Assembly: GCA_001714685.2 (NCBI GenBank)
Contig: MDTP02000004.1
Span: 1 to 56,347 of the forward strand
Direction of reading: 5' to 3'
DNA: 56,347 nucleotides
DNA from: Methanosarcina sp. Ant1
Lineage (GTDB): Archaea; Halobacteriota; Methanosarcinia; Methanosarcinales; Methanosarcinaceae
The notes under the pieces are model-generated. The model worked only from the letters and a program-made list of their open reading frames with translations. It was not told the DNA's origin and did no database searches. The first letter of the stretch is position 1; every line of letters begins with the position of its first letter. Below, in pieces: positions 1-56,347 of the stretch. Position numbers and translations under genes: made by a program.

Positions 1-205
1 TAGGAAAAGCAATTTTCAGAAAAAACGATAGCGTGAAAAATTGTTGAATTTTAGCAAACATCTGCGGAATGTCAGTTATATAACTATAATGCTATTTATA
101 GAGTATCTGTTTGATTATCTGTACTTTAAGAATTGTATGTTTTTTTAGAAAGTATGGCATTTTTTAATTCTAGATTGAAAATTTTTCGGTGATTAGCCGT
201 TTTCA

Positions 206-1438
206 TCACACAGGCAGTCCTAACGAGTTTATCTGCCCTATAAGCTCAGTGAAGTTTTCGATCTCCAGTTCCAGAACTTCTTCTCTTGTCATGCCTATTG
301 ACATTTCTCCGTCTACAGAAAGACGCTCCGGACCCCTCCTAACAAGCCTATCAACTCCGTCTCTTTTAAGGGCTTCCTTAATTTCCATATCATGCGCAAA
401 AGCCCTGCCAGGAATAAGGACAGTCTCACTCACTTCAGAGAGGTCCAGTGTTTTGAAATCATCAATTGTAATGAGGCATCCGATATCTTTTTTCGGAGAA
501 ACAACGTTAACAGTACCTCCAAGAGCGTCAAAGATTTCCCTCAACCTTGGAGCTGCTACCTGGCCTGTAATAATAGTGGCTTTTTTTGTGACCTTTGGGA
601 GTCTTGCAATGGCTTCAGGAACATTCCGGATGGCAAAAGGGGAACCAATTAAAGGGTCTTCAAGCGGGGTCCCTGTAATTCTGATGGAAGGGTGTTTTGT
701 TGCTGAACTGCGTACAAGCTCGGTGAATTCTTGAACCGTGTGTGGAGTTATGCCTGAAATAATAGGTGCGTTGTTCAGGATCAGCCCGTTTTCCGGAAAG
801 TTTGCAAATCTCATCAGGATAGCTCCCTTTGCACCCATAATTTCAAGGTCGTTCAAAGTCCGATCAAGGACTTCTCCGTCGTTTACCCCTGGAATGAGCA
901 CAATTGCTCCGTATACTTCACAGTGAGCACAGAAATCCCTTAGGACATGCAGGGAAACTTCTGGATTAGGGTCTTTCATATATTCGGCTCTTAAAGCTGG
1001 ATCAGTTGCAAAGACCGTAAAACTCACTTCTGCGACTCCATGGTCTATGTAGAAAAGGGCATCTTCATGCTTGCTGAAGCCTTTTCCACTTGTATACCCC
1101 AGGTGTATCCGAGTCTTGAATTGAGACAAGAAAGCGACAAGGTTTTTCAATTCGGGATAACAGCTTAAATCGCCTCCTCCGCTGATCGTGAATTTTTCTA
1201 TCTCTGCGTTTGCGAAATAGAGTTTTCTTGAAGTTTCTTCCAGGACTATCTGAAGAGGTTTGAAGCCTGAGTATGATTCCTTTACACTGCGGATGCAGTA
1301 ATCGCACCCTTTCTTGAAAGGAAGACAGTACTTGCAGCCCAGAGGTTGAATTTCTTTAACTTTTTTAAAATAGCAATATTTGCAAAAGCCTCTGCAGTCT
1401 ACACCGGGATTTCCGCCCACATCGACAACTACTTCCAT
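206..1438 (-). CDS. mmp10: Methanogenesis marker 10, McrA arginine C-methyltransferase (B12-dependent radical SAM)
   Basis: Mmp10 is known to install the 5-(S)-methyl group on an active-site-region arginine of McrA, using a radical SAM cluster and cobalamin. The 410-residue protein shows the radical SAM cysteines C15-x3-C19-x2-C22 right at the N-terminus. Four more cysteines follow at 35, 38, 45 and 48, fitting an auxiliary cluster, and there is a GGGD motif at 87-90. Tyr115 (in HLGYTSGKG) falls where I recall the unusual tyrosine ligand of the M. acetivorans enzyme. The gene is divergent from mcrB, 419 bp away, and its substrate arginine is present in the mcrA of this window. The ATG at 1438 starts the family's usual N-terminus. 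A TATA-like stretch lies near 1505-1520 on this strand. Identity is very likely; the chemistry is from family knowledge. Confidence 0.93.
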
Positions 1439-1619
1439 ATTAAACTTTCGTATTACAAGGATAATACTAAATCTTTTTGGTATGATTATCAGGTTGGATA
1501 ACCCACATATATAAAAAATTAATATAAAATTCCTACTTTCTCTAAAGATAATTTAGTTAAGTATTTATGTACCTTTACGGCGGAGATAAGTAATATTAAA
1601 AGTTAAATTTTCTTTTGAT

Positions 1620-1857
1620 AGCGTTTTTTTATATAATTCCATAAAGATAAATTTCATTTTAATAAAAACATGTTTAAAAAAAGATACAAATTCATCTAGC
1701 GGAGAACACAAAAGATTTAAGTACCTTCTAAACGAATGAGATTTCATTGGGAAAGTGGACACTTAAAAACGATGCGGTACTTGATTTGTGAGTGCAAAAG
1801 CACTCTAATAGGTGACCAGTCCCAAAGTGATTTTAATAAATTAAGGAGGAAATTAAA
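1620..1857 (+). promoter_or_regulatory. mcr operon promoter and structured 5' leader
   Basis: The 419-bp gap between mmp10 and mcrB holds no credible gene. A strong TATA-type element, TTTATATAA, lies at 1628-1636, which would give a leader of about 200 nt. A weaker AT-rich box lies near 1711-1720. The leader has inverted repeats: AAGTACC (1719-1725) with GGTACTT (1776-1782), and the hairpin GAGTGC-AAAA-GCACTC (1790-1805). An AGGAGG ribosome-binding site at 1844-1849 precedes the GTG start by 8 nt. The exact transcription start cannot be read from sequence. Confidence 0.55.
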
Positions 1858-3162
1858 GTGTCTGACAAAGTAGACATCTACGACGACAGAGGAAAACTGC
1901 TCGAGAGCAATGTCGATATTATGAAACTTGCTCCAACAAGAAATGCAGCAATTAAAAAAATCATCTTGGACACCAAGAGATCTGTTGCAATCTCCATTGG
2001 AGGAATTCAGGGCGCACTTGCTAGCGGCAAGATGGGCGGAAAGGGCCGTCAGATCTTGGGCCGCGGACTTAACTACGACCTTGTAGGCAATGTTGATGCA
2101 CTTGCAGCAAAGGTAAAGGATTTAGTTAAAGTCGACGAAGGCGACGACACCAATGTAAAGGTCCTTAAGGGCGGAAAGAGTCTGCTCGTTCAGGTCCCAG
2201 AGTCCAGGATGATCGCCGGCGCAGACTACATGTCCGCAACAACAGTCGGTGCAGCAGCAGTTACCGAAGCAGTTCTGGACATGTTCAAAACCGACATGTA
2301 CGATGCGCCCATAGTGAAGGCCGCTGTCTGGGGAAGCTACCCACAGACAATGGATCTCATGGGCGGAAACGTTGCAAGCATTCTGAGCATCCCACAGAAC
2401 AACGAAGGTCTTGGCTTCTCTCTCAGGAACATTATGGCCAACCACGTTGCAGCTATCACAAGCCGGTCTGCAATGAACTCAGCAGCTCTCTCTTCTATCT
2501 ATGAGCAGGCTGGTATCTTCGAGATGGGTGGCGCAGTTGGTATGTTCGAGAGGCATCAGCTCCTCGGTCTTGCATGCCAGGGTCTCAACGCCAACAATGT
2601 TGTATATGACACCATAAAGACAAACGGCAAGAATGGTACCATTGGATCAGTTGTCCAGTCCATAGTTGCCAGGGCAATTGAAGACGGTGTAATTTCTGTT
2701 GACAAGAAAGCACCTTCCGGATACAACTTCTACAAGGCAAATGATGTCCCCATGTGGAACGCCTATGCAGCAGCCGGTACACTTGCAGCCACCCTTGTGA
2801 ACTGTGGTGCAGGACGTGCAGCTCAGAACGTTTCCTCAACACTTCTCTACTTCAACGATATACTTGAGAAGGAAACCGGTCTCCCAGGATGCGACTACGG
2901 TAAAGTAGAGGGTGTCGCAGTAGGATTCTCATTCTTCAGTCACTCAATCTACGGCGGCGGCGGACCCGGTGTCTTCAACGGTAACCACGTCGTTACCAGG
3001 CACTCCAGAGGATTTGCAATCCCCTGCGTATGCGCAGCAGTAGCTCTGGATGCAGGTACTCAGATGTTCACAATCGAATCAACATCAGGCCTCATTGGTG
3101 ACGTGTTTGGTGGAATTAAGGAATTCCGCGAGCCAATTAAGGCAGTTGCAGGAGCGCTCTAA
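1858..3162 (+). CDS. mcrB: Methyl-coenzyme M reductase, beta subunit
   Basis: McrB is the beta subunit of the alpha2-beta2-gamma2 enzyme that reduces methyl-CoM with coenzyme B to methane and the heterodisulfide. It forms part of the coenzyme B channel and the F430 pocket in the cytoplasm. The 434-residue product has the usual family length and the typical N-terminus SDKVDIYDDRGKLLES. A glycine-rich stretch near the C-terminus (IYGGGGPGVFNGNHVVTRHS) is characteristic. The start codon is GTG at 1858, fixed by the AGGAGG site at 1844-1849. It is the first gene of mcrBDCGA, and mcrD follows after 24 bp. Codon use is strongly biased towards C-ending and GGY-type codons, as in the other mcr structural genes, which fits very high expression. 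Confidence 0.98.
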   Translation: MSDKVDIYDDRGKLLESNVDIMKLAPTRNAAIKKIILDTKRSVAISIGGIQGALASGKMGGKGRQILGRGLNYDLVGNVDALAAKVKDLVKVDEGDDTNVKVLKGGKSLLVQVPESRMIAGADYMSATTVGAAAVTEAVLDMFKTDMYDAPIVKAAVWGSYPQTMDLMGGNVASILSIPQNNEGLGFSLRNIMANHVAAITSRSAMNSAALSSIYEQAGIFEMGGAVGMFERHQLLGLACQGLNANNVVYDTIKTNGKNGTIGSVVQSIVARAIEDGVISVDKKAPSGYNFYKANDVPMWNAYAAAGTLAATLVNCGAGRAAQNVSSTLLYFNDILEKETGLPGCDYGKVEGVAVGFSFFSHSIYGGGGPGVFNGNHVVTRHSRGFAIPCVCAAVALDAGTQMFTIESTSGLIGDVFGGIKEFREPIKAVAGAL

Positions 3163-3186
3163 GCATATAACTCGAAAGGTCTAACG

Positions 3187-3699
3187 ATGTCAGACTCTGC
3201 TTCAAATACGGAAAACTCTATTCAAATCGAAATCTTTCCCAGTAGAATCCTTTCCCCTGATACAGCTCAGAAACTCATGACTGAGCTCTACAAGGTGGAT
3301 GGGATAATCCGCGTTATGGTGCAGGGCAACAGGCTGCCTGAAAAGGTGTCTTCCGGCCCGGGCACTGGGGAAAAGGTGGAACATCCGCTAAGGAAGCCTA
3401 TACAGATCGGAGATCAGGTTATCGAACTTAAGATCAGTGTAGGCAGGATAAGGGTTGAACTTTCAAATGCCGAAGATAAAGAAAAGGTCAGGGAAGTATG
3501 CGACAAATTGCTCCCATTCTCTTTTGAATTCAGGGAAGGAAATTTTTTCAGGAGAAAGCCTACAGTAACTGACTATGCCAAACTTGGTCCTGAAGCGGAT
3601 CCTCGCTTGCTTGGTCTGGTAGATCCTAAAGCCAAGACAAACCAGCTCGTCTTCATCGAAAAACAAGAGAAGCAAGAGAAAAAGGATAAAGATGAGTGA
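3187..3699 (+). CDS. mcrD: Methyl-coenzyme M reductase operon protein D
   Basis: McrD is an accessory protein of the mcr operon. It is not part of the mature enzyme and has been linked to apo-Mcr handling or F430 delivery and assembly. The 170-residue protein begins with an acidic, polar N-terminus and carries the family core IQIEIFPSRILSPDTAQKL. The C-terminus is strongly charged (KEKQEKKDKDE-like, Lys/Glu/Gln repeats), probably disordered. An AAAGGT ribosome-binding site precedes the ATG. It lies between mcrB (24 bp gap) and mcrC (6 bp gap), the standard order in Methanosarcina. Its codon bias is weaker than in mcrB, mcrG and mcrA, matching an accessory role with lower expression. Confidence 0.93.
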   Translation: MSDSASNTENSIQIEIFPSRILSPDTAQKLMTELYKVDGIIRVMVQGNRLPEKVSSGPGTGEKVEHPLRKPIQIGDQVIELKISVGRIRVELSNAEDKEKVREVCDKLLPFSFEFREGNFFRRKPTVTDYAKLGPEADPRLLGLVDPKAKTNQLVFIEKQEKQEKKDKDE

Positions 3700-3705
3700 A
3701 AAGGT

Positions 3706-4326
3706 ATGATGTTCGATCGGGAAACGCAGGTAGTCGACTGCCGATGTGGTGCAGGACTTGGCAGAGGAGGAGGACTTGCTCAACGCGGTACTCTCTCTGA
3801 AGCCGGCCGTGCCGAGGTAGTAGCTATTGCCATGAGTCCCGGCCAGAGGCATATCACAAAACCGGTATGTGAGATCACATACGGCATGAGGAAAGAAAAC
3901 ATTCAGGTCAGTGTGCTGGTACTCTATTCAGGCTCCGGAATCCCTGAATCAGGTATGAGGACAGGGTCTTTTGTGTTGAGTCCGGTAGAAGTCGCACAAA
4001 TTGAAATGCACAAGCTGGCTGTTATTCACCTCGGAAATATCAAGGACCATGTAATTAGGAAAGCTAGGGAAATCCTGAGTCAGGCAAATATTCCGGCAAT
4101 TGTAGTCAGCCAGATCCCGGTAGATTTTGAGGATTTTGCAGAAGCAGGGATAAAGACGAGATTAGTGACGCCAAGGGATGAAAATATTCGTACAAAGGGA
4201 ATTGTGATGGATATGGTAAGTGGGGTTACACGCGGTGACTCTTGTCCCAGGGAAAAACTAAATTCAATCGTTAAATACGTCAAGACTACATTAGACCAGT
4301 TAGAAGATCATAAAGGAGTTGCATGA
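3706..4326 (+). CDS. mcrC: Methyl-coenzyme M reductase operon protein C (activation complex component)
   Basis: McrC belongs to the protein set of the ATP-dependent complex that reductively activates Mcr (component A3a in the literature). The 206-residue product has the family N-terminus with DCRCGAGLGRGGGLAQRG at about residues 11-28. This is a cysteine- and glycine-rich motif that could bind a metal cluster or nucleotide. It starts at ATG 3706 (the codon after it is also ATG), 6 bp after mcrD. Its TGA at 4324-4326 is only 1 bp before the mcrG start, so translation of mcrC and mcrG is probably coupled. The AAGGAG site for mcrG lies inside the end of mcrC. Identification is by motif and operon position. 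Confidence 0.93.
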   Translation: MMFDRETQVVDCRCGAGLGRGGGLAQRGTLSEAGRAEVVAIAMSPGQRHITKPVCEITYGMRKENIQVSVLVLYSGSGIPESGMRTGSFVLSPVEVAQIEMHKLAVIHLGNIKDHVIRKAREILSQANIPAIVVSQIPVDFEDFAEAGIKTRLVTPRDENIRTKGIVMDMVSGVTRGDSCPREKLNSIVKYVKTTLDQLEDHKGVA

Positions 4327-4327
4327 G

Positions 4328-5074
4328 ATGGCATACAAAGCACAATTTTATCCAGGCGCAACATCAGTTGGCGTTAACAGAAGAAAACATATGTCTGGAA
4401 AACTTGAGAAACTCAGGGAAATTTCAGACGAAGACTTAACCGCAGTTCTCGGACACCGTGCTCCAGGAAGCGACTACCCAAGCACCCACCCACCACTTGC
4501 AGAGATGGGAGAGCCCGCATGCTCAACCCGTGAAGCTGTCGAAGCCACACCAGGCGCAAAGGCCGGTGACAGAGTTAGATACGTACAGTTTGCTGACTCT
4601 ATGTACAATGCTCCAGCTACCCCATACTTCAGATCATACTTTGCAGCAATCAATTTCAGAGGTGTAGACCCAGGTACCCTTTCCGGCCGTCAGATCGTTG
4701 AAGCCCGTGAAAGAGACATGGAAAAGTGCGCCAAGGTCCAGATGGAAACTGAAATGAGTGACCACGCACTCTGTGGTGTGCGCGGATCAACCGTTCACGG
4801 CCACTCCGTCCGTCTTCAGGAAGACGGCGTCATGTTCGACATGGTCGACAGGAGAAGACTCGAAGGTGCCAACATCATTATGGACAAAGACCAGGTTGCA
4901 ATTCCACTCGACAGGAAAGTAAACCTTGGCAAGCCCATGTCTGACGAAGAAGCTGCAAAGAGGACTACCATCTACCGTGTGGACAATGTAGCCTTCAAAG
5001 ACGATGCAGAAGTCGTTGAATGGGTGCAGAGAATCTTCGATCAGAGAACAATATACGGATTCCAGCCGAAATGA
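4328..5074 (+). CDS. mcrG: Methyl-coenzyme M reductase, gamma subunit
   Basis: McrG is the gamma subunit of methyl-CoM reductase and contributes to the F430 and coenzyme M pocket. The 248-residue protein starts [15 protein letters not shown] and has the length known for Methanosarcina McrG. I chose ATG 4328 over the in-frame TTG at 4319. The ribosome-binding site AAGGAG at 4313-4318 is 9 nt from 4328 and almost touches 4319, and the family begins at MAY. Conserved blocks include [20 protein letters not shown] and the C-terminal [13 protein letters not shown]. Spacing to mcrA is 10 bp. Codon bias is strong, as in mcrA and mcrB. Confidence 0.97.
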
Positions 5075-5084
5075 GGTGACCATA

Positions 5085-6800
5085 ATGGCAGCAGATATTT
5101 TCTCTAAATTCAAAAAGTCAATGGAAGTCAAGTTCACACAGGAATTTGGTACAAACCAGCAGTCCACCACGGACATTACTGGCAAGACCGAAAAGTTTCT
5201 GAGGCTTGGACCTACGCAGGATGTAAGAAAGGCCGAAATGATTAAGGCCGGAAAGGAAATCGCAGAGAAGAGAGGTATTGCATTCTACAACCCGATGATG
5301 CACACAGGTGCTCCCCTCGGTCAGCGTGCAATTACTCCTTACGTCATCTCAGGCACTGACATCGTTGCAGAACCTGATGACCTTCACTACGTAAACAACG
5401 CTGCAATGCAGCAGATGTGGGATGACATCAGGAGAACCTGTATCGTCGGTCTTGACCTTGCTCACGAGACCCTCGAGAAGAGGTTGGGTAAGGAAGTTAC
5501 CCCTGAAACCATCAACCACTACCTTGAAGTCCTCAACCACGCCATGCCCGGTGCAGCAGTGGTTCAGGAAATGATGGTCGAGACCCACCCAGCACTTGTC
5601 GATGACTGTTACGTCAAAGTTTTCACAGGCGATGACGCACTTGCAGACGAAATCGACAAGCAGTTCTTGATCAACATCAACAAGGAATTCTCTGCAGAAC
5701 AGGCAGCTCAGATTAAGGCCTCCATCGGCAAGACCACCTGGCAGGCAATCCACATCCCAACAATCGTCTCCAGGACAACTGACGGTGCTCAGACCTCCAG
5801 ATGGGCAGCCATGCAGATCGGCATGTCCTTCATCTCCGCATACGCAATGTGCGCCGGTGAAGCAGCAGTCGCTGACCTGTCCTTCGCTGCAAAGCACGCA
5901 GCTCTGGTTTCCATGGGTGAAATGCTGCCCGCAAGGCGTGCACGTGGTCCTAACGAGCCCGGTGGACTTTCCTTCGGTCACCTCTCAGACATCATCCAGA
6001 CAAGCCGCACAGTGAAAGACGACCCAGCAAAGGTCTCCCTTGAAGTTGTGGGTGCAGGCTGTATGCTCTACGACCAGATCTGGCTCGGATCCTACATGTC
6101 CGGTGGTGTCGGGTTCACTCAGTATGCAACAGCTGCATATACTGATGATATCCTCGACAACAACGTGTACTACAACGTCGACTACATCAACGACAAGTAC
6201 AAGGGTGCTGCAACCATCGGCACAGGCAACAAGGTAAAGGCAACTCTCGACGTCGTAAAGGACATTGCAACCGAGTCCACAATCTACGGTATCGAGACCT
6301 ACGAGAAGTTCCCGACTGCCCTTGAAGACCACTTCGGTGGATCCCAGAGAGCAACCGTGCTCGCAGCTGCAGCCGGTGTCGCATGTGCTCTTGCAACCGC
6401 AAACGCAAATGCTGGTCTCTCTGGCTGGTACCTCTCCATGTACCTGCACAAGGAAGCATGGGGCCGTCTCGGCTTCTTCGGATACGACCTGCAGGACCAG
6501 TGCGGTGCCACAAACGTTCTGTCCTACCAGGGCGACGAAGGTCTCCCAGACGAACTCCGTGGTCCAAACTATCCAAACTACGCAATGAACGTCGGCCACC
6601 AGGGTGGATACGCAGGTATCGCTCAGGCAGCCCACGCAGGCCGCGGCGACGCATTCACCGTCAACCCGCTCATCAAGGTCTGTTTCGCTGACGATCTCAT
6701 GCCCTTCAACTTCGCTGAACCCAGGAGAGAGTTCGGTCGCGGTGCCATGAGAGAGTTCGTGCCTGCTGGTGAGAGATCTCTCATCATCCCAGCAAAATAA
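5085..6800 (+). CDS. mcrA: Methyl-coenzyme M reductase, alpha subunit
   Basis: McrA is the catalytic alpha subunit carrying most F430 contacts. The product has 571 residues when started at ATG 5085 ([15 protein letters not shown]). A longer in-frame reading to 5004 is rejected because GAGGTGA (5073-5079) places the start at 5085 and the family starts there. The modified residues known from the family are all present. They are His271 in [11 protein letters not shown] (N-methylhistidine), Arg285 in [13 protein letters not shown] (target of Mmp10) and Gln421 in GGSQRA. Gly466 in GYDLQDQCG is the thioglycine position and Cys473 the S-methylcysteine position. From Gln421 on, numbering is one higher than the published Methanosarcina numbers I recall. 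This suggests a one-residue insertion, probably around TVKDDPAK. It is the last gene of the operon, followed by a hairpin terminator. Confidence 0.98.
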
Positions 6801-6827
6801 ACTCAATAATCAAACATTTTAAAACAG

Positions 6828-6862
6828 AGTAGGCATTCGTGCCTACTTTTGTCTCTTTTTTA
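6828..6862 (+). terminator. mcr operon terminator hairpin
   Basis: A perfect 8-bp stem, AGTAGGCA (6828-6835) and TGCCTACT (6840-6847), encloses a TTCG tetraloop and is followed by a T-rich run to about 6862. It sits 27 bp after the mcrA stop codon, so it is the natural end of the mcrBDCGA transcript. Confidence 0.8.
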
Positions 6863-7275
6863 TCAGCTGAGTTTCGCTACCCGAATTGCGCCTCGGGAGT
6901 ACGCGGTCCTTTTCGCTGCGCTCAAGAGGACTTATTGAAAACTAAGTTACAAGATACGTTTTTTCGCTTGTTTTCCGTGGTTATAAAACATTGAGTGATT
7001 TTATGGAAATCAAGGAAAGCCCTTAAGTGTAAATGTTTACTTTTTAATCTAGGATTCTCCTGTGTAACTAATGCTTAGTTTCATTCAATGAGCGTGTTTG
7101 CTTTACCCTTATTGAAGTGCGGAACAAAAAGGCCGAAGGAGAACATTAACGGTATTTTGAAAGTAGTATCCACCAAATAATAAAGAAAGACCTAATTTTA
7201 GCTTTTTTCCTTTCTTTTCAAACTTCTCGTCTCAAAGGCAATCTATCTTTTTAAATTCGGAGAAGGATTTCTGAC

Positions 7276-7471
7276 TCAGTGCCAAAATCCAGTGATGAAC
7301 ATAAAATTAAAAATCACTAGATTTTGTAATTGGTTACAATCCTTGTGATTATACTTCTTTGTTGAAGTCTTTAGATATCGAATGTTAATTTTGATTAGAG
7401 ATTGAATTCTTCTTACGAATTCAGATTTTCAATCAAGAAATGCAAAAATCACTGGATTTTGATACTGAGTC
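7276..7471. repeat. MITE-like inverted-repeat element, copy 1
   Basis: The left end (7276-7299) reads GACTCAGTGCC then AAAATCCAGTGAT. The right end (7448-7471) is its reverse complement apart from two positions, giving terminal inverted repeats of about 24 bp around roughly 150 bp. The first 51 bp also contain an internal palindrome, CAAAATCCAGTGAT and ATCACTAGATTTTG, with a 16-nt spacer. That 51-bp part recurs almost unchanged at 39769-39819. There is no open reading frame inside. The interior has a further inverted repeat, GATTGAATTC with GAATTC and TTCAATC, around 7401-7434. No clear target-site duplication was found. Confidence 0.6.
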
Positions 7472-7508
7472 GGATTAATTCAAGAAATATAATTCAAGAG
7501 ATAGAAGC

Positions 7509-7972
7509 CTGAGTTCTCAATTTTAAGCACATAAGCCTATTCCACAAGTACGATAAGTCAGATGATTATGATTTTGAAATAAGAGCCTGCAGTTCATGTG
7601 CTTAGGAATGATGAAACTATAATTTCAAGTATTTCTATTACAGATATTGTCTTTGATGTTAATTTGGAGAAAAGAAAATATAGATTCATTCTCAAAATGA
7701 AAACTTGGAATTATTTTTTACTCTTCGCTATTTCGACTGGGTAATTTTGAATCACTTCCTAAATATGGGTGCAACACACGTAATGTTTGAGCACATTTTG
7801 TTTGGAAAATCATATTCAAGATCGATGTCTATTTATTTGGCGCGGTCACTTTTTAACTGAGTAATTATTTCCAACCCACTCTAAAGAACGAAGAGCCGCC
7901 GTTCCTTAGAAATAAGCACATAATTCGATATCCTGAGAAGCTTATGCGCTTAAAAAACCGGAACTTAGGATG
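7509..7972. mobile_element. Degenerate element with imperfect ~30-bp inverted ends and a coding-like relic
   Basis: The left end CCTGAGTTCTCAATTTTAAG continuing CACATAAGCC (from 7509) matches the reverse complement of the right end (AGCTTATGCGCTTAAAAAAC onwards to about 7972) at roughly three quarters of positions. Between them, frame +, 7583-7741 reads without a stop as a 52-codon stretch including RNDETIISSISITDIVFDVN and later MKTWNYFLLF. The same stretch occurs on the minus strand at 37083-37203 with protein-level conservation. This looks like the decayed remains of an insertion element or a duplicated gene. No transposase motif can be recognised and no target duplication is visible. Confidence 0.4.
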
Positions 7973-8193
7973 AATACATTGCAAACTTTAGTTAACAAGA
8001 ACAGGAAAGGTGTAAAATGAATAGAATACAGTAGAATTAAAAAATAAGTCAGGAAAAATCAAAGAAACATTATTATCGCAATTGAAAATCCTGAAGGTCA
8101 GTTAATGTTTTTGAAATGAATAGAAAAAGACCGAAAAATTAATCATAGATATGATTTTTCAGTCTCGCTCTTTTTCATTAGTATAGTGTCCCG

Positions 8194-8400
8194 TTATTGA
8201 ACGAGGCTGGCAAATCCGTATTTGGGAAGTACTCTTTCGATCTTAATCCGGACTTCATCGCCAACTTTGGTGCCCGGGACAAAAACTACAAAACCCTCTA
8301 TACGTGCAATGCCGTCTCCCTGGCGAGCGAGATCTTGGATTGTTACATCGTAGATTTCGCCTTCTTCAACAGGTACAGAGCTACTTTCATCTCTGAACAT
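8194..8400 (-). CDS. TRAM domain protein (copy 3 of tandem array)
   Basis: This 68-residue protein is almost entirely a TRAM domain, the small beta-barrel RNA-binding module also found on tRNA-modifying enzymes. Stand-alone TRAM proteins of methanogens are known as abundant, cold-responsive RNA chaperone-like proteins. The core DVTIQDLARQGDGIARIEGF is followed by VVFVPGTKVGDEVRIKIERV. It differs from its two neighbours mainly at the C-terminus (PKYGFASLVQ). The AAAGGAATGG ribosome-binding region upstream of the ATG at 8400 is shared by all three copies, so the unit was duplicated with its leader. Gaps of 61 and 84 bp leave room for separate promoters. The function is family knowledge; the target RNA is unknown. 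Confidence 0.9.
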   Translation of the reverse strand: MFRDESSSVPVEEGEIYDVTIQDLARQGDGIARIEGFVVFVPGTKVGDEVRIKIERVLPKYGFASLVQ

Positions 8401-8461
8401 AAAAGACCATTCCTTTAATACTTAAGTTGGAATTGACGTGATTATTGGTTAATAATCTGCA

Positions 8462-8668
8462 TTACTCAACAACGCTTGCAAATGCAAATTTGGGGAGTAC
8501 CCTTTCAACCTTAATCCGGACTTCATCGCCAACTTTGGTGCCCGGGACAAAAATTACAAAACCCTCTATGCGTGCAATGCCGTCTCCCTGACGAGCAATA
8601 TCTTGAATTGTGACATCATAAACTTCGCCCTCTTCGACAGGGACTGAGCGACTTTCTTCTCTGAACAT
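8462..8668 (-). CDS. TRAM domain protein (copy 2 of tandem array)
   Basis: The middle member of the three-gene TRAM array also has 68 residues. The domain core VYDVTIQDIARQGDGIARI is followed by EGFVIFVPGTKVGDEVRIKV and the end RVLPKFAFASVVE. The conserved GDGIAR turn and the VGDEV strand are the usual TRAM signature. Over long stretches its nucleotide sequence is nearly identical to copy 3 (for example around 8515-8580 versus 8248-8313), which suggests recent duplication or gene conversion. AAAGGAATGG lies just upstream of the ATG at 8668. It is predicted to be a cytoplasmic single-domain RNA-binding protein with no membrane segment or signal. Confidence 0.9.
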   Translation of the reverse strand: MFREESRSVPVEEGEVYDVTIQDIARQGDGIARIEGFVIFVPGTKVGDEVRIKVERVLPKFAFASVVE

Positions 8669-8752
8669 AAAAAACCATTCCTTTAGTTTACTTTAGTTAC
8701 ATTTAATCTAATTACTTGATTCAATCTAATTACTTGATTCCATAACCTGCAT

Positions 8753-8959
8753 TTACTCGACAACAGTTGCAAACGCAAATTTGGGAAGTACTCTTTCGAC
8801 CTTAATCTGGACTTCATCGCCAACACTTGTATTCGGGACAAAAACTACGAAGCCTTCGATACGGGCGATGCCGTCTCCCTGGCGAGCAATATCCTGAATA
8901 GTTACATCATAAGTTTCGCCCTCTTCAACGGGCACAGAAGTACGTTCATCTCTAAACAT
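8753..8959 (-). CDS. TRAM domain protein (copy 1 of tandem array)
   Basis: This is the promoter-proximal member of the array, again 68 residues, with the TRAM core TYDVTIQDIARQGDGIARIE. It is the most diverged of the three at the loop FVPNTSVGDEVQIKVERV, where the others have PGTKVGDEVRI. A ribosome-binding site, AAAGGAATG, precedes the ATG at 8959. Directly upstream (about 9024-9105) lie traces of a fourth copy. The three genes are on one strand, convergent with nothing nearby, and close to the tRNA-Lys gene. Divergence of the copies suggests that they may serve different RNAs or growth conditions, which is inference. Confidence 0.9.
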   Translation of the reverse strand: MFRDERTSVPVEEGETYDVTIQDIARQGDGIARIEGFVVFVPNTSVGDEVQIKVERVLPKFAFATVVE

Positions 8960-9023
8960 AGGTTCATTCCTTTAAAATTCTATTAATCGCTTAAGAAAGC
9001 TCCTCGACAGAAAAGAGTAAAAA

Positions 9024-9105
9024 CAGTACTTAACAAACTAAACTTGAAAATCAAATTCAGGAAGTACGCATTCTACTTAATCTACTTGGTTAATTGATCT
9101 CCAAC
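9024..9105 (-). pseudogene. Relic of a fourth TRAM gene (C-terminal end)
   Basis: The stretch TACTTAACAA...AAATTCAGGAAGTACGC aligns with the 3' end of the neighbouring TRAM gene (TACTCGACAA...AAATTTGGGAAGTACTC). It continues through CTTAATCTACTTGG and CTCCAAC, matching CTTAATCTGGACTT and CGCCAAC. Translated on the minus strand it gives VGDQL then stops and shifts where intact copies have VGDEVQIKVERVLPKF. Only the last third of the gene is recognisable. Confidence 0.45.
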
Positions 9106-9480
9106 GGAGCTCCATATAAGCCTATTAATTGGTCATATTCATATCCGCTTGTATATAACGTTTTGCTTTAATGCATATAAAGAAGAAAATTAATAAAGTA
9201 GAGAGGATGTCCGAAAAAAGGTTTCCAGACTTCTGGTTTCTCTTTTGAATATACTCTTTGAATAGTAATTCATATGAAATATAAAGTTATGTTTAATAAA
9301 AATTAATTTTTTATTAAAGCTTTTTCATAAAAACAAATTATCTCAAATCTCAAGAGCAACTTCTTATGAAACACGGATTCAAGTTGGGAAAGATTAAGAT
9401 AACGTATGCTCATTCCGAAACCTATAAATATTAAAACCTCCTTTGTGAGAGTCGCTCATTCAATGAGACTAATAATGCGT
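9106..9480. other. Intergenic region upstream of tRNA-Lys
   Basis: No gene is visible. TATA-like stretches occur at about 9172-9180 and 9422-9431. The latter (CCTATAAATATTAAAA), about 50 bp before the tRNA, is the likely tRNA promoter. Confidence 0.45.
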
Positions 9481-9554
9481 GGGCTCGTAGCTTAGTCAGG
9501 CAGAGCGATGGACTCTTAATCCATAGGTCGGGGGTTCAAATCCCTTCGAGCCCG
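9481..9554 (+). tRNA. tRNA-Lys (anticodon CTT)
   Basis: The 74-nt sequence folds as a normal cloverleaf. The acceptor stem is GGGCTCG (9481-9487) with CGAGCCC (9547-9553) and discriminator G. The D arm contains AGCTTAGTCAGGCAGAGC. The anticodon arm ATGGACTCTTAATCCAT has CTT in the loop. The T arm is GGGGGTTCAAATCCC. CCA is not encoded and no intron is seen. A T-rich stretch after the gene can end transcription. Confidence 0.97.
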
Positions 9555-9850
9555 CTAATCTTTTTATCTAATTTTTAGTTCATTTTATTTTTTTCAAAGT
9601 TTCTTTATTGTTTTAAGAAATGATTTTGTATCGAGTTTCCTTTCAAGACTGAGATAATGGAAATCTAAGGTACTGTACAGTTTGAAAAGGAGTAGCTCTA
9701 TTCTTTTCAATCAGCCGAACTCTTAACTCAGCAGTTTTCATTCAGCAATTTTATCCCTAAACCTCATCTTACTAAAAAGGCGTCATACCTGAAAAACATT
9801 AATTGCTGAAAACCCCAATAAATATAAAAAACCTACAGGATGCAATTCTA

Positions 9851-10021
9851 ATGCCAAAAGTAAGTGTTGAAATCCCTCAGGAACTTCTGGATGACCTCAA
9901 TAAGCATGTGGGAGATAACAAGAAATTTGTCAGCCAGTCTGATGCTATTCGGACTGCTATTCGTAAGATGCTGGATATGATGGATGACATTGATAGAAGA
10001 CACGGAAGACTTAATCAGTAA
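9851..10021 (+). CDS. Ribbon-helix-helix (CopG/NikR-type) DNA-binding protein
   Basis: This small protein (56 residues from ATG 9851) has a beta strand (MPKVSVEIP) followed by two helices (QELLDDLNKHVGDNKKFVSQ and SDAIRTAIRKMLDMM). That is the pattern of ribbon-helix-helix repressors, which bind DNA as dimers through the paired strands. I prefer the ATG at 9851 to a longer reading from 9803. The longer version would translate through a TATA-like box (AAATATAAAAA, about 9820-9830), and AGGATG lies 9 nt before 9851. The C-terminus is short and charged, and there is no metal-binding domain as in NikR. No neighbouring gene indicates its target; autoregulation is possible. Confidence 0.82.
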   Translation: MPKVSVEIPQELLDDLNKHVGDNKKFVSQSDAIRTAIRKMLDMMDDIDRRHGRLNQ

Positions 10022-10240
10022 TAGGGAATTCTGAAAATAAAGAAGTGATTTCTGAAAATAAAGACGAATTTAGAGGTGGTCATCGAAAAAAACCCCTTTA
10101 TTTCCACTGTGTTTTAATATCAATCGAACTATTTTAAAAATATTACGTTTCACAACATATATTCTACTGGAACAAAAAATTAAGCATAATCTTCCAGCCA
10201 AATAAGTTCAGTTCAATACTCTTTTTGTTTTAGCATCAAA

Positions 10241-10275
10241 CTCCAGAGTATAAACTCCAGAGTATAAACTCCAGA
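10241..10275. repeat. Short tandem repeat in the 10022-10333 intergenic gap
   Basis: The 14-bp unit CTCCAGAGTATAAA occurs twice, followed by a partial third copy CTCCAGA. The rest of this 312-bp gap between the ribbon-helix-helix gene and the convergent MetE-like gene shows nothing else I can support. Confidence 0.7.
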
Positions 10276-10333
10276 ATGCAGGCTTTCTGGTGTATATCTC
10301 ACAGAATAAATAACTGAAAAAAATGGCTCGGGA

Positions 10334-11368
10334 TCAGAGAGATTCTCTGAAATCCCTGATACCCTGCGCTACATTGGAGAGTAGAATAAAAGCTATTCTC
10401 TGGTTAGGCCAGGAACCCAGCCCGCAGTCAGGACCCACATACTTAATCAGGTTACCGAAACGTCTATAAGCAAGCTTGAGTCTCTTTGTTATAACAGCTG
10501 AAGTTTCGAGTTCCGTAACAATCTCGGGAAGGTATTGCTGATCTTTCCAGACATTAGTACAGTACTTTTCATTAAGGATTCCTGCCATGCTGAAAATATC
10601 AGTTCTCGCAATGCCGAGCCTCAGGAAAGAATCTGTATCTTCAAGCACTTTTTTGTCGATCAGCTCCATATAGGAGGGCGTACCTGCTGATTCTATTCCT
10701 ATTACGTTGATTGTAGGAGCCTCGCAGGCAAAGTTATAGTAGAGAGCAGAATGGAGGTGAATCTCGACATCAGCTCCCCATTTACTTGCTGACTTAGAGG
10801 CATCTGTAAGGGCAGAAATAATATCATTTTCATCAAAAGCAAGCTCAGGGTTCAACCCGATGCTTGGCTCATCAATAGAAACCGTCACAATCTTAAAGTG
10901 CTTTGCAGATCTCATGGAGTTTCTGACGAAATTGTTCACGCTTTTTGCAAGAAGAGAATATATGTCCGTATATCGTGTACCTCCAAATTCCTTCAGGTAA
11001 AGCTCGGTTGGACCGGTTACACAGATCCGGACCTTCAGGGTCTCCCCAAACTGTTCCTTATAGGCTTTCGCAACCTTTTCGATAGCCTCAAGTTCTTCGA
11101 TCCTAGCACACTCAAGTTTAACCTCAAAGGGACTGTCACAGCAGTTGGAATCCCGGATAACCTTCAGGAACTGCTCATTCATGTCCTGGTACTGAGGGTA
11201 GGTAGGAACCTCCACACCTGCATCTATTTTCTGCTGGAAGGCGTCATTGATTACCGTAAAAAGTTTTTCGTCTTCTGCTCTCGTTTTAAAAGCGTTTCTG
11301 ACCCATTCTTTGCTAACTCCTTCAGGAAGGGGATAGCTTCCGACATCATCAAAGATGATTTCTTCCAT
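10334..11368 (-). CDS. Core methionine synthase-like protein (MetE C-terminal domain family), paralogue A
   Basis: The 344-residue protein matches the catalytic C-terminal barrel of cobalamin-independent methionine synthase without the N-terminal folate half. Archaeal proteins of this type take a methyl group from a corrinoid protein or methylcobalamin rather than from folate. Expected zinc ligands appear as His204-x-His206 (EIHLHS), Glu226 (GIESAG) and Cys315 (GPDCGLGSWP). In classical MetE the second ligand of the first pair is Cys (H-x-C), so H-x-H is a visible difference. Other family marks are VTGPTELYL near 117-125 and SIDEPSIGLNP near 164-174. Paralogue B lies 106 bp upstream on the same strand. 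The methyl donor and acceptor cannot be read from sequence. Confidence 0.8.
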   Translation of the reverse strand: MEEIIFDDVGSYPLPEGVSKEWVRNAFKTRAEDEKLFTVINDAFQQKIDAGVEVPTYPQYQDMNEQFLKVIRDSNCCDSPFEVKLECARIEELEAIEKVAKAYKEQFGETLKVRICVTGPTELYLKEFGGTRYTDIYSLLAKSVNNFVRNSMRSAKHFKIVTVSIDEPSIGLNPELAFDENDIISALTDASKSASKWGADVEIHLHSALYYNFACEAPTINVIGIESAGTPSYMELIDKKVLEDTDSFLRLGIARTDIFSMAGILNEKYCTNVWKDQQYLPEIVTELETSAVITKRLKLAYRRFGNLIKYVGPDCGLGSWPNQRIAFILLSNVAQGIRDFRESL

Positions 11369-11474
11369 ATCTTCTTAGTAGATCTATGAGAATTTAAGCA
11401 TTATTGGAAATACAAAAAAATAATAAAAATGAAAAAGAGAGTGCCAAAGAACTTAATCTCTCGAATAAACTCAT

Positions 11475-12524
11475 TCAGTCGAACTTATTCGCTGATCTTT
11501 CTGCATTAAATGCATTGATGCCTTTTGCAGTATTCTCAAGCAGTTTGAAAGCAAGATCCTGATCCGGCCAGAAAGCCAGCCCGCAGTCCGGACTCGCATA
11601 CTTTATGCGGCCTCCGAGAATGGAAGAAGCCTTTTCAAGCCGCATTTTTACGACATCCGGAGTTTCAAGTTCAGTAACTATTTTTTGCATGTACTCCTTT
11701 TCCTTCCAGGCATTAACTCCATACTTTTCATTGACAATACCTATAAGACTGGAAACATCGGTCCTCGATACTCCTAGCCTGATATAAGTATCCGAGTCCT
11801 CCAGCACTTTTCTGTCAAGGATGTCCATATAGGAAGGGGTCGCGGCGTACTCAAAGCCTATGACATTGATAGGGGTCTCGCAGACGAGCTTATACTTCAA
11901 AGGAGAGTGAAGGTGAATCTCCATATCAGCCCCCTGTTTCCGGGCATAGGTGGAAGCAAGGGTAAGAGCAGAGATCATGTCTGCGTCAGAAAGCTGAATC
12001 CTATCATTAATTCCAAGGCTGGGTTCATCCAGAGCTACAACCTTAATTTTGAAATTTTTCGCAGTTTTAAACGCCTGCTTTATAAAGTTTTCAATGTCAA
12101 GTGCCAGGATATGGTATGCGTCCGCAAAAGCCATTGTTCCGAAGGCTTGAAGATACAGGTCTGTAGGGCCTGCAACACAAACCCTAACTTCAAGAGTCTC
12201 TCCTGTCTCTTCCCTGTATTGCTTTGCAACCTCGTCAATTATCTCCAGTTCAAGGATCTTCGCATTTTCTTCTTTTAGTACATAGGGTTCATAACAATTC
12301 TTTTCATTTTTGATAATATCCAGGAACTGTCCAATTTTGTCTCGGAATTGGGGATAAGTGGGGACGTGCACTCCCACATCAATTTTTCTCCGGAAAGCCT
12401 CCCTTATCATGGAAAAGAGTTTTTCGTCTTCATTCCTATTTTCAGCTGCAGCCTTTACCCACTCTCTCGTGAGGCCCTCAGGCGTGGGAAGGCTGCCTCC
12501 ATCGATAAAAATAATCTCCTGCAT
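11475..12524 (-). CDS. Core methionine synthase-like protein (MetE C-terminal domain family), paralogue B
   Basis: This 349-residue paralogue of the downstream gene shares the same architecture: DGGSLPTPEGLTREWVK at the N-terminus, VAGPTDLYLQAFG, ALDEPSLGIND, EIHLHSPLKYK, GFEYAATPSYMDI and ASPDCGLAFWPDQD at the C-terminus. It also has H-x-H instead of the H-x-C of classical MetE, with Glu and Cys in the expected later positions. The two genes are a tandem duplication, clearly diverged along the whole length, so they may use different methyl donors or act as a pair. The start is the ATG at 12524. Assignment to the family is firm; the exact reaction (homocysteine methylation versus another thiol) is inferred. 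Confidence 0.8.
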   Translation of the reverse strand: MQEIIFIDGGSLPTPEGLTREWVKAAAENRNEDEKLFSMIREAFRRKIDVGVHVPTYPQFRDKIGQFLDIIKNEKNCYEPYVLKEENAKILELEIIDEVAKQYREETGETLEVRVCVAGPTDLYLQAFGTMAFADAYHILALDIENFIKQAFKTAKNFKIKVVALDEPSLGINDRIQLSDADMISALTLASTYARKQGADMEIHLHSPLKYKLVCETPINVIGFEYAATPSYMDILDRKVLEDSDTYIRLGVSRTDVSSLIGIVNEKYGVNAWKEKEYMQKIVTELETPDVVKMRLEKASSILGGRIKYASPDCGLAFWPDQDLAFKLLENTAKGINAFNAERSANKFD

Positions 12525-13381
12525 GCCTGATATATAAGACAGCTGAAGTTTTATAGGTATTGGAATTACTCTAATCGCACAGTGTAAATTTTTTACATAT
12601 AAGATATAAAAAGAAATTTAAGTAAATAAGGATTATCTTAGTAAGAGGAAGTTTTGGGGAATTTGACTTTTAACAAGGTCTTTTCGAAAACAGCGACGAT
12701 TAGAAGGAGATGAAAGTACCTGGTATGAAATATTTAAAAATAAAAATTTTCCGAGACTTAAGGGTTTTCATGCCTTCAACTCTTCCCCGATTTGCTGAAA
12801 TTATCTTCAAGCTTCAACTACAAATGTATCCAGAGACGAATTAACTGAAATTTACTCAATTATGGATGCACCAAGCCTCAGGTTTATAGAAGCCTCAGTC
12901 TTATTGTCATCTAGACGCACAAAATTTCAAAGCTGGAAGCAGTATGTCCAAAATCATAATCAAAACCTTAAGGCCTGTATTAGGAAGCGATATCCTGCAG
13001 ACTATGGGTGCGCCCATCGCATCTACAATTAACAGATTTATCATTTATGAGATATTCAATGAACTCTCGATCCTTATCCTGATTTTGTACATGCAAAAAG
13101 TATTTTTTTATTTAACTCGATCGGTTGACGCTTATGGGGTTATCAATGCCTCTTTTTCTTCAGAAATTCTGATTGTAAAGAAGCAACTTTTCGATGGACA
13201 CACTAACTGGCTTTGATTCAAAGGGTATGTTTCGTAAAATATCTCAGAGGTATATGTAAAAAGCAGATGTTTTCAGTTGACTGTATGAATCCTAGTTGAT
13301 AATCTTCTAGACGCTTTCATCCAATACAAGTTTGGAAATGTATGTAAGCTGATAAATGGGTCAATTTTGGGGGTATAAGCA
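12525..13381. other. Intergenic region upstream of the first AsnB-like gene
   Basis: This 857-bp AT-rich stretch has no gene I trust. A 90-codon frame at 12944-13216 lacks a clear ribosome-binding site and has an uneven, hydrophobic composition without a family resemblance. The last 70 bp (ATCCAATACAAG... to GGGGGTATAAGCA before the ATG) resemble the leader of the second AsnB-like gene, so the leader was duplicated with the gene. Confidence 0.45.
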
Positions 13382-15190
13382 ATGAAAAGCGAAATAAAAT
13401 TAATGAATAAATACTGTGCATGGAAAGAGATAAAATTTAACGAAGTAATGTATTATCTGAAAGGAAATGTTTTTTTCAACAATAAGCTCCTTAGTCCAGA
13501 AAAACTGACTGAGTTAATGACTCCCTTAATCTGCAGAGAAGACGAGAGTCAGGAAAAAGAATTAGGAGAGTTTTTCGAAGGATTAAACGGAGAATTTGCA
13601 ATTGTTGCTGAGACAAATAGCAGAATATTTTGTGCTGTTGACAAATTAAGAAGAATTCCATTATTTTACATAACGACAAAAGATAATTTTGTCATATCAG
13701 ACGATGCGTATTATTTAAAAGATAAAATTAATTCGCGTCTGAATGAGAAAAATGCAGCAGAATTTATGGTTGCAGGCTATGTAACTGGGGACGAAACGCT
13801 CTTTGATGGCATAAAACAGATAAGAAGCGGAGAGTTTTTGACTTATCAGAAGAAAGACAACTTTCTGAAAACGTCCTGCTACTTTAGATTTTCACATGGA
13901 AATTATTACGAACTGCCTGAAAGTCAACTCCTCGAAATGCTGGATCAAGTCTTTGTACATACTTTTTCTAGACTTATAGAAAGTACAGTAAACCAGGGAA
14001 AAAAGCTGATAGTTCCTTTAAGTGGTGGACTTGACTCGCGTATTATTGTTGCAATGTTGAAAAGGCTTGGAGTTAATGATGTTACCTGTGTCAGTTATGG
14101 AAGAAAAAGCAATCGAGAATCCATTATAAGCAAACAGGTTGCAGAAGCCCTTGGGTATGACTGGCTTTTTGTAGAGTACACAGCCCAAAAGTGGCATGAA
14201 TGTTACAACTCTAAAGAAGCCGATTGCTATCGAACATTTGCTGGGAACCTGTCATCTTTGCCGCATATGCAGGATTTCCTGACTGTAAAAACATTGAAAA
14301 GCCAGGGGAAAATTCCTGATAATTCTGTATTTGTTCCAGGGCACACCGCAGATATGCTTGCAGGAAGCCATATTCCCAGTTACTATCTCGATAACTCAAC
14401 GAAATATGACTCAGATACCTTTTCTGTAGATTCTTTGAAACTGCACTATAATCTATGGAAATGGCCATATGAGCTTGAACATACCTTTAAAGAAAAGCTA
14501 AACAAATCAATATCCGGGCTGGAAATTAATGATAATAAGACCTGTGCAAGTGCAATAGAACTCTTTGATTTTAATGAAAGACAGTCGAAGTTTATTGTTA
14601 ATTCAGTGAGGGCCTACGAATTTTTCGGGTATGACTGGAGAACTCCATTCTGGGACATGGAGTTAATTGAGTTCTATTTAAAGGTCTCACTCGAATACAG
14701 GATCAATCAGACTCTATACATAAAATATGCTAGAGATCGACTGTTTTCCGGAGAACTTAACGTACTTAAAAAAATAGACTGTACCACGGATATACTGGAC
14801 CTGAGACCTCTGGAAGAACGTTCAAAATATGAAAAAATCCTTTATTATTGGACATTCATTCACAGCTACTATGATGAGAAAATTAACAATCCAATATGGG
14901 GGAGATACTTTGAAAATCCCATCATCTCAAGGCTTCTAACAAAAGCCACAAGGTATGACAACAAAGCTATTGAGGAATATCCTCTGCTAAAAATGATTTT
15001 GGAATATCGAAACGAAAAAAATTACCCGCTATCAATAAACGGAATAAGCTCCCTGGAATACCTGGCAAGCATCAAAGGAGAGACTTATTCGTCCGCAGGT
15101 AAAGCGGTTTTGCAGCCGACTGTTTCCCTCACAAAAAGGCTTATTCAAGTAATTAATATGAAAGCAGGAAATATCCACGAAAGACGTTAG
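13382..15190 (+). CDS. Asparagine synthetase-like amidotransferase lacking the glutaminase cysteine, copy 1
   Basis: The 602-residue protein has the two-domain layout of AsnB. An N-terminal Ntn/GATase-like part carries LNGEFAIVAE near 68-77, DKLRRIPLFY near 87-96 and VISDD near 104-108. A C-terminal ATP-pyrophosphatase domain has the PP-loop SGGLDS at 214-219. The protein starts MKSEIKLMNKY, so the catalytic Cys at position 2 of class II glutaminases is absent. Ammonia release from glutamine is therefore unlikely, and the enzyme may use free ammonia or another amine on an adenylated acid. Such cysteine-less AsnB homologues occur in glycan, antibiotic and lasso-peptide pathways. GGGGGT precedes the ATG. 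A paralogue follows 498 bp downstream. The substrate is unknown. Confidence 0.8.
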   Translation: MKSEIKLMNKYCAWKEIKFNEVMYYLKGNVFFNNKLLSPEKLTELMTPLICREDESQEKELGEFFEGLNGEFAIVAETNSRIFCAVDKLRRIPLFYITTKDNFVISDDAYYLKDKINSRLNEKNAAEFMVAGYVTGDETLFDGIKQIRSGEFLTYQKKDNFLKTSCYFRFSHGNYYELPESQLLEMLDQVFVHTFSRLIESTVNQGKKLIVPLSGGLDSRIIVAMLKRLGVNDVTCVSYGRKSNRESIISKQVAEALGYDWLFVEYTAQKWHECYNSKEADCYRTFAGNLSSLPHMQDFLTVKTLKSQGKIPDNSVFVPGHTADMLAGSHIPSYYLDNSTKYDSDTFSVDSLKLHYNLWKWPYELEHTFKEKLNKSISGLEINDNKTCASAIELFDFNERQSKFIVNSVRAYEFFGYDWRTPFWDMELIEFYLKVSLEYRINQTLYIKYARDRLFSGELNVLKKIDCTTDILDLRPLEERSKYEKILYYWTFIHSYYDEKINNPIWGRYFENPIISRLLTKATRYDNKAIEEYPLLKMILEYRNEKNYPLSINGISSLEYLASIKGETYSSAGKAVLQPTVSLTKRLIQVINMKAGNIHERR

Positions 15191-15688
15191 ATTAGATTGA
15201 CAAACTCCTTTTGAGAAGTCGTATAGTTGTTGAGAAGTCATACAGTTGGAGACACTCGAGTATAGTTGACAAAAATAAATTAAATTGTCAAACATACTTG
15301 ATAAATTTCCTTTTTAAACTCTCATAACTTTCAAGAATTCCTTCTAGATCTCAAAAAATCCTCTTAACTTTCAATCAGGTTATCCATTTCCAGTATCATA
15401 TACCCTTCTACTAAGACCATAAATTTCATACAAGGTCGTAAATTTCATGCTTAGAAAGCATAAAGTCTTTTTAGAGAATTTCTCAAAGATCCCGTGCCTC
15501 CAGTCCTCCGACAGTAGAAGATACCGATTCAAAGATCGTATCCTTTAAAGCGTCTTAGAGAATGAAGAAAGGAGAGGTATCTTTAGCCTGATCTTTGGAT
15601 TCTACAGGTAAGTTTCATATCTTTTATCCAATATAGTTCTAAAGGCACACAAAAGCTGATTAAAGGGCAATTTATGGGAGTATCAGCA
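15191..15688. other. Intergenic region between the AsnB-like paralogues
   Basis: It contains a 20-bp tandem repeat (TTGAGAAGTCGTATAGTTG and TTGAGAAGTCATACAGTTGG, about 15212-15250) and a TTGACA...TGTCAA inverted repeat at about 15266-15290. A 34-codon frame starts at ATG 15447, with AAGGT 9 nt upstream, and would encode MLRKHKVFLENFSKIPCLQS and 14 further residues. Nothing else supports it as a gene. The final part is the conserved leader of the second paralogue. Confidence 0.4.
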
Positions 15689-17395
15689 ATGAGAAGTAAT
15701 ATTAACTTACTTAATAAGTACTATCCTTGGAAAGAGGTAAAACTCAACGGAGTTAGATATTCTCTAAAAGGAAATGTATTTTTCAACAATAAGATCCTGA
15801 GTCCAGAAAAACTGGCTGAGTTAATATATCCCTTAATCTGTAGAGAAGATGAAATTAAGGAAAAAGAAATAGGCGAGATTCTCGAACGCTTAAACGGAGA
15901 ATTTGCAATTGTTGCTGAGACGAGTAGCAGGATATTTTGTGCTGTTGACAAATTAAGAAGTATCCCGCTGTTTTATACAACAGAAGAAGATAATTTTATT
16001 GTATCGGACACAGCTTATTTTTTAAAAGATAAAATTAATCAGCATTTTAATGAGGAAAATGCTGCAGAATTTATGGTTGTAGGCTATGTAACTGGGAACG
16101 AAACACTTTTTGATGGAATAAAACAGATAAGAAACGGAGAATTTTTGATTTATCACAAAAAGGAGAACCGTCTGAAAACTTCCTGCTACTTTAGATTTTT
16201 TCATAGAAATTATTACGAATTGCCTGAGGGTCAACTCCTCGAAATGCTGGATCAAATCTTTGTAAATACTTTTTCAAGACTGATTGAAAGTACCGTGAAA
16301 CAGGGAAAAAAGCTGATAGTACCTTTAAGTGGTGGATTGGATTCACGCATTATTGTTGCAATGTTGAAAAGGCTCGGAGTGAATGATGTTACCTGTATCA
16401 GTTATGGAAGAAAAGGCAATCGAGAATCCATTATAAGTAAAAAGGTTGCAGAAGCCCTTGGGTATGACTGGCTTTTTGTGAAGTATACAGCCCAAAAGTG
16501 GCACGAGTGTTATAATTCTAAAGAAGCCGATTGCTATCGAACATTTGCTGGAAATCTATCTTCTCTGCCGCATCTGCAGGATTTTCTGGCCTTGAGAGAA
16601 TTGAAAACTCAGGGGAAACTTCCAGACAGTTCGGCATTTGTCCCAGGACACAGCGGAGATATGCTTGCAGGCAGCCATATTCCCCATTATTATCTCGATA
16701 ATTCAAGAAGTTATGACTCAGAGACCTTTTTGGTTGATTCCTTGAAAAAAAACTACAATCTCTGGAAGTGGCCATCTGAGCTTGAACACACCTTTAAAGA
16801 AAAAATAAATAAATCAACAACCGGGCTAGAAATTAAAGATAATGAGACATGTGCAAATGCAATAGAATTTTTTGATTTTAATGAAAGGCAGGCGAAATTT
16901 ATTGTTAATTCAGTCAGAGCCTACGAATTTTTCGGGTATGAATGGCGAATTCCACTCTGGGATACGGAGTTAATTGATTTCTTTTTAAAGGTCCCGATAA
17001 AATACAGGATAAGTCAAAATCTTTATAAAAAATATGCAAGAGACTGGCTGTTTTCAGAAGAATTTAGCGTACTTAAAAATATTGATTGTACTACGGATAT
17101 ACTGGACCTTAGACCTCTCGAAGAGCGTTCAAAATATGAAAAATTCCTTTATTATCGGACATTCATTCACAGCTACTATGATGAGAAAATTAACAATCCA
17201 GATTGGGGAAGGTGCTTTGAAAATCCCCTTATCTCAAGGCTTCTAACAAAAGTCTCCAGATATGAAAACAAGGCTGTTGAGAAATATCCACTACTAAAAA
17301 GGATTGTGGAATATCGAAACGAAAACATGTATCCAATGTCAATAAACGGGCTAAACACTATGAACTACCTTGCAGCCATTATTGAGGGAGCGTAA
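15689..17395 (+). CDS. Asparagine synthetase-like amidotransferase lacking the glutaminase cysteine, copy 2
   Basis: This 568-residue protein is a close paralogue of the upstream gene, similar along its whole length. It shares the PP-loop SGGLDSR, the block GNRESIISKKVAEALGYDWL and the C-terminal DCTTDILDLRPLEERSKYEK. I start it at ATG 15689 (MRSNINLLNKYYPWKEV) rather than ATG 15674. It aligns with the start of copy 1, and the region equivalent to the GGGGGT ribosome-binding site of copy 1 (GGGAGT) would otherwise be translated. Position 2 is Arg, so the nucleophilic Cys is missing here as well. Relative to copy 1 the C-terminus lacks the last ~30 residues. The pair followed by a methyltransferase suggests a small-molecule or surface-glycan modification locus, which is inference. 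Confidence 0.8.
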   Translation: MRSNINLLNKYYPWKEVKLNGVRYSLKGNVFFNNKILSPEKLAELIYPLICREDEIKEKEIGEILERLNGEFAIVAETSSRIFCAVDKLRSIPLFYTTEEDNFIVSDTAYFLKDKINQHFNEENAAEFMVVGYVTGNETLFDGIKQIRNGEFLIYHKKENRLKTSCYFRFFHRNYYELPEGQLLEMLDQIFVNTFSRLIESTVKQGKKLIVPLSGGLDSRIIVAMLKRLGVNDVTCISYGRKGNRESIISKKVAEALGYDWLFVKYTAQKWHECYNSKEADCYRTFAGNLSSLPHLQDFLALRELKTQGKLPDSSAFVPGHSGDMLAGSHIPHYYLDNSRSYDSETFLVDSLKKNYNLWKWPSELEHTFKEKINKSTTGLEIKDNETCANAIEFFDFNERQAKFIVNSVRAYEFFGYEWRIPLWDTELIDFFLKVPIKYRISQNLYKKYARDWLFSEEFSVLKNIDCTTDILDLRPLEERSKYEKFLYYRTFIHSYYDEKINNPDWGRCFENPLISRLLTKVSRYENKAVEKYPLLKRIVEYRNENMYPMSINGLNTMNYLAAIIEGA

Positions 17396-18112
17396 TTATA
17401 GAAAAACAAGATATTCACGTGAGCAGGAATACCTGGTAGTGCAACATTTCAAAGTATATTAGTTAAAATTAGATCAAAAATTAACAATGCAAGATCAGAA
17501 TTCGGCTCTTAAAGTTATATTTTCAGAAGCCCAGTTATTTTTTCGGTTTTTCTTGTGTCAGACATCTGCCTTCTTCGATCCTGTTCTCGGCTGGTGAACG
17601 TAAAAATTCATTTCATTTTTTTACTGATATTGTTTTTCTCAAAACTTTTGAAATTGCACCCATATCAATAAATATCAAATATTGACAACATCCTCGTCGA
17701 GATATAATTATTGTAAGCAGGAGAACTAACAAATCCTGTTAGAGAATTAGATCCTTTCCGAAAAGTCAATAATGACATGTTGTAAAAGTTACAATAGGTC
17801 ACAACACTTTTCGGATAGGCTCTTAATCCATATGAAACTGATTTTTGTTTGCATCCACAAGAAATAACAATCAAAAATATGTGTATTTTAGGATGTATTT
17901 ACTGCCGAATGTGGGATATAGTAATAGGCGACCTACGCATTTGAAAGACGAAATAAAGTACATGCATCCTCTCCATTTTAATGAGATTTAGGCAATTAAG
18001 TGCTTAATGCTGCCGTTTTTTAGTTAAACTGCGTAAGTCCTATACTGGTCTTTGAAGTTCTATTTTCGTCTGAACTCTAAACCTTTGGTTCAATGTCCAT
18101 CTGGACAGCCTT
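17396..18112. other. Intergenic region between convergent genes
   Basis: There is no gene in these 717 bp. The notable content is a cluster of hairpins at 17726-17823, listed separately. The flanks are AT-rich without recognisable repeats. Confidence 0.5.
17726..17823. other. Cluster of strong hairpins, candidate structured element
   Basis: Two adjacent inverted repeats occur. The first is CTAACA-AATCC-TGTTAG at 17726-17742. The second is long: the arm GATCCTTTCCGAAAAGT (17750-17766) pairs with ACTTTTCGGATAGGCTC (17806-17822) with two mismatches. Inside lie nested TGAC/GTCA (17773-17776 with 17798-17801) and TTGTAA-AAG-TTACAA (17780-17794). It lies between two convergent genes. It could be a bidirectional terminator, a small mobile palindrome or an RNA; no T-run follows either side directly. 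Confidence 0.5.
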
Positions 18113-18874
18113 TTAGGTCCGAAATATTATTGCATGATATCTGTATTCATAATACATTGATTGTACGCAAATAATTTCAAAACCATTTTTATTTGCAATT
18201 TTTTTAATTGTTTTGGGATTATGGGAATACCCGAGAATATCTCTTGGACGATTTTTCAAGCTTGCTGATATTGTATTTTTAACCCCACAAACTACTTCGC
18301 ATATAAATTTCCAGCATGTTTTGTCTTGTGAAAACAGCCCTATCTTCCACAATGGGTATAAGCGAGGGTCCAACATGTCAAACAATACTATTTTACCCCC
18401 GTTATTAAGATAGTTTGACGCATTAAAGATAAATTCATCAATTTCTTGATATGTCAAGTACTGAAATACTCCAGCTGCGGTTATTCGATCGAAGGAAGAG
18501 TCCAGTTTGTCCCAGACAGTTTTGTCGTCAGCCAGGATTAAAGTTGTATTTTCACAATTTCTTTCCCTTATTCTTTTGCTTGCTTCATCAAGCATGGACG
18601 GGGAAAAGTCAACTCCTATCGTCTTTTCATATTCTGTCGCGTAGTAAACCAGGAGTTCTCCAGCACCGCACCCAAAGTCAAGAAGTTTTTTACCCCCATC
18701 CAGATGGAATAGTTTTTCCCTTGCTTCCATAGCAAGAAATTCTTCAGCTGAAGATCTATGGCCGCCCCTTTTCTTATCTGCAAAAAACTCTTCCCAGACA
18801 TTTTTTGGTTTCGATATATTTTCATATCCCCCAGACATATTTTCTTGATACCCCCAAGTCTTGCTTTTTTTCAA
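18113..18874 (-). CDS. Class I SAM-dependent methyltransferase
   Basis: The 253-residue protein has a Rossmann-type methyltransferase fold. Motif I is KLLDFGCGAGELLVYYA at about 63-79, followed by an acidic strand IGVDFSPSMLDEASKRI (motif II). A third motif, LILADDKTVWD, and the post-motif DRITAAGVFQYL (about 129-140) complete the pattern. The C-terminal part is rich in aromatic and basic residues and probably sets the substrate. It most resembles small-molecule methyltransferases of the Methyltransf_11/25 type; the substrate is unknown. It is convergent with the AsnB-like pair and may belong to the same accessory locus, but no shared operon supports that. The ATG at 18874 is preceded by GGGAGATATTTG. 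Confidence 0.82.
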   Translation of the reverse strand: MKKSKTWGYQENMSGGYENISKPKNVWEEFFADKKRGGHRSSAEEFLAMEAREKLFHLDGGKKLLDFGCGAGELLVYYATEYEKTIGVDFSPSMLDEASKRIRERNCENTTLILADDKTVWDKLDSSFDRITAAGVFQYLTYQEIDEFIFNASNYLNNGGKIVLFDMLDPRLYPLWKIGLFSQDKTCWKFICEVVCGVKNTISASLKNRPRDILGYSHNPKTIKKIANKNGFEIICVQSMYYEYRYHAIIFRT

Positions 18875-19384
18875 ATATCTCTCCCTTTATAGCGCCCTCA
18901 AAAATGATTAAGTATAAGGATAAATAAGTCTTATCTCTTGACTTAAATATATTCTCATTGCTTCCTCAATGGGTCGTGGGTGTGATTTATTGAAGACCGT
19001 AAGCAGAAGAAGCTCCCTATATTTTCCTCAAATGTGGAGGGTGTACTCGCTTTTCTGGAATTGATCAATAACTCAAGGACACGACCCTCAATGAAAAAAC
19101 AGTATTTTAATAAGTTTCTGTTGTTTAAACGATTATCACCGTTATTTTTTATTTTTAATGTATTTTACCCCTTATTTTTCCCATTCAATCCAAATGCAGC
19201 CTCTTCAAATTAAAGGGATAATTTTCCAATCCGGAAAATATGTAACAATTTTGTTGTACAGTTGTGAAGTTGAATCTGTATTTTGAGAACGAATAATTAT
19301 AGATTTGGCAATCTATTTTACTAAATTCTGGAACTTAAAATTATTGAGTATAATTAAAAAAATTGGAGAAATGGGGGCTCAGAC
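18875..19384. other. Intergenic region
   Basis: No gene is visible in these 510 bp. An 8-bp inverted repeat, GGGTCGTG (about 18969-18976) and CACGACCC (about 19080-19087), encloses about 100 bp. The half nearest 18875 should contain the promoter of the methyltransferase. Confidence 0.4.
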
Positions 19385-19897
19385 TCATTTTTCTTCGTTT
19401 TCAAAGTCCTCGTCTTCCAATCCGAGTTCTTTCCTCAACTGAGCTTCCTTTTTCTCTAATATATCCATAACAGTAGAAACAGGGACAATGAGTCCATTGA
19501 TCATTACGAACTCATTAAAAGGATTATTCTTTTGCACTCTTTCTGTGGAGAATTCCTCATCAAAATACCTCATTTTGAACATATCGCGTATCGTCTTTGC
19601 TTTCTGGGAGGTTGTGCTCTGGCGTGTCCCAAAATAATCACATATATCATTAGCGCTTACGTTGGGCTCAGAACTTTTATCAAAAAGAAAATTGATCTGC
19701 CCAAGCGCATAAACCACTGCAGCCGCCCAGATATCCAGCTTTCCGGAAAGAAAAGGTACCTGCCTTTTTCGGCTCATTTTATCGATCAGCTTTCTGCACA
19801 GGATTTTATAATCCTCATCAAGGTAGCGGTCCGCAAAGCCGTCTGTCATCTCAATGAGAGCGTCTTTCTTCTGCTTTACAAGTTCGCGATTGCTCAT
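19385..19897 (-). CDS. DUF6398-like protein
   Basis: This 170-residue protein of unknown function resembles the DUF6398 family. The marks are LDEDYKILCRKLIDKMSRKR, then PFLSGKLDIWAAAVVYALGQ followed by INFLFDKS, and a helix-turn-helix-like segment (DICDYFGTRQSTTSQKAKTI). In related proteins this part looks like a small DNA- or nucleic-acid-binding fold. The C-terminus is acidic and charged (EKKEAQLRKELGLEDEDFEN). It lies directly downstream (55 bp) of the integrase-like family gene on the same strand, so the two may be co-transcribed. The role is not known to me; the family call is from remembered sequence pattern only. Confidence 0.65.
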   Translation of the reverse strand: MSNRELVKQKKDALIEMTDGFADRYLDEDYKILCRKLIDKMSRKRQVPFLSGKLDIWAAAVVYALGQINFLFDKSSEPNVSANDICDYFGTRQSTTSQKAKTIRDMFKMRYFDEEFSTERVQKNNPFNEFVMINGLIVPVSTVMDILEKKEAQLRKELGLEDEDFENEEK

Positions 19898-19952
19898 AGT
19901 ATGTCCTCTAAGTATCTACTTATATAATTTCTACTTTTCAACCAAATATAAA

Positions 19953-20639
19953 TTAAGGGTACATGTTCCCACTTTCCAGAATCCTCCACATATCCCCTGT
20001 TTTCGCAAGCAGGAGACAAATAGTCCAGCCGGTCTTGCACATGGAACTAATTTTTTCAGGAACGGACACAGGCCCAATGTTTCTCCCGTCCTGAAAACTC
20101 TCAAACCAGAGTTGTCCGGGCTTAATCTCGGTGATAATGAAGAAATCATCCAGAGTTTCAGAATGATCTTCAACAGGGTGAGTCAGAGCGTAAAGGCACA
20201 ACAAATCAGAAACTTCCTCAGCCACTGGCATTTCAACCTTTAGCCTCTTCACAAGCAGATTTATTACTTCATAATTCTCATCGCCCATGTAGTCCTTCTC
20301 ATGCATCCACTTCACCAGTTTGTGCATTACTCTGCCCAGAGTTTCCAGAGAGGCCTTGCTGGCCAATACATTCCTGATCACGAAATAACCAAGAAAATCC
20401 TTAATTTCCAAAGCCCTAATGTATTCAGGGTCGAAGACTTCACAGTATTTCTTACCTTCTCCCTCATTAAACTCATTCAGACGAATCTTATCTTTATCAC
20501 TCAAATATTTGTGAGCCCAGCCGTTGAGATATTTTTCAAAATAATAAATCGCCTCTTCATACCCTGAATACGTTTTCGGGCTCATGCGGGCTTTCTGTTC
20601 GGCCAGAAATTCCTCAAAAACATCCTTTATGGTTTTCAT
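19953..20639 (-). CDS. Uncharacterised protein with integrase-like N-terminal helical domain
   Basis: I do not recognise a named family. The first ~40 residues (TIKDVFEEFLAEQKARMSPK then TYSGYEEAIYYFEKYL) look like the SAM-like core-binding domain of tyrosine recombinases. The catalytic Arg/His/Tyr domain is absent, so it is not a recombinase. A middle helical part (VLASKASLETLGRVMHKLVK, WMHEKDYM) is shared with the pseudogene next to it. The last ~55 residues (LWFESFQDGRNIGPVSVPEK) form a separate, probably beta-rich domain ending WRILESGNMYP. It is the only complete member of a family of three neighbouring sequences (pseudogene 20871-21855 and gene 21971-22381). Length is 228 residues; the start is ATG 20639. 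Confidence 0.7.
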   Translation of the reverse strand: MKTIKDVFEEFLAEQKARMSPKTYSGYEEAIYYFEKYLNGWAHKYLSDKDKIRLNEFNEGEGKKYCEVFDPEYIRALEIKDFLGYFVIRNVLASKASLETLGRVMHKLVKWMHEKDYMGDENYEVINLLVKRLKVEMPVAEEVSDLLCLYALTHPVEDHSETLDDFFIITEIKPGQLWFESFQDGRNIGPVSVPEKISSMCKTGWTICLLLAKTGDMWRILESGNMYP

Positions 20640-20870
20640 ATAATTCTACTTCGAATTTCTCCGTACTGCTTTTTCAAGTTATTGGTAGTCTCAACGACAT
20701 TTTAAGCAGTTGGCTGAATTGTGGGAAGTTTATAATGAGAGCAACGTTATAGACCTACTGATTGATTGTGGTCGAGGTTCCAGAATGCCGTATTTAACCG
20801 TTCTTTGAGAGTATCTACAGGCATTTGACTGGGAAAAAGAAAAAATAAGAATAGAGAATGGGTCAGAAAA

Positions 20871-21855
20871 TCAGTATTCAGTTACAGGGTACACAACCTT
20901 ACTATCAATTATCCTCCACTTATCTCCTATCTTCCCTATTCGGAGCACGAGTCCAGCCGACCCTGCACAGGGAACTGATCTCTTCGGAAACTAACACAGG
21001 CCCTGTAAGCTCTCCTGTACTATCGAAGTCTTCAAGCCATAATTCTCCGGACTCTATTTTTTAGATGGTGAAGCGGCTGTTCAGCTCTTTAGCATATTTT
21101 TCATGGGGAGATTTCACGGCATACTCCGATATCAGGCCACTGGCTTCCACCGCAGCAGGGAGATCAGCCTTGAGTTCCTTTACCCGCTTGTCTATTGTCT
21201 CATAATCATCGTCAGCCATATACCCTTTATCATGCAGCCACTTCACCAGTTTGTGCATAACCCTGCCCACTACTTTCAGGAAGTTTTTACTGGTTTCAAC
21301 CTTCAAGACCACAAAAGTGCTGAGAAAATCCTCCATTTCCCTGAGCCCAAGCTGCCTTTTTACCCTTTTTCCTGATACTCCCTACAACCTCAGCAAGTTC
21401 ACTATAATGCTCGGGATCAAGGTATTTTTTTTTTCAGAGGCCCAGGGCAGGAATTTATGGAAAAATTGCCTTGAAGTTTCAACGAAAGTTGCACTCTCTC
21501 CAACATCATTAATCAGATAATCTTCGAGGAGATATTCAATGTCTGAAGGTGCAATGTACGCAAGGTCACAAATCTGGCAGTACTCTTTGTGCTCGTTCTT
21601 CTGCTTCTATTTATAGAGCTCCTGATCCTCTTCATACAGATCGTCGGAAGAACAAACGTCCAGATATTCCTCGAAAAGTGAGATTAAATTTTCATAGTCG
21701 TTATAAGTCCTGGGACTCAGGTCTTTTTTCTGCTCGTTTAAAAATTCCAGGAAAGCTTCGTTTATCGTCTTCGTGGCAGTTTTATAGGAGAATCGTTCTG
21801 TCGGTTTTTCGGATTTTGCCTGGTTTTTGGGAATCTCCGGTTCACCGACCTCCAT
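20871..21855 (-). pseudogene. Broken member of the integrase-like family
   Basis: Family-like sequence runs through three frames. The N-terminus (21855 to 21607; AFLEFLNEQKKDLSPRTYND) ends in an in-frame TAG at 21607-21609. The same frame continues beyond it (NEHKEYCQICDLAYIAPSDI). A frameshift lies in an A/T homopolymer around 21426-21434. A frame resembling the intact gene follows (VVGRVMHKLVKWLHDKGYM, 21336-21061) and ends in TAA at 21061. Sequence past the stop still matches (ESGELWLEDF, GPVLVSEEISSLCRVGWT). After another shift near 20950 it ends GDKWRIIDSKVVYP before the stop at 20871. At least two stops and two frameshifts make it non-functional. Confidence 0.75.
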
Positions 21856-21970
21856 CAGAAGAAAAAAAAACCTAAAGGTTTTGGAAAAGAAACGAAAAAA
21901 CAGAAAATGAAGGACAGAAAGGAACTGCCTGAAAACTAGATTCTCCAGTTTTCATTCCGGCAAAATCTCC

Positions 21971-22381
21971 TCAATGTCTTTTCTGATACTTTGCAAGGAC
22001 TTTACTGTTTGCCTCAAAAGCTTTCTCCTCAATGTAACCCTTTTCCCGAGCCCATTCGAAAAAGTTCTGGAGAACCTTTGCAGCTGTCCCGATGAATTTT
22101 TTACCTCCTCCTTCTTCAACCACGTAGTCCTCGAGGAAGTCCTTAATTCCTGATGGGATAAGGTGCTCGGGGCCAAAAATATCACCGTAATTTTTATTGT
22201 CGTGTTCGTGTTGGCCGGCGTAAAGATCTCTATCCTCTTCAGACAGACAATCTTCGGCACTGAATTCCAGGAATTCTTCGTAAAGAAGGATAACGTCTTC
22301 ACAATCCAGGAAGGTGTCAGATTTCAAACTAGCTTCCTGTTCATTCAAAAATTTCCGAAAAGCATCATTTATAGTGATCAT
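21971..22381 (-). CDS. Short member of the integrase-like family, C-terminally truncated
   Basis: The 136-residue protein starts MITINDAFRKFLNEQEASLK, matching the N-terminus of the 228-residue neighbour. It continues through the helical middle (AAKVLQNFFEWAREKGYIEE). It then ends LAKYQKRH without the C-terminal beta-rich domain. The frame next to the stop would read on as KDIEEILPE, which fits the family better (compare KADLPAAVE in the pseudogene). A one-base frameshift near 21985 therefore probably trimmed the end. Whether the short protein is still made is uncertain. It is the third family copy in 2.4 kb, all on the minus strand, which points to tandem duplication followed by decay. Confidence 0.5.
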   Translation of the reverse strand: MITINDAFRKFLNEQEASLKSDTFLDCEDVILLYEEFLEFSAEDCLSEEDRDLYAGQHEHDNKNYGDIFGPEHLIPSGIKDFLEDYVVEEGGGKKFIGTAAKVLQNFFEWAREKGYIEEKAFEANSKVLAKYQKRH

Positions 22382-22576
22382 ATTTATCTCTGCAGCAGTA
22401 CTTGTGAAATATTATTGTACCATTTTTGCTTCAAAAGATTTTATATTTTTCTGAGAGATATTGTGTACTAATCTACTGCTACTTTTTGACTGCCAGCGCT
22501 TCTAAACGGCATTAAAGAAACATCTAAATCGCAACTAAAAGGTAAATCAAAAAAGGAAAACTCCCGAAAAATGAGA

Positions 22577-22600
22577 AAAAAGGGATTTAAGATCTCTTTT
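22577..22600 (-). terminator. Possible argS terminator
   Basis: Read on the minus strand, AAAAGAGAT-CTTAA-ATCCCTTTT forms an imperfect hairpin (one mismatch) followed by a T-rich run TTCTCATTTTT. It is 40 bp after the argS stop codon. Confidence 0.4.
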
Positions 22601-22639
22601 ATTTCTCTGTTTTATTTCTCTGTTATCTTTTTTCCAATC

Positions 22640-24349
22640 TCACATAGATTCAGGAGCTTCGATTCCCAGAGTATCAAGAGAATTTGCAAGCACAATCCTT
22701 GCACATTCCACAAGGGCTAGTCTTGCAGCCCTTACCTCTTCATCCTCAGAAGCAATAACAGGGACAAAACGATAGAACTGGTTAAAGGCATCTGCGAGTT
22801 CGCGGGCATAGATTGCAAGCACATGAGGCTTGAGTTCGCGGGCGGCAAGGTCGATTATGCTGTCAAACATTGCCATTTTCTTGACTAGATCGATTTCGCT
22901 GTCTTCGATAAGGAGGGAAGAGTCGATTTTTCCGGAGGAGTTCCAGGTTACCTCCTCTTTTGCTTTTTCGAGGATACTGCAGGCGCGGGCGTGGGAGTAC
23001 TGGATGTAGGGAGCTCCCTGTTTCTCAAAGTCCAGAGCTTCTTTCCAGTTGAAAACGGTTGATTTTTCGGGAGAGACCCTGACTATATCGTATCTCACTG
23101 CACCCATTCCGACCATTTCTGCAATCTGCTTCTTGAACTCGTAGGCGGTTTCCGGACGACGGGTTTCGACCTGTTCGAGGGCAGCTTCAGTGACTCGGTC
23201 AAAGAGATCATCTGCACTTATGAACTGACCGCGGCGGGTGCTCATCGAACCTTCAGGGAGGGAGACAAACTCGAAGATCACGACCTCAGGTTCCTTGATT
23301 CCGATTGCATTTAGTGTAGCCCTGAGCTGGCCGGAAATCAGTTTGTGGTCTGCTCCGAATACATCAATTATACGGTCTGCCTGTCCGGCTTTCCATTCGT
23401 GATAGGCAAGGTCTCTTGTAGTATAGAGCGAAGTTCCGTTTGAGCGCTGTATAACAAGAGTTTTCTCAAACCCATAGTCTGAAAGGTCTACTACAATGGC
23501 TCCTTTGTCCGTTTTTGTCCTGCCGGTAGCCTTGATCCGCTCGACAATATCATGCACTGCCCCGGATTTAAGGAAGCGAGATTCATTGACAAACTTGTCG
23601 TGGACAACGTTTAAGCGAAGAAGGGTTTCTTTGATCCCGGCAATAGCCATGAAAACTGCCTTATCAAAGCGTTCGATAGTCCTGATGTCCCCGACTTCCA
23701 CATTTTCCATTAGGGCATCGATTTCCTTTACGTACTCCGGGTTTTTGTCCAGCTCGCTATTTGCCTTGATATACACGTCAGCAATAGCAGCATCAGATTT
23801 TCTGGAAAGATCAAGCTCAAAGCGTTCACATGCCCAAGAGACTACTGCAATCTGGCGACCCATATCATTGACATAGTACTGTACCTCCACGTCATGCCCC
23901 GCGCGCTTGAGAATGCGAGCTAGCGTATCTCCTAGAATCGAATTGCGGATGTGCCCCACATGCAGGGGGCCGTTCGGGTTTGCTGAGGTGTGCTCAAGGA
24001 GAATTCTATCCTTTGGGGCTCCGCAACCAAATTTTTCCTTTTCTTCCAGGACTGCAGCTACGGTCCTGTTCAGGTAGTGTCTTCCTGCACGGAAATTAAT
24101 GTAAGGGCCTGAGGCATTTACTTCCCCTACATACGAACCATCCGGGATTTCGATTGCAGAAACAATACGGGATGCAATCTCTTTCGGGTTTTTTTTGTAA
24201 AGGCTTGCCAGCCTGAAGGCAGCCCTGCTCGTAAGGTCGGCGTGAGAAGAGGTTTCGAAATAAAGTTCGGAATCCTCAATCTCAAACCCTACTTTTCGGA
24301 TAGCGTCTTTTAAGATTGATATAGCCTGAGCTTTGAGTTCCAGGAACAA
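22640..24349 (-). CDS. argS: Arginyl-tRNA synthetase
   Basis: This class I synthetase charges tRNA-Arg with arginine. The 569-residue protein has an N-terminal Add-1-like domain and the HIGH motif as HVGH at 130-133, within EHTSANPNGPLHVGHIRNS. The KMSKS-equivalent is MSTRRGQF, as is common in ArgS, and there is a C-terminal DALR helical domain (HYLxEKAK-type tail ending LGIEAPESM). The start codon is TTG at 24349. AGGTGA lies 6-7 nt upstream of it, and the family N-terminus (FLELKAQAISIL) begins here. It sits downstream of aRF1 on the same strand, but a GC-rich hairpin between them suggests separate transcripts. Confidence 0.96.
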   Translation of the reverse strand: MFLELKAQAISILKDAIRKVGFEIEDSELYFETSSHADLTSRAAFRLASLYKKNPKEIASRIVSAIEIPDGSYVGEVNASGPYINFRAGRHYLNRTVAAVLEEKEKFGCGAPKDRILLEHTSANPNGPLHVGHIRNSILGDTLARILKRAGHDVEVQYYVNDMGRQIAVVSWACERFELDLSRKSDAAIADVYIKANSELDKNPEYVKEIDALMENVEVGDIRTIERFDKAVFMAIAGIKETLLRLNVVHDKFVNESRFLKSGAVHDIVERIKATGRTKTDKGAIVVDLSDYGFEKTLVIQRSNGTSLYTTRDLAYHEWKAGQADRIIDVFGADHKLISGQLRATLNAIGIKEPEVVIFEFVSLPEGSMSTRRGQFISADDLFDRVTEAALEQVETRRPETAYEFKKQIAEMVGMGAVRYDIVRVSPEKSTVFNWKEALDFEKQGAPYIQYSHARACSILEKAKEEVTWNSSGKIDSSLLIEDSEIDLVKKMAMFDSIIDLAARELKPHVLAIYARELADAFNQFYRFVPVIASEDEEVRAARLALVECARIVLANSLDTLGIEAPESM

Positions 24350-24465
24350 GATAAATCACCTGTAAAAACTATGAAAATAATGTGATAACATAAATTTACT
24401 AAATTCTGATCCACTGATCTAAGGGCAGTTTAATTAAAAAAGTATTGGATAAAAAGGTACTGTAT

Positions 24466-24482
24466 AGGGGGTCCGCCCCCCT
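24466..24482 (-). terminator. aRF1 terminator hairpin
   Basis: On the minus strand AGGGGG-GCGGA-CCCCCT is a GC-rich stem-loop starting 9 bp after the aRF1 stop. It is followed within about 12 nt by CTTTTT and further T-runs. Confidence 0.6.
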
Positions 24483-24490
24483 GAAAGAAA

Positions 24491-25738
24491 TTAGATTCCA
24501 GTATTGTACCTCAGGATTGCAGCAATGCCTCCGAAGGCATTCATTAGCTGGGAACCCTCATCAAAGTCCGTAGACACGAAAATAACCTTTGCACTGCTCT
24601 TGTCAGCAAGCGCTGAGAATTCGTCAACGATATCGGTAACATCCGTGACTTCAAGGGAAGAACCGCACTTCGGACAGTTCCCGGCTGTAGGAGCAGCCTC
24701 CCCCGGCTTCCAGCGCCGCGTCCATTTATCCTCGTATCCGCAAACACTGCATTTTGTGGTCACCCTTTCAGCCCGCAGGTCTTCGGAGAGCAAAAGCGTT
24801 TCCACAGAATTGATTTCAAGGTTTGCCCGGACCTGAGTTTCTCCATAAGCTACTTTGCCTGAATCGGAAATCAATTCTTTGAAGAAGGCCTTGACAGCAT
24901 TCTTCTGCCCCATAAGCTCAAGATCCTGTAGCTTTTCCCCTGCAGCATTCAACAGCTCGGAAAGCCCGGATTCGTCTGTATAGGATATATCAAAGAGTCC
25001 AAGAATTTTCTTCTGGAGCTCGTGGTGCAGAAACTCCCCCCCGTTGAACTCTTCTTTTGTCGGGGAAGGTCCACCTATAAGGATGCCTTTCATATCTTTA
25101 TGGTCAACGGTAAGGAAGATTTCACTTGCGGCATCTCCGATTCTCTTATAAAAATCATGGATAGCAATGAGTCTGAGCTGCTGGAAACGGTGGGCACTCT
25201 GCCCTCCTTTCCTCTGCTTCCCCGGAACTGTAGAAGTAAGATGGCGGAAGGCCTGTATCCGCTTGCCAACCAGCAACCCTACAGTAGCCTCCCTGCGATC
25301 CAGAACCAGAAGCCCAAAGGTATTCTTGTCCTTGAGCATATCTTCGAGAGGCTCGAGGTGAAAGGTGGAATTGCAGTGATATTTGTAAACTGTAATGGGT
25401 TCCGGAGGAATAATCACCTCACTTTCCATGCTTGTCTTGTTGGCCCCGATGTCCACTGCCCCTGTAAAGTACACTATCCCGTTTTCGGGTACTTTGTCCA
25501 GGTATCTCAGCCTTGACAAAAGGGACTCGACGGCTCCCTGTACATTCGTCCTGGTAAGCTTGGACTTGATGTTTGCAGCCTGTCCATGCTCTTCTTTTAA
25601 CTGGTTTGTAACATCGAAAATCTGCTTGTCAGGAGGGATATAAATGGTGATCAGCTCAGTGCTTCTTCCCTTCTTATCCCTGAGGCTTTCAAGCTTCTTT
25701 TTAAATTCGTATTTTTCATGTGCGGATTGTTCAGCCAT
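24491..25738 (-). CDS. prf1: Peptide chain release factor aRF1
   Basis: aRF1 recognises all three stop codons and triggers peptide release on the ribosome. The 415-residue protein shows the stop-codon-reading NIKS motif at 56-59 and YxCxxxF at 120-126 (YHCNSTF). The universal GGQ motif is at 178-180 (KGGQSAHRFQQLR). A C-terminal zinc-ribbon-like insert has four cysteines: CSVCGYEDKW and later CPKCGSS. The length is normal for archaeal aRF1. The start is ATG 25738. The mono-cistronic context with an 864-bp upstream gap fits a housekeeping gene with its own promoter. Confidence 0.96.
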   Translation of the reverse strand: MAEQSAHEKYEFKKKLESLRDKKGRSTELITIYIPPDKQIFDVTNQLKEEHGQAANIKSKLTRTNVQGAVESLLSRLRYLDKVPENGIVYFTGAVDIGANKTSMESEVIIPPEPITVYKYHCNSTFHLEPLEDMLKDKNTFGLLVLDRREATVGLLVGKRIQAFRHLTSTVPGKQRKGGQSAHRFQQLRLIAIHDFYKRIGDAASEIFLTVDHKDMKGILIGGPSPTKEEFNGGEFLHHELQKKILGLFDISYTDESGLSELLNAAGEKLQDLELMGQKNAVKAFFKELISDSGKVAYGETQVRANLEINSVETLLLSEDLRAERVTTKCSVCGYEDKWTRRWKPGEAAPTAGNCPKCGSSLEVTDVTDIVDEFSALADKSSAKVIFVSTDFDEGSQLMNAFGGIAAILRYNTGI

Positions 25739-26143
25739 TTCAAAAATTCCCCAATAAGAAAGTAGTAAATATTCTTGGTATTTCAGATAAATTTGATATT
25801 GAATCTGTTCTTGAATTTGATACAGGCAAGTTAAATTGAAGCTGACAAATTAGCCGAATTAATTCGAATTATCGAATCCGTCTGGAATTATCATTTAACT
25901 AGAGTATTGATCTTTCTTGAAAGTATCAATCTGAGAGTTATTTGAGATTTTAATTTGAGATATTATTTTAATTTGAGACATTATTTGAGATTATCAACAT
26001 TATGTCATATTAACTTAATTTATCAAGTTTATGCTACGTTTAGCTTTTCGGTTAACATTACAAGAGTAAACTGAGAATTTGATAAGGACAAATCACACAG
26101 CAAGTTCCTGTCTCAACCGAAATTTGAATATAAAAATCGCTCC

Positions 26144-26252
26144 GAACACGAAGAATATAAGAGTAAGAATACGCCCGCCAGAGACGCCGGCACCCCGAAT
26201 TCCGGTAGAAAACCAGCTCTTATGCTGCGCAAAATTGCCCTGTTTCGTGTTC
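26144..26252. ncRNA. Candidate structured RNA of unknown class and strand
   Basis: In an AT-rich gap this ~109-bp GC-richer island is closed by a perfect 9-bp inverted repeat, GAACACGAA (26144-26152) and TTCGTGTTC (26244-26252). Nested inside is a perfect 7-bp repeat, ATAAGAG (26157-26163) and CTCTTAT (26217-26223). It encloses a small hairpin, CCG-AATTC-CGG. A further hairpin, GCAA-AA-TTGC, lies between the 3' arms (about 26230-26239), giving a plausible three-way junction. A TATA-like box (AATATAAAAAT) lies at about 26127-26137, which is rather close for plus-strand transcription. I do not recognise an RNA family; it could also be a chance or relic palindrome. Confidence 0.35.
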
Positions 26253-26460
26253 TGTTGATCGCACTAGATGTGAGACATAATTTTACTCGGACTGTGTCTA
26301 ATTAGTTTAAAATCGGATTAATCCTTGCTGGGATCATATCCTAATTGAAACTTGAGTTTATATTTGTTTCTATCCCTTAACTTAGTTTATATATTCGTAC
26401 ATATATAATAATATTTCCGTACATTGATTTCTGCTTCAGAGAACTATTAATTCTCTAAAA

Positions 26461-26548
26461 AACAGGAAAGAAGGAAAAAGGAAAGAAAAAAAGGAAAGAA
26501 AAAAAGGAAAGAAAGGAAGGAAAGAAAGAAAGGAAGGAAGGAAAGAAA
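26461..26548. repeat. Purine-only tract (GGAAAGAAA repeats)
   Basis: About 90 bp consist only of A and G on the plus strand, built from loosely repeated AGGAAAGAAA/GGAAGGAA units. It lies just beyond the end of the taw1 gene. Apparent reading frames here are low-complexity artefacts. Confidence 0.85.
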
Positions 26549-26602
26549 GCTAAATCAAGAGTGAAAACTCGCCTATATAGATCTATTCGGACAATTTGGA
26601 GC

Positions 26603-27631
26603 TTAATCCAGGCCAGAAACCTTTTTAACCGGAGACTTTTTTCCATCCTTTGAGAGCAGGACTACCCGGCTAATTTCAGATTCATCTGCGATTTCATACT
26701 CCAGGTATTTTGCAAGTTCTTGTGAGAACTCCAATACCTCTGCATGAGTGGGCATAGAGGAGCGGTCGAGACGAAGTCGTGAAAAGCCCAGATGCATGTA
26801 CGCTTTTATTTCCACAAAATCAGGGGAGGCTTTTTTGATCAGTTCGGCATAAGCTTCTGGTTTGAACATGTTTTGGCCTTTGACCAGCGTCGTCCGGATG
26901 ACTGTCCTTGAGTTTTTCTGTTTCATCAGAGACAGGGATTCGTTGATTTTTTCCCAGAGTGCAGCTGATTTGGGCTGGCAGACCTTCAAATAGGTTTCCA
27001 GGTCAGGCGCATCAAGACTCATGTAGAGCTGGGAAGGAGAAACCTTTGCAAGCATTTCAGGGACTGTTCCATTTGTGACCAGAAAAGTCGTAAAGCCTCT
27101 TTTTTCATATTCCTCAATAAGCTCTGGCAGGTAAGGGTAAAGGGTCGGCTCTCCGGACAAAGAGATTGCAACGTTATTCGGCTCATTGCTCTCAATCCAG
27201 CGTTCCTTAATTGCATTCGGAGAACCTCCAAAACCAGTGATTAACTTGCGCTGGCAGGCAATGCTTTCTTTTACAATTTTTTCTGGATGATCCCATTCTC
27301 CAAGATCAGGAACCGGAATCTCAGTCGGGCGCCAACAGAAGAGGCAGCGCTGGTTACACATAAGAGTCGGAGTCATTTGGAGGCAACGGTGAGATTGGAC
27401 TCCATAAAATTTGGATTTGTAGCAGAAGCCTTGACCATTCATAGCATGCCTGAGCCAGAGGCAGGTCTTAACAGCTGAGTGATGGCCTGCCAGGGCATAA
27501 CCCTGCTTTTTCAGGAGGGTCTTAAAATCAGGTATATCAAAGGGGAAAGAAGTCTGCTTTTCATTTCGGTCTTCTTGCTGAACTTCCAAAATATTTTCAC
27601 CGATGTCTTCCTTTTTTTCTTCCAGAGACAT
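26603..27631 (-). CDS. taw1: 4-demethylwyosine synthase (tRNA-Phe wybutosine pathway, radical SAM)
   Basis: Taw1/TYW1 condenses N1-methylguanosine-37 of tRNA-Phe with pyruvate carbons to form the tricyclic 4-demethylwyosine. The radical SAM motif is CNQRCLFC (C-x3-C-x2-C). Three upstream cysteines in KTCLWLRH, GFCYKS and SHRCLQM are spaced 13 and 13 residues, as in the second cluster of the M. jannaschii enzyme. LSGEPTLYPYLPELI is the typical GEPT strand. A TATA box (TTATATATA) at 27654-27664 on this strand places transcription start near 27634. I therefore favour ATG 27631 (MSLEEKKED, 342 residues), probably a leaderless or very short-leader mRNA, over ATG 27640. Length and motifs fit the archaeal family well. 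Confidence 0.94.
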   Translation of the reverse strand: MSLEEKKEDIGENILEVQQEDRNEKQTSFPFDIPDFKTLLKKQGYALAGHHSAVKTCLWLRHAMNGQGFCYKSKFYGVQSHRCLQMTPTLMCNQRCLFCWRPTEIPVPDLGEWDHPEKIVKESIACQRKLITGFGGSPNAIKERWIESNEPNNVAISLSGEPTLYPYLPELIEEYEKRGFTTFLVTNGTVPEMLAKVSPSQLYMSLDAPDLETYLKVCQPKSAALWEKINESLSLMKQKNSRTVIRTTLVKGQNMFKPEAYAELIKKASPDFVEIKAYMHLGFSRLRLDRSSMPTHAEVLEFSQELAKYLEYEIADESEISRVVLLSKDGKKSPVKKVSGLD

Positions 27632-27764
27632 TTTCCGCATATTAAATCTTAGTGGTATATATAAGGATCGGAAAATAATTTTAGAGAATTTTGCGGGCTA
27701 ATCAGAGGTGTTAGAACCGGCTATCTCCCAGAGTTCAGTCAGTGAAGTTACGGTTTGGCCAGGT

Positions 27765-29852
27765 TCACTCAAAAGTCAGGATCTTATAGGTAAAATCCGC
27801 GAGATCCACAATGGGAACTCTGGCAGGTACAGGCATAAGATTCACACGTTTCTGAAACTCTGTCTGACCCTGCCAGGTACCGGAATTGACAAGAAGGACA
27901 TTTTTATAACGCTGGACTCCTAGGGTATGGACGTGGCCTGTGTGGATAATGTCAGGCACAGGGTCGATTACGAAATAGTCCATTTTTTCCGGGGAGATGG
28001 AAACTCTGCTCCCATAAGTTGGAGCAAGGTGCCTGCGCTTTACCATTTCAAGGACGGCACCCGCAGGTTCCTGATACGAGACACCGGGAATGCTTGCCAC
28101 AAGGTCGTCAATCGACCTGCCGTGGTAAATGAGAATGCGCACACCGTCTAGATCAAGAAGAGCAGGATTACCAACGAAGATGACATTTGAAGGGAAATCA
28201 GCCTGGATTCTCTCAGGCAGGGCCGGCTGGGGTTCTGCCTGACGGACAGCGTCGTGGTTTCCTGGACTTATGATCACGCGAATATGCTCAGGAATTTCCC
28301 TGAAGTACTCTGCAGCTTTCCTGTACTGGTCATAGACATCCAGAATGTCCAGTTCCTTTTCCTGGTCAGGATAGATCCCTATGCCATCAACAAGGTCTCC
28401 TGCAACAACAAGATAACGGATACTGGCTGCAAGTTCCCGCATGACTTCTGAGTCAGATTTTCCTTTCAAAAAGTCCAGAAAATCCAGCCAGGCGTCTTCG
28501 AGGAACTGGGAACTTCCCACATGCACATCTGAAATCAGCACGATTTTCCCGTGACTTCCAGTCCTGCGCTGAACGTTATTGGGCACATCGGGCTGGATAA
28601 TCTTTGCAGCCATCATAAGGTTTCCATCATTCGTTACCGAACCCGTTACTCCAATGACCTCATCCAGGAGAATTTTAGAGGCTAGTTCGAAGAGCTCCTT
28701 GTCGGTATTTCGAATTAAAACTGAAAAAGAGCCCGTCGGGTCCTCAAGAGAAAGGACTTTGTGACCGTTAGTGGTGCTGCTGATGTCCGAGACCATCCCG
28801 ATAATCGATATTTCCTCCGAACCCCATTCTCCCCCTCCACGACGAAAACTTCTCTTTTTTAAACTTTCCATAGGACGCGCATTGACCCTGCTTCGGATTA
28901 TTTCTGAAAGCCTGCTGTACCTATCCCTGAAATACTGCACAAACTGAGTATATTCCCCAATGCAGGTGGAATGCCCCGATATATCGGAAATTACGGTTAC
29001 AGGGTTTATTCCTGGAAAATGTATGTACTCTTCGTCCCTGGAACTCGAGGATGAGCCCCTTCCAGCAATAGAGGAAAATGGATCTGTCCTGGAAATCTTG
29101 TTTGAAGGAGAAGATAGAAGAGAATTCTCGTTCCCGATAAAAGAGGAAGATGACCTTTCTCCAGCTAGTGAAGATGGTGATGAAAAGACCGATTCAGGTA
29201 CAGCCCTCAGTGAAGAAAGCGAGCCTGAAGAGAGGTAAGAATCCAGGATCTCCTCAGATGAATCATCGCCTGGTTGGGTCTCTGGAGCTTGTTGATAAGT
29301 TGTCTCCGGGACAGAAATAGAATCTGGAACAGGATTTTGATGGGGCTCTTTAGTAGTCTGACAAGGAACTGAAACGGGGATATCGGGCTCTAAGGAGAAC
29401 TCATCTGATTTGGGAGAAAGCGTAGAAGGTTCGGAAAGAAATTCCATTGCTTTTAAAGAGGTAGTTTGCATTTCATCAGAAGATAGCTTCCCTATTAAGG
29501 AATCGAAACCAGGATTTATTTTATTCTCTGAATAAATTGGCTTTGAAGCTCTCTCATAGGCAGCAAAACTCTCAATATCTATATTTTCGGCCCCTATGAC
29601 AATAACAGAGTTGTTGACAGTTGAAAGGACATATTTGAGCAGGCTTTCGGGCGAGTTGCTGGATTTGATGAGTTCCACGGCTTCAGGGCTTATCTGGTAC
29701 TCTTTTTCCATAACTGCCTGTATAATATCACTTTTGTCCATAGTTCCAACCTGACCTTTCAAAACTGACGTGAACCCTTCTAAGTCTTCTGGACTTGATT
29801 TGTCATTAGAGTTAATCTGATTCCAGATTTCAAGAGGCTCAAGCAAAGACAT
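27765..29852 (-). CDS. polB: DNA polymerase D (PolD) small subunit DP1, 3'-5' exonuclease
   Basis: DP1 is the proofreading small subunit of the archaeal replicative polymerase PolD. The 695-residue protein begins at ATG 29852 (MSLLEPLEIWNQI); an upstream TTG reading is less likely. Residues ~1-80 form a helical domain, followed by a long serine/proline-rich low-complexity linker (~110-310, e.g. SSPSSLAGERSSSSF). Then come an OB-fold (EISIIGMVSDISSTTNGH) and a calcineurin-like phosphoesterase domain. The latter shows metal motifs DVHVGS (~440), AGDLVDG (~490), GNHD (~535), YHGRS and GHVHTLG. All the catalytic metal-site motifs appear intact. A direct repeat TTAATGTGCT occurs twice just upstream. 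The large subunit is not in this window. Confidence 0.95.
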   Translation of the reverse strand: MSLLEPLEIWNQINSNDKSSPEDLEGFTSVLKGQVGTMDKSDIIQAVMEKEYQISPEAVELIKSSNSPESLLKYVLSTVNNSVIVIGAENIDIESFAAYERASKPIYSENKINPGFDSLIGKLSSDEMQTTSLKAMEFLSEPSTLSPKSDEFSLEPDIPVSVPCQTTKEPHQNPVPDSISVPETTYQQAPETQPGDDSSEEILDSYLSSGSLSSLRAVPESVFSSPSSLAGERSSSSFIGNENSLLSSPSNKISRTDPFSSIAGRGSSSSSRDEEYIHFPGINPVTVISDISGHSTCIGEYTQFVQYFRDRYSRLSEIIRSRVNARPMESLKKRSFRRGGGEWGSEEISIIGMVSDISSTTNGHKVLSLEDPTGSFSVLIRNTDKELFELASKILLDEVIGVTGSVTNDGNLMMAAKIIQPDVPNNVQRRTGSHGKIVLISDVHVGSSQFLEDAWLDFLDFLKGKSDSEVMRELAASIRYLVVAGDLVDGIGIYPDQEKELDILDVYDQYRKAAEYFREIPEHIRVIISPGNHDAVRQAEPQPALPERIQADFPSNVIFVGNPALLDLDGVRILIYHGRSIDDLVASIPGVSYQEPAGAVLEMVKRRHLAPTYGSRVSISPEKMDYFVIDPVPDIIHTGHVHTLGVQRYKNVLLVNSGTWQGQTEFQKRVNLMPVPARVPIVDLADFTYKILTFE

Positions 29853-30333
29853 ATTTAAAATATAAAAGTTAATCCGATACAAAATTAATGTGCTTAATCA
29901 GTACAAATTAATGTGCTAAAATTAATTTATCAAAAGGAAGAAGAAGTTTATGAAATATTACATTTGCTGACGCAACACTTATATCTATTGATTCCTGCCT
30001 ACTATAAAAGGGACCTGCCTGTTATTTAGTAAGTAGCTATAAAAACATGATAACTGGATAAACAGCTTGAAAATTAATATAGTATAAGAACAAAATCTTC
30101 AGACAAATGTATGGAAAAAAATACTGGATTAATTTTGCATAAGTCTGAAGAGTAAAAAGGGCTATAAAAATTCTAGAAATTGTATTGTAGTCTGATGTAA
30201 TCTGAATATTATTATAAGCTAGCTGCTGTACCATTTAAGTTAAGCAAATCGGATTTCAGACCGGAAAATAGCTAATGAAATTAATGCAGTACCAAAAAAT
30301 AAAAATTAAAAATTAAAAGAATAAAGGCTGATT
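29853..30333. other. Intergenic region between divergent polD1 and signal peptidase genes
   Basis: These 481 bp carry no gene. A direct repeat (ACAAATTAATGTGCT, about 29880-29920, two copies about 24 bp apart) lies next to the polD1 start. Promoters for both divergent genes must be here; TATA-like boxes are too numerous in this AT-rich DNA to choose. Confidence 0.4.
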
Positions 30334-30891
30334 ATGAGCAACATTAATAAGGAAAATAGTGCCCAGGAAGAGGAAAGCTCCTGGGTTTCCCTTGGAAAGG
30401 ATTTGCTGTCTGTTGCAGCTGTCCTGATCATTTTTATGGTCCTTTCCAAGCTGATATTCGGGCTCTGGACTCCTATGGTTGCGGTAGAGTCAGGGAGTAT
30501 GGAACCGCATATGCAGGTCGGAGATATTATTTTTGTTAAAAGTATTGATCGAGTGAACGTTATAACGAATGAAGAAGGAAAAAAATCAGGATATTCATCC
30601 TTTGAAAATTACGGAAATGTGATTCTTTACCGACCTTATGGGGAGGAAGGCGTAACCCCGATAATTCATAGGGCAATGTACAGGGTAGAAGTCGGAGAGC
30701 CTATGTGGGAAGGCGGCCCTCCTGCTAAGCATGCCGGTTATATTACCAAAGGAGATAATGTTGTAACTAACAAGCACTTTGACCAGGAAGGACAGATAAG
30801 TTATGAGACGCCTGTCGAAGATGAGTGGATTATAGGGACTGCACAGTACAGGATTCCTTATCTGGGATACATCAGGCTATTCTTTGCATAA
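30334..30891 (+). CDS. Signal peptidase I, archaeal/SEC11 type (S26B)
   Basis: Signal peptidase I removes signal peptides from exported proteins at the outer face of the membrane. The 185-residue protein has one N-terminal membrane helix at about 24-46 (LLSVAAVLIIFMVLSKLIFG). The catalytic serine is Ser55 in VESGSMEPHMQVGD. The second catalytic residue is His112 (TPIIHRAMYRV), as in the eukaryote/archaeal branch, which uses His instead of the bacterial Lys. The conserved GDN box is at 140-142 (YITKGDNVVTNKHFD). The C-terminus ends shortly after a hydrophobic segment (YRIPYLGYIRLFFA). It is a stand-alone gene followed by a terminator hairpin. Confidence 0.94.
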   Translation: MSNINKENSAQEEESSWVSLGKDLLSVAAVLIIFMVLSKLIFGLWTPMVAVESGSMEPHMQVGDIIFVKSIDRVNVITNEEGKKSGYSSFENYGNVILYRPYGEEGVTPIIHRAMYRVEVGEPMWEGGPPAKHAGYITKGDNVVTNKHFDQEGQISYETPVEDEWIIGTAQYRIPYLGYIRLFFA

Positions 30892-30928
30892 CCCAGGTAA
30901 CTATAATTATCAACTTATCTTTTTAAGA

Positions 30929-30965
30929 TTGAGCCAGTTTCGAAATTCGCTGGTTCAATTATTTT
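30929..30965 (+). terminator. Signal peptidase gene terminator
   Basis: TTGAGCCAG (30929-30937) and CTGGTTCAA (30950-30958) form a 9-bp stem with one G-T pair. The loop is TTTCGAAATTCG, and TTATTTTATT follows. Confidence 0.65.
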
Positions 30966-31152
30966 ATTCTCTATTTTTGGATTTCCAGGTCTTCTGGCTT
31001 ATCCCTATTAGTTTCTATTTTGCAGCTTTTGGATACAATCCTAATCTTTTCCAGATAATTATGCGAAATCTTTTTGAGCTTTAACAAATCACAGTAGATC
31101 TAATTTATAAAATGACTTTAAAAAGAAAAGTAATTTCAAAACAGTCCGAAAA

Positions 31153-32115
31153 ATGAAGCTCAATAAATTAAAAATCGGCAAGATTGAAACTCCTGGAAAC
31201 CTCCTTCTTGCGCCCATGGCAGACGTGACAAACTTAGCTTTCAGGTTGCTCTGCAGGCAGCATGGAGCTGACCTTACATACACGGAAATGATCAATGCAG
31301 ATGCCCTGCTCAGCGAAAACCGGAAATCTCTTCTTAAAGGACTGAGCTCATCCGAAGACCGGCCTTTTGGGATTCAGATTGTAGGGAGCTCACCTGAGAA
31401 GTTGCGTAAAGCTGCGCTCTTTGTTGAAAATGAATACAGGCCTGAAATTATCGACGTGAACATGGGCTGTCCTGTACAACGCATTACAGGGACAGGGTGT
31501 GGCTCGGCTCTTCTTAACTTTCCGAAGCTTGTGTATGAAATAATATCGGAGCTGACAGATGCCCTGAAAACTCCTGTAACTGCAAAGATCCGCATTCTGG
31601 AAAGAGATGAAAAGACCCTTGAGATTGCACACCTGATCGAAAAGGCAGGAGCTTTCGCTCTGACCGTGCACGGCAGAAAGGCAGAGCAGATGTACTCCGG
31701 AAGTTCGGACTTTGCAGTGATCAGAATGGTCAAAAGCGAACTTTCTATTCCAGTTATTGCAAACGGCGATATAAGGGACGAAGAGTCTGCCGAAAGTGCC
31801 CTTGATTTTACAGGCTGTGACGGGCTTATGATCGGGCGTGCAGCAATGGGAAATCCGTTCATATTCCGAAGGATCAGGCATTATCTGGAAACAGGAGAAA
31901 AGCTTGAAGTTGACAGGCAGGCCCAACAACTGGAAGATTTTGAAACCTATGTTACCCTGCTTGAAGAACATGATCTCTTTTCATCCCTGAACCTGAGGAT
32001 GCACGCCCACTGGTTTACAAAAGGGTTACATGGCTCACGGCAGATCAGGGAAAAGATTAATAATCTAAAAGATGGAAAGGCAATAATTGATCTGATAAAG
32101 AGTTCCTGTAAGTAA
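31153..32115 (+). CDS. dus: tRNA-dihydrouridine synthase
   Basis: Dus enzymes reduce uridines in tRNA to dihydrouridine with FMN and NADPH. The 320-residue protein has the TIM-barrel start GNLLLAPMADVTNLAFRLL. The active-site motif is VNMGCPVQRITGTGCGSALL, with the catalytic cysteine probably Cys106. The FMN-contacting region includes VHGRKAEQMYSG and NGDIRDEESA, then GLMIGRAAMGNPFIF. The C-terminal helical RNA-binding part is shorter than in bacterial enzymes. An alternative within the same superfamily is a dihydroorotate dehydrogenase-like protein, but the GCP motif and overall pattern favour Dus. A TATA-like box at about 31106-31112 suggests a short leader. Neighbours are not functionally linked. 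Confidence 0.9.
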   Translation: MKLNKLKIGKIETPGNLLLAPMADVTNLAFRLLCRQHGADLTYTEMINADALLSENRKSLLKGLSSSEDRPFGIQIVGSSPEKLRKAALFVENEYRPEIIDVNMGCPVQRITGTGCGSALLNFPKLVYEIISELTDALKTPVTAKIRILERDEKTLEIAHLIEKAGAFALTVHGRKAEQMYSGSSDFAVIRMVKSELSIPVIANGDIRDEESAESALDFTGCDGLMIGRAAMGNPFIFRRIRHYLETGEKLEVDRQAQQLEDFETYVTLLEEHDLFSSLNLRMHAHWFTKGLHGSRQIREKINNLKDGKAIIDLIKSSCK

Positions 32116-32649
32116 AAATATTGAAATATTTCATTTTTTTGAAAAGTAAGATTCGTTTACAATCAAACCCCATTAAAACAGGATCATAAGACAGGTCAAC
32201 CTGAATGTACTAAATATAAATACACCTAAAATATAATAAGAAGATGGAAAAATATATATACATTTCTCGAATTTCACCGAAAAGCTAATAATAATCTACA
32301 TTATTATCCATGAACTATGGGCGATGAACGGCGTGAATATATAATTATTAAGATATTGCTTTCAGTATTTGTTACAACCAGTCATATGATCACTTCCAGG
32401 TTAACAATTAACCATCAAAGTTTTGAATCTTTGTGAGTTTGCATATGCATCTCGCAGTGGTGCCTGAAGAAAGAGTCTGGTACTTAAATTGTTTTTGACA
32501 AAATAAAAAATATGGTAATATCAGATTAATCGATTAAAAAAAGGGGCTCTGCGTTGTTTTGTGTGGATATTCATAAAAACCAACGCGGTCTCGAGTTGAA
32601 AAATCACCTTATCCATAGAGAATGACGAAGGGAAAAAAGGAGAATCCAT
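32116..32649 (+). promoter_or_regulatory. por operon promoter and long structured leader
   Basis: This 534-bp gap has no gene. A strong TATA box, AAAAATATATATA, lies at about 32249-32261, implying a leader of several hundred nt before porG at 32650. Inside the leader GCGTTG (32551-32556) pairs with CAACGC (32581-32586) and extends by TTTT/AAAA with one bulge, making a ~10-bp stem. The ribosome-binding site AAAGGAG is about 10 nt before the porG ATG. Confidence 0.45.
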
Positions 32650-33198
32650 ATGAAGGAAATCAGAATACACGGTCGAGGAGGTCAGGGTTCTGTTACCGCA
32701 GCTGAGATGCTTTCCGTTGCAGCTTTTGAAGATGGAAAGTTCAGCCAGGCCTTCCCCGCTTTTGGGGTAGAGCGTAGAGGTGCCCCTGTACAGGCATTTA
32801 CCAGGATCAGTAACAGTCCAATAAGGCTCCGAAGTCAGATATACACTCCGGATTATGTTATTGTCCAGGATGCAACCCTACTTGAAACTGTTAACGTTGC
32901 AAGCGGGATAAAAGATGACGGAATAATCATCGTCAACACAACAGAGACACCGGAAAGCCTGAACCTTAATACAAAGGCTAAGGTTATGACCGTGGACGCT
33001 ACAAAGGTGGCAATGGATATGATAGGTCTTCCCATTGTAAACACTGTCCTTCTAGGAGCTTTTGCGGGCGCAACCGGAGAAATCAAGGTAGAATCGATCC
33101 AGAATGCAATAAAGGCTCGATTTCCAGGAAGAGTCGGAGAAAAGAATGCAAAGGCGATTCAGAAAGCTTACGAGCTGATCAGCGGGGAAGAAGCATGA
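32650..33198 (+). CDS. porG: Pyruvate:ferredoxin oxidoreductase, gamma subunit
   Basis: PorG is the gamma subunit of the four-subunit pyruvate:ferredoxin oxidoreductase (pyruvate synthase). The complex interconverts pyruvate and acetyl-CoA plus CO2 with ferredoxin as electron carrier. The 182-residue protein starts [20 protein letters not shown], the standard domain III signature. [20 protein letters not shown] and later TVLLGAFAG follow. It overlaps porD by 4 bp (33195-33198), so translation is coupled. In acetate- or methanol-grown cells the complex works mainly in the biosynthetic (pyruvate-forming) direction. It is the first gene of porGDAB. Confidence 0.96.
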
Positions 33199-33527
33199 GC
33201 ACTGAAACTGATCAAGACCGCAGACCATGTCCGGACGTCTTAAATACTGATCCCGAAACGGAAAGATTGAATATCACCCGCTGCAGGGTCTGTAAACCCG
33301 GTTCGACCCTTAAAAACAAAACCGGAGGCTGGAGAAATTTCCGTCCTGTTTATATTTACGAAAAATGTACCAAGTGCGGAATCTGCGAGATCGTATGCCC
33401 TGACATGTCTGTCAAACCCAGGGAAGACGGCTTTTTTGAGTACGATTACGATTACTGCAAAGGTTGCGGCATCTGTGCAAATGAATGTCCTGCAGATGCA
33501 ATTGAAATGATTCTGGAGGAGAAATAA
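33195..33527 (+). CDS. porD: Pyruvate:ferredoxin oxidoreductase, delta (2x[4Fe-4S] ferredoxin) subunit
   Basis: PorD carries two [4Fe-4S] clusters that pass electrons from the TPP site to ferredoxin. The 110-residue protein has two ferredoxin motifs: [13 protein letters not shown] at about 62-74 and [14 protein letters not shown] at about 89-102. Both have full C-x2-C-x2-C-x3-C-P spacing. The N-terminal ~50 residues contain two additional cysteines (RCRVCKPGS) and a [14 protein letters not shown] segment typical of the delta subunit. It overlaps porG by 4 bp and its last base is shared with the porA start (33527), so the three genes are tightly coupled. Confidence 0.95.
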
Positions 33528-34735
33528 TGATTAATCCGGCTTATAAGGGAAAAATGGTGGTGGTGGAAGGTTCTTATGCGGTGGCCCATTCCGCAAAAAT
33601 TTGCCGTCCAAATGTAATCTCAGCCTACCCGATTACTCCCCAGACCCATATTGTTGAAGACCTGTCTCAATTCATGGCAGATGGAGAGATCCCCAACTGT
33701 GAATATATAAATGTGGAATCCGAGTTTTCGGCAATTTCCGCACTTATAGGAGCAGCAGCAGTAGGTGCCAGGACCTATTCAGCCACTACTTCCCAGGGGC
33801 TCTTACTAATGCATGAGGCGCTTTTTAATGCTTCAGGCATGAGGCTTCCGATTATAATGACTGTAGCAAACAGGGCAGTTGGCGCTCCAATTAATATATG
33901 GAATGACCATCAGGATGCAATTGCCCAGAGAGACACAGGCTGGATTCAGCTCTATGTAGAAGATGTTCAGGAAGCATCTGACACCCTGCCCCAGCTCTAC
34001 AAAATTGCAGAAGATAACGACGTCATGCTGCCAGGTATGGTCTGCATGGACGGATTTATTCTCTCTCATGTTTACGAGCCTGTTGTTCTGCTTGAACAGG
34101 AACTGACTGATAATTTCCTCCCTCCTTTCCAGCCCGAAAATGTGCTTGACCCGAAAGACCCAAAGACCTTTGGAGCCTTCGCAGCCCCTGATACCTATGA
34201 AGAGTTCAGGTACCTGCAGGAACAGGCAATGCAAAAAGCTCTTCCGAAGATCGAAGCCGTGGCAAAGGAGTTCGAAGAAATCTTCGGCAGGTTCAACGGA
34301 GGGCTTGTTGACGGATACATGCTTGATGATGCCGAAATTGTCATCATGTCTATGGGCTCTGTTCTTGGGACTATTAAAGATGTCGTTGACCAGTATAGGG
34401 CAAGAGGAGAAAAGATTGGCGTCTTAAAAGTAAGGTCCTTCAGACCCTTCCCGAAGGAACAGGTTAGAGAGGCCATTAAGAATGCGCATGCAGTTGTCGT
34501 ACTTGATAAGAACATCTCCATAGGGACAAACGAAGGAGCCCTCTTTACCGAGACTAAGTCCTGCCTCTATAACAGCAAAGTCCGCGTACCGGTTATGGGT
34601 TATACCCTGGGCCACGGAGGCCGCGACATCCGCATGGAAAGTATTGCAAAGGTGATTGAAGAAACCAAGAAAGTTGCAAAGTCCGGGATCACGGTTGAAA
34701 GTCGGTTCCTGGATCTCAAGGAGGAGTTGCTATGA
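33527..34735 (+). CDS. porA: Pyruvate:ferredoxin oxidoreductase, alpha subunit
   Basis: PorA forms the pyrimidine-binding half of the TPP site (with domain II). The 402-residue protein contains the family mark [20 protein letters not shown] near residues 30-50. It continues with [20 protein letters not shown] and [20 protein letters not shown], and [20 protein letters not shown] in the substrate region. The C-terminal domain ([20 protein letters not shown]) is the transketolase C-like part. It begins with ATG 33527 overlapping the porD stop codon and overlaps porB by 4 bp. All four por genes are thus in one compact operon. Confidence 0.96.
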
Positions 34736-35622
34736 CTAAAGCTGCACCAAAAACATATATTGCTTCGGGACACAGCGGCTGTGCAGGTTGTTGTGATGCC
34801 TTTGCTGCAAAATTCACACTCATGGCCGTAGGCCCCAATTGTATTGTAGTTAACCCTACCGGCTGCCTTGAAGTGATGTCCACGCCTTTCCCATTGTCAT
34901 CCTGGCAGGTTCCCTGGATTCACTCTCTCTTTGAAAACGCAGGCGCAGTGGCCTCAGGTGTGGAAGCTGCCTTAAAAGCCCTTGGCAAAAAGGATGATAT
35001 CAAGGTCATAGCGATCGGAGGCGATGGCTCTACTATGGACATAGGAATAGGTGCCATCTCAGGTGCCTTTGAGCGCGGCCATGATTTCACCTATGTCTGT
35101 ATGGACAATGAAGCCTATATGAACACGGGAATCCAGCGCAGCAGTGCAACTCCTTATGATGCCAGCACCACGACAAGTCCTGCCGGAAAAGTCTCCTTTG
35201 GAAATCCGTTCCCAAAAAAGAACATGCCTGCCATCATGGTAGCCCATGGCTCTCCGTATGTAGCAACTACCTCAATAGGCTTCCCAAGAGACATGATCCG
35301 CAAGGTAAAAAAAGCCACCGAAATCGTGGGTCCAACCTACATCCATGCCCATGCCCCCTGTACAACAGGCTGGGGATTTGACACTTCCAAGACCCTGGAA
35401 ATTGCGAAACTCGCAGTCGAAACCTGCCTCTGGCCAATGTACGAGATGGAAAATGGGGAACTCACGCAGGTCAGGAAAATCAAGGACCCCAGACCAGTAG
35501 AGGAGTATCTGAGAGCTCAAAAGCGATTCAAGCATCTCTTCACCATGGAAGGCGGCGAAGAAGAAATCAAGAAAATTCAGGCTACTGCAGACTGGAACAT
35601 AAAACACTACGGACTTCAGTGA
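34732..35622 (+). CDS. porB: Pyruvate:ferredoxin oxidoreductase, beta (TPP-binding) subunit
   Basis: PorB binds thiamine pyrophosphate and the proximal [4Fe-4S] cluster. The 296-residue protein shows the N-terminal cluster cysteines in [13 protein letters not shown] (C-x2-C) and a later cysteine in [10 protein letters not shown]. The TPP motif begins [19 protein letters not shown] and the Asn/Tyr pair [12 protein letters not shown] follows about 25 residues on. [10 protein letters not shown] is also typical. The stop codon TGA (35620-35622) lies within the terminator hairpin. It is the last gene of porGDAB. Confidence 0.96.
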
Positions 35623-35645
35623 AAACTGAAGTTCAACTTTTTTAA
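35613..35645 (+). terminator. por operon terminator overlapping the porB stop codon
   Basis: ACTTCAGT (35613-35620) and ACTGAAGT (35625-35632) form a perfect 8-bp stem with a GAAA tetraloop, followed by TTCAACTTTTTTAATTT. The first bases of the porB stop codon lie at the stem-loop boundary. Confidence 0.75.
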
Positions 35646-35752
35646 TTTATGTTTTTTATTATTTTTTTTGGTTTGAGCTATTTTGCTTGATTTATTTTGT
35701 TCCAACCTGGCTTTAGAGTTAATGCTACTTTTTAACCGTTCCCTTGCGTGAA

Positions 35753-36945
35753 CTATTTACTAAAAGAAATATTTAAGTCTATGATCTCTGAATAATTCCC
35801 AATTCGTATCGGTGGGCCCCATGTACCGTAACCAGAGGAAACAATTACCTGATATTCTCCTTTTCTCAAATAACCCCAACTATGTTCAAAAAACGCTTGG
35901 CGAGTAAATTGTTCGGAAAAAACTGTCCATTATGCGTATGCCCGGATAACTGTAAATCAACTCCGTTGCGTTGTCCTTCTTCCAAATTATGAGGTTGATG
36001 GTCTAACAAAATAATAGGTAGAGAATGGTCGATGCCATCCATAACTCTGGATAAGTCTAGGCGTTGCTTTCCGGTCATATTGCCAGCCATACGGTCATCT
36101 CGACCAACTACGTAAAATTGATTGTTTAATTTTATATACTCATCCACCAGTACAACAACACCTGCCTGCCGCAGATAATTTGTGGCGAGCTCGCTATTGC
36201 CACCGATATACTCATGATTTCCAAGCACTGCATATACCCCATATTTAGATCGTAGTTTCTCAATTACTTCCGGCATTTTCTGATCAAAAAATAGCTTCAC
36301 ATCCTCATCTATCGTATCTCCGGCAAGGAACACGATATCCGGGCCAAGTTCGTTAATGCTATTAACCATCGCATCGAGACGATCATTATCAACCACCAGA
36401 CCGAGGTGTATGTCGGATACCATAACAGCATGGAGTTTTGGCAAATCATGCACTGTTTTTTGGATAGCGATATCGTAGTTCACGACACGTGGATGACGAG
36501 CATTCCAGGTTCCGTATATTAAAAGAATGATGACCAGAGATAAAACCCCAAAACCCCAATAAAAAGACGGATATCCAATCGTCTGGGCAGGGTAGATTAA
36601 ACGAATCAGGAACCGCAGAATATCCGTAACGGCCCAAATTAGGAATGAGTAATAAATAGCAGCAAGCCAATAATCCCCTGTTATGGCGACTAGATCATTA
36701 ACGTGTCTTGGAAAAAATCTCTTACCTAACCTGGCTACAAAGAGCGACATTGCAAGAAGTGCATAGCCAACCCAATAAATTAAAGAGTAAGGTTCAATCA
36801 GACTTTGTACTGATCGAAAAAAGTGTAAACCTACATAATAGTTCACGACAAAATAAATTGAGAAAAAAATGCTTAAAGCACCGATAAAAAAAGAATTCAT
36901 TGATTTGTTGTTGTTTTCTCTATCCGTCATTGCATCCAATCTCAT
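35753..36945 (-). pseudogene. Membrane-anchored metallophosphoesterase (YkuE-like), frameshifted near the C-terminus
   Basis: The N-terminal ~150 residues hold about four membrane helices (e.g. FFIGALSIFFSIYFVVNYYV). They are followed by a calcineurin-like phosphoesterase domain with VSDIHLGLVVDN, FLAGDTIDE, VLGNHEYIGG, LLDHQP and LSGHTHNGQFFP. The longest frame stops at 35866 after NIVGVI. In the next frame the expected end of the family is fully present: EHSWGYLRKGEYQVIVSSGY, GTWGPPIRIGNYSEI, ending at TAG 35753. Adding one A to the A6 run at 35888-35893 (T6 on the coding strand) joins the two. So this is a true single-base frameshift, a slippage site or a sequencing error. The start is ATG 36945; M6 is an alternative. 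Substrate unknown. Confidence 0.8.
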
Positions 36946-37082
36946 CTACTGCTTTGTTGGTCGACACTGTTATTAATTTATCAGAGGTTTAAACCTTTTG
37001 GGAAATGAGGAAAGTATTGAAAAAATGCAGAATATACGACGGTCTTTTATAAAATCCGCTGAGAATAATATTAAGGAATGGT

Positions 37083-37203
37083 TAAGAAATAACTCCAAGT
37101 TTTCACTTTGGGAATGGCTCTATAATTCCATTTCCCCAAATAAACATCAAAGACAATATCGGTAACAGAAATACTTGAAATTATAGTTTCATCATTCCTA
37201 AAC
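37083..37203 (-). repeat. Dispersed coding-like relic, second copy
   Basis: Read on the minus strand, this segment is about 80% identical to 7604-7722. It translates to RNDETIISSISVTDIVFDVY and then KVKTWSYFL. Many differences to the other copy leave the amino acid unchanged or similar, which suggests former coding sequence. No inverted ends like those around the first copy are visible here. Confidence 0.55.
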
Positions 37204-37382
37204 GGTTACAAAGGACAGGCATAGAGAATAAAGAATCTTAGAATCGTTGAAACAAATCATTTCAGAAAAAGCTTTCATATTAGATTTCAATCGGCATCTG
37301 TTTTAAGATTGCCGTTTTTTAGAGCAGTTTTTAGGAAAAGCCGTTTTTCAAATACCATTTTTAAAGGATATCGTTTTTTAAG

Positions 37383-37563
37383 CTACCGTTTTTAAGCTAC
37401 CGTTTTTAAGCTACCGTTTTTAAGCTACCGTTTTTAAGCTACCGTTTTTAAGCTACCGTTTTTAAGCTACCGTTTTTAAGCTACCGTTTTTAAGCTACCG
37501 TTTTTAAGCTACCGTTTTTTAGGCTACCGTTTTTAAGCTACCGTTTTTAAGCTACCGTTTTTT
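37383..37563. repeat. 14-bp minisatellite, 13 copies
   Basis: The unit CTACCGTTTTTAAG is repeated 13 times in tandem; one copy is altered to CTACCGTTTTTTAGG. Upstream (37310-37380) decayed units such as GCCGTTTTTTAGAG and ATATCGTTTTTTAAG extend the array. It is not coding and lies 230 bp beyond the end of the 151-residue gene. Confidence 0.95.
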
Positions 37564-37796
37564 ACAGATGCCTTGCACGCCAAATATATTTACATAAATA
37601 TAAGATTACGGATGTACTGAAAATTAAATATATAATTCCAGAAGTACTCTAAATTATAGAAAGAGTTAAAAACTTAAAAGAAGACAGATCGTTTTTCTAT
37701 ATTCAATTAAAATTTAAACCTGAGAATCTATTGAAACCCGATGCCCTATAGAGTAACAAAAAAGAGAACTTTCATAAAAAATGAGTTACCGGTTGA

Positions 37797-38252
37797 TTAT
37801 ATATCAGCTAACGGTAACTGCCTTCTCAGATCCGGCAAATACCCTTCTCTATGTAAAGCTATTTTATAGTCATTTATTGCCCTGCACATTCTCTGGGTGT
37901 ATTTTATGCAGTGTGTACCGACTCCCCCCCTAAACAACAGCCTTTCTGTTTTCTCTATAAATTCGGGGTAGGTAAGTACCAGATCTTCTGTGGTATGCAG
38001 GAACAATGCTGTAAAGTCCCTGTGAATGCCCATGCTTCTTTTAAGCAGCTCAACATTCAAGTGGTCCTCTGACAGATAGCTATTGAATTTCACAAACGTG
38101 TAAAAGTCTGCGATGTTCTGGTTTAAGGAGTTTAAGATTGAATATAGCACATTGTCTGTTTCCGGAAGGGGAATGTTTGGAAGATCGAGGCGTTCGCCAT
38201 CGAAGATTCCGTTTTCTTCTACGTTTTGGTCTCGGGTTGTATCACGATTCAT
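37797..38252 (-). CDS. Uncharacterised 151-residue protein, tandem copy 2
   Basis: I do not recognise a family. The protein is soluble, without a signal or membrane helix. It begins MNRDTTRDQNVEENG, which is polar and probably flexible, and continues as a mostly helical domain. Segments include VLYSILNSLNQNIADFYTFV, LLKRSMGIHRDFTALFLHTT and YTQRMCRAINDYKIALHREG. Two cysteines and no metal-binding pattern are seen. It is about 90% identical to the gene at 38511-38966. Differences cluster at residues ~108-120 (RGGVGTHCIKYTQRMC versus RGDAVTNCIKYTQRIC). GAGTGAT precedes the ATG at 38252. Helical bundle architecture and a role in a local, recently duplicated accessory system are inference. Confidence 0.7.
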   Translation of the reverse strand: MNRDTTRDQNVEENGIFDGERLDLPNIPLPETDNVLYSILNSLNQNIADFYTFVKFNSYLSEDHLNVELLKRSMGIHRDFTALFLHTTEDLVLTYPEFIEKTERLLFRGGVGTHCIKYTQRMCRAINDYKIALHREGYLPDLRRQLPLADI

Positions 38253-38510
38253 TTTATCACTCTGTTACGGCGTTTGTTCTATTTATTTTTGCAGGGATAT
38301 ATTTACATAAATATAAGGTTACGGATGTACTGAAAATTAAATGTAGAGCCCCAGAAGTACTCTAAATTATAGAAAGAGTGAAAGCTTAAAAACAGAATGC
38401 AGATCGCTTTCCTGCATTCGGTTAATTGAAGCCTGAGAATCTATTGAAACCCGATGCCCAATAGCTTAACAAAAAAGAGAAATTTAATAAAAAAGTGAGT
38501 TACCGGATGA

Positions 38511-38966
38511 TTATATATCAGCTAACGGTAGCTGCCTTCTCAGATCCGGCAAATACCCTTCTCTATGTAAAGCTATTTTATAATCATTTATTGCTCTGCA
38601 AATTCTCTGGGTGTATTTTATGCAGTTGGTAACTGCATCCCCTCTAAACAACAGCTTTTCTGTTTTTTCCATAAATTCGGGGTAGGTAAATACCAGATCT
38701 TCTTTGGTATGCAGGAACAGTGCTGTAAAGTCCCTGTGAATACCCATGCTTCTTTTAAGCAGCTCAACATTCAGGTGATCCTCTGACAGATAACTATTGA
38801 ATTTTACAAATGTGTAAAAGTCTGCGATGTTCTGGTTTAAGGAGTTTAAGATTGAATATAGCACATTGTCTGTTTCCGGAAGGGGAATGTTTGGAAGATC
38901 GAGGCGTTCGCCATCGAAGGTTCCGTTTTCTTTTACGTTTTGGTCCCGGGTTGTATCACGATTCAT
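38511..38966 (-). CDS. Uncharacterised 151-residue protein, tandem copy 1
   Basis: This is the upstream copy of the duplicated gene pair, with the same length and domain pattern as the gene at 37797-38252. It starts MNRDTTRDQNVKENGTFDGE, shares the DLPNIPLPETDNVLYSILNS block and has the identical last 15 residues. Its ribosome-binding site AAGGTGAT is stronger than in the second copy (GAGTGAT). No recognised family. Both frames are intact, and most substitutions between the copies are conservative, which suggests that both are or recently were under selection. No neighbouring gene hints at a pathway. Confidence 0.7.
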   Translation of the reverse strand: MNRDTTRDQNVKENGTFDGERLDLPNIPLPETDNVLYSILNSLNQNIADFYTFVKFNSYLSEDHLNVELLKRSMGIHRDFTALFLHTKEDLVFTYPEFMEKTEKLLFRGDAVTNCIKYTQRICRAINDYKIALHREGYLPDLRRQLPLADI

Positions 38967-39011
38967 TTTATCACCTTGGTATGGTGTTTATTTTTATTTA
39001 GTTATGCTGTT

Positions 39012-39964
39012 GTTTTTCGATTTCATTAACGGATATTATTATTTACTGCTTTAAGGTGGCTTAAGGACAAACTTATTGATTTTGGCTTTGGTGGCTGTAA
39101 GTTGCATCCATTTTGTTTGTTTTTGTTTTACATATCATCGCTTCCCCCCTTGAAGCGATTATACACACACATTTACGATGTAATAGGCTTCGTTTTTCTT
39201 TTACGAATCCAGGCTGAGGTTTCTAATACTCAAATTGTATAATATGTTTGTATAATTCTAAATTGTTGATACTTTAAATTGTTGATACTTTAAATTGTTG
39301 ATCTTTTTAACACTCGACTTGTATAGTGTGTATGGTTTTTGCTTTTTTATTTAGTTGAAGACGATCGCTCCAGCCTTGCGGGGTTAGGGGCAAGAGATAC
39401 CGGGAGATAAAATTCAAGTTGACCTGGATTATTATCGACCGATTAGTTAGGAACTGTCTAAATAAAATGCACATAATTAATGATTTTACTTATCAAATTA
39501 AACAAGGTCATAATTACTTTTTTAAAGTATTATTAAGCTTTTTTTACCCCAATTGGCTAAATATATACTTAATAGGATCCATGTATTTATAACCAAATTT
39601 GCAAAGTCATACTACCCACTGTGGACAATATAAACTTACTTAAACACTTACTTTCACCATATATAAAATTATGTCTTAATAAATCTGTGTAAATATTATT
39701 ATATTTATATTTTTCATCCTGCACCATGAAAAGTTTAACTTCTGGAAAGTACTGAAGTAAGGAAGGAAGACTCAGTATCAAAATCCAGTGATGAACGTAA
39801 AATTAAAAATCACTAGATTTTGGAACATAGTCGAAAGGAATTAAATCGAATAAATTTGGCACATATCCAACAATTTGGATTGTTTACAATTTTTTTTGGT
39901 ATCAACCCAAAATTATCTCGAAATTACATCAAAGACTATTTAATGCTTCATTTATTCTGAATAC
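39012..39964. other. Intergenic region with short repeats
   Basis: There is no credible gene. The phrase TTGATACTTTAAATTG is tandemly repeated at about 39266-39305. A 64-bp MITE-like copy lies at 39769-39832. A GC-richer patch at about 39361-39410 (CGCTCCAGCCTTGCGGGG...) has no obvious meaning. A 64-codon minus-strand frame at 39587-39781 is rejected. Confidence 0.5.
39769..39832. repeat. MITE-like inverted-repeat element, copy 2 (short form)
   Basis: GACTCAGTATC then AAAATCCAGTGAT (39769-39792) is followed by 16 bp and by ATCACTAGATTTTGGAACAT then AGTC (to 39832). The first 51 bp match 7276-7326 with three or four differences. The ends are imperfect inverted repeats of each other (about 19 of 24 positions). 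Confidence 0.65.
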
Positions 39965-40414
39965 TCAGTGATGGTGTTCCTCGTGGAAACACTTTTCATG
40001 ATTTATTTCTCCGCATACGCCGAACATAGGATGACCCATTGAGCTGCAGATCTTGTCCAGAGCATTCCTGGAAACAAAAGACTCAAAACGCGAAACCTCA
40101 TCACATGCTTCCTCCGATGAAAGGCCATAATGAGTTAAGAGAAGGCTGAGAATTCTGTGCCTCCGAACAAGAAATTCAGCGTATGCTTCCCCCAGTTCCG
40201 TCAAATCCACACCCCTGTAAGGAATATGGTTCAGGTATCCGGCTGTTGCAAGTTCGTTTAAGGTTTTGCTTGTAGTCGAAGGGTCGACCTGCAGGCTGGA
40301 GGAAATTTCTGTGGTTTTTACAGTGCCTCCTTTTTCCAGGATGAACTTAAGGTAAACTACCTTTTTCGGAGAGAGTTCAAGGCCCGTAAACTCAAGATAA
40401 CTCTGCTCATTCAT
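39965..40414 (-). CDS. DtxR/MntR-like metal-dependent transcriptional regulator
   Basis: The 149-residue protein has an N-terminal winged helix (about 15-75: LSPKKVVYLKFILEKGGTVK, TTEISSSLQVDPSTTSKTLN). A dimerisation/metal-binding part typical of DtxR-family regulators follows (GEAYAEFLVRRHRILSLLLT then HYGLSSEEACDEVSRFE). The usual metal ligands are suggested by the Glu/His/Cys-rich segment ACDEVSRFESFVS and MGHPMFGVCGEINHEKC. The C-terminus ends CFHEEHHH, a cluster that could bind a transition metal. There is no SH3-like third domain, so it is closer to MntR in size. A perfect palindrome 57 bp upstream may be its own operator. The metal sensed (Fe, Mn, Zn or Ni) cannot be decided. Confidence 0.82.
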   Translation of the reverse strand: MNEQSYLEFTGLELSPKKVVYLKFILEKGGTVKTTEISSSLQVDPSTTSKTLNELATAGYLNHIPYRGVDLTELGEAYAEFLVRRHRILSLLLTHYGLSSEEACDEVSRFESFVSRNALDKICSSMGHPMFGVCGEINHEKCFHEEHHH

Positions 40415-40470
40415 ACAGAGGAATATAGAAAACTGGTATTTATTGTTTCCTAGAAGCCAAATTATAAAAT

Positions 40471-40485
40471 TATAGTTGTGCTATA
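40471..40485. promoter_or_regulatory. Candidate DtxR-type operator
   Basis: TATAGTTGTGCTATA has perfect 5-bp arms around a 5-nt centre. It lies directly upstream of a minus-strand TATA-like box (ATTTTATAAT, about 40460-40470) that would serve the DtxR-like gene starting at 40414. The position suits autoregulation. Confidence 0.4.
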
Positions 40486-40574
40486 GCAAAAAATAAAGGA
40501 AATAAAAAGTCTTATCAAAAATTCGGTATAAAGTGTTCAGTAAAAAATATACACTATAGAACCCTGCAAGAGGC

Positions 40575-40736
40575 TCATACACCCATTAGAGCGTACCGAA
40601 GGGCTTTCTTGAAAACCTTAGAGGGTTCCGGTTCTGCCAACTTTCCTAAAATCCGGAAGCAAAGGTCGTTTACACATGAGATCCCAAAGGTGCCTGAGCT
40701 CATTGACAGGTTCAGGATTTCCGGATAAGTCCAAAT
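40575..40736 (-). pseudogene. Possible C-terminal gene fragment of unknown family
   Basis: In the 430-bp gap between the DtxR-like gene and the DUF1805 gene, a minus-strand frame without a start codon reads TYPEILNLSMSSGTFGISCV and continues DLCFRILGKLAEPEPSKVFK and KALRYALMGV before TGA. The composition looks protein-like and its GC content is higher than the surroundings, suggesting a gene remnant. I cannot name the family, and a neighbouring frame is also partly open. Confidence 0.3.
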
Positions 40737-40845
40737 CTATTGAGTAAAAATAAGAAACGAACGAAAGTGATAACTCGGAACTGCAGCAAACGGAAATACT
40801 GCTGAGTCCAAAAAGTTAATCTGGCTTGAAGCTTATTTGAAAAGC

Positions 40846-41133
40846 ATGCTCATTGAACAAATTCAGCTTGAAAACGGGTGCGCCCTTGGCCTTCTTTTTG
40901 AGATGCAAAAATATCCCCTGCTGGTTATAAAAGCAGAGAAAGGGTTCCTGATGTGTGGATACCTGAATGTAAATGCTGCAGAAACTCTTGGGGATACGGC
41001 AGCTAAGGTAAAAGGCGTACAGAATTTTGAAGATATGCTCAAAGCCCAGGTTGTTGAATCAACTCAGCTGGCCAGGAAACTCGGAATTGAGCCGGGAATG
41101 ACTGGCAGGGAAGCCCTGGAAAGAATGTTTTAA
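40846..41133 (+). CDS. DUF1805 family protein (YunC-like)
   Basis: This 95-residue protein belongs to the small DUF1805/YunC-like family, found in archaea and some bacteria, of unknown function. Marks are LENGCALGLLFEMQKYPLLV, AEKGFLMCGYLNV and a C-terminal helix (AETLGDTAAKVKGVQNFEDM). The family forms a compact alpha/beta fold. I start it at ATG 40846; a TTG at 40837 is in frame but has no better ribosome-binding site. The single gene stands between the DtxR-like regulator (divergent) and the tRNA methyltransferase (283 bp downstream, same strand). No operon partner suggests a pathway. Confidence 0.8.
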   Translation: MLIEQIQLENGCALGLLFEMQKYPLLVIKAEKGFLMCGYLNVNAAETLGDTAAKVKGVQNFEDMLKAQVVESTQLARKLGIEPGMTGREALERMF

Positions 41134-41218
41134 TGAAAAATTGTTTAAAGAATTGCTTAAAGATTGATTTTAACTGATACTTATTCAGGCATTTTTTCAG
41201 GTTTACAAACTTCATTTT

Positions 41219-41303
41219 TTGATATATTTTCGCTTAACATATTATTTTGATATCTTTTCACTTAACATATTATCATCATGACTTCATATTATCATCATGA
41301 CTT
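41219..41303. repeat. Short direct repeats upstream of the tRNA methyltransferase gene
   Basis: Two overlapping pairs of direct repeats lie here: TTTTCGCTTAACATATTAT with TTTTCACTTAACATATTAT, and CATATTATCATCATGACTT twice. They may be regulatory or simple slippage products. Confidence 0.7.
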
Positions 41304-41416
41304 ACACGCAGAAATATTATCCTCTTAGTTTACGCTCACATTTTGCATTTATTCTCTAATTGCATGATACGAATATTATTTCGAACTATAATCATCAAAT
41401 TATTCCGGAATCACCA

Positions 41417-42469
41417 ATGTTATACGCTTTTGAACTCTCTGGAGAACATGAAGAACTGCCTGTTGCCGAAGTCCTTGCTTGCCTCAAAATCGAGGGGCTT
41501 GATTTCCGACTCCATACCAGCGTTGATCAGTGTCTGGTGGTGGATATAGCAGGTACAGAAGAGGATGTGGAAATAGCCCTTAAAGGTCCGATTTCTGAAA
41601 GGCTGGCAATGACCCACCATATCCTTAAAGTTGTCGGGATTGCCGAAAATAACCCGGATGCGGTTATTATACTTGCAGATTCCTTTAAGCCCTCCGGCTA
41701 TATCAGGGAAGGGCAAAGTTTTGTAGTCAGGGCAAAAAGGATCAAACATCATGTGGATTTTCCAGGTGAACTCCTTGAACAGAAAATAGGCGGATGCATT
41801 TTCAGAAAGGGCTTTCGAGCAAATATGAAAAACCCTGATGTGGAATTCCGGCTTGTACTTAGTGAAAAAGCTGTGTTAGGAACTCTTCTGTCCTCCATAA
41901 ACAGAAGCGCATACGAAGCCAGAAACCCCCAGAATAAGCCATTTTTCCATCCTGGCGTCCTTATGCCCAGAGTTGCACGTGCCCTTGTAAACCTTTCAGG
42001 GATAAAGCCAGGAGAGATCTTCATGGACCCCTTCTGCGGCACTGCAGGCATACTGGTTGAAGCCGGGCTTGTGGGAGCAAAAGTTATAGGGATCGACGCC
42101 CAGGAAAAACTTGTTTTGGGTGCTCGCATGAACCTTGAGGCCTTTGAGCTGAATTATGCCTTAATGGAGGGAGACGCCTGCAGGATGCCGCTTAAGGAAG
42201 CCACAATAAACGCAATCGTGACTGATCCACCCTACGGCAGGTCGGCAGCAATCCTTGCAGAATCCTTAGAGATACTCTATTCCTGTGCTCTTGAGGAAAT
42301 CCAGCGTGTCCTGAAGCCTGGAGGTATTGCAGTTGTGGTCTCGGACAAGGACGCACTGGAATATGGAAAAAAGGCAGGACTTAAGGTTCTTGAGATTCAT
42401 GTCCAGAGAGTACATAGAAGCCTTACCAGAACGATAACTGTTTTTCAGAAACACAGAGATGAAATATGA
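41417..42469 (+). CDS. tRNA (guanine-10) N2-methyltransferase, THUMP domain (TrmG10/Trm11 type)
   Basis: Archaeal Trm-G10 enzymes methylate G10 of tRNA with SAM. The 350-residue protein has an N-terminal THUMP region (~residues 50-150, with SYIREGQSFVVRAKRIKHHV-like sequence). The C-terminal Rossmann methyltransferase has motif I MDPFCGTAGILVEAGLVGAK. The catalytic N-methylation motif is TDPPYGRSA, the D/N-P-P-Y signature of amino-group methyltransferases. I start at ATG 41417 (MLYAFELSGEHEELP); a TTG reading from 41360 would add a non-conserved tail over AT-rich leader. The gene converges on truA, another tRNA modification enzyme, 30 bp away. Confidence 0.9.
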   Translation: MLYAFELSGEHEELPVAEVLACLKIEGLDFRLHTSVDQCLVVDIAGTEEDVEIALKGPISERLAMTHHILKVVGIAENNPDAVIILADSFKPSGYIREGQSFVVRAKRIKHHVDFPGELLEQKIGGCIFRKGFRANMKNPDVEFRLVLSEKAVLGTLLSSINRSAYEARNPQNKPFFHPGVLMPRVARALVNLSGIKPGEIFMDPFCGTAGILVEAGLVGAKVIGIDAQEKLVLGARMNLEAFELNYALMEGDACRMPLKEATINAIVTDPPYGRSAAILAESLEILYSCALEEIQRVLKPGGIAVVVSDKDALEYGKKAGLKVLEIHVQRVHRSLTRTITVFQKHRDEI

Positions 42470-42499
42470 AATATGAAAAGTGTTCTTTAAGGGTGTATT

Positions 42500-43309
42500 T
42501 TATTCGTGGGAAATCAGTTCCTCCATTACCTCGGCCATAACCCTATGTCTGAGAATACCTTTTTGGTTCTGCTCACTTGCTCTCCTTAAAGAATAATTAT
42601 CTTCGATCCATTCTATTTTCTTTTCGTAATTTACTTTAAGAAGGGTCAACCCGTAGGCAGGAGCGGGTTCAATTCCTTCTTCATATATATGGGGATTTAG
42701 CATCTGGAGCAACCAGTCGTTATCACGTACTCCTCTTCCGATCATGGAAAGTGCGGTTACTATTTTCCGAACCATATTCCAGAGGAAACTATTTCCAACA
42801 ACATCGATTTTGGTAAGATCTCCATCTACGCGGGCATTGATCATTTCTATGGTCCGAATTGTGCTTTTTTCCCCGTTGGTTCTCGAGAAATTTTCGAAAT
42901 CATGAGTCCCGACCAGCAATTTTGAAGCCTCTCGGATCTTGGAGATCTCGTATCCTTCTCCACTCATCACATAGCGGTAGTGTCTTGAAACCGCATCTCT
43001 TCGAGCATCAAAGTCGAGGGGTACTTCCGCGTGGGCCCAGGCCCAGATAGTTGGGGGCAGTTCGGAGTTTATGATCCTGGGAATTGCCAGGTTCGGTTTG
43101 TCCGTATCAAAAGCGACAACCTGTTCAAGGGCATGAACTCCTGCATCGGTCCTGCCGGCACAGGTATTGTTAGCAGATTTGGGGCTTTCTATGATCCCGA
43201 TATTCCGAAGAGCCTTGAAGAGTTCTCCCTCCACGGTCACGACATTAGGCTGGATCTGGGAGCCGTGAAATTCGGTACCTATGTATGCAAGCTTTAAAGC
43301 GACTCTCAT
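42500..43309 (-). CDS. truA: tRNA pseudouridine synthase A (TruA)
   Basis: TruA makes pseudouridine at positions 38-40 of the tRNA anticodon arm. The 269-residue protein has the catalytic aspartate Asp55 in CAGRTDAGVHALEQVVAFDT. The supporting motifs are DFDARRDAVSRHYRYVM and GTHDFENFSRTNGEKST, then FLWNMVRKIVTALSMIGRG. All of these are standard for TruA/Pus3. GGAG precedes the ATG at 43309. The gene begins 12 bp after the end of the membrane-anchored regulator gene, so the two are likely co-transcribed, with truA second. The C-terminal ~30 residues (SLRRASEQNQKGILRHRVMA) are basic. Confidence 0.95.
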   Translation of the reverse strand: MRVALKLAYIGTEFHGSQIQPNVVTVEGELFKALRNIGIIESPKSANNTCAGRTDAGVHALEQVVAFDTDKPNLAIPRIINSELPPTIWAWAHAEVPLDFDARRDAVSRHYRYVMSGEGYEISKIREASKLLVGTHDFENFSRTNGEKSTIRTIEMINARVDGDLTKIDVVGNSFLWNMVRKIVTALSMIGRGVRDNDWLLQMLNPHIYEEGIEPAPAYGLTLLKVNYEKKIEWIEDNYSLRRASEQNQKGILRHRVMAEVMEELISHE

Positions 43310-43321
43310 ACCAATCTCCGA

Positions 43322-44245
43322 TTACTTGGCTCTTTTCTTATAATAGATTTCTCTTACAATCATCAGGAGTACTATAAAAATACACCCAAAAAGGAACCAG
43401 ACTCCGGGATAAAGAGAAAGAGCATCATAAAGCCCATGAAGCCCTCCGGGATGAGCGAGACCTTCAGGTGAGGGGATAGGAGACAGATTGTGTACCGATT
43501 CCGTAACGTTAGGGGTGGGGACGTGAACTTCAGCAGCTCCCTGACTCGAACCAGCTTCCAATCCAGAAGAGATATTTTCTGTCCCGGCTTCCAATGCCTC
43601 AGAGCTAGCATTCATAGACCCGTTCTCGGGCATCTGCTGGTCAATAGCTAGTTTTGAGCTAATGTTACCGCTCTCGTTAACTCCCATAATCACTGCTCTG
43701 GGGAAAGAATCATTTGTTGTTTCCGGTATTCCCATTCTCAAAGGAGCAGTCGCATCAAAGATCCTTTTTGCTTGTATGTATGCTGAAAAATATTCTATTC
43801 CCGCTGCTGCAAAGAAGGCTGCCCCTACAATCCCAATGTATTTCCGGAGTATATTTAGAATGGAGAGTTCGTCGATCGAGTTCTTTGAAGGAACAAGAAC
43901 AATAACCTTTTCCACTGATTCGTAGATTTTTATCTGCCGGCCTTTCTGACTCCATTTTATTTGTTTAACCTTTACAAGATCGGATTCGACCAGAGAATCG
44001 AGATTATACTTAACAGTGGTTAGGGGTAAATTCAGCTCCTCTGCAATATTGCTTGCAGACATGCTCTTCTCCCCGAGCAGTTCAAGGATCTTCAATGATG
44101 TTTCGTTGGAGAGGATCTGGGTTATCTTTCTTGATTCTCCATTTACAGGGAGAATAAGCACCCTTTTGGCCTGCTCCATTATTTCAGGTGCCTGGGGAGG
44201 CTCACCGGTTTCCGATAAACCGTCTTGATCTTCAAGCCCTTTCAT
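43322..44245 (-). CDS. Membrane-anchored winged-helix transcriptional regulator
   Basis: The 307-residue protein has an ArsR/MarR-like winged helix at about 38-110 (SNETSLKILELLGEKSMSAS, NIAEELNLPLTTVKYNLDSL). A membrane helix follows (YIGIVGAAFFAAAGIEYFSA). Then comes a ~100-residue Ser/Gly/Asn-rich region with several N-x-S/T sites, which fits an outside location. A second membrane helix (VWFLFGCIFIVLLMIVREIY) and a basic KKRAK tail end the protein. It may sense an extracytoplasmic signal and bind DNA at the membrane; related proteins are common in Methanosarcina. I chose ATG 44245 over GTG 44251 because AGGAAGTGA fits the ATG. It precedes truA and is divergent from purP. Confidence 0.82.
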   Translation of the reverse strand: MKGLEDQDGLSETGEPPQAPEIMEQAKRVLILPVNGESRKITQILSNETSLKILELLGEKSMSASNIAEELNLPLTTVKYNLDSLVESDLVKVKQIKWSQKGRQIKIYESVEKVIVLVPSKNSIDELSILNILRKYIGIVGAAFFAAAGIEYFSAYIQAKRIFDATAPLRMGIPETTNDSFPRAVIMGVNESGNISSKLAIDQQMPENGSMNASSEALEAGTENISSGLEAGSSQGAAEVHVPTPNVTESVHNLSPIPSPEGLAHPGGLHGLYDALSLYPGVWFLFGCIFIVLLMIVREIYYKKRAK

Positions 44246-44370
44246 GCTCACTTCCTGAGTTATAATCCTACTTATTTAATCCTACTTATTTTATTTACTT
44301 TGCACCGTAGTTTGCACTGATCTTAATATAAAGTTTTATTTTTATGGGTTAATATACATGCATTACTATA

Positions 44371-44414
44371 TTATATATAGAATCCAGACCTTAACCTTAA
44401 ATACAACATTGTAT
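44371..44414 (+). promoter_or_regulatory. purP promoter with a palindrome at the predicted start site
   Basis: TTATATATAG (44371-44380) is a strong TATA box 65 bp before the purP ATG and predicts a start near 44400. There the perfect palindrome ATACAA-CA-TTGTAT (44401-44414) sits, a typical repressor position. The divergent regulator gene starts at 44245 and may use the same region. Confidence 0.5.
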
Positions 44415-44444
44415 ATTCTAACCTAAATTTTCGCTGGTAGCATC

Positions 44445-45515
44445 ATGATCACAAAACAGCAGGTTCTTGAAAATCTAGAAAATTATGATTTAGATAATAT
44501 TACTATTGCAACAGTCTGTTCTCACTCAAGCCTTCAAATTTTTGACGGAGCGAGAAAAGAAGGCTTCAGAACTCTGGGGATCTGCGTTGGCAAACCGCCC
44601 AAATTCTATGAGGCATTTCCCAAAGCAAAGCCCGACGAGTACCTAATTGTCGAAAGCTATGATGATATAATGAACAAGGCTGAGGAACTTCGAAAGAAAA
44701 ACACTATTATCATTCCTCACGGTTCATTTGTTGCTTACCTGGGCACGGAAAATTTTGCAGAGATGGCAGTGCCTACTTTCGGAAACCGGGCTGTGCTCGA
44801 ATGGGAATCGGATAGGGATAAAGAACGTGAGTGGCTGCTTGGAGCAGGTATTCACATGCCTGGGAAGATCGACGATCCTCGTGATATCAATGGGCCTGTA
44901 ATGGTTAAGTACCACGGGGCAAAAGGGGGAAAAGGTTTCTTCGTTGCGAAAACTTACGAAGAATTCGATGAGCTCGTAGACCGAACCCAGAAGTACACAA
45001 TTCAGGAATTTATCACTGGGACCCGTTATTACCTGCATTATTTCTATTCCCCGATCCGAAATGAGGGATACACTTTAAGCGAAGGCAGCCTTGAGCTCCT
45101 GAGCATGGACCGAAGGGTAGAATCCAATGCTGATGAGATCTTCAGACTCGGCTCACCCAGAGAACTCATAGAAGCAGGCATCCGCCCTACATATGTGGTC
45201 ACAGGAAATGTGCCCCTGGTGGCAAGAGAGTCACTCCTACCGCTTATATTTTCTCTTGGAGAACGGGTAGTTGAAGAGTCTCTGGGCCTTTTTGGCGGGA
45301 TGATAGGAGCTTTCTGCCTCGAAACTGTGTTTACGGATGAACTTGAGATTAAGGTATTTGAGATTTCGGCCAGGATTGTCGCAGGAACAAACCTTTACAT
45401 TTCAGGTTCCCCCTATGCCGACCTGATGGAGGAAAACCTCTCAACAGGGCGGAGAATAGCCCGGGAAATCAAAATCGCTGCTCGGACAAACCAGCTGGAC
45501 AAGATAATCTCCTGA
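44445..45515 (+). CDS. purP: 5-formaminoimidazole-4-carboxamide ribotide synthetase (PurP)
   Basis: PurP is the archaeal ATP-grasp enzyme that makes FAICAR from AICAR, formate and ATP in purine synthesis, replacing the folate-dependent step of PurH. The 356-residue protein has the family N-terminus (NITIATVCSHSSLQIFDGAR then KEGFRTLGICVG). The ATP-grasp loop is VMVKYHGAKGGKGFFVAK (about 148-165). The substrate-binding IQEFITGTRYYLHYFYSP and the C-terminal metal/ATP site FEISARIVAGTNLYISGSPY complete it. ATG 44445 is the only plausible start. It is a single gene with its own promoter and a terminator 70 bp after the stop. Confidence 0.94.
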   Translation: MITKQQVLENLENYDLDNITIATVCSHSSLQIFDGARKEGFRTLGICVGKPPKFYEAFPKAKPDEYLIVESYDDIMNKAEELRKKNTIIIPHGSFVAYLGTENFAEMAVPTFGNRAVLEWESDRDKEREWLLGAGIHMPGKIDDPRDINGPVMVKYHGAKGGKGFFVAKTYEEFDELVDRTQKYTIQEFITGTRYYLHYFYSPIRNEGYTLSEGSLELLSMDRRVESNADEIFRLGSPRELIEAGIRPTYVVTGNVPLVARESLLPLIFSLGERVVEESLGLFGGMIGAFCLETVFTDELEIKVFEISARIVAGTNLYISGSPYADLMEENLSTGRRIAREIKIAARTNQLDKIIS

Positions 45516-45583
45516 ACATCCCCTGAACAGGTACTACTTTTAAAGCCACTGAAATTTTCAGAAGCCCTCAAATTTATTTTTTC

Positions 45584-45600
45584 ACGGTTGAACCGTTTTT
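45584..45600 (+). terminator. purP terminator
   Basis: ACGGT-TGA-ACCGT followed by TTTTT forms a short stem-loop and T-run 69 bp after the purP stop codon. Confidence 0.5.
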
Positions 45601-45769
45601 GGTACCAATTTCTTTATAAAAACGAAAGAAAAGTCGGATGCAAAAATAACCTGCAAGAGAATATGGATTAAGGATTCAAGTGGAAATTAAGAGATCAACT
45701 AACATTTGGGTCTTTTAAAGCATCACTTATGTAAAACACCACTCCTGTAATGGAGGACGGACTAAACAC

Positions 45770-46363
45770 TCATGTAGGGAAATATGTATTCACTATTTTC
45801 CTCACTTCTTTTAACCAATCTTGTCGTTCCTCAAGCTTGCTGGTAACTATAACCCCATACATTTTTCTATAAAAGTTTTTTACTCCGCAAAAATCGAAAA
45901 TACAGTTTTTCCAGAGTATCTCAAGTGGATCACCAAATATTTGCAATTCCCTTTCTTTCGGTGTATTTGATGTATTGAACACTAAGGCGGTTTCTGCTTT
46001 TAACAACCCTATTGGTATTCCTTCACCATCATCTCCTTCTTTGAATTCATAAGCTATTCCCGGACGTAATACTCGATCTACCCATCCTTTTAAAATTGCA
46101 GGCGGCTGCCCCCACCAATTAGGATGAACTATAACAATTCCTTCTGCTTTAGTAATTTCATTACAATGTATTTCTATTACTTTTTCTAAAGAGGCCCCTT
46201 TAGAAATTTCCTGACTTGAAATTATTGGATCAAAGTTTTCTTCATAAAGATCATGGAAAAATACTTCATGCCCGTTATTCAACAGGGTTTCTACGACCGT
46301 TTTTGCTATAGCATGATTAAAACTCTCTTTATTTGGATGCCCAAGAATTACTAATACTTTCAT
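45770..46363 (-). CDS. Flavodoxin-fold NAD(P)H oxidoreductase (NQO1/KefF-like)
   Basis: The 197-residue protein matches the NAD(P)H dehydrogenase (quinone)/KefF-like flavodoxin-fold family. Marks are MKVLVILGHPNKESFNHAIA at the N-terminus, HDLYEENFDPII at about 38-49, and VHPNWWGQPPAILKGWVDRV in the flavin/quinone region. Such enzymes reduce quinones or other acceptors with FMN or FAD. The start is ATG 46363, preceded by GAGAGGT; the TTG one codon upstream is too close to it. AT-rich codon use is higher than in the flanking purP and HerA-like genes, which hints at horizontal origin. Acceptor unknown. No linked ion channel gene, so a Kef role is not supported. Confidence 0.85.
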   Translation of the reverse strand: MKVLVILGHPNKESFNHAIAKTVVETLLNNGHEVFFHDLYEENFDPIISSQEISKGASLEKVIEIHCNEITKAEGIVIVHPNWWGQPPAILKGWVDRVLRPGIAYEFKEGDDGEGIPIGLLKAETALVFNTSNTPKERELQIFGDPLEILWKNCIFDFCGVKNFYRKMYGVIVTSKLEERQDWLKEVRKIVNTYFPT

Positions 46364-46762
46364 CAATTCCTACCTCTCTTTTGTGGATAGCCGCATGTCG
46401 ACTAAAGTTGCACGTCTACGATAGTTCTGAAACCTGGATAATTTCTATCCTGGCAAAGGAATATGTGCGTCAAGTTTCATGATTGTACCCCCGTGACCTA
46501 CATAGTGCTTTCACTTGCCTGCACCCTGCATAGATTTTTGTTAGACGCCGGATTATGTCCTAAAATAAGAGGTTGATACGGAAATCAGCCTTTTAAGTCA
46601 GCCTCTTAAACGTCCTGTAGTATAACTTCTAATTATTGTAGTATAACTTCTAATTATTTTACTTGAACATAGTCGTGTGAACTGTATCCTTGAAATCAAA
46701 ATTTTTATTTAATCCAATCTGAACAAATTATTTTATATAGTCTTCAATACGATACTATCAAG
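46364..46762. other. Intergenic region with a 21-bp tandem repeat and a leaderless-type promoter
   Basis: GTAGTATAACTTCTAATTAT plus T occurs twice in tandem (46617-46658). TTTTATATAG (46731-46740) is a TATA box whose centre is about 26 bp before the ATG of the HerA-like gene, so that mRNA probably starts at or just before its initiation codon. No gene here. Confidence 0.55.
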
Positions 46763-48100
46763 ATGCCAAAGGTGGAAAATACAGAGTTCAGGCCTGCTTT
46801 AAGAGGAAAAGTGGTCGGGACACTTCGCGTGCTTGGGAACGAGAAGAACACAGGAGAAGGACTTCTGTCCATTGGAAATTACATGGCACTTGACCATTCC
46901 AGGGGAGCTGCTGTTTATCTTGATGCGCTGAAACCTCATGCTATTTTGATCTGTGGGAAAAGGGGATATGGAAAATCCTATACAATGGGCTGCATGCTGG
47001 AAGAACTTTCTCTTCTCCATCCAGCTGTTAAAAAAAGACTTGCATCTCTTGTCATTGACACTATGGGAATTTTCTGGACAATGAGGAATCCGAACACTTT
47101 TGAAGCCGGAAGGTTAAAAAACTGGGATCTAAATCCCACTGGATTCAAAACTGAAATTTTTGTACCCGCTGGCAAAGTTGAGGCTTACAGGAAAAGAAAC
47201 ATCGATGTAAAACCATTTTCTATCTCAATCCGTGAACTTTCAGGAAGCCAGTGGTGCAGGATCTTTAATATCGAAGAGATTTCTCCTCTTGGAATTCTGC
47301 TGGTAAGGATCGTTGAATCTTTAAGAGATAGAGGATGTGTATATTCTTTTGAGGATATCATCGGTGAGGTACTGCAGGATACTCGCTCTGACCCGGCTTC
47401 GAAAGGGGCTGCAGAAAATTACTTCAGGGCAGTGAATTCCTGGGGGCTTTTTTCAAAGGAAGGGACATCTATATCAGAGCTCATATCCGCAGGAAAGACA
47501 ACAGTCCTTGACGTGAGCACTCTTGAAAATGAAAACGTCTGCGCTGGAGCAGTATCAATTCTTGCAGGCAAACTTTATGAAGAGAGGCTTGAGGCCAGAA
47601 GAGTTTATGAAAAGAAGCTTATGGGAGAAAAGACCGATGAGGAAGAATTCCCGATGGTCTGGCTCTTTATAGATGAGGCTCACATTTTCGTTCCTGCAAA
47701 GACAGAAAGCCTTGCATCTGGAGTGCTTATTAACCGCTGTCTCAGGCAAGGTAGGCAACCCGGTCTCTCTCTTATCCTGGCAACTCAGAGACCTGCAAGT
47801 CTTCACCCTGATGTTGTCTCCCAGAGTGACCTTCTTATCTGTCACCGCCTTACCGCAAGCGATGACATCCTGGCTCTGGAAACTTCCCGTCCCCTTTATA
47901 TGCAGGAAAGTATCGAGGCGTACCTGAAGAAGATGGGGAGCGAAAGAGGAGCTGCTTTGATAGTGGATGACCATTCAGAATCTGTTCACCTTGTGCGTAT
48001 CCGCCCGCGCATGAGCTGGCACGGAGGAGGAGAGCCAAGTGCTCTTGAGCCCTATGCAGAAGAAAGAAGTGAAGAAATAACAGTTCTGCGATCAAAGTAA
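46763..48100 (+). CDS. HerA-like ATPase (DUF87 family)
   Basis: The 445-residue protein is a P-loop ATPase of the HerA/FtsK clade. It has a short HAS-barrel-like N-terminus (RGKVVGTLRVLG) and Walker A at 65-72 within LICGKRGYGKSYTMG. Walker B is VWLFIDEAHIFVP (about 300-312). The sensor/arginine-finger regions are INRCLRQGRQPGLSLILATQ and RPASLHPDVVSQSDLLICHR. HerA proper translocates DNA with the nuclease NurA in end resection. No nurA, mre11 or rad50 is next to this gene, so it may be one of the additional HerA-like ATPases. A TATA box at 46731-46740 suggests leaderless expression from ATG 46763. Confidence 0.88.
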   Translation: MPKVENTEFRPALRGKVVGTLRVLGNEKNTGEGLLSIGNYMALDHSRGAAVYLDALKPHAILICGKRGYGKSYTMGCMLEELSLLHPAVKKRLASLVIDTMGIFWTMRNPNTFEAGRLKNWDLNPTGFKTEIFVPAGKVEAYRKRNIDVKPFSISIRELSGSQWCRIFNIEEISPLGILLVRIVESLRDRGCVYSFEDIIGEVLQDTRSDPASKGAAENYFRAVNSWGLFSKEGTSISELISAGKTTVLDVSTLENENVCAGAVSILAGKLYEERLEARRVYEKKLMGEKTDEEEFPMVWLFIDEAHIFVPAKTESLASGVLINRCLRQGRQPGLSLILATQRPASLHPDVVSQSDLLICHRLTASDDILALETSRPLYMQESIEAYLKKMGSERGAALIVDDHSESVHLVRIRPRMSWHGGGEPSALEPYAEERSEEITVLRSK

Positions 48101-48288
48101 TTTGTTTTTCTCTTTTTTGCAGGGTAAATTTAGGAGTAAAAAGGGTATTGTTAACCAATTTGTTATCTTCCCATAAAATAATTTAAATATTAGCTGTGAT
48201 ACTTCAACCCTGTAAATACAGCTAAGTAACAGGCTGTAAGTATTTTCTAATAATAGCACTCAATTGTAGCAAATCACTGGTGATTCAT

Positions 48289-48777
48289 ATGAAAGGAAGA
48301 GCCTGGAAATTCGGAGATGACGTGGATACGGATGCAGTAATTCCCGGGAGGTACCTTATTTTCAATACTCCCAAAGAGCTTGCAAAGTACACATTTGAAG
48401 GCGTACGCCCAGAATTTGCAAAAAATGTTCACGAGAATGATATTGTAGTCGCTGGAAACAACTTTGGCTGTGGATCATCGCGCGAGCATGCGCCCCTTGC
48501 CCTGAAAGGGTCAAAGGTAGCCTGTGTAATTGCAAAGTCTTTTGCAAGGATCTTTTTCAGGAACGCGATAAATATCGGAGTCCCTGTCCTGGAATGTCCG
48601 GACACTGACAGGATCGATGACGGAGATGAGCTTGAAGTAGACCTTGCAACAGGAGTCATTGAAAACAAAACAAAAGGAGAGACCTACCAGGCAACCCCAC
48701 TCCCAGATTTCGTTCGTGAGATCGTGAATTCGGGGGGGCTTATAGAATATGCCCGGAAACTGATCTCCGAGCGCTGA
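48289..48777 (+). CDS. leuD: 3-isopropylmalate dehydratase-type small subunit
   Basis: The small (swivel) subunit of an aconitase-family dehydratase acts with a LeuC-type large subunit not in this window. The 162-residue protein starts at ATG 48289 ([20 protein letters not shown]); GGTGAT precedes it by about 4 nt, and the in-frame GTG 48280 is less likely. The substrate loop reads GRYLIFN. The conserved loop [20 protein letters not shown] is intact. Known substrates of such archaeal subunits are isopropylmalate, citramalate/methylmaleate or homoaconitate (coenzyme B pathway). YLIFN does not decide between them for me. The paired dehydrogenase gene follows after 92 bp. Confidence 0.88.
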
Positions 48778-48869
48778 AATACAGGAAATCTGTCCATAGA
48801 CAGCCTGTTAGCGTTTGATATCTCATAATAAAAAAGGCAATTTGTCTGTAATTTGAAAGGAGTACAAAT

Positions 48870-49997
48870 ATGACGCAGTATAAGATCCCGGTCATCCCCG
48901 GCGACGGGATAGGGCCAGAAATCATCGCTGAAGGCAGAAAAGTCATAGACGCAGTCGGCGAAAGATTCGGTTTTGATGTAGAATGGATTGAATACCCGCA
49001 TGGAGCAGACCATTATCTTGAAACGGGAGAGTTGATCTCGGAAGAGACCTTAAAGGAATTATCCGGCTACACTGCCATTTACCTTGGCTCCATTGGAGAC
49101 CCGAGGATTGCCCCCGGAATTCTTGAAAAGGGAATCTTATTAACTGCGCGCTTTTACTTTGATCAGTACGTCAATCTTCGTCCTATAAAACTTTTAGACG
49201 GAGTCTGGACCCCGCTCAAAGACAAAACATCAAGAGACATCGACTTTGTAGTTGTCAGGGAAAACACCGAGGACTTTTACATAGGAATCGGCGGCAGGGC
49301 AAAGAAAGGAGAGAGTAAGGACCTTCTTGAAGTAAAAAGGACTCTCTATTCCGCAAAATTCGGCCTTGATATCGAGATTGACAGCGAAGAAATCGGGTAT
49401 CAAATCGGCCTGATCTCCAAAGAAGGCACAAAAAGGATTGTTGAATACGCTTTTGACCTGGCCGAAAACCGGAAAAAACATGTTTCCTCCGTGGACAAGG
49501 CAAATGTCCTTTCCGATATCTACGGCTTGTGGAGAGAAGAATTCAGTGCGGTTGCTTCAAAGCATCCCGATGTTATTACTGACTTCAATTTCGTTGATGC
49601 TATCACCATGTGGTTTGTGAAAAATCCAGAGTGGTTCGATGTAGTCGTAACCCCTAACATGTTCGGAGATATCATATCCGACCTCGGGGCAATGATCCAG
49701 GGCGGTCTCGGCCTTGCTCCCGGCGGAAATATCAACCCTAACGGTACAAGCATGTTCGAGCCTATCCACGGTTCAGCCCCAAAATACAAAGGCCAAAATA
49801 AGGTCAACCCAATTGCCACAATCTGGGCAGGTGCAATGCTCATAGAGCAGCTCGGAGAAAAAGAAGCTTCACACACGATAGTCAATGCAATCCAGAAAAA
49901 TATCCTTGACAGCAAAGTCAAAACCTTCGATATGGGCGGCAAGAGCAGAACCTCAGATGTCGGAGACGACATTGCGAGAATAGTGAGAGGAGGTTAA
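48870..49997 (+). CDS. leuB: 3-isopropylmalate dehydrogenase-type oxidoreductase
   Basis: This beta-hydroxyacid oxidative decarboxylase (IDH/IPMDH family) has 375 residues. Marks are [14 protein letters not shown] at the N-terminus and the substrate-binding [15 protein letters not shown]. The catalytic lysine region is [16 protein letters not shown]. The metal-binding aspartates are in [19 protein letters not shown]. The nucleotide-binding region is [20 protein letters not shown], typical of NAD-dependent IPMDH (GSAPK..). AAAGGAG precedes the ATG. With leuD it probably works in leucine (and citramalate-based isoleucine) synthesis. Homoisocitrate dehydrogenase of coenzyme B synthesis is the main alternative because both activities share this family in methanogens. 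Confidence 0.88.
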
Positions 49998-50016
49998 TTC
50001 AAACCTCTCTTCTTTT
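49985..50016 (+). terminator. leuB terminator
   Basis: GAGAGG (49985-49990) pairs with CCTCTC (50004-50009), extended by TT/AA after a small bulge, and TTCTTTTAC follows. The stem includes the last codons of leuB. Confidence 0.5.
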
Positions 50017-50244
50017 ACATTTTCTTTTCTCATTCAATCAAATTGCCGATTTTTCGGCTCACTTTTTGAAATTTAAAAACCGTTTTTGATCAGGTTTATC
50101 TCAGATCTCCCAATCATGAAATCGTTTTGAAACTCTTAATGATTTGATAATAAAATTGGTTTTGGGATTAGCTAATTAAAAAATAATTTTGCAAGATACC
50201 ACATATATTCTCTGTAAATAATGTAATAATGTGTTCAGCAAAAA

Positions 50245-50367
50245 TTTATATATTAACGATGAATATGATTACATGAAGTTATAAAAAAGTAGTTACTGTT
50301 AATCTGTATATATCAAGTGTTAAAAGTCTCAGACAGGCGTCCTTCTGAGTACTTTTAACCCGGAGGG
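50245..50367 (+). promoter_or_regulatory. Pilin promoter and long 5'-UTR hairpin
   Basis: TTTATATA at 50245-50252, preceded by CAAAAA, is a textbook archaeal BRE/TATA and predicts a start near 50275. In the leader GTTAAAAGT-CTCAGA-C-AGG (50319-50337) pairs with CCT-TCTGAG-T-ACTTTTAAC (50341-50359), an 18-bp stem with a 3-nt loop. The ribosome-binding site GGAGGG (50362-50367) follows immediately. The hairpin could stabilise the mRNA or tune initiation. The gap 49998-50244 shows only the leuB terminator. Confidence 0.65.
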
Positions 50368-50375
50368 AGAAACAT

Positions 50376-50819
50376 ATGGATCTCAAAAAATTGTTTAAGA
50401 ATAATGATGCAGTTTCCCCGGTTATCGGCGTCATCTTGATGGTTGCAATAACCGTCATCCTTGCCGCCGCGATCGGTTCATCCGTCTTCGGCCAGGGAAC
50501 TACCAAACCCGCACCGCAGGCGAACATAGGCATTAAAGCAGCTGGCATTATTACTGGAGTACCATCTGTAACATTAGAACATCTTGGCGGAGACCCAATT
50601 CATTTCGAAGAAGGCATAACAAAAGTTACGGCATCCCTTGAAGGAGCTCCGTCTTTTGATATTATTGCTACTAGTCTTGTAACCATGGACGTTGGTGATG
50701 TAACGTCACCACTCGCATTGACTAATATCACTACTGCAGTTCCTGGTAATACTGTAAACATTAAAATCATCGATGTGAAGACCAATCAGCTCATCAGCAA
50801 CAAAGACGTTAGGTTCTAA
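50376..50819 (+). CDS. Archaeal type IV pilin (DUF1628-type N-terminal domain)
   Basis: The 147-residue protein has a class III signal peptide typical of archaeal pilins. A short basic leader (MDLKKLFKNNDA) is followed by VSPVIGVILMVAITVILAAA. The prepilin peptidase would cut before the hydrophobic segment, which forms the pilus core helix. The remaining ~110 residues are a small polar, Thr/Val-rich beta domain (e.g. GVPSVTLEHLGGDPIHFEEG) likely exposed on the filament. The start ATG 50376 is preceded by GGAGGG. It is a single gene with its own promoter, structured leader and terminator. Pilus assembly-type genes lie 0.85 kb away on the other strand and may serve it. Confidence 0.9.
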   Translation: MDLKKLFKNNDAVSPVIGVILMVAITVILAAAIGSSVFGQGTTKPAPQANIGIKAAGIITGVPSVTLEHLGGDPIHFEEGITKVTASLEGAPSFDIIATSLVTMDVGDVTSPLALTNITTAVPGNTVNIKIIDVKTNQLISNKDVRF

Positions 50820-50831
50820 ACATTAATTGAA

Positions 50832-50862
50832 GCACCTTTTTAAGGTGCCTTCTCTCTTTCTT
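50832..50862 (+). terminator. Pilin gene terminator
   Basis: GCACCTT (50832-50838) and AAGGTGC (50842-50848) form a 7-bp stem with a TTT loop, followed by a pyrimidine run TTCTCTCTTTC, 12 bp after the stop codon. Confidence 0.7.
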
Positions 50863-50913
50863 TATTCAATTTATTTTATCTGGAATTTCTTTCCATTTTA
50901 TTGTCACTTTTAT

Positions 50914-51190
50914 CCTACATTCGGCAGGTTGACATTAAATTTTGAGAATTTTTATTGATAACGTTTTTTAAATAATAGGCTATGATTGCAAGTGGTTGTT
51001 GGATTTACATATAGCAGTACATTAGCCTCCCATACTAGACCTACTACAAAAATGATTCATTGCTTATATGTGTCGTGGAAGTTGAGCCACAAGTTAACCA
51101 GCTTTAAATCGAATGTGTAGTTATCAAATGCTCAAAAAACGATATCAGGAAAATTAGTTTAATTTCTAATGTCGACCTGCCGAATGCAGG
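50914..51190. mobile_element. MITE-like element with inverted ends and TTTTAT direct repeats
   Basis: The left end CCTACATTCGGCAGGTTGAC (then ATTA) at 50914 is the reverse complement of the right end TAATGTCGACCTGCCGAATG (then CAGG) ending 51190, apart from two positions over 24. TTTTAT stands immediately outside each end (50908-50913 and 51191-51196), as expected for a 6-bp target duplication. The 277-bp interior is AT-rich without an open frame, so it would need a transposase in trans. Confidence 0.75.
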
Positions 51191-51196
51191 TTTTAT

Positions 51197-51669
51197 TGTA
51201 GATTTCATAACCTGCGGTTGTATTGAATCTCTTTAGAAATACATTTGAACCACTGCGGAATTGCAAGTTTATAAGAACTCTTTTTGAACTTGGCTACAAT
51301 TGTGTACTTTGCATAAAGCAGTTTCCTGCAAATCTTATTAAGATCACTGAAAAATAGGACGATATAATATAAATAAATTATAAAAAGTAATCTGTTTAAA
51401 TATATTCTCAAAAGCTTTAGCTTATTTATGTCTATTTATCATAAAAACATAATGAAAAATTTAATTAATAAATATTGCTACTAGCGTTTTTATAGATCTA
51501 ATTAAATAGAAATTTTAGCTTTTAAGGTGAATTTTTTGTAAATGATTCATTCCTTCACTGAATTCACATTTCAATTTTATTACTGTTTTGTAGAAGTCAA
51601 ATAAAGATCATCTTCTTCGGGTAAAGGATAAATAATAACTTTGTAGGCGTAGTGCTGAGGTATCAAGGG
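51197..51669. other. Intergenic region after the MITE-like element
   Basis: It is AT-rich and I see no gene, strong hairpin or repeat. A 68-codon minus-strand frame at 51205-51411 has no supporting signal. Confidence 0.4.
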
Positions 51670-53658
51670 TCAAATGAACATGGTGAAGACCACGAAGGCT
51701 AGCATTGCCATGCTGACGCTATGTTTCAAGCCCATGTATACTGAGCCCTGCCCCATCTTTCCGGCAACGAGTCCGGAAACGAAGGCTTGAATGAGAGTCG
51801 AGTGAAACATAAGCATTGTGTACTCCTTTATATTGAAGGCTCCATTCCCGATTCCGGCAGACCCGACTTCCTGAGAAGCACTCGTAAAAGAGACGGTTTG
51901 GGGGAAAAAATACGCAGCCAGAATAAATAATATAAAAAGGAAGACAAAAAAAGCCACATAGATAGTTATAACGTAAACCGCCATGTCTGATGAGCGTTCT
52001 TTTTTCATCTCTTCTTCGCTTTTAACCTGTTCAGCAGTGACAGAAAGCACACTTTTAAGATCACTTGTAGATTCGTTTGCTTTTATGAGTGTATGAAGAA
52101 CTCGGCTTGAAGTTGCGGTTCTGATACTGTTTTCAAGTTTGATGAGAACTCTTGTAGTTGAGGTGCCCCAGGACAGATCTTCTTTTAGCTTTTTAAGTTC
52201 TTTGGTGAGGATGCCCATTTTGGATTCTGCCATTAATTTTAAAGAGTTTGAAAACAAAATCCCAGAGCCATTCAGGTTGGAAAGGTCCCTTAAAAAATCA
52301 GGCATTTTCTCGTCAATTTTACGCATTCTCCAGGCTCTGATCTCGTAAAAAATAATAAAGGGGATCATGATAATGACAATAAAGATAATGAAGTAATTCT
52401 GAATTTCACTGATCAGCTGGATGCTGCTGTCGCTGATATGGGTAAAATTTAGAGCCAGGTGGAAGTTAGAATTGAAGTCATCTGCAAGATTTTTTGGAAC
52501 ACGGGTAAGATAATATAGTCCAAGAGGAATTCCAATGAAAAATGTGTATCTGGGTTCGTCCCGGATAGTTTTGTATGGGTTAAATAGCAAATCTTTGATA
52601 TTATTAAGTTGTCTGTATAACAAGAACTTTTTACTTCTCTTTTTTTCCTCTTCTTCACTAAGCCCTGAGCTGATTTCTGGAATATCGGAAAGATTCATGG
52701 AAAAGGCAGAAACAACAGCTTTCTTCGGGTCCATAGAGAGTTCTCCTATTGTATCCAGGAGTACCAGGAATAGAAGATTTGCAAGAGGTATAAGCGCGTA
52801 AATGAGTATGTAAAGAATCTGTGCTGAAGCCGGCCGGATCAACTGCAATACAATAAGGGTTGTCATTATGAAAAGAGGACCTGCAACCAGCACTGTCACG
52901 TAGATTTCGGCAAGAACATCAAGCCTTTTTAAAAAGTTTCTGTTCGCCATCTCTACCATATCCTGGTATTGATCGGATTTGTTTTTTATGTACTCTATTA
53001 TGGCCGTGCTGCTTGAAACAAGAACTAATCCATCAATGAAGTCCTTGAAAAGTTCCGATGGGGTGCGTTCCTTGGCAGAATTAAGAGCACTTATGAAATC
53101 TTTTCCAAGATAATCCATATCCCTCACAATAAAGGACACTTCTTCTGCACATGTACCAAATATATACGTATACCTGCTCAAGGATCTTAATACATCATAA
53201 ATCGACAAGCCTCCTTTGGTCAGAGCATACATGTAAGTTACTGACGAGAGCATGGATTTATCTATGCAAGCGTGTCGGATATCTGCCTGAAAATAAGGAA
53301 AGATATATGCCAGGCCAAAAATGGTCAGAAAACTAAGAATGAATAATAGAAGGGTGGTTAAAATTCCAAAAGTATACAGATGACCTTCTGCAAAACCAGC
53401 ACTTGTAGAGTTTAAAAAAAGACTCAGGCGGGAAACCGGATCCCCAAAGATTTTCAGTCCCAACCATGCGCCTATAATTGCTCCAATAAGTCCTGCAATT
53501 ATAGAATACATGCATGCAGAAGCCAGGTACTGGTCCACTGGAATGGAAATATGGGAGTGGCGTATTTTTACCTTTAAACTCTGGAACTTTTCCTTATTTT
53601 TATAAAAAAAATTCCCAAAAATTCTGTACGCCAGTTGATCCACAGCAGTATAAGTCAT
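51670..53658 (-). CDS. Type IV pilus/archaellum-like membrane platform protein (T2SSF, FlaJ/TadC-like)
   Basis: The 662-residue protein has about nine membrane helices in two groups, each with a cytoplasmic T2SSF (GspF) domain. The first domain covers roughly 130-270 (LSSVTYMYALTKGGLSIYDV, LRSLSRYTYIFGTC). The second covers roughly 470-600 (FLRDLSNLNGSGILFSNSLK). Membrane segments include YSIIAGLIGAIIGAWLGLKI and MAVYVITIYVAFFVFLFILF. Such proteins anchor the assembly ATPase and drive extrusion of pilins or archaellins. The gene starts 8 bp after the ATPase gene, and its ribosome-binding site GAGGGAG overlaps the ATPase stop, so the two are translationally coupled. The length fits double-domain archaeal FlaJ homologues. 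Confidence 0.9.
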   Translation of the reverse strand: MTYTAVDQLAYRIFGNFFYKNKEKFQSLKVKIRHSHISIPVDQYLASACMYSIIAGLIGAIIGAWLGLKIFGDPVSRLSLFLNSTSAGFAEGHLYTFGILTTLLLFILSFLTIFGLAYIFPYFQADIRHACIDKSMLSSVTYMYALTKGGLSIYDVLRSLSRYTYIFGTCAEEVSFIVRDMDYLGKDFISALNSAKERTPSELFKDFIDGLVLVSSSTAIIEYIKNKSDQYQDMVEMANRNFLKRLDVLAEIYVTVLVAGPLFIMTTLIVLQLIRPASAQILYILIYALIPLANLLFLVLLDTIGELSMDPKKAVVSAFSMNLSDIPEISSGLSEEEEKKRSKKFLLYRQLNNIKDLLFNPYKTIRDEPRYTFFIGIPLGLYYLTRVPKNLADDFNSNFHLALNFTHISDSSIQLISEIQNYFIIFIVIIMIPFIIFYEIRAWRMRKIDEKMPDFLRDLSNLNGSGILFSNSLKLMAESKMGILTKELKKLKEDLSWGTSTTRVLIKLENSIRTATSSRVLHTLIKANESTSDLKSVLSVTAEQVKSEEEMKKERSSDMAVYVITIYVAFFVFLFILFILAAYFFPQTVSFTSASQEVGSAGIGNGAFNIKEYTMLMFHSTLIQAFVSGLVAGKMGQGSVYMGLKHSVSMAMLAFVVFTMFI

Positions 53659-53666
53659 GCTCCCTC

Positions 53667-55343
53667 TTAAGCAATCATATTCTGTATCATACCCTGCAAG
53701 GTATCGTTCTCTATAGACTCCATAACCATCTTCGGATAGCTCTGATATGTCTGGACTACAAGGGACACCAGAATGTAACTTCTCATTTTATTTTCATACA
53801 TGTAGGTAAGGATTTTTCTCCGATTTTCCATTTCATGTTTCAACTGACTTGCATCCCACCCCCTTACATGCATAATATCCTGCATTATATGGGAGTCCCC
53901 TACCCTGATGAAACAATCTTCTGAAGGTTCCCAGCTAAAGAGCTCATTTATGCCAAGGTCCCCTGTCTCAGGATCGATAGTAAGGATTTCCACAAAGCTT
54001 CGGCTTCTTCTAACTCTTTTCTCTCCTATGTACACCTGCTCCTGGATACAAAGTACATCCAGGGACTGCAACATCATTTGAGGCACATTTATGGGTTCGT
54101 GCGTGAGCCTGTTTATAACAGTCTGTACATCTCCTGCGTGCATGGTTGAACTTGTTGCATGCCCTGTTGACATTGCCTGGAAAAGAGTAAGGGCTTCGTT
54201 GCCCCTTACTTCCCCCACAATGATGAAGTCCGGACGCTGTCTCAGGGCAGCTCTCAAAAGATCATACATGGAAACTTCTCCCGTCGCGTCGGAAGCAAAA
54301 CTTTCCCTTGTGATTCCGGAAACCCAGTTGTTGTGATAGAGTAAGAGTTCCCTTGTATCCTCGATAGAGACTATCTTGGCTGTAGAAGGCATGAATAGAG
54401 ATGTAGCATTTAGCATCGAAGTTTTCCCGGACGCCGTCCCTCCTGCACAGAGAATATTGTAGCCATTCTCGATGGCCAGCCAGAGATATACGAGCATCTC
54501 CAGGTCGCATGTATTAAAACCAAGCAGGTCTATGGGAGTTATAGGGTCTTTCCTGAATTTACGGATAGTAAAAGTACTGCCTCTGGGAGTGATTTCTCTT
54601 CCTAAAATAGCCTGAAGCCTCGACCCATCATGAATTGTCGCATCCACTATTGGTTGGCTTACGGATATATGCTTATTATTCAACTGGCACATTCTGATTA
54701 CAAAAGAATCCAGTTCCTCTTCTTTAAAGGAAATATTACTTTCAATATTGAAATATTTTGTATGATAAATATAAATCGGAATTTCGACCCCATCGCATGA
54801 AATGTCTTCTATATAAGGGTCATAAAGAAGGGGATTAATTTTATCGTAACCAAGCAGATTTCTTCTAAGGTAATACAAAATTTTTTCAATCGATGATACC
54901 GAAATTTCAGCCTTATAACGTTCAAGAAGGAAGAGGGCCTTATCCGCTAGGAGTGCATCCTTTTCGAATCTGGAAGTTGTAGAATTCAGGACCAAAATAT
55001 CTTGAAAATCCTCATAAATTCTTTCTAGCAGCTCTTTCTCATACTTTGTAAGCGCTGGTTCAACAAGTCTGTAGTATTTTGTTCTTCTGTCTTCCAGAAT
55101 CGATGCAAAGGTGTAAGGTTCTTGAAGCCAGTACCTTTCGATTTCTTTTAACCCATCAGGCACTACAAACTCTACAAGAGGTCCTTGTTTTTCCTGGTCA
55201 TAGGCTGGTAGTGCCCTCAGTGGTTTATCATAGTAACTTCTAACCTTTTTTACGATTTCTGAAACGGAGTTATTATCGCCCATTTTACCCAATAAGTCCG
55301 AGATAAAGTTGTGCTTCACTGGCAGTTCTTTTACTTCATCCAT
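53667..55343 (-). CDS. Type II/IV secretion (pilus assembly) ATPase, FlaI/GspE-like
   Basis: The 558-residue ATPase powers pilus or archaellum-like assembly. The N-terminal half carries the family's DPYIEDISCDGVEIPIYIYH and the DGSRLQAILGREITPRGSTF strand. The Walker A motif is CAGGTASGKTSMLNA (about 297-311). An Asp/Glu box reads SIEDTRELLLYHNNW. The Walker B/His box is DFIIVGEVRGNEALTLFQAM followed by STGHATSSTMHAGD. These mark the FlaI/GspE/VirB11 clade. A TATA box at 55398-55408 on this strand precedes the ATG at 55343. The platform protein follows directly, while a FlaH-like remnant lies upstream, resembling the H-I-J order of archaellum loci. The substrate filament is uncertain; the nearby pilin is a candidate. 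Confidence 0.93.
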   Translation of the reverse strand: MDEVKELPVKHNFISDLLGKMGDNNSVSEIVKKVRSYYDKPLRALPAYDQEKQGPLVEFVVPDGLKEIERYWLQEPYTFASILEDRRTKYYRLVEPALTKYEKELLERIYEDFQDILVLNSTTSRFEKDALLADKALFLLERYKAEISVSSIEKILYYLRRNLLGYDKINPLLYDPYIEDISCDGVEIPIYIYHTKYFNIESNISFKEEELDSFVIRMCQLNNKHISVSQPIVDATIHDGSRLQAILGREITPRGSTFTIRKFRKDPITPIDLLGFNTCDLEMLVYLWLAIENGYNILCAGGTASGKTSMLNATSLFMPSTAKIVSIEDTRELLLYHNNWVSGITRESFASDATGEVSMYDLLRAALRQRPDFIIVGEVRGNEALTLFQAMSTGHATSSTMHAGDVQTVINRLTHEPINVPQMMLQSLDVLCIQEQVYIGEKRVRRSRSFVEILTIDPETGDLGINELFSWEPSEDCFIRVGDSHIMQDIMHVRGWDASQLKHEMENRRKILTYMYENKMRSYILVSLVVQTYQSYPKMVMESIENDTLQGMIQNMIA

Positions 55344-55702
55344 ACTCTCGCCTTCAGGTTTTTCCTTAAGTCATATAGGATCAACACATTATAAAAACTT
55401 TATATAACTTGCCCTAGCATCATTAAATTTTGATCTCAGTTATCTTTAATATTTATCCTTTATCTAGCTTTTTAAGGACCTAAGCATTTGATTTCAAAAG
55501 AAACCAAATAAATTTAATTAAGAGATACATTACTAAATTTATTATGTTGATACTAATTAAAAATATTTAAAAGTAGGCATCAATTTGATGAGAGGAATAA
55601 TAGGTTTGATGTAATGATTAACTTTAGAAATGATTTCTTCCTAAAGTTTTGCGCTAAAATGTTTTAGACATTAAATAAAGATCATGATATTCCGTTTTTA
55701 AA
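55344..55702 (-). promoter_or_regulatory. Promoter region of the pilus ATPase operon
   Basis: On the minus strand GTTATATAAAG (55398-55408) is a good TATA box, giving a start near 55376 and a leader of about 30 nt. The rest of the 359-bp gap is AT-rich and gene-free. GATCATGATATTCCGTTTTT (55681-55700) repeats the 3' end of the adjacent upstream gene (about 55709-55728), a small tandem duplication. Confidence 0.5.
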
Positions 55703-56284
55703 TCAAGGATCATGACATTCCATTTTTATTCCTGAGGAAGTAAGTTCAAAGAAAACATTTTCTCCGGATAGATTTGTAGCTCTCATTTTTGCAACTGAAA
55801 GATGACGTACAAATTTTCCATTTGAAAGGCCCTCTTTGAATTTCATTTCAATTTTTCCAAAGACAAGGTAATCTGCAAAACCCTGATGTTGATTGTGAGC
55901 GCGTTTGTCCATGAGAATAAGAGATGTACACCCACTTTTTGCCAGAATACTGTAGATCGCATCAAACTTGCTAAGAGCCTCACTACCCACGCAATTTTTT
56001 GTTTTGGTAAGGGCTCCAAGGCTGTCCAGAACTACAATATCAGCGTTTTCTGAAAGCTCTCTCACGCGGCCAACACAATCTTTTTCCGCAATCTCAAGCC
56101 CTTTACCAAAACGAGAAGAAGAGATAGTCTCATGAATCCGGCTCTGGAATACATTTTCTATTAAAAGTAACTTATAATCGATAAAAGGCTCAAGGTCCAT
56201 TCCGATAGCTTTTGATTGGAGGATAAAATCTTCCAAAAGTGTTCTTGTAAGGTTCAAAAGCCCATTTTTTGTATCCTCTTCAAG
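55703..56284 (-). pseudogene. RecA-superfamily (KaiC/FlaH-like) ATPase, N-terminus missing or frameshifted
   Basis: The readable part (about 194 codons) corresponds to the C-terminal two thirds of a KaiC/FlaH-like ATPase. It begins LEEDTKNGLLNLTRTLLEDF, resembling the LEED/TEE strand after the P-loop. It has a Walker B strand ADIVVLDSLGALTK and continues SKFDAIYSILAKSGCTSLIL. The Walker A part would lie upstream. An in-frame TAA at 56285-56287 precedes LEED, and the only start inside is a TTG at 56257 with no good ribosome-binding site. The neighbouring frame is open from there to the window edge, so a one-base shift would restore a longer protein. It is therefore a decayed gene or a frameshift at the window end. 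Confidence 0.55.
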
Positions 56285-56347
56285 TTAAGCGGAAAACCTT
56301 GATTTTCAATTCAATGTACTTTTTTCTCTGATTAGTTGAGCCAGAGA

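Follow-up and report, generated by a model that had tools for sequence, protein, structure and literature searches.

Two genes for AsnB-like proteins lie next to each other in the window, a stretch of 56,347 nucleotides from Methanosarcina sp. Ant1 (contig MDTP02000004.1, positions 1 to 56,347 of the forward strand). Features of the locus are listed in Table 1. Both open reading frames proposed in the initial annotation were found, each with an SGGLDS PP-loop and a PF00733 (Asn_synthase) match above the Pfam cut-off of 21 bits (45.9 bits for copy 1 and 58.1 bits for copy 2). Their products were 79% identical and differed in the length of their C-termini, as had been described. The GGGGGT upstream of the copy 1 ATG was common to orthologues. 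The copy 2 frame is open already from ATG 15674 (15674-17395, 573 aa); ATG 15689 was preferred because the upstream sequence 'TTTTGGGGGTATA..ATG/GTG' was conserved among orthologues in the start-site comparison. Towards its end, the spacer was similar to the copy 1 leader. The 34-codon frame within it had been put forward as a possible peptide; we regard it as a chance frame and not a feature, because frames of at least 34 codons arose in 1153 of 2000 shuffles of the spacer and no convincing match was found at any related locus.

Table 1. Features of the AsnB-like gene pair and its surroundings, in window coordinates
Feature	Position	Strand	Basis
MetE-like 'methionine synthase' gene pair (PRK06052), constant hot-spot border	10334..12524	-	Profile match, locus comparison
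Copy 1, Cys-less AsnB-like protein, 602 aa	13382..15190	+	Start ATG (MKSEIKLMNKYCAWKE); ORF; PF00733 46 bits; GGGGGT 5' of start
PP-loop SGGLDS of copy 1, followed by R	14021..14038	+	Sequence, alignment
Clade motif of copy 1, GHTADMLAGSHIP, replacing AsnB GxGxDExxxGY	14339..14377	+	Alignment
Copy 1 codon ATA (Ile; K447I)	14720..14722	+	Lys in 13 orthologues and in copy 2 (17027-17029)
Spacer between the copies, 483 bp	15191..15673	.	Holds 34-codon frame 15447-15551
Copy 2, Cys-less AsnB-like protein, 568 aa	15689..17395	+	ATG 15689 (MRSNINLLNKYYPWKE); PF00733 58 bits; AlphaFold2 model
PP-loop SGGLDS of copy 2, followed by R	16328..16345	+	Sequence, alignment
Clade motif of copy 2, GHSGDMLAGSHIP	16646..16684	+	Alignment
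SAM methyltransferase (PF13649)	18113-18874	-	Profile match
Arginyl-tRNA synthetase, other constant hot-spot border	22640..24349	-	Named from sequence; constant position

Residue 2 is Lys in copy 1, and in copy 2 it is Arg from ATG 15689 or Gly from ATG 15674. The reported absence of Cys2 therefore held for both proteins, and the Lys/Arg replacement holds if copy 2 starts at ATG 15689. Cys2 was present in none of the 13 Methanosarcina orthologues. The loss of glutaminase in both copies is larger than initially described, because besides Cys2 the first ~50-60 residues of the domain had no counterpart in either copy in the alignment; the PF13537 match began only at profile position 64-65 in both. 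With no glutaminase nucleophile in either copy, glutamine is an unlikely source of ammonia, in agreement with the initial annotation. Also, no glutaminase gene adjoined the copies. Both proteins fell below the curated cut-offs of the AsnB equivalog TIGR01536 (65.6 and 75.8 bits; cut-off 267.1), the lasso cyclase model NF033535 (49.2 and 50.7 bits; cut-off 525) and TIGR03108 (WbpS / eps_aminotran_1; 53.6 and 59.2 bits; cut-off 816.9).

In the tree, both copies grouped with their Methanosarcina orthologues and with rare relatives from bacteria in one clade (SH-aLRT 100), which was apart from all Cys2 AsnB-type sequences, including two from the Ant1 genome. In support of the initial reading, the copies did not group with true asparagine synthetases. 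L110, a bona fide lasso cyclase, fell outside the clade as well. Members were characterized by the signature SGGxDSR plus GH(S/T/A)(G/A)Dx..GSH where AsnB shows GxGxDExxxGY (GEGSDEVFGGY in the 1CT9 alignment), with DMLAGSH in both copies aligned to DExxxGY. The clade motif occurred in bacteria of several phyla, and the PP-loop was invariant. The lysine matching the catalytic Lys was not conserved clade-wide in the alignment; judging from the register of the alignments, the Lys of copy 2 at 17027-17029 is likely the counterpart of the AsnB KxxxR lysine. At the presumed position of the Tyr in the Tyr-Glu dyad of beta-lactam synthetase, the residue appears to be His or Gln; the presumed Glu of this dyad is present, with Asp in its place in copy 1. 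In PesC, the E and Y of DExxxGY are important in carboxylate activation (PMC13060819).

An AlphaFold2 model of copy 2 (pLDDT 77) predicted an AsnB fold: residues 3-472 of the model matched AsnB, TsnB9, beta-lactam synthetase and carbapenam synthetase about equally (Z 22-26). The top-listed structural match, the TsnB9 hydroxyamidotransferase 7YLZ (Z 26.1 over 409 residues), resembled the copies in fold but was only 13% identical, and no closer kinship to TsnB9 is suggested because its Z ties with those of other AsnB-fold entries. The copies share with asparagine synthetase B the two-domain fold, the SGGLDS PP-loop and the E-x-R-x-P-x-x-D block (D-x-R-x-P in copy 1); in contrast, they lack Cys2 and the N-terminal segment, read DMLAGSH for DExxxGY and belong to a separate clade. 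Beta-lactam and carbapenam synthetases are likewise Cys-less AsnB-fold proteins with an inactive glutaminase domain, but no beta-lactam genes were recognised near the copies. Lasso cyclases are also adenylating AsnB relatives, and L110 has itself lost the DE glutamate (GDAVVGHG); however, the copies scored far below the family cut-off, were placed elsewhere in the tree and had no precursor recognised among the neighbouring frames scanned. Thus, of the kinship first suggested with beta-lactam synthetase and lasso cyclases, the shared fold with the former stood and membership in the lasso family did not. WbpS is another member of the AsnB superfamily; the amide proposed for the copies would likewise be formed at C6 of uronic acids, and bacterial relatives within the clade lay beside Wbp-type diacetamido-uronate genes. 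Unlike the copies, which have neither the glutaminase nucleophile nor DExxxGY, TIGR03108 is modelled as a full-length amidotransferase family.

In Methanosarcina the AsnB-like gene stands alone, as an accessory gene of the hot spot between ArgRS and MetE, which bears out the accessory location noted before. It was present in 14 of 30 other Methanosarcina species and cleanly absent from many, and traces of both copies occurred in one second species. Its neighbours were constant housekeeping genes or species-variable, with no peptidase among those scanned and no glycan gene near the Methanosarcina copies. The MetE-like pair occurred in every well-assembled species, with or without the AsnB-like gene, and a functional link to it was therefore rejected. 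A methyltransferase does lie nearby, as initially remarked, but a functional link with it falls because no orthologous locus carries the gene; the second species, in which both copies left traces, was missing the methyltransferase-bearing stretch. The hot spot of another species holds a type I restriction-modification system. A defence role was discarded for the AsnB-like proteins, neither of which had a PADLOC match. Nothing specific on Methanosarcina AsnB homologues was found in a literature search.

Most bacterial members of the clade (n = 10, a small sample without a matched background of loci) were located within loci for surface polysaccharides, and uronic-acid nucleotide-sugar genes accompanied 6 of the 10. 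A nucleotide-sugar 6-dehydrogenase gene was found at L037, L040, L042 and L123, and Gfo/Idh and/or DegT aminotransferase genes of the UDP-diacetamido-uronate type at L037, L039, L123 and L124; flippase, Wzz or Wzy_C and glycosyltransferase genes were also seen beside bacterial members. L122 and L125 were outside glycan loci, and L038 was represented by a short contig only. L094, a Cys-less archaeal relative at greater distance, lay beside UDP-GlcNAc 2-epimerase, nucleotide-sugar 6-dehydrogenase and flippase genes. Every Methanosarcina genome searched, including Ant1, encoded UDP-GlcNAc 3-dehydrogenase together with one or more nucleotide-sugar 6-dehydrogenases; this co-occurrence is uninformative because all species have these genes, with or without the AsnB-like gene. 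The suggested synteny with glycan genes was thus seen in the bacterial relatives and not around the Methanosarcina genes. The AsnB-family protein WbpS converts such a uronic acid to a uronamide (PMC7468200), and archaeal N-glycans bear ManNAcA with threonine on position 6 (PMC2952790).

We tentatively favor, at somewhat short of an even chance, an ATP-dependent amide ligase whose glutaminase is dead and which joins free ammonia or an amine to uronic acids of surface glycans. ATP would bind at the SGGLDS loop, a carboxylate would be adenylated with release of pyrophosphate, and the acyl-AMP would be attacked by ammonia or an amine (presumably an amino acid or amino sugar) to give the amide. The likeliest carboxylate would be C6 of a hexuronic acid (2-acetamido- or 2,3-diacetamido-uronic acid) in a surface glycan. 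Amides on acidic sugars appear likelier than asparagine synthesis because the nearest bacterial relatives are in surface-sugar clusters. The amide-forming role proposed initially would still be the most reasonable chemistry, although catalysis is presumed here. The gene is probably common to Methanosarcina and bacteria through horizontal transfer, the direction of which could likewise only be presumed; it would have been kept as an accessory gene in the hot spot, with a later tandem duplication giving the two copies. Replacement of the E and Y of DExxxGY, the lack of a clade-wide catalytic Lys and the loss of the metal-site Asp in four orthologues speak against an amide ligase of glycan uronates, and so do the Methanosarcina loci devoid of glycan genes and the two bacterial members outside glycan loci. 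More doubtful is a broader proposal, that a distinct uncharacterised family of glutaminase-dead AsnB-fold ligases, with the signature SGGxDSR plus GH(S/T/A)(G/A)DxxxGSHIP and common to bacterial polysaccharide loci and Methanosarcina, links uronic acids of surface glycans with an amine that may be an amino acid.

An amide or lactam synthetase acting on a small molecule or peptide, unrelated to glycans and working in the manner of beta-lactam synthetase or a lasso cyclase, with bond closure by an internal or an external amine once a carboxylate is adenylated, is unlikely in our estimate. Cys-less AsnB relatives are known for such chemistry, the fold fits beta-lactam and carbapenam synthetases about as well as AsnB, and the missing DE glutamate is shared with L110; on the other hand, lasso model scores were low (49-51 bits), no conserved precursor or partner gene was found, and the relatives reside in polysaccharide loci. 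A lasso or other RiPP locus was rejected on the basis of the chance, unconserved spacer frame and the unreached lasso cut-off. Methanogens often grow on ammonia, and this growth source would suit a synthetase that makes asparagine with free ammonia, or an amidotransferase that receives its ammonia from a glutaminase on another subunit. Free ammonia is also usable by PesC and canonical AsnB-type enzymes (PMC13060819). Nevertheless, either enzyme seems quite improbable given the separate clade, the lost DExxxGY, the lack of an adjoining glutaminase gene and the at least two Cys2 AsnB-type proteins (L001, L002) already in the Ant1 genome.

The pair could also be pseudoenzymes in which the AsnB fold and the ATP site persist while amide synthesis has been lost, being degenerate or regulatory and tolerated in the hot spot. 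We judge this improbable, with some room left for it because a common 3-residue deletion has removed the metal-site Asp from four orthologues. In addition, copy 1 has Ile for the otherwise invariant K447, copies 1 and 2 deviate at 19 and 14 orthologue-invariant positions (1-10 for single-copy orthologues in leave-one-out counts), and many species lack the gene altogether. However, all complete copies are full-length frames, and dN/dS was 0.22 between the copies, indicating purifying selection, and about 0.10-0.15 between the copies and orthologues of other species; pseudogene status of the window copies was therefore rejected. The invariant PP-loop and the recurrence of the clade motif across bacterial phyla also argue against loss of activity. 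GHTAD and Ile447 need not mean decay of copy 1, because GHxAD and the absent Lys were also found among bacterial members.

Annotation of these Methanosarcina genes as asparagine synthetase should be avoided. For the question of catalysis in the family, the four orthologues lacking the metal-site Asp are a natural experiment. Amides of uronic acids with amino acids and amines are already known from surface glycans of archaea and bacteria. A 2010 review described the enzyme that adds threonine in Methanococcus as not yet identified (PMC2952790), and our literature search found no later identification. A recognisable Cys-less AsnB clade would provide a sequence handle on such ligases.

The initial annotation had described duplicated AsnB-like genes without the glutaminase cysteine, and both ORFs (copy 1 and copy 2) proved to be real, with Cys2 absent from either sequence. 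The window is Methanosarcina DNA: it carries an mcr operon, and its nearest relatives among those found belong to that genus. The loss is larger than had been claimed: the Pfam GATase_7 match of the copies is confined to profile positions 64-65 to 115, and therefore approximately the first half of the domain, beyond the nucleophile alone, is gone. The true start of copy 2 was placed at ATG 15689 (568 aa, MRSNINLLNKYY) because the upstream sequence TTTTGGGGGTATA is conserved ahead of the start in orthologues; this start agrees with that of copy 1 (MKSEIKLMNKYC).

Locations of the features discussed (window positions unless a locus is named).
Feature	Location	Strand	Size or remark
mcr operon	1858-6800		
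MetE-like pair (PRK06052)	10334-12524	minus	54% identical
Hot spot	12524-22640		also loci L078-L092
Copy 1	13382-15190	same as copy 2	602 aa, AsnB-like ORF
Copy 2	15674-17395	same as copy 1	573 aa, AsnB-like ORF
Integrase-domain ORFs	19953-22381	minus	short, repeated
Tandem proteins	37797-38252, 38511-38966	minus	151 aa each
Asp-deletion orthologue L046	9909-11672	minus	
Asp-deletion orthologue L047	10109-11881	minus	
Asp-deletion orthologue L052	9992-11734	minus	
Asp-deletion orthologue L055	12002-13744	minus	
Glutaminase-domain fusion, L041	9619-11448	minus	
Archaeal Cys-less locus, L094	3737-11422		
Helicase-like ORF and 3' remnant, L043	386-1742		G019 draft contig

The copies share 79% protein and 85% DNA identity (dS 0.51, dN/dS 0.22) and pair together in a tree of the genus, though support there is modest (81/68). 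Of the 30 further Methanosarcina genomes compared, 13 have a complete single-copy orthologue and one has fragments (G019), whose 5' fragment was nearer to copy 1 (82%) than to copy 2 (70%) and whose 3' fragment was nearer to copy 2 (80%) than to copy 1 (71%). Since these fragments resemble the two copies separately, the duplication probably predates the split of the two lineages. A helicase-like ORF is joined directly to the 3' part that is left of the copy-2 orthologue; thus, the second copy may be broken in G019, or the draft contig may be chimeric.

Wherever the contig was long enough, the orthologue was located between the MetE-like pair and ArgRS. Both markers were present in 24 of 24 well-assembled genomes, and the interval held no remnant of the AsnB-like gene in 12 genomes lacking it; it is an accessory hot spot. 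Its content in other genomes included a type I restriction-modification system together with a gene for a TnpB/Cas12f-like protein (G005, L086) and a DinG-like helicase (G028, L088). The MetE-like “methionine synthase” paralogues were retained in all well-assembled Methanosarcina genomes, several of which had a further copy elsewhere. The window also carries two near-identical tandem proteins with no NCBIfam match and a run of ORFs whose N-terminal domain is of the phage-integrase SAM-like type. In most Methanosarcina genomes a ~136-aa relative adjoins ArgRS, whether or not the AsnB-like gene is there.

In a 35-row tree (quick method, SH-aLRT support only), both copies grouped with four orthologues from Methanosarcina and six proteins from bacteria, with support of 100. 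The tree kept the copies apart from every true Cys2 AsnB in it, including L001 and L002 of the window's own assembly (G000, 4.29 Mb in 342 contigs), and placed the lasso cyclase L110 outside the clade. By the tests made, the copies are neither asparagine synthetases nor lasso cyclases. Cys-less archaeal proteins starting with MPGL(T/I)GI (L068-L070) fell outside as well, closer to the AsnB side. An AlphaFold2 model of copy 2, built from a 16-sequence alignment (mean pLDDT 77, pTM 0.80; C-terminal ~97 residues below 50), matched TsnB9, E. coli AsnB, beta-lactam synthetase, human asparagine synthetase and carbapenam synthetase over residues 2-472 at 13-18% identity, with Z values (22-26) that, for this predicted structure, point to no one closest relative.

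The family is seldom met in bacteria: even with the seed genomes counted, it occurred in 2 of 398 genomes of Pseudomonadota and in 4 of 398 of Bacillota. Clear surface-polysaccharide genes were seen in 7 of the 10 bacterial loci read and uronic-acid nucleotide-sugar genes in 6 of 10, both raw counts without matched background. These included nucleotide-sugar 6-dehydrogenases (L037, L040, L042 and L123; that of L042 is a UDP-ManNAc dehydrogenase, above its cut-off), Gfo/Idh dehydrogenases (L037, L039, L123, L124), DegT aminotransferases (L037, L039, L124) and a UDP-GlcNAc 2-epimerase (L124). L122 and L125 did not fit this pattern, and on L038, a short contig, the clade gene had no neighbours other than a methyltransferase and a TPR protein. 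In L094, a related archaeal protein (MPGLTGI...) followed a UDP-GlcNAc 2-epimerase, a nucleotide-sugar 6-dehydrogenase, a methyltransferase and a flippase. In L041, a neighbour of the Cys-less gene encodes a glutaminase domain fused with a WbuX-like N-acetyl sugar amidotransferase, a possible separate ammonia supplier.

The best-supported function is amide formation on a glycan: ATP would adenylate a uronic acid, and free ammonia or an amine would then form the amide without glutamine hydrolysis. Three things count against it: the gene is an orphan in Methanosarcina, its active-site motif is altered, and some orthologues carry the Asp deletion. A small-molecule or peptide ligase and a pseudoenzyme are less likely alternatives, about equal to each other in probability. 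In the alignment, the clade PP-loop reads SGGxDSR, versus SGGxDSS or a close variant in almost every AsnB; the GxGxDExxxGY of AsnB (observed in 1CT9) is replaced by G-H/Q-x-(G/A)-D-x-x-x-G-x-H. According to a 2026 preprint (PMC13060819), five amidating enzymes of the AsnB-like kind all conserve a Glu and, five residues on, a Tyr (Glu363 and Tyr368 in PesC), and the Tyr is essential in PesC. By our mapping these would be the E and Y of DExxxGY. Both are replaced in the clade, and therefore carboxylate amidation of the canonical kind should not be taken for granted. The AsnB KxxxR lysine probably corresponds to a Lys that is present in copy 2 and 13 of 13 orthologues, is Ile in copy 1 (K447I) and is likewise not conserved among bacterial members. 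Four orthologues (L046, L047, L052, L055) share a 3-residue deletion in GH(S/T)GDM that removes the metal-site Asp (PGHTGYG); dN/dS was still 0.13 between two of them.

For glycan-uronate amidation, precedents exist in WbpS, which forms a uronamide (PMC7468200), and in Methanococcus N-glycans, where threonine is attached at position 6 of ManNAcA (PMC2952790). Another contig of G000 (C3) encodes a UDP-GlcNAc 3-dehydrogenase beside a nucleotide-sugar 6-dehydrogenase, so such uronate sugars are probably available in this organism, judging from gene content. The copies belong to a real, conserved clade of Cys-less AsnB variants, whose role we infer to be in glycan modification.
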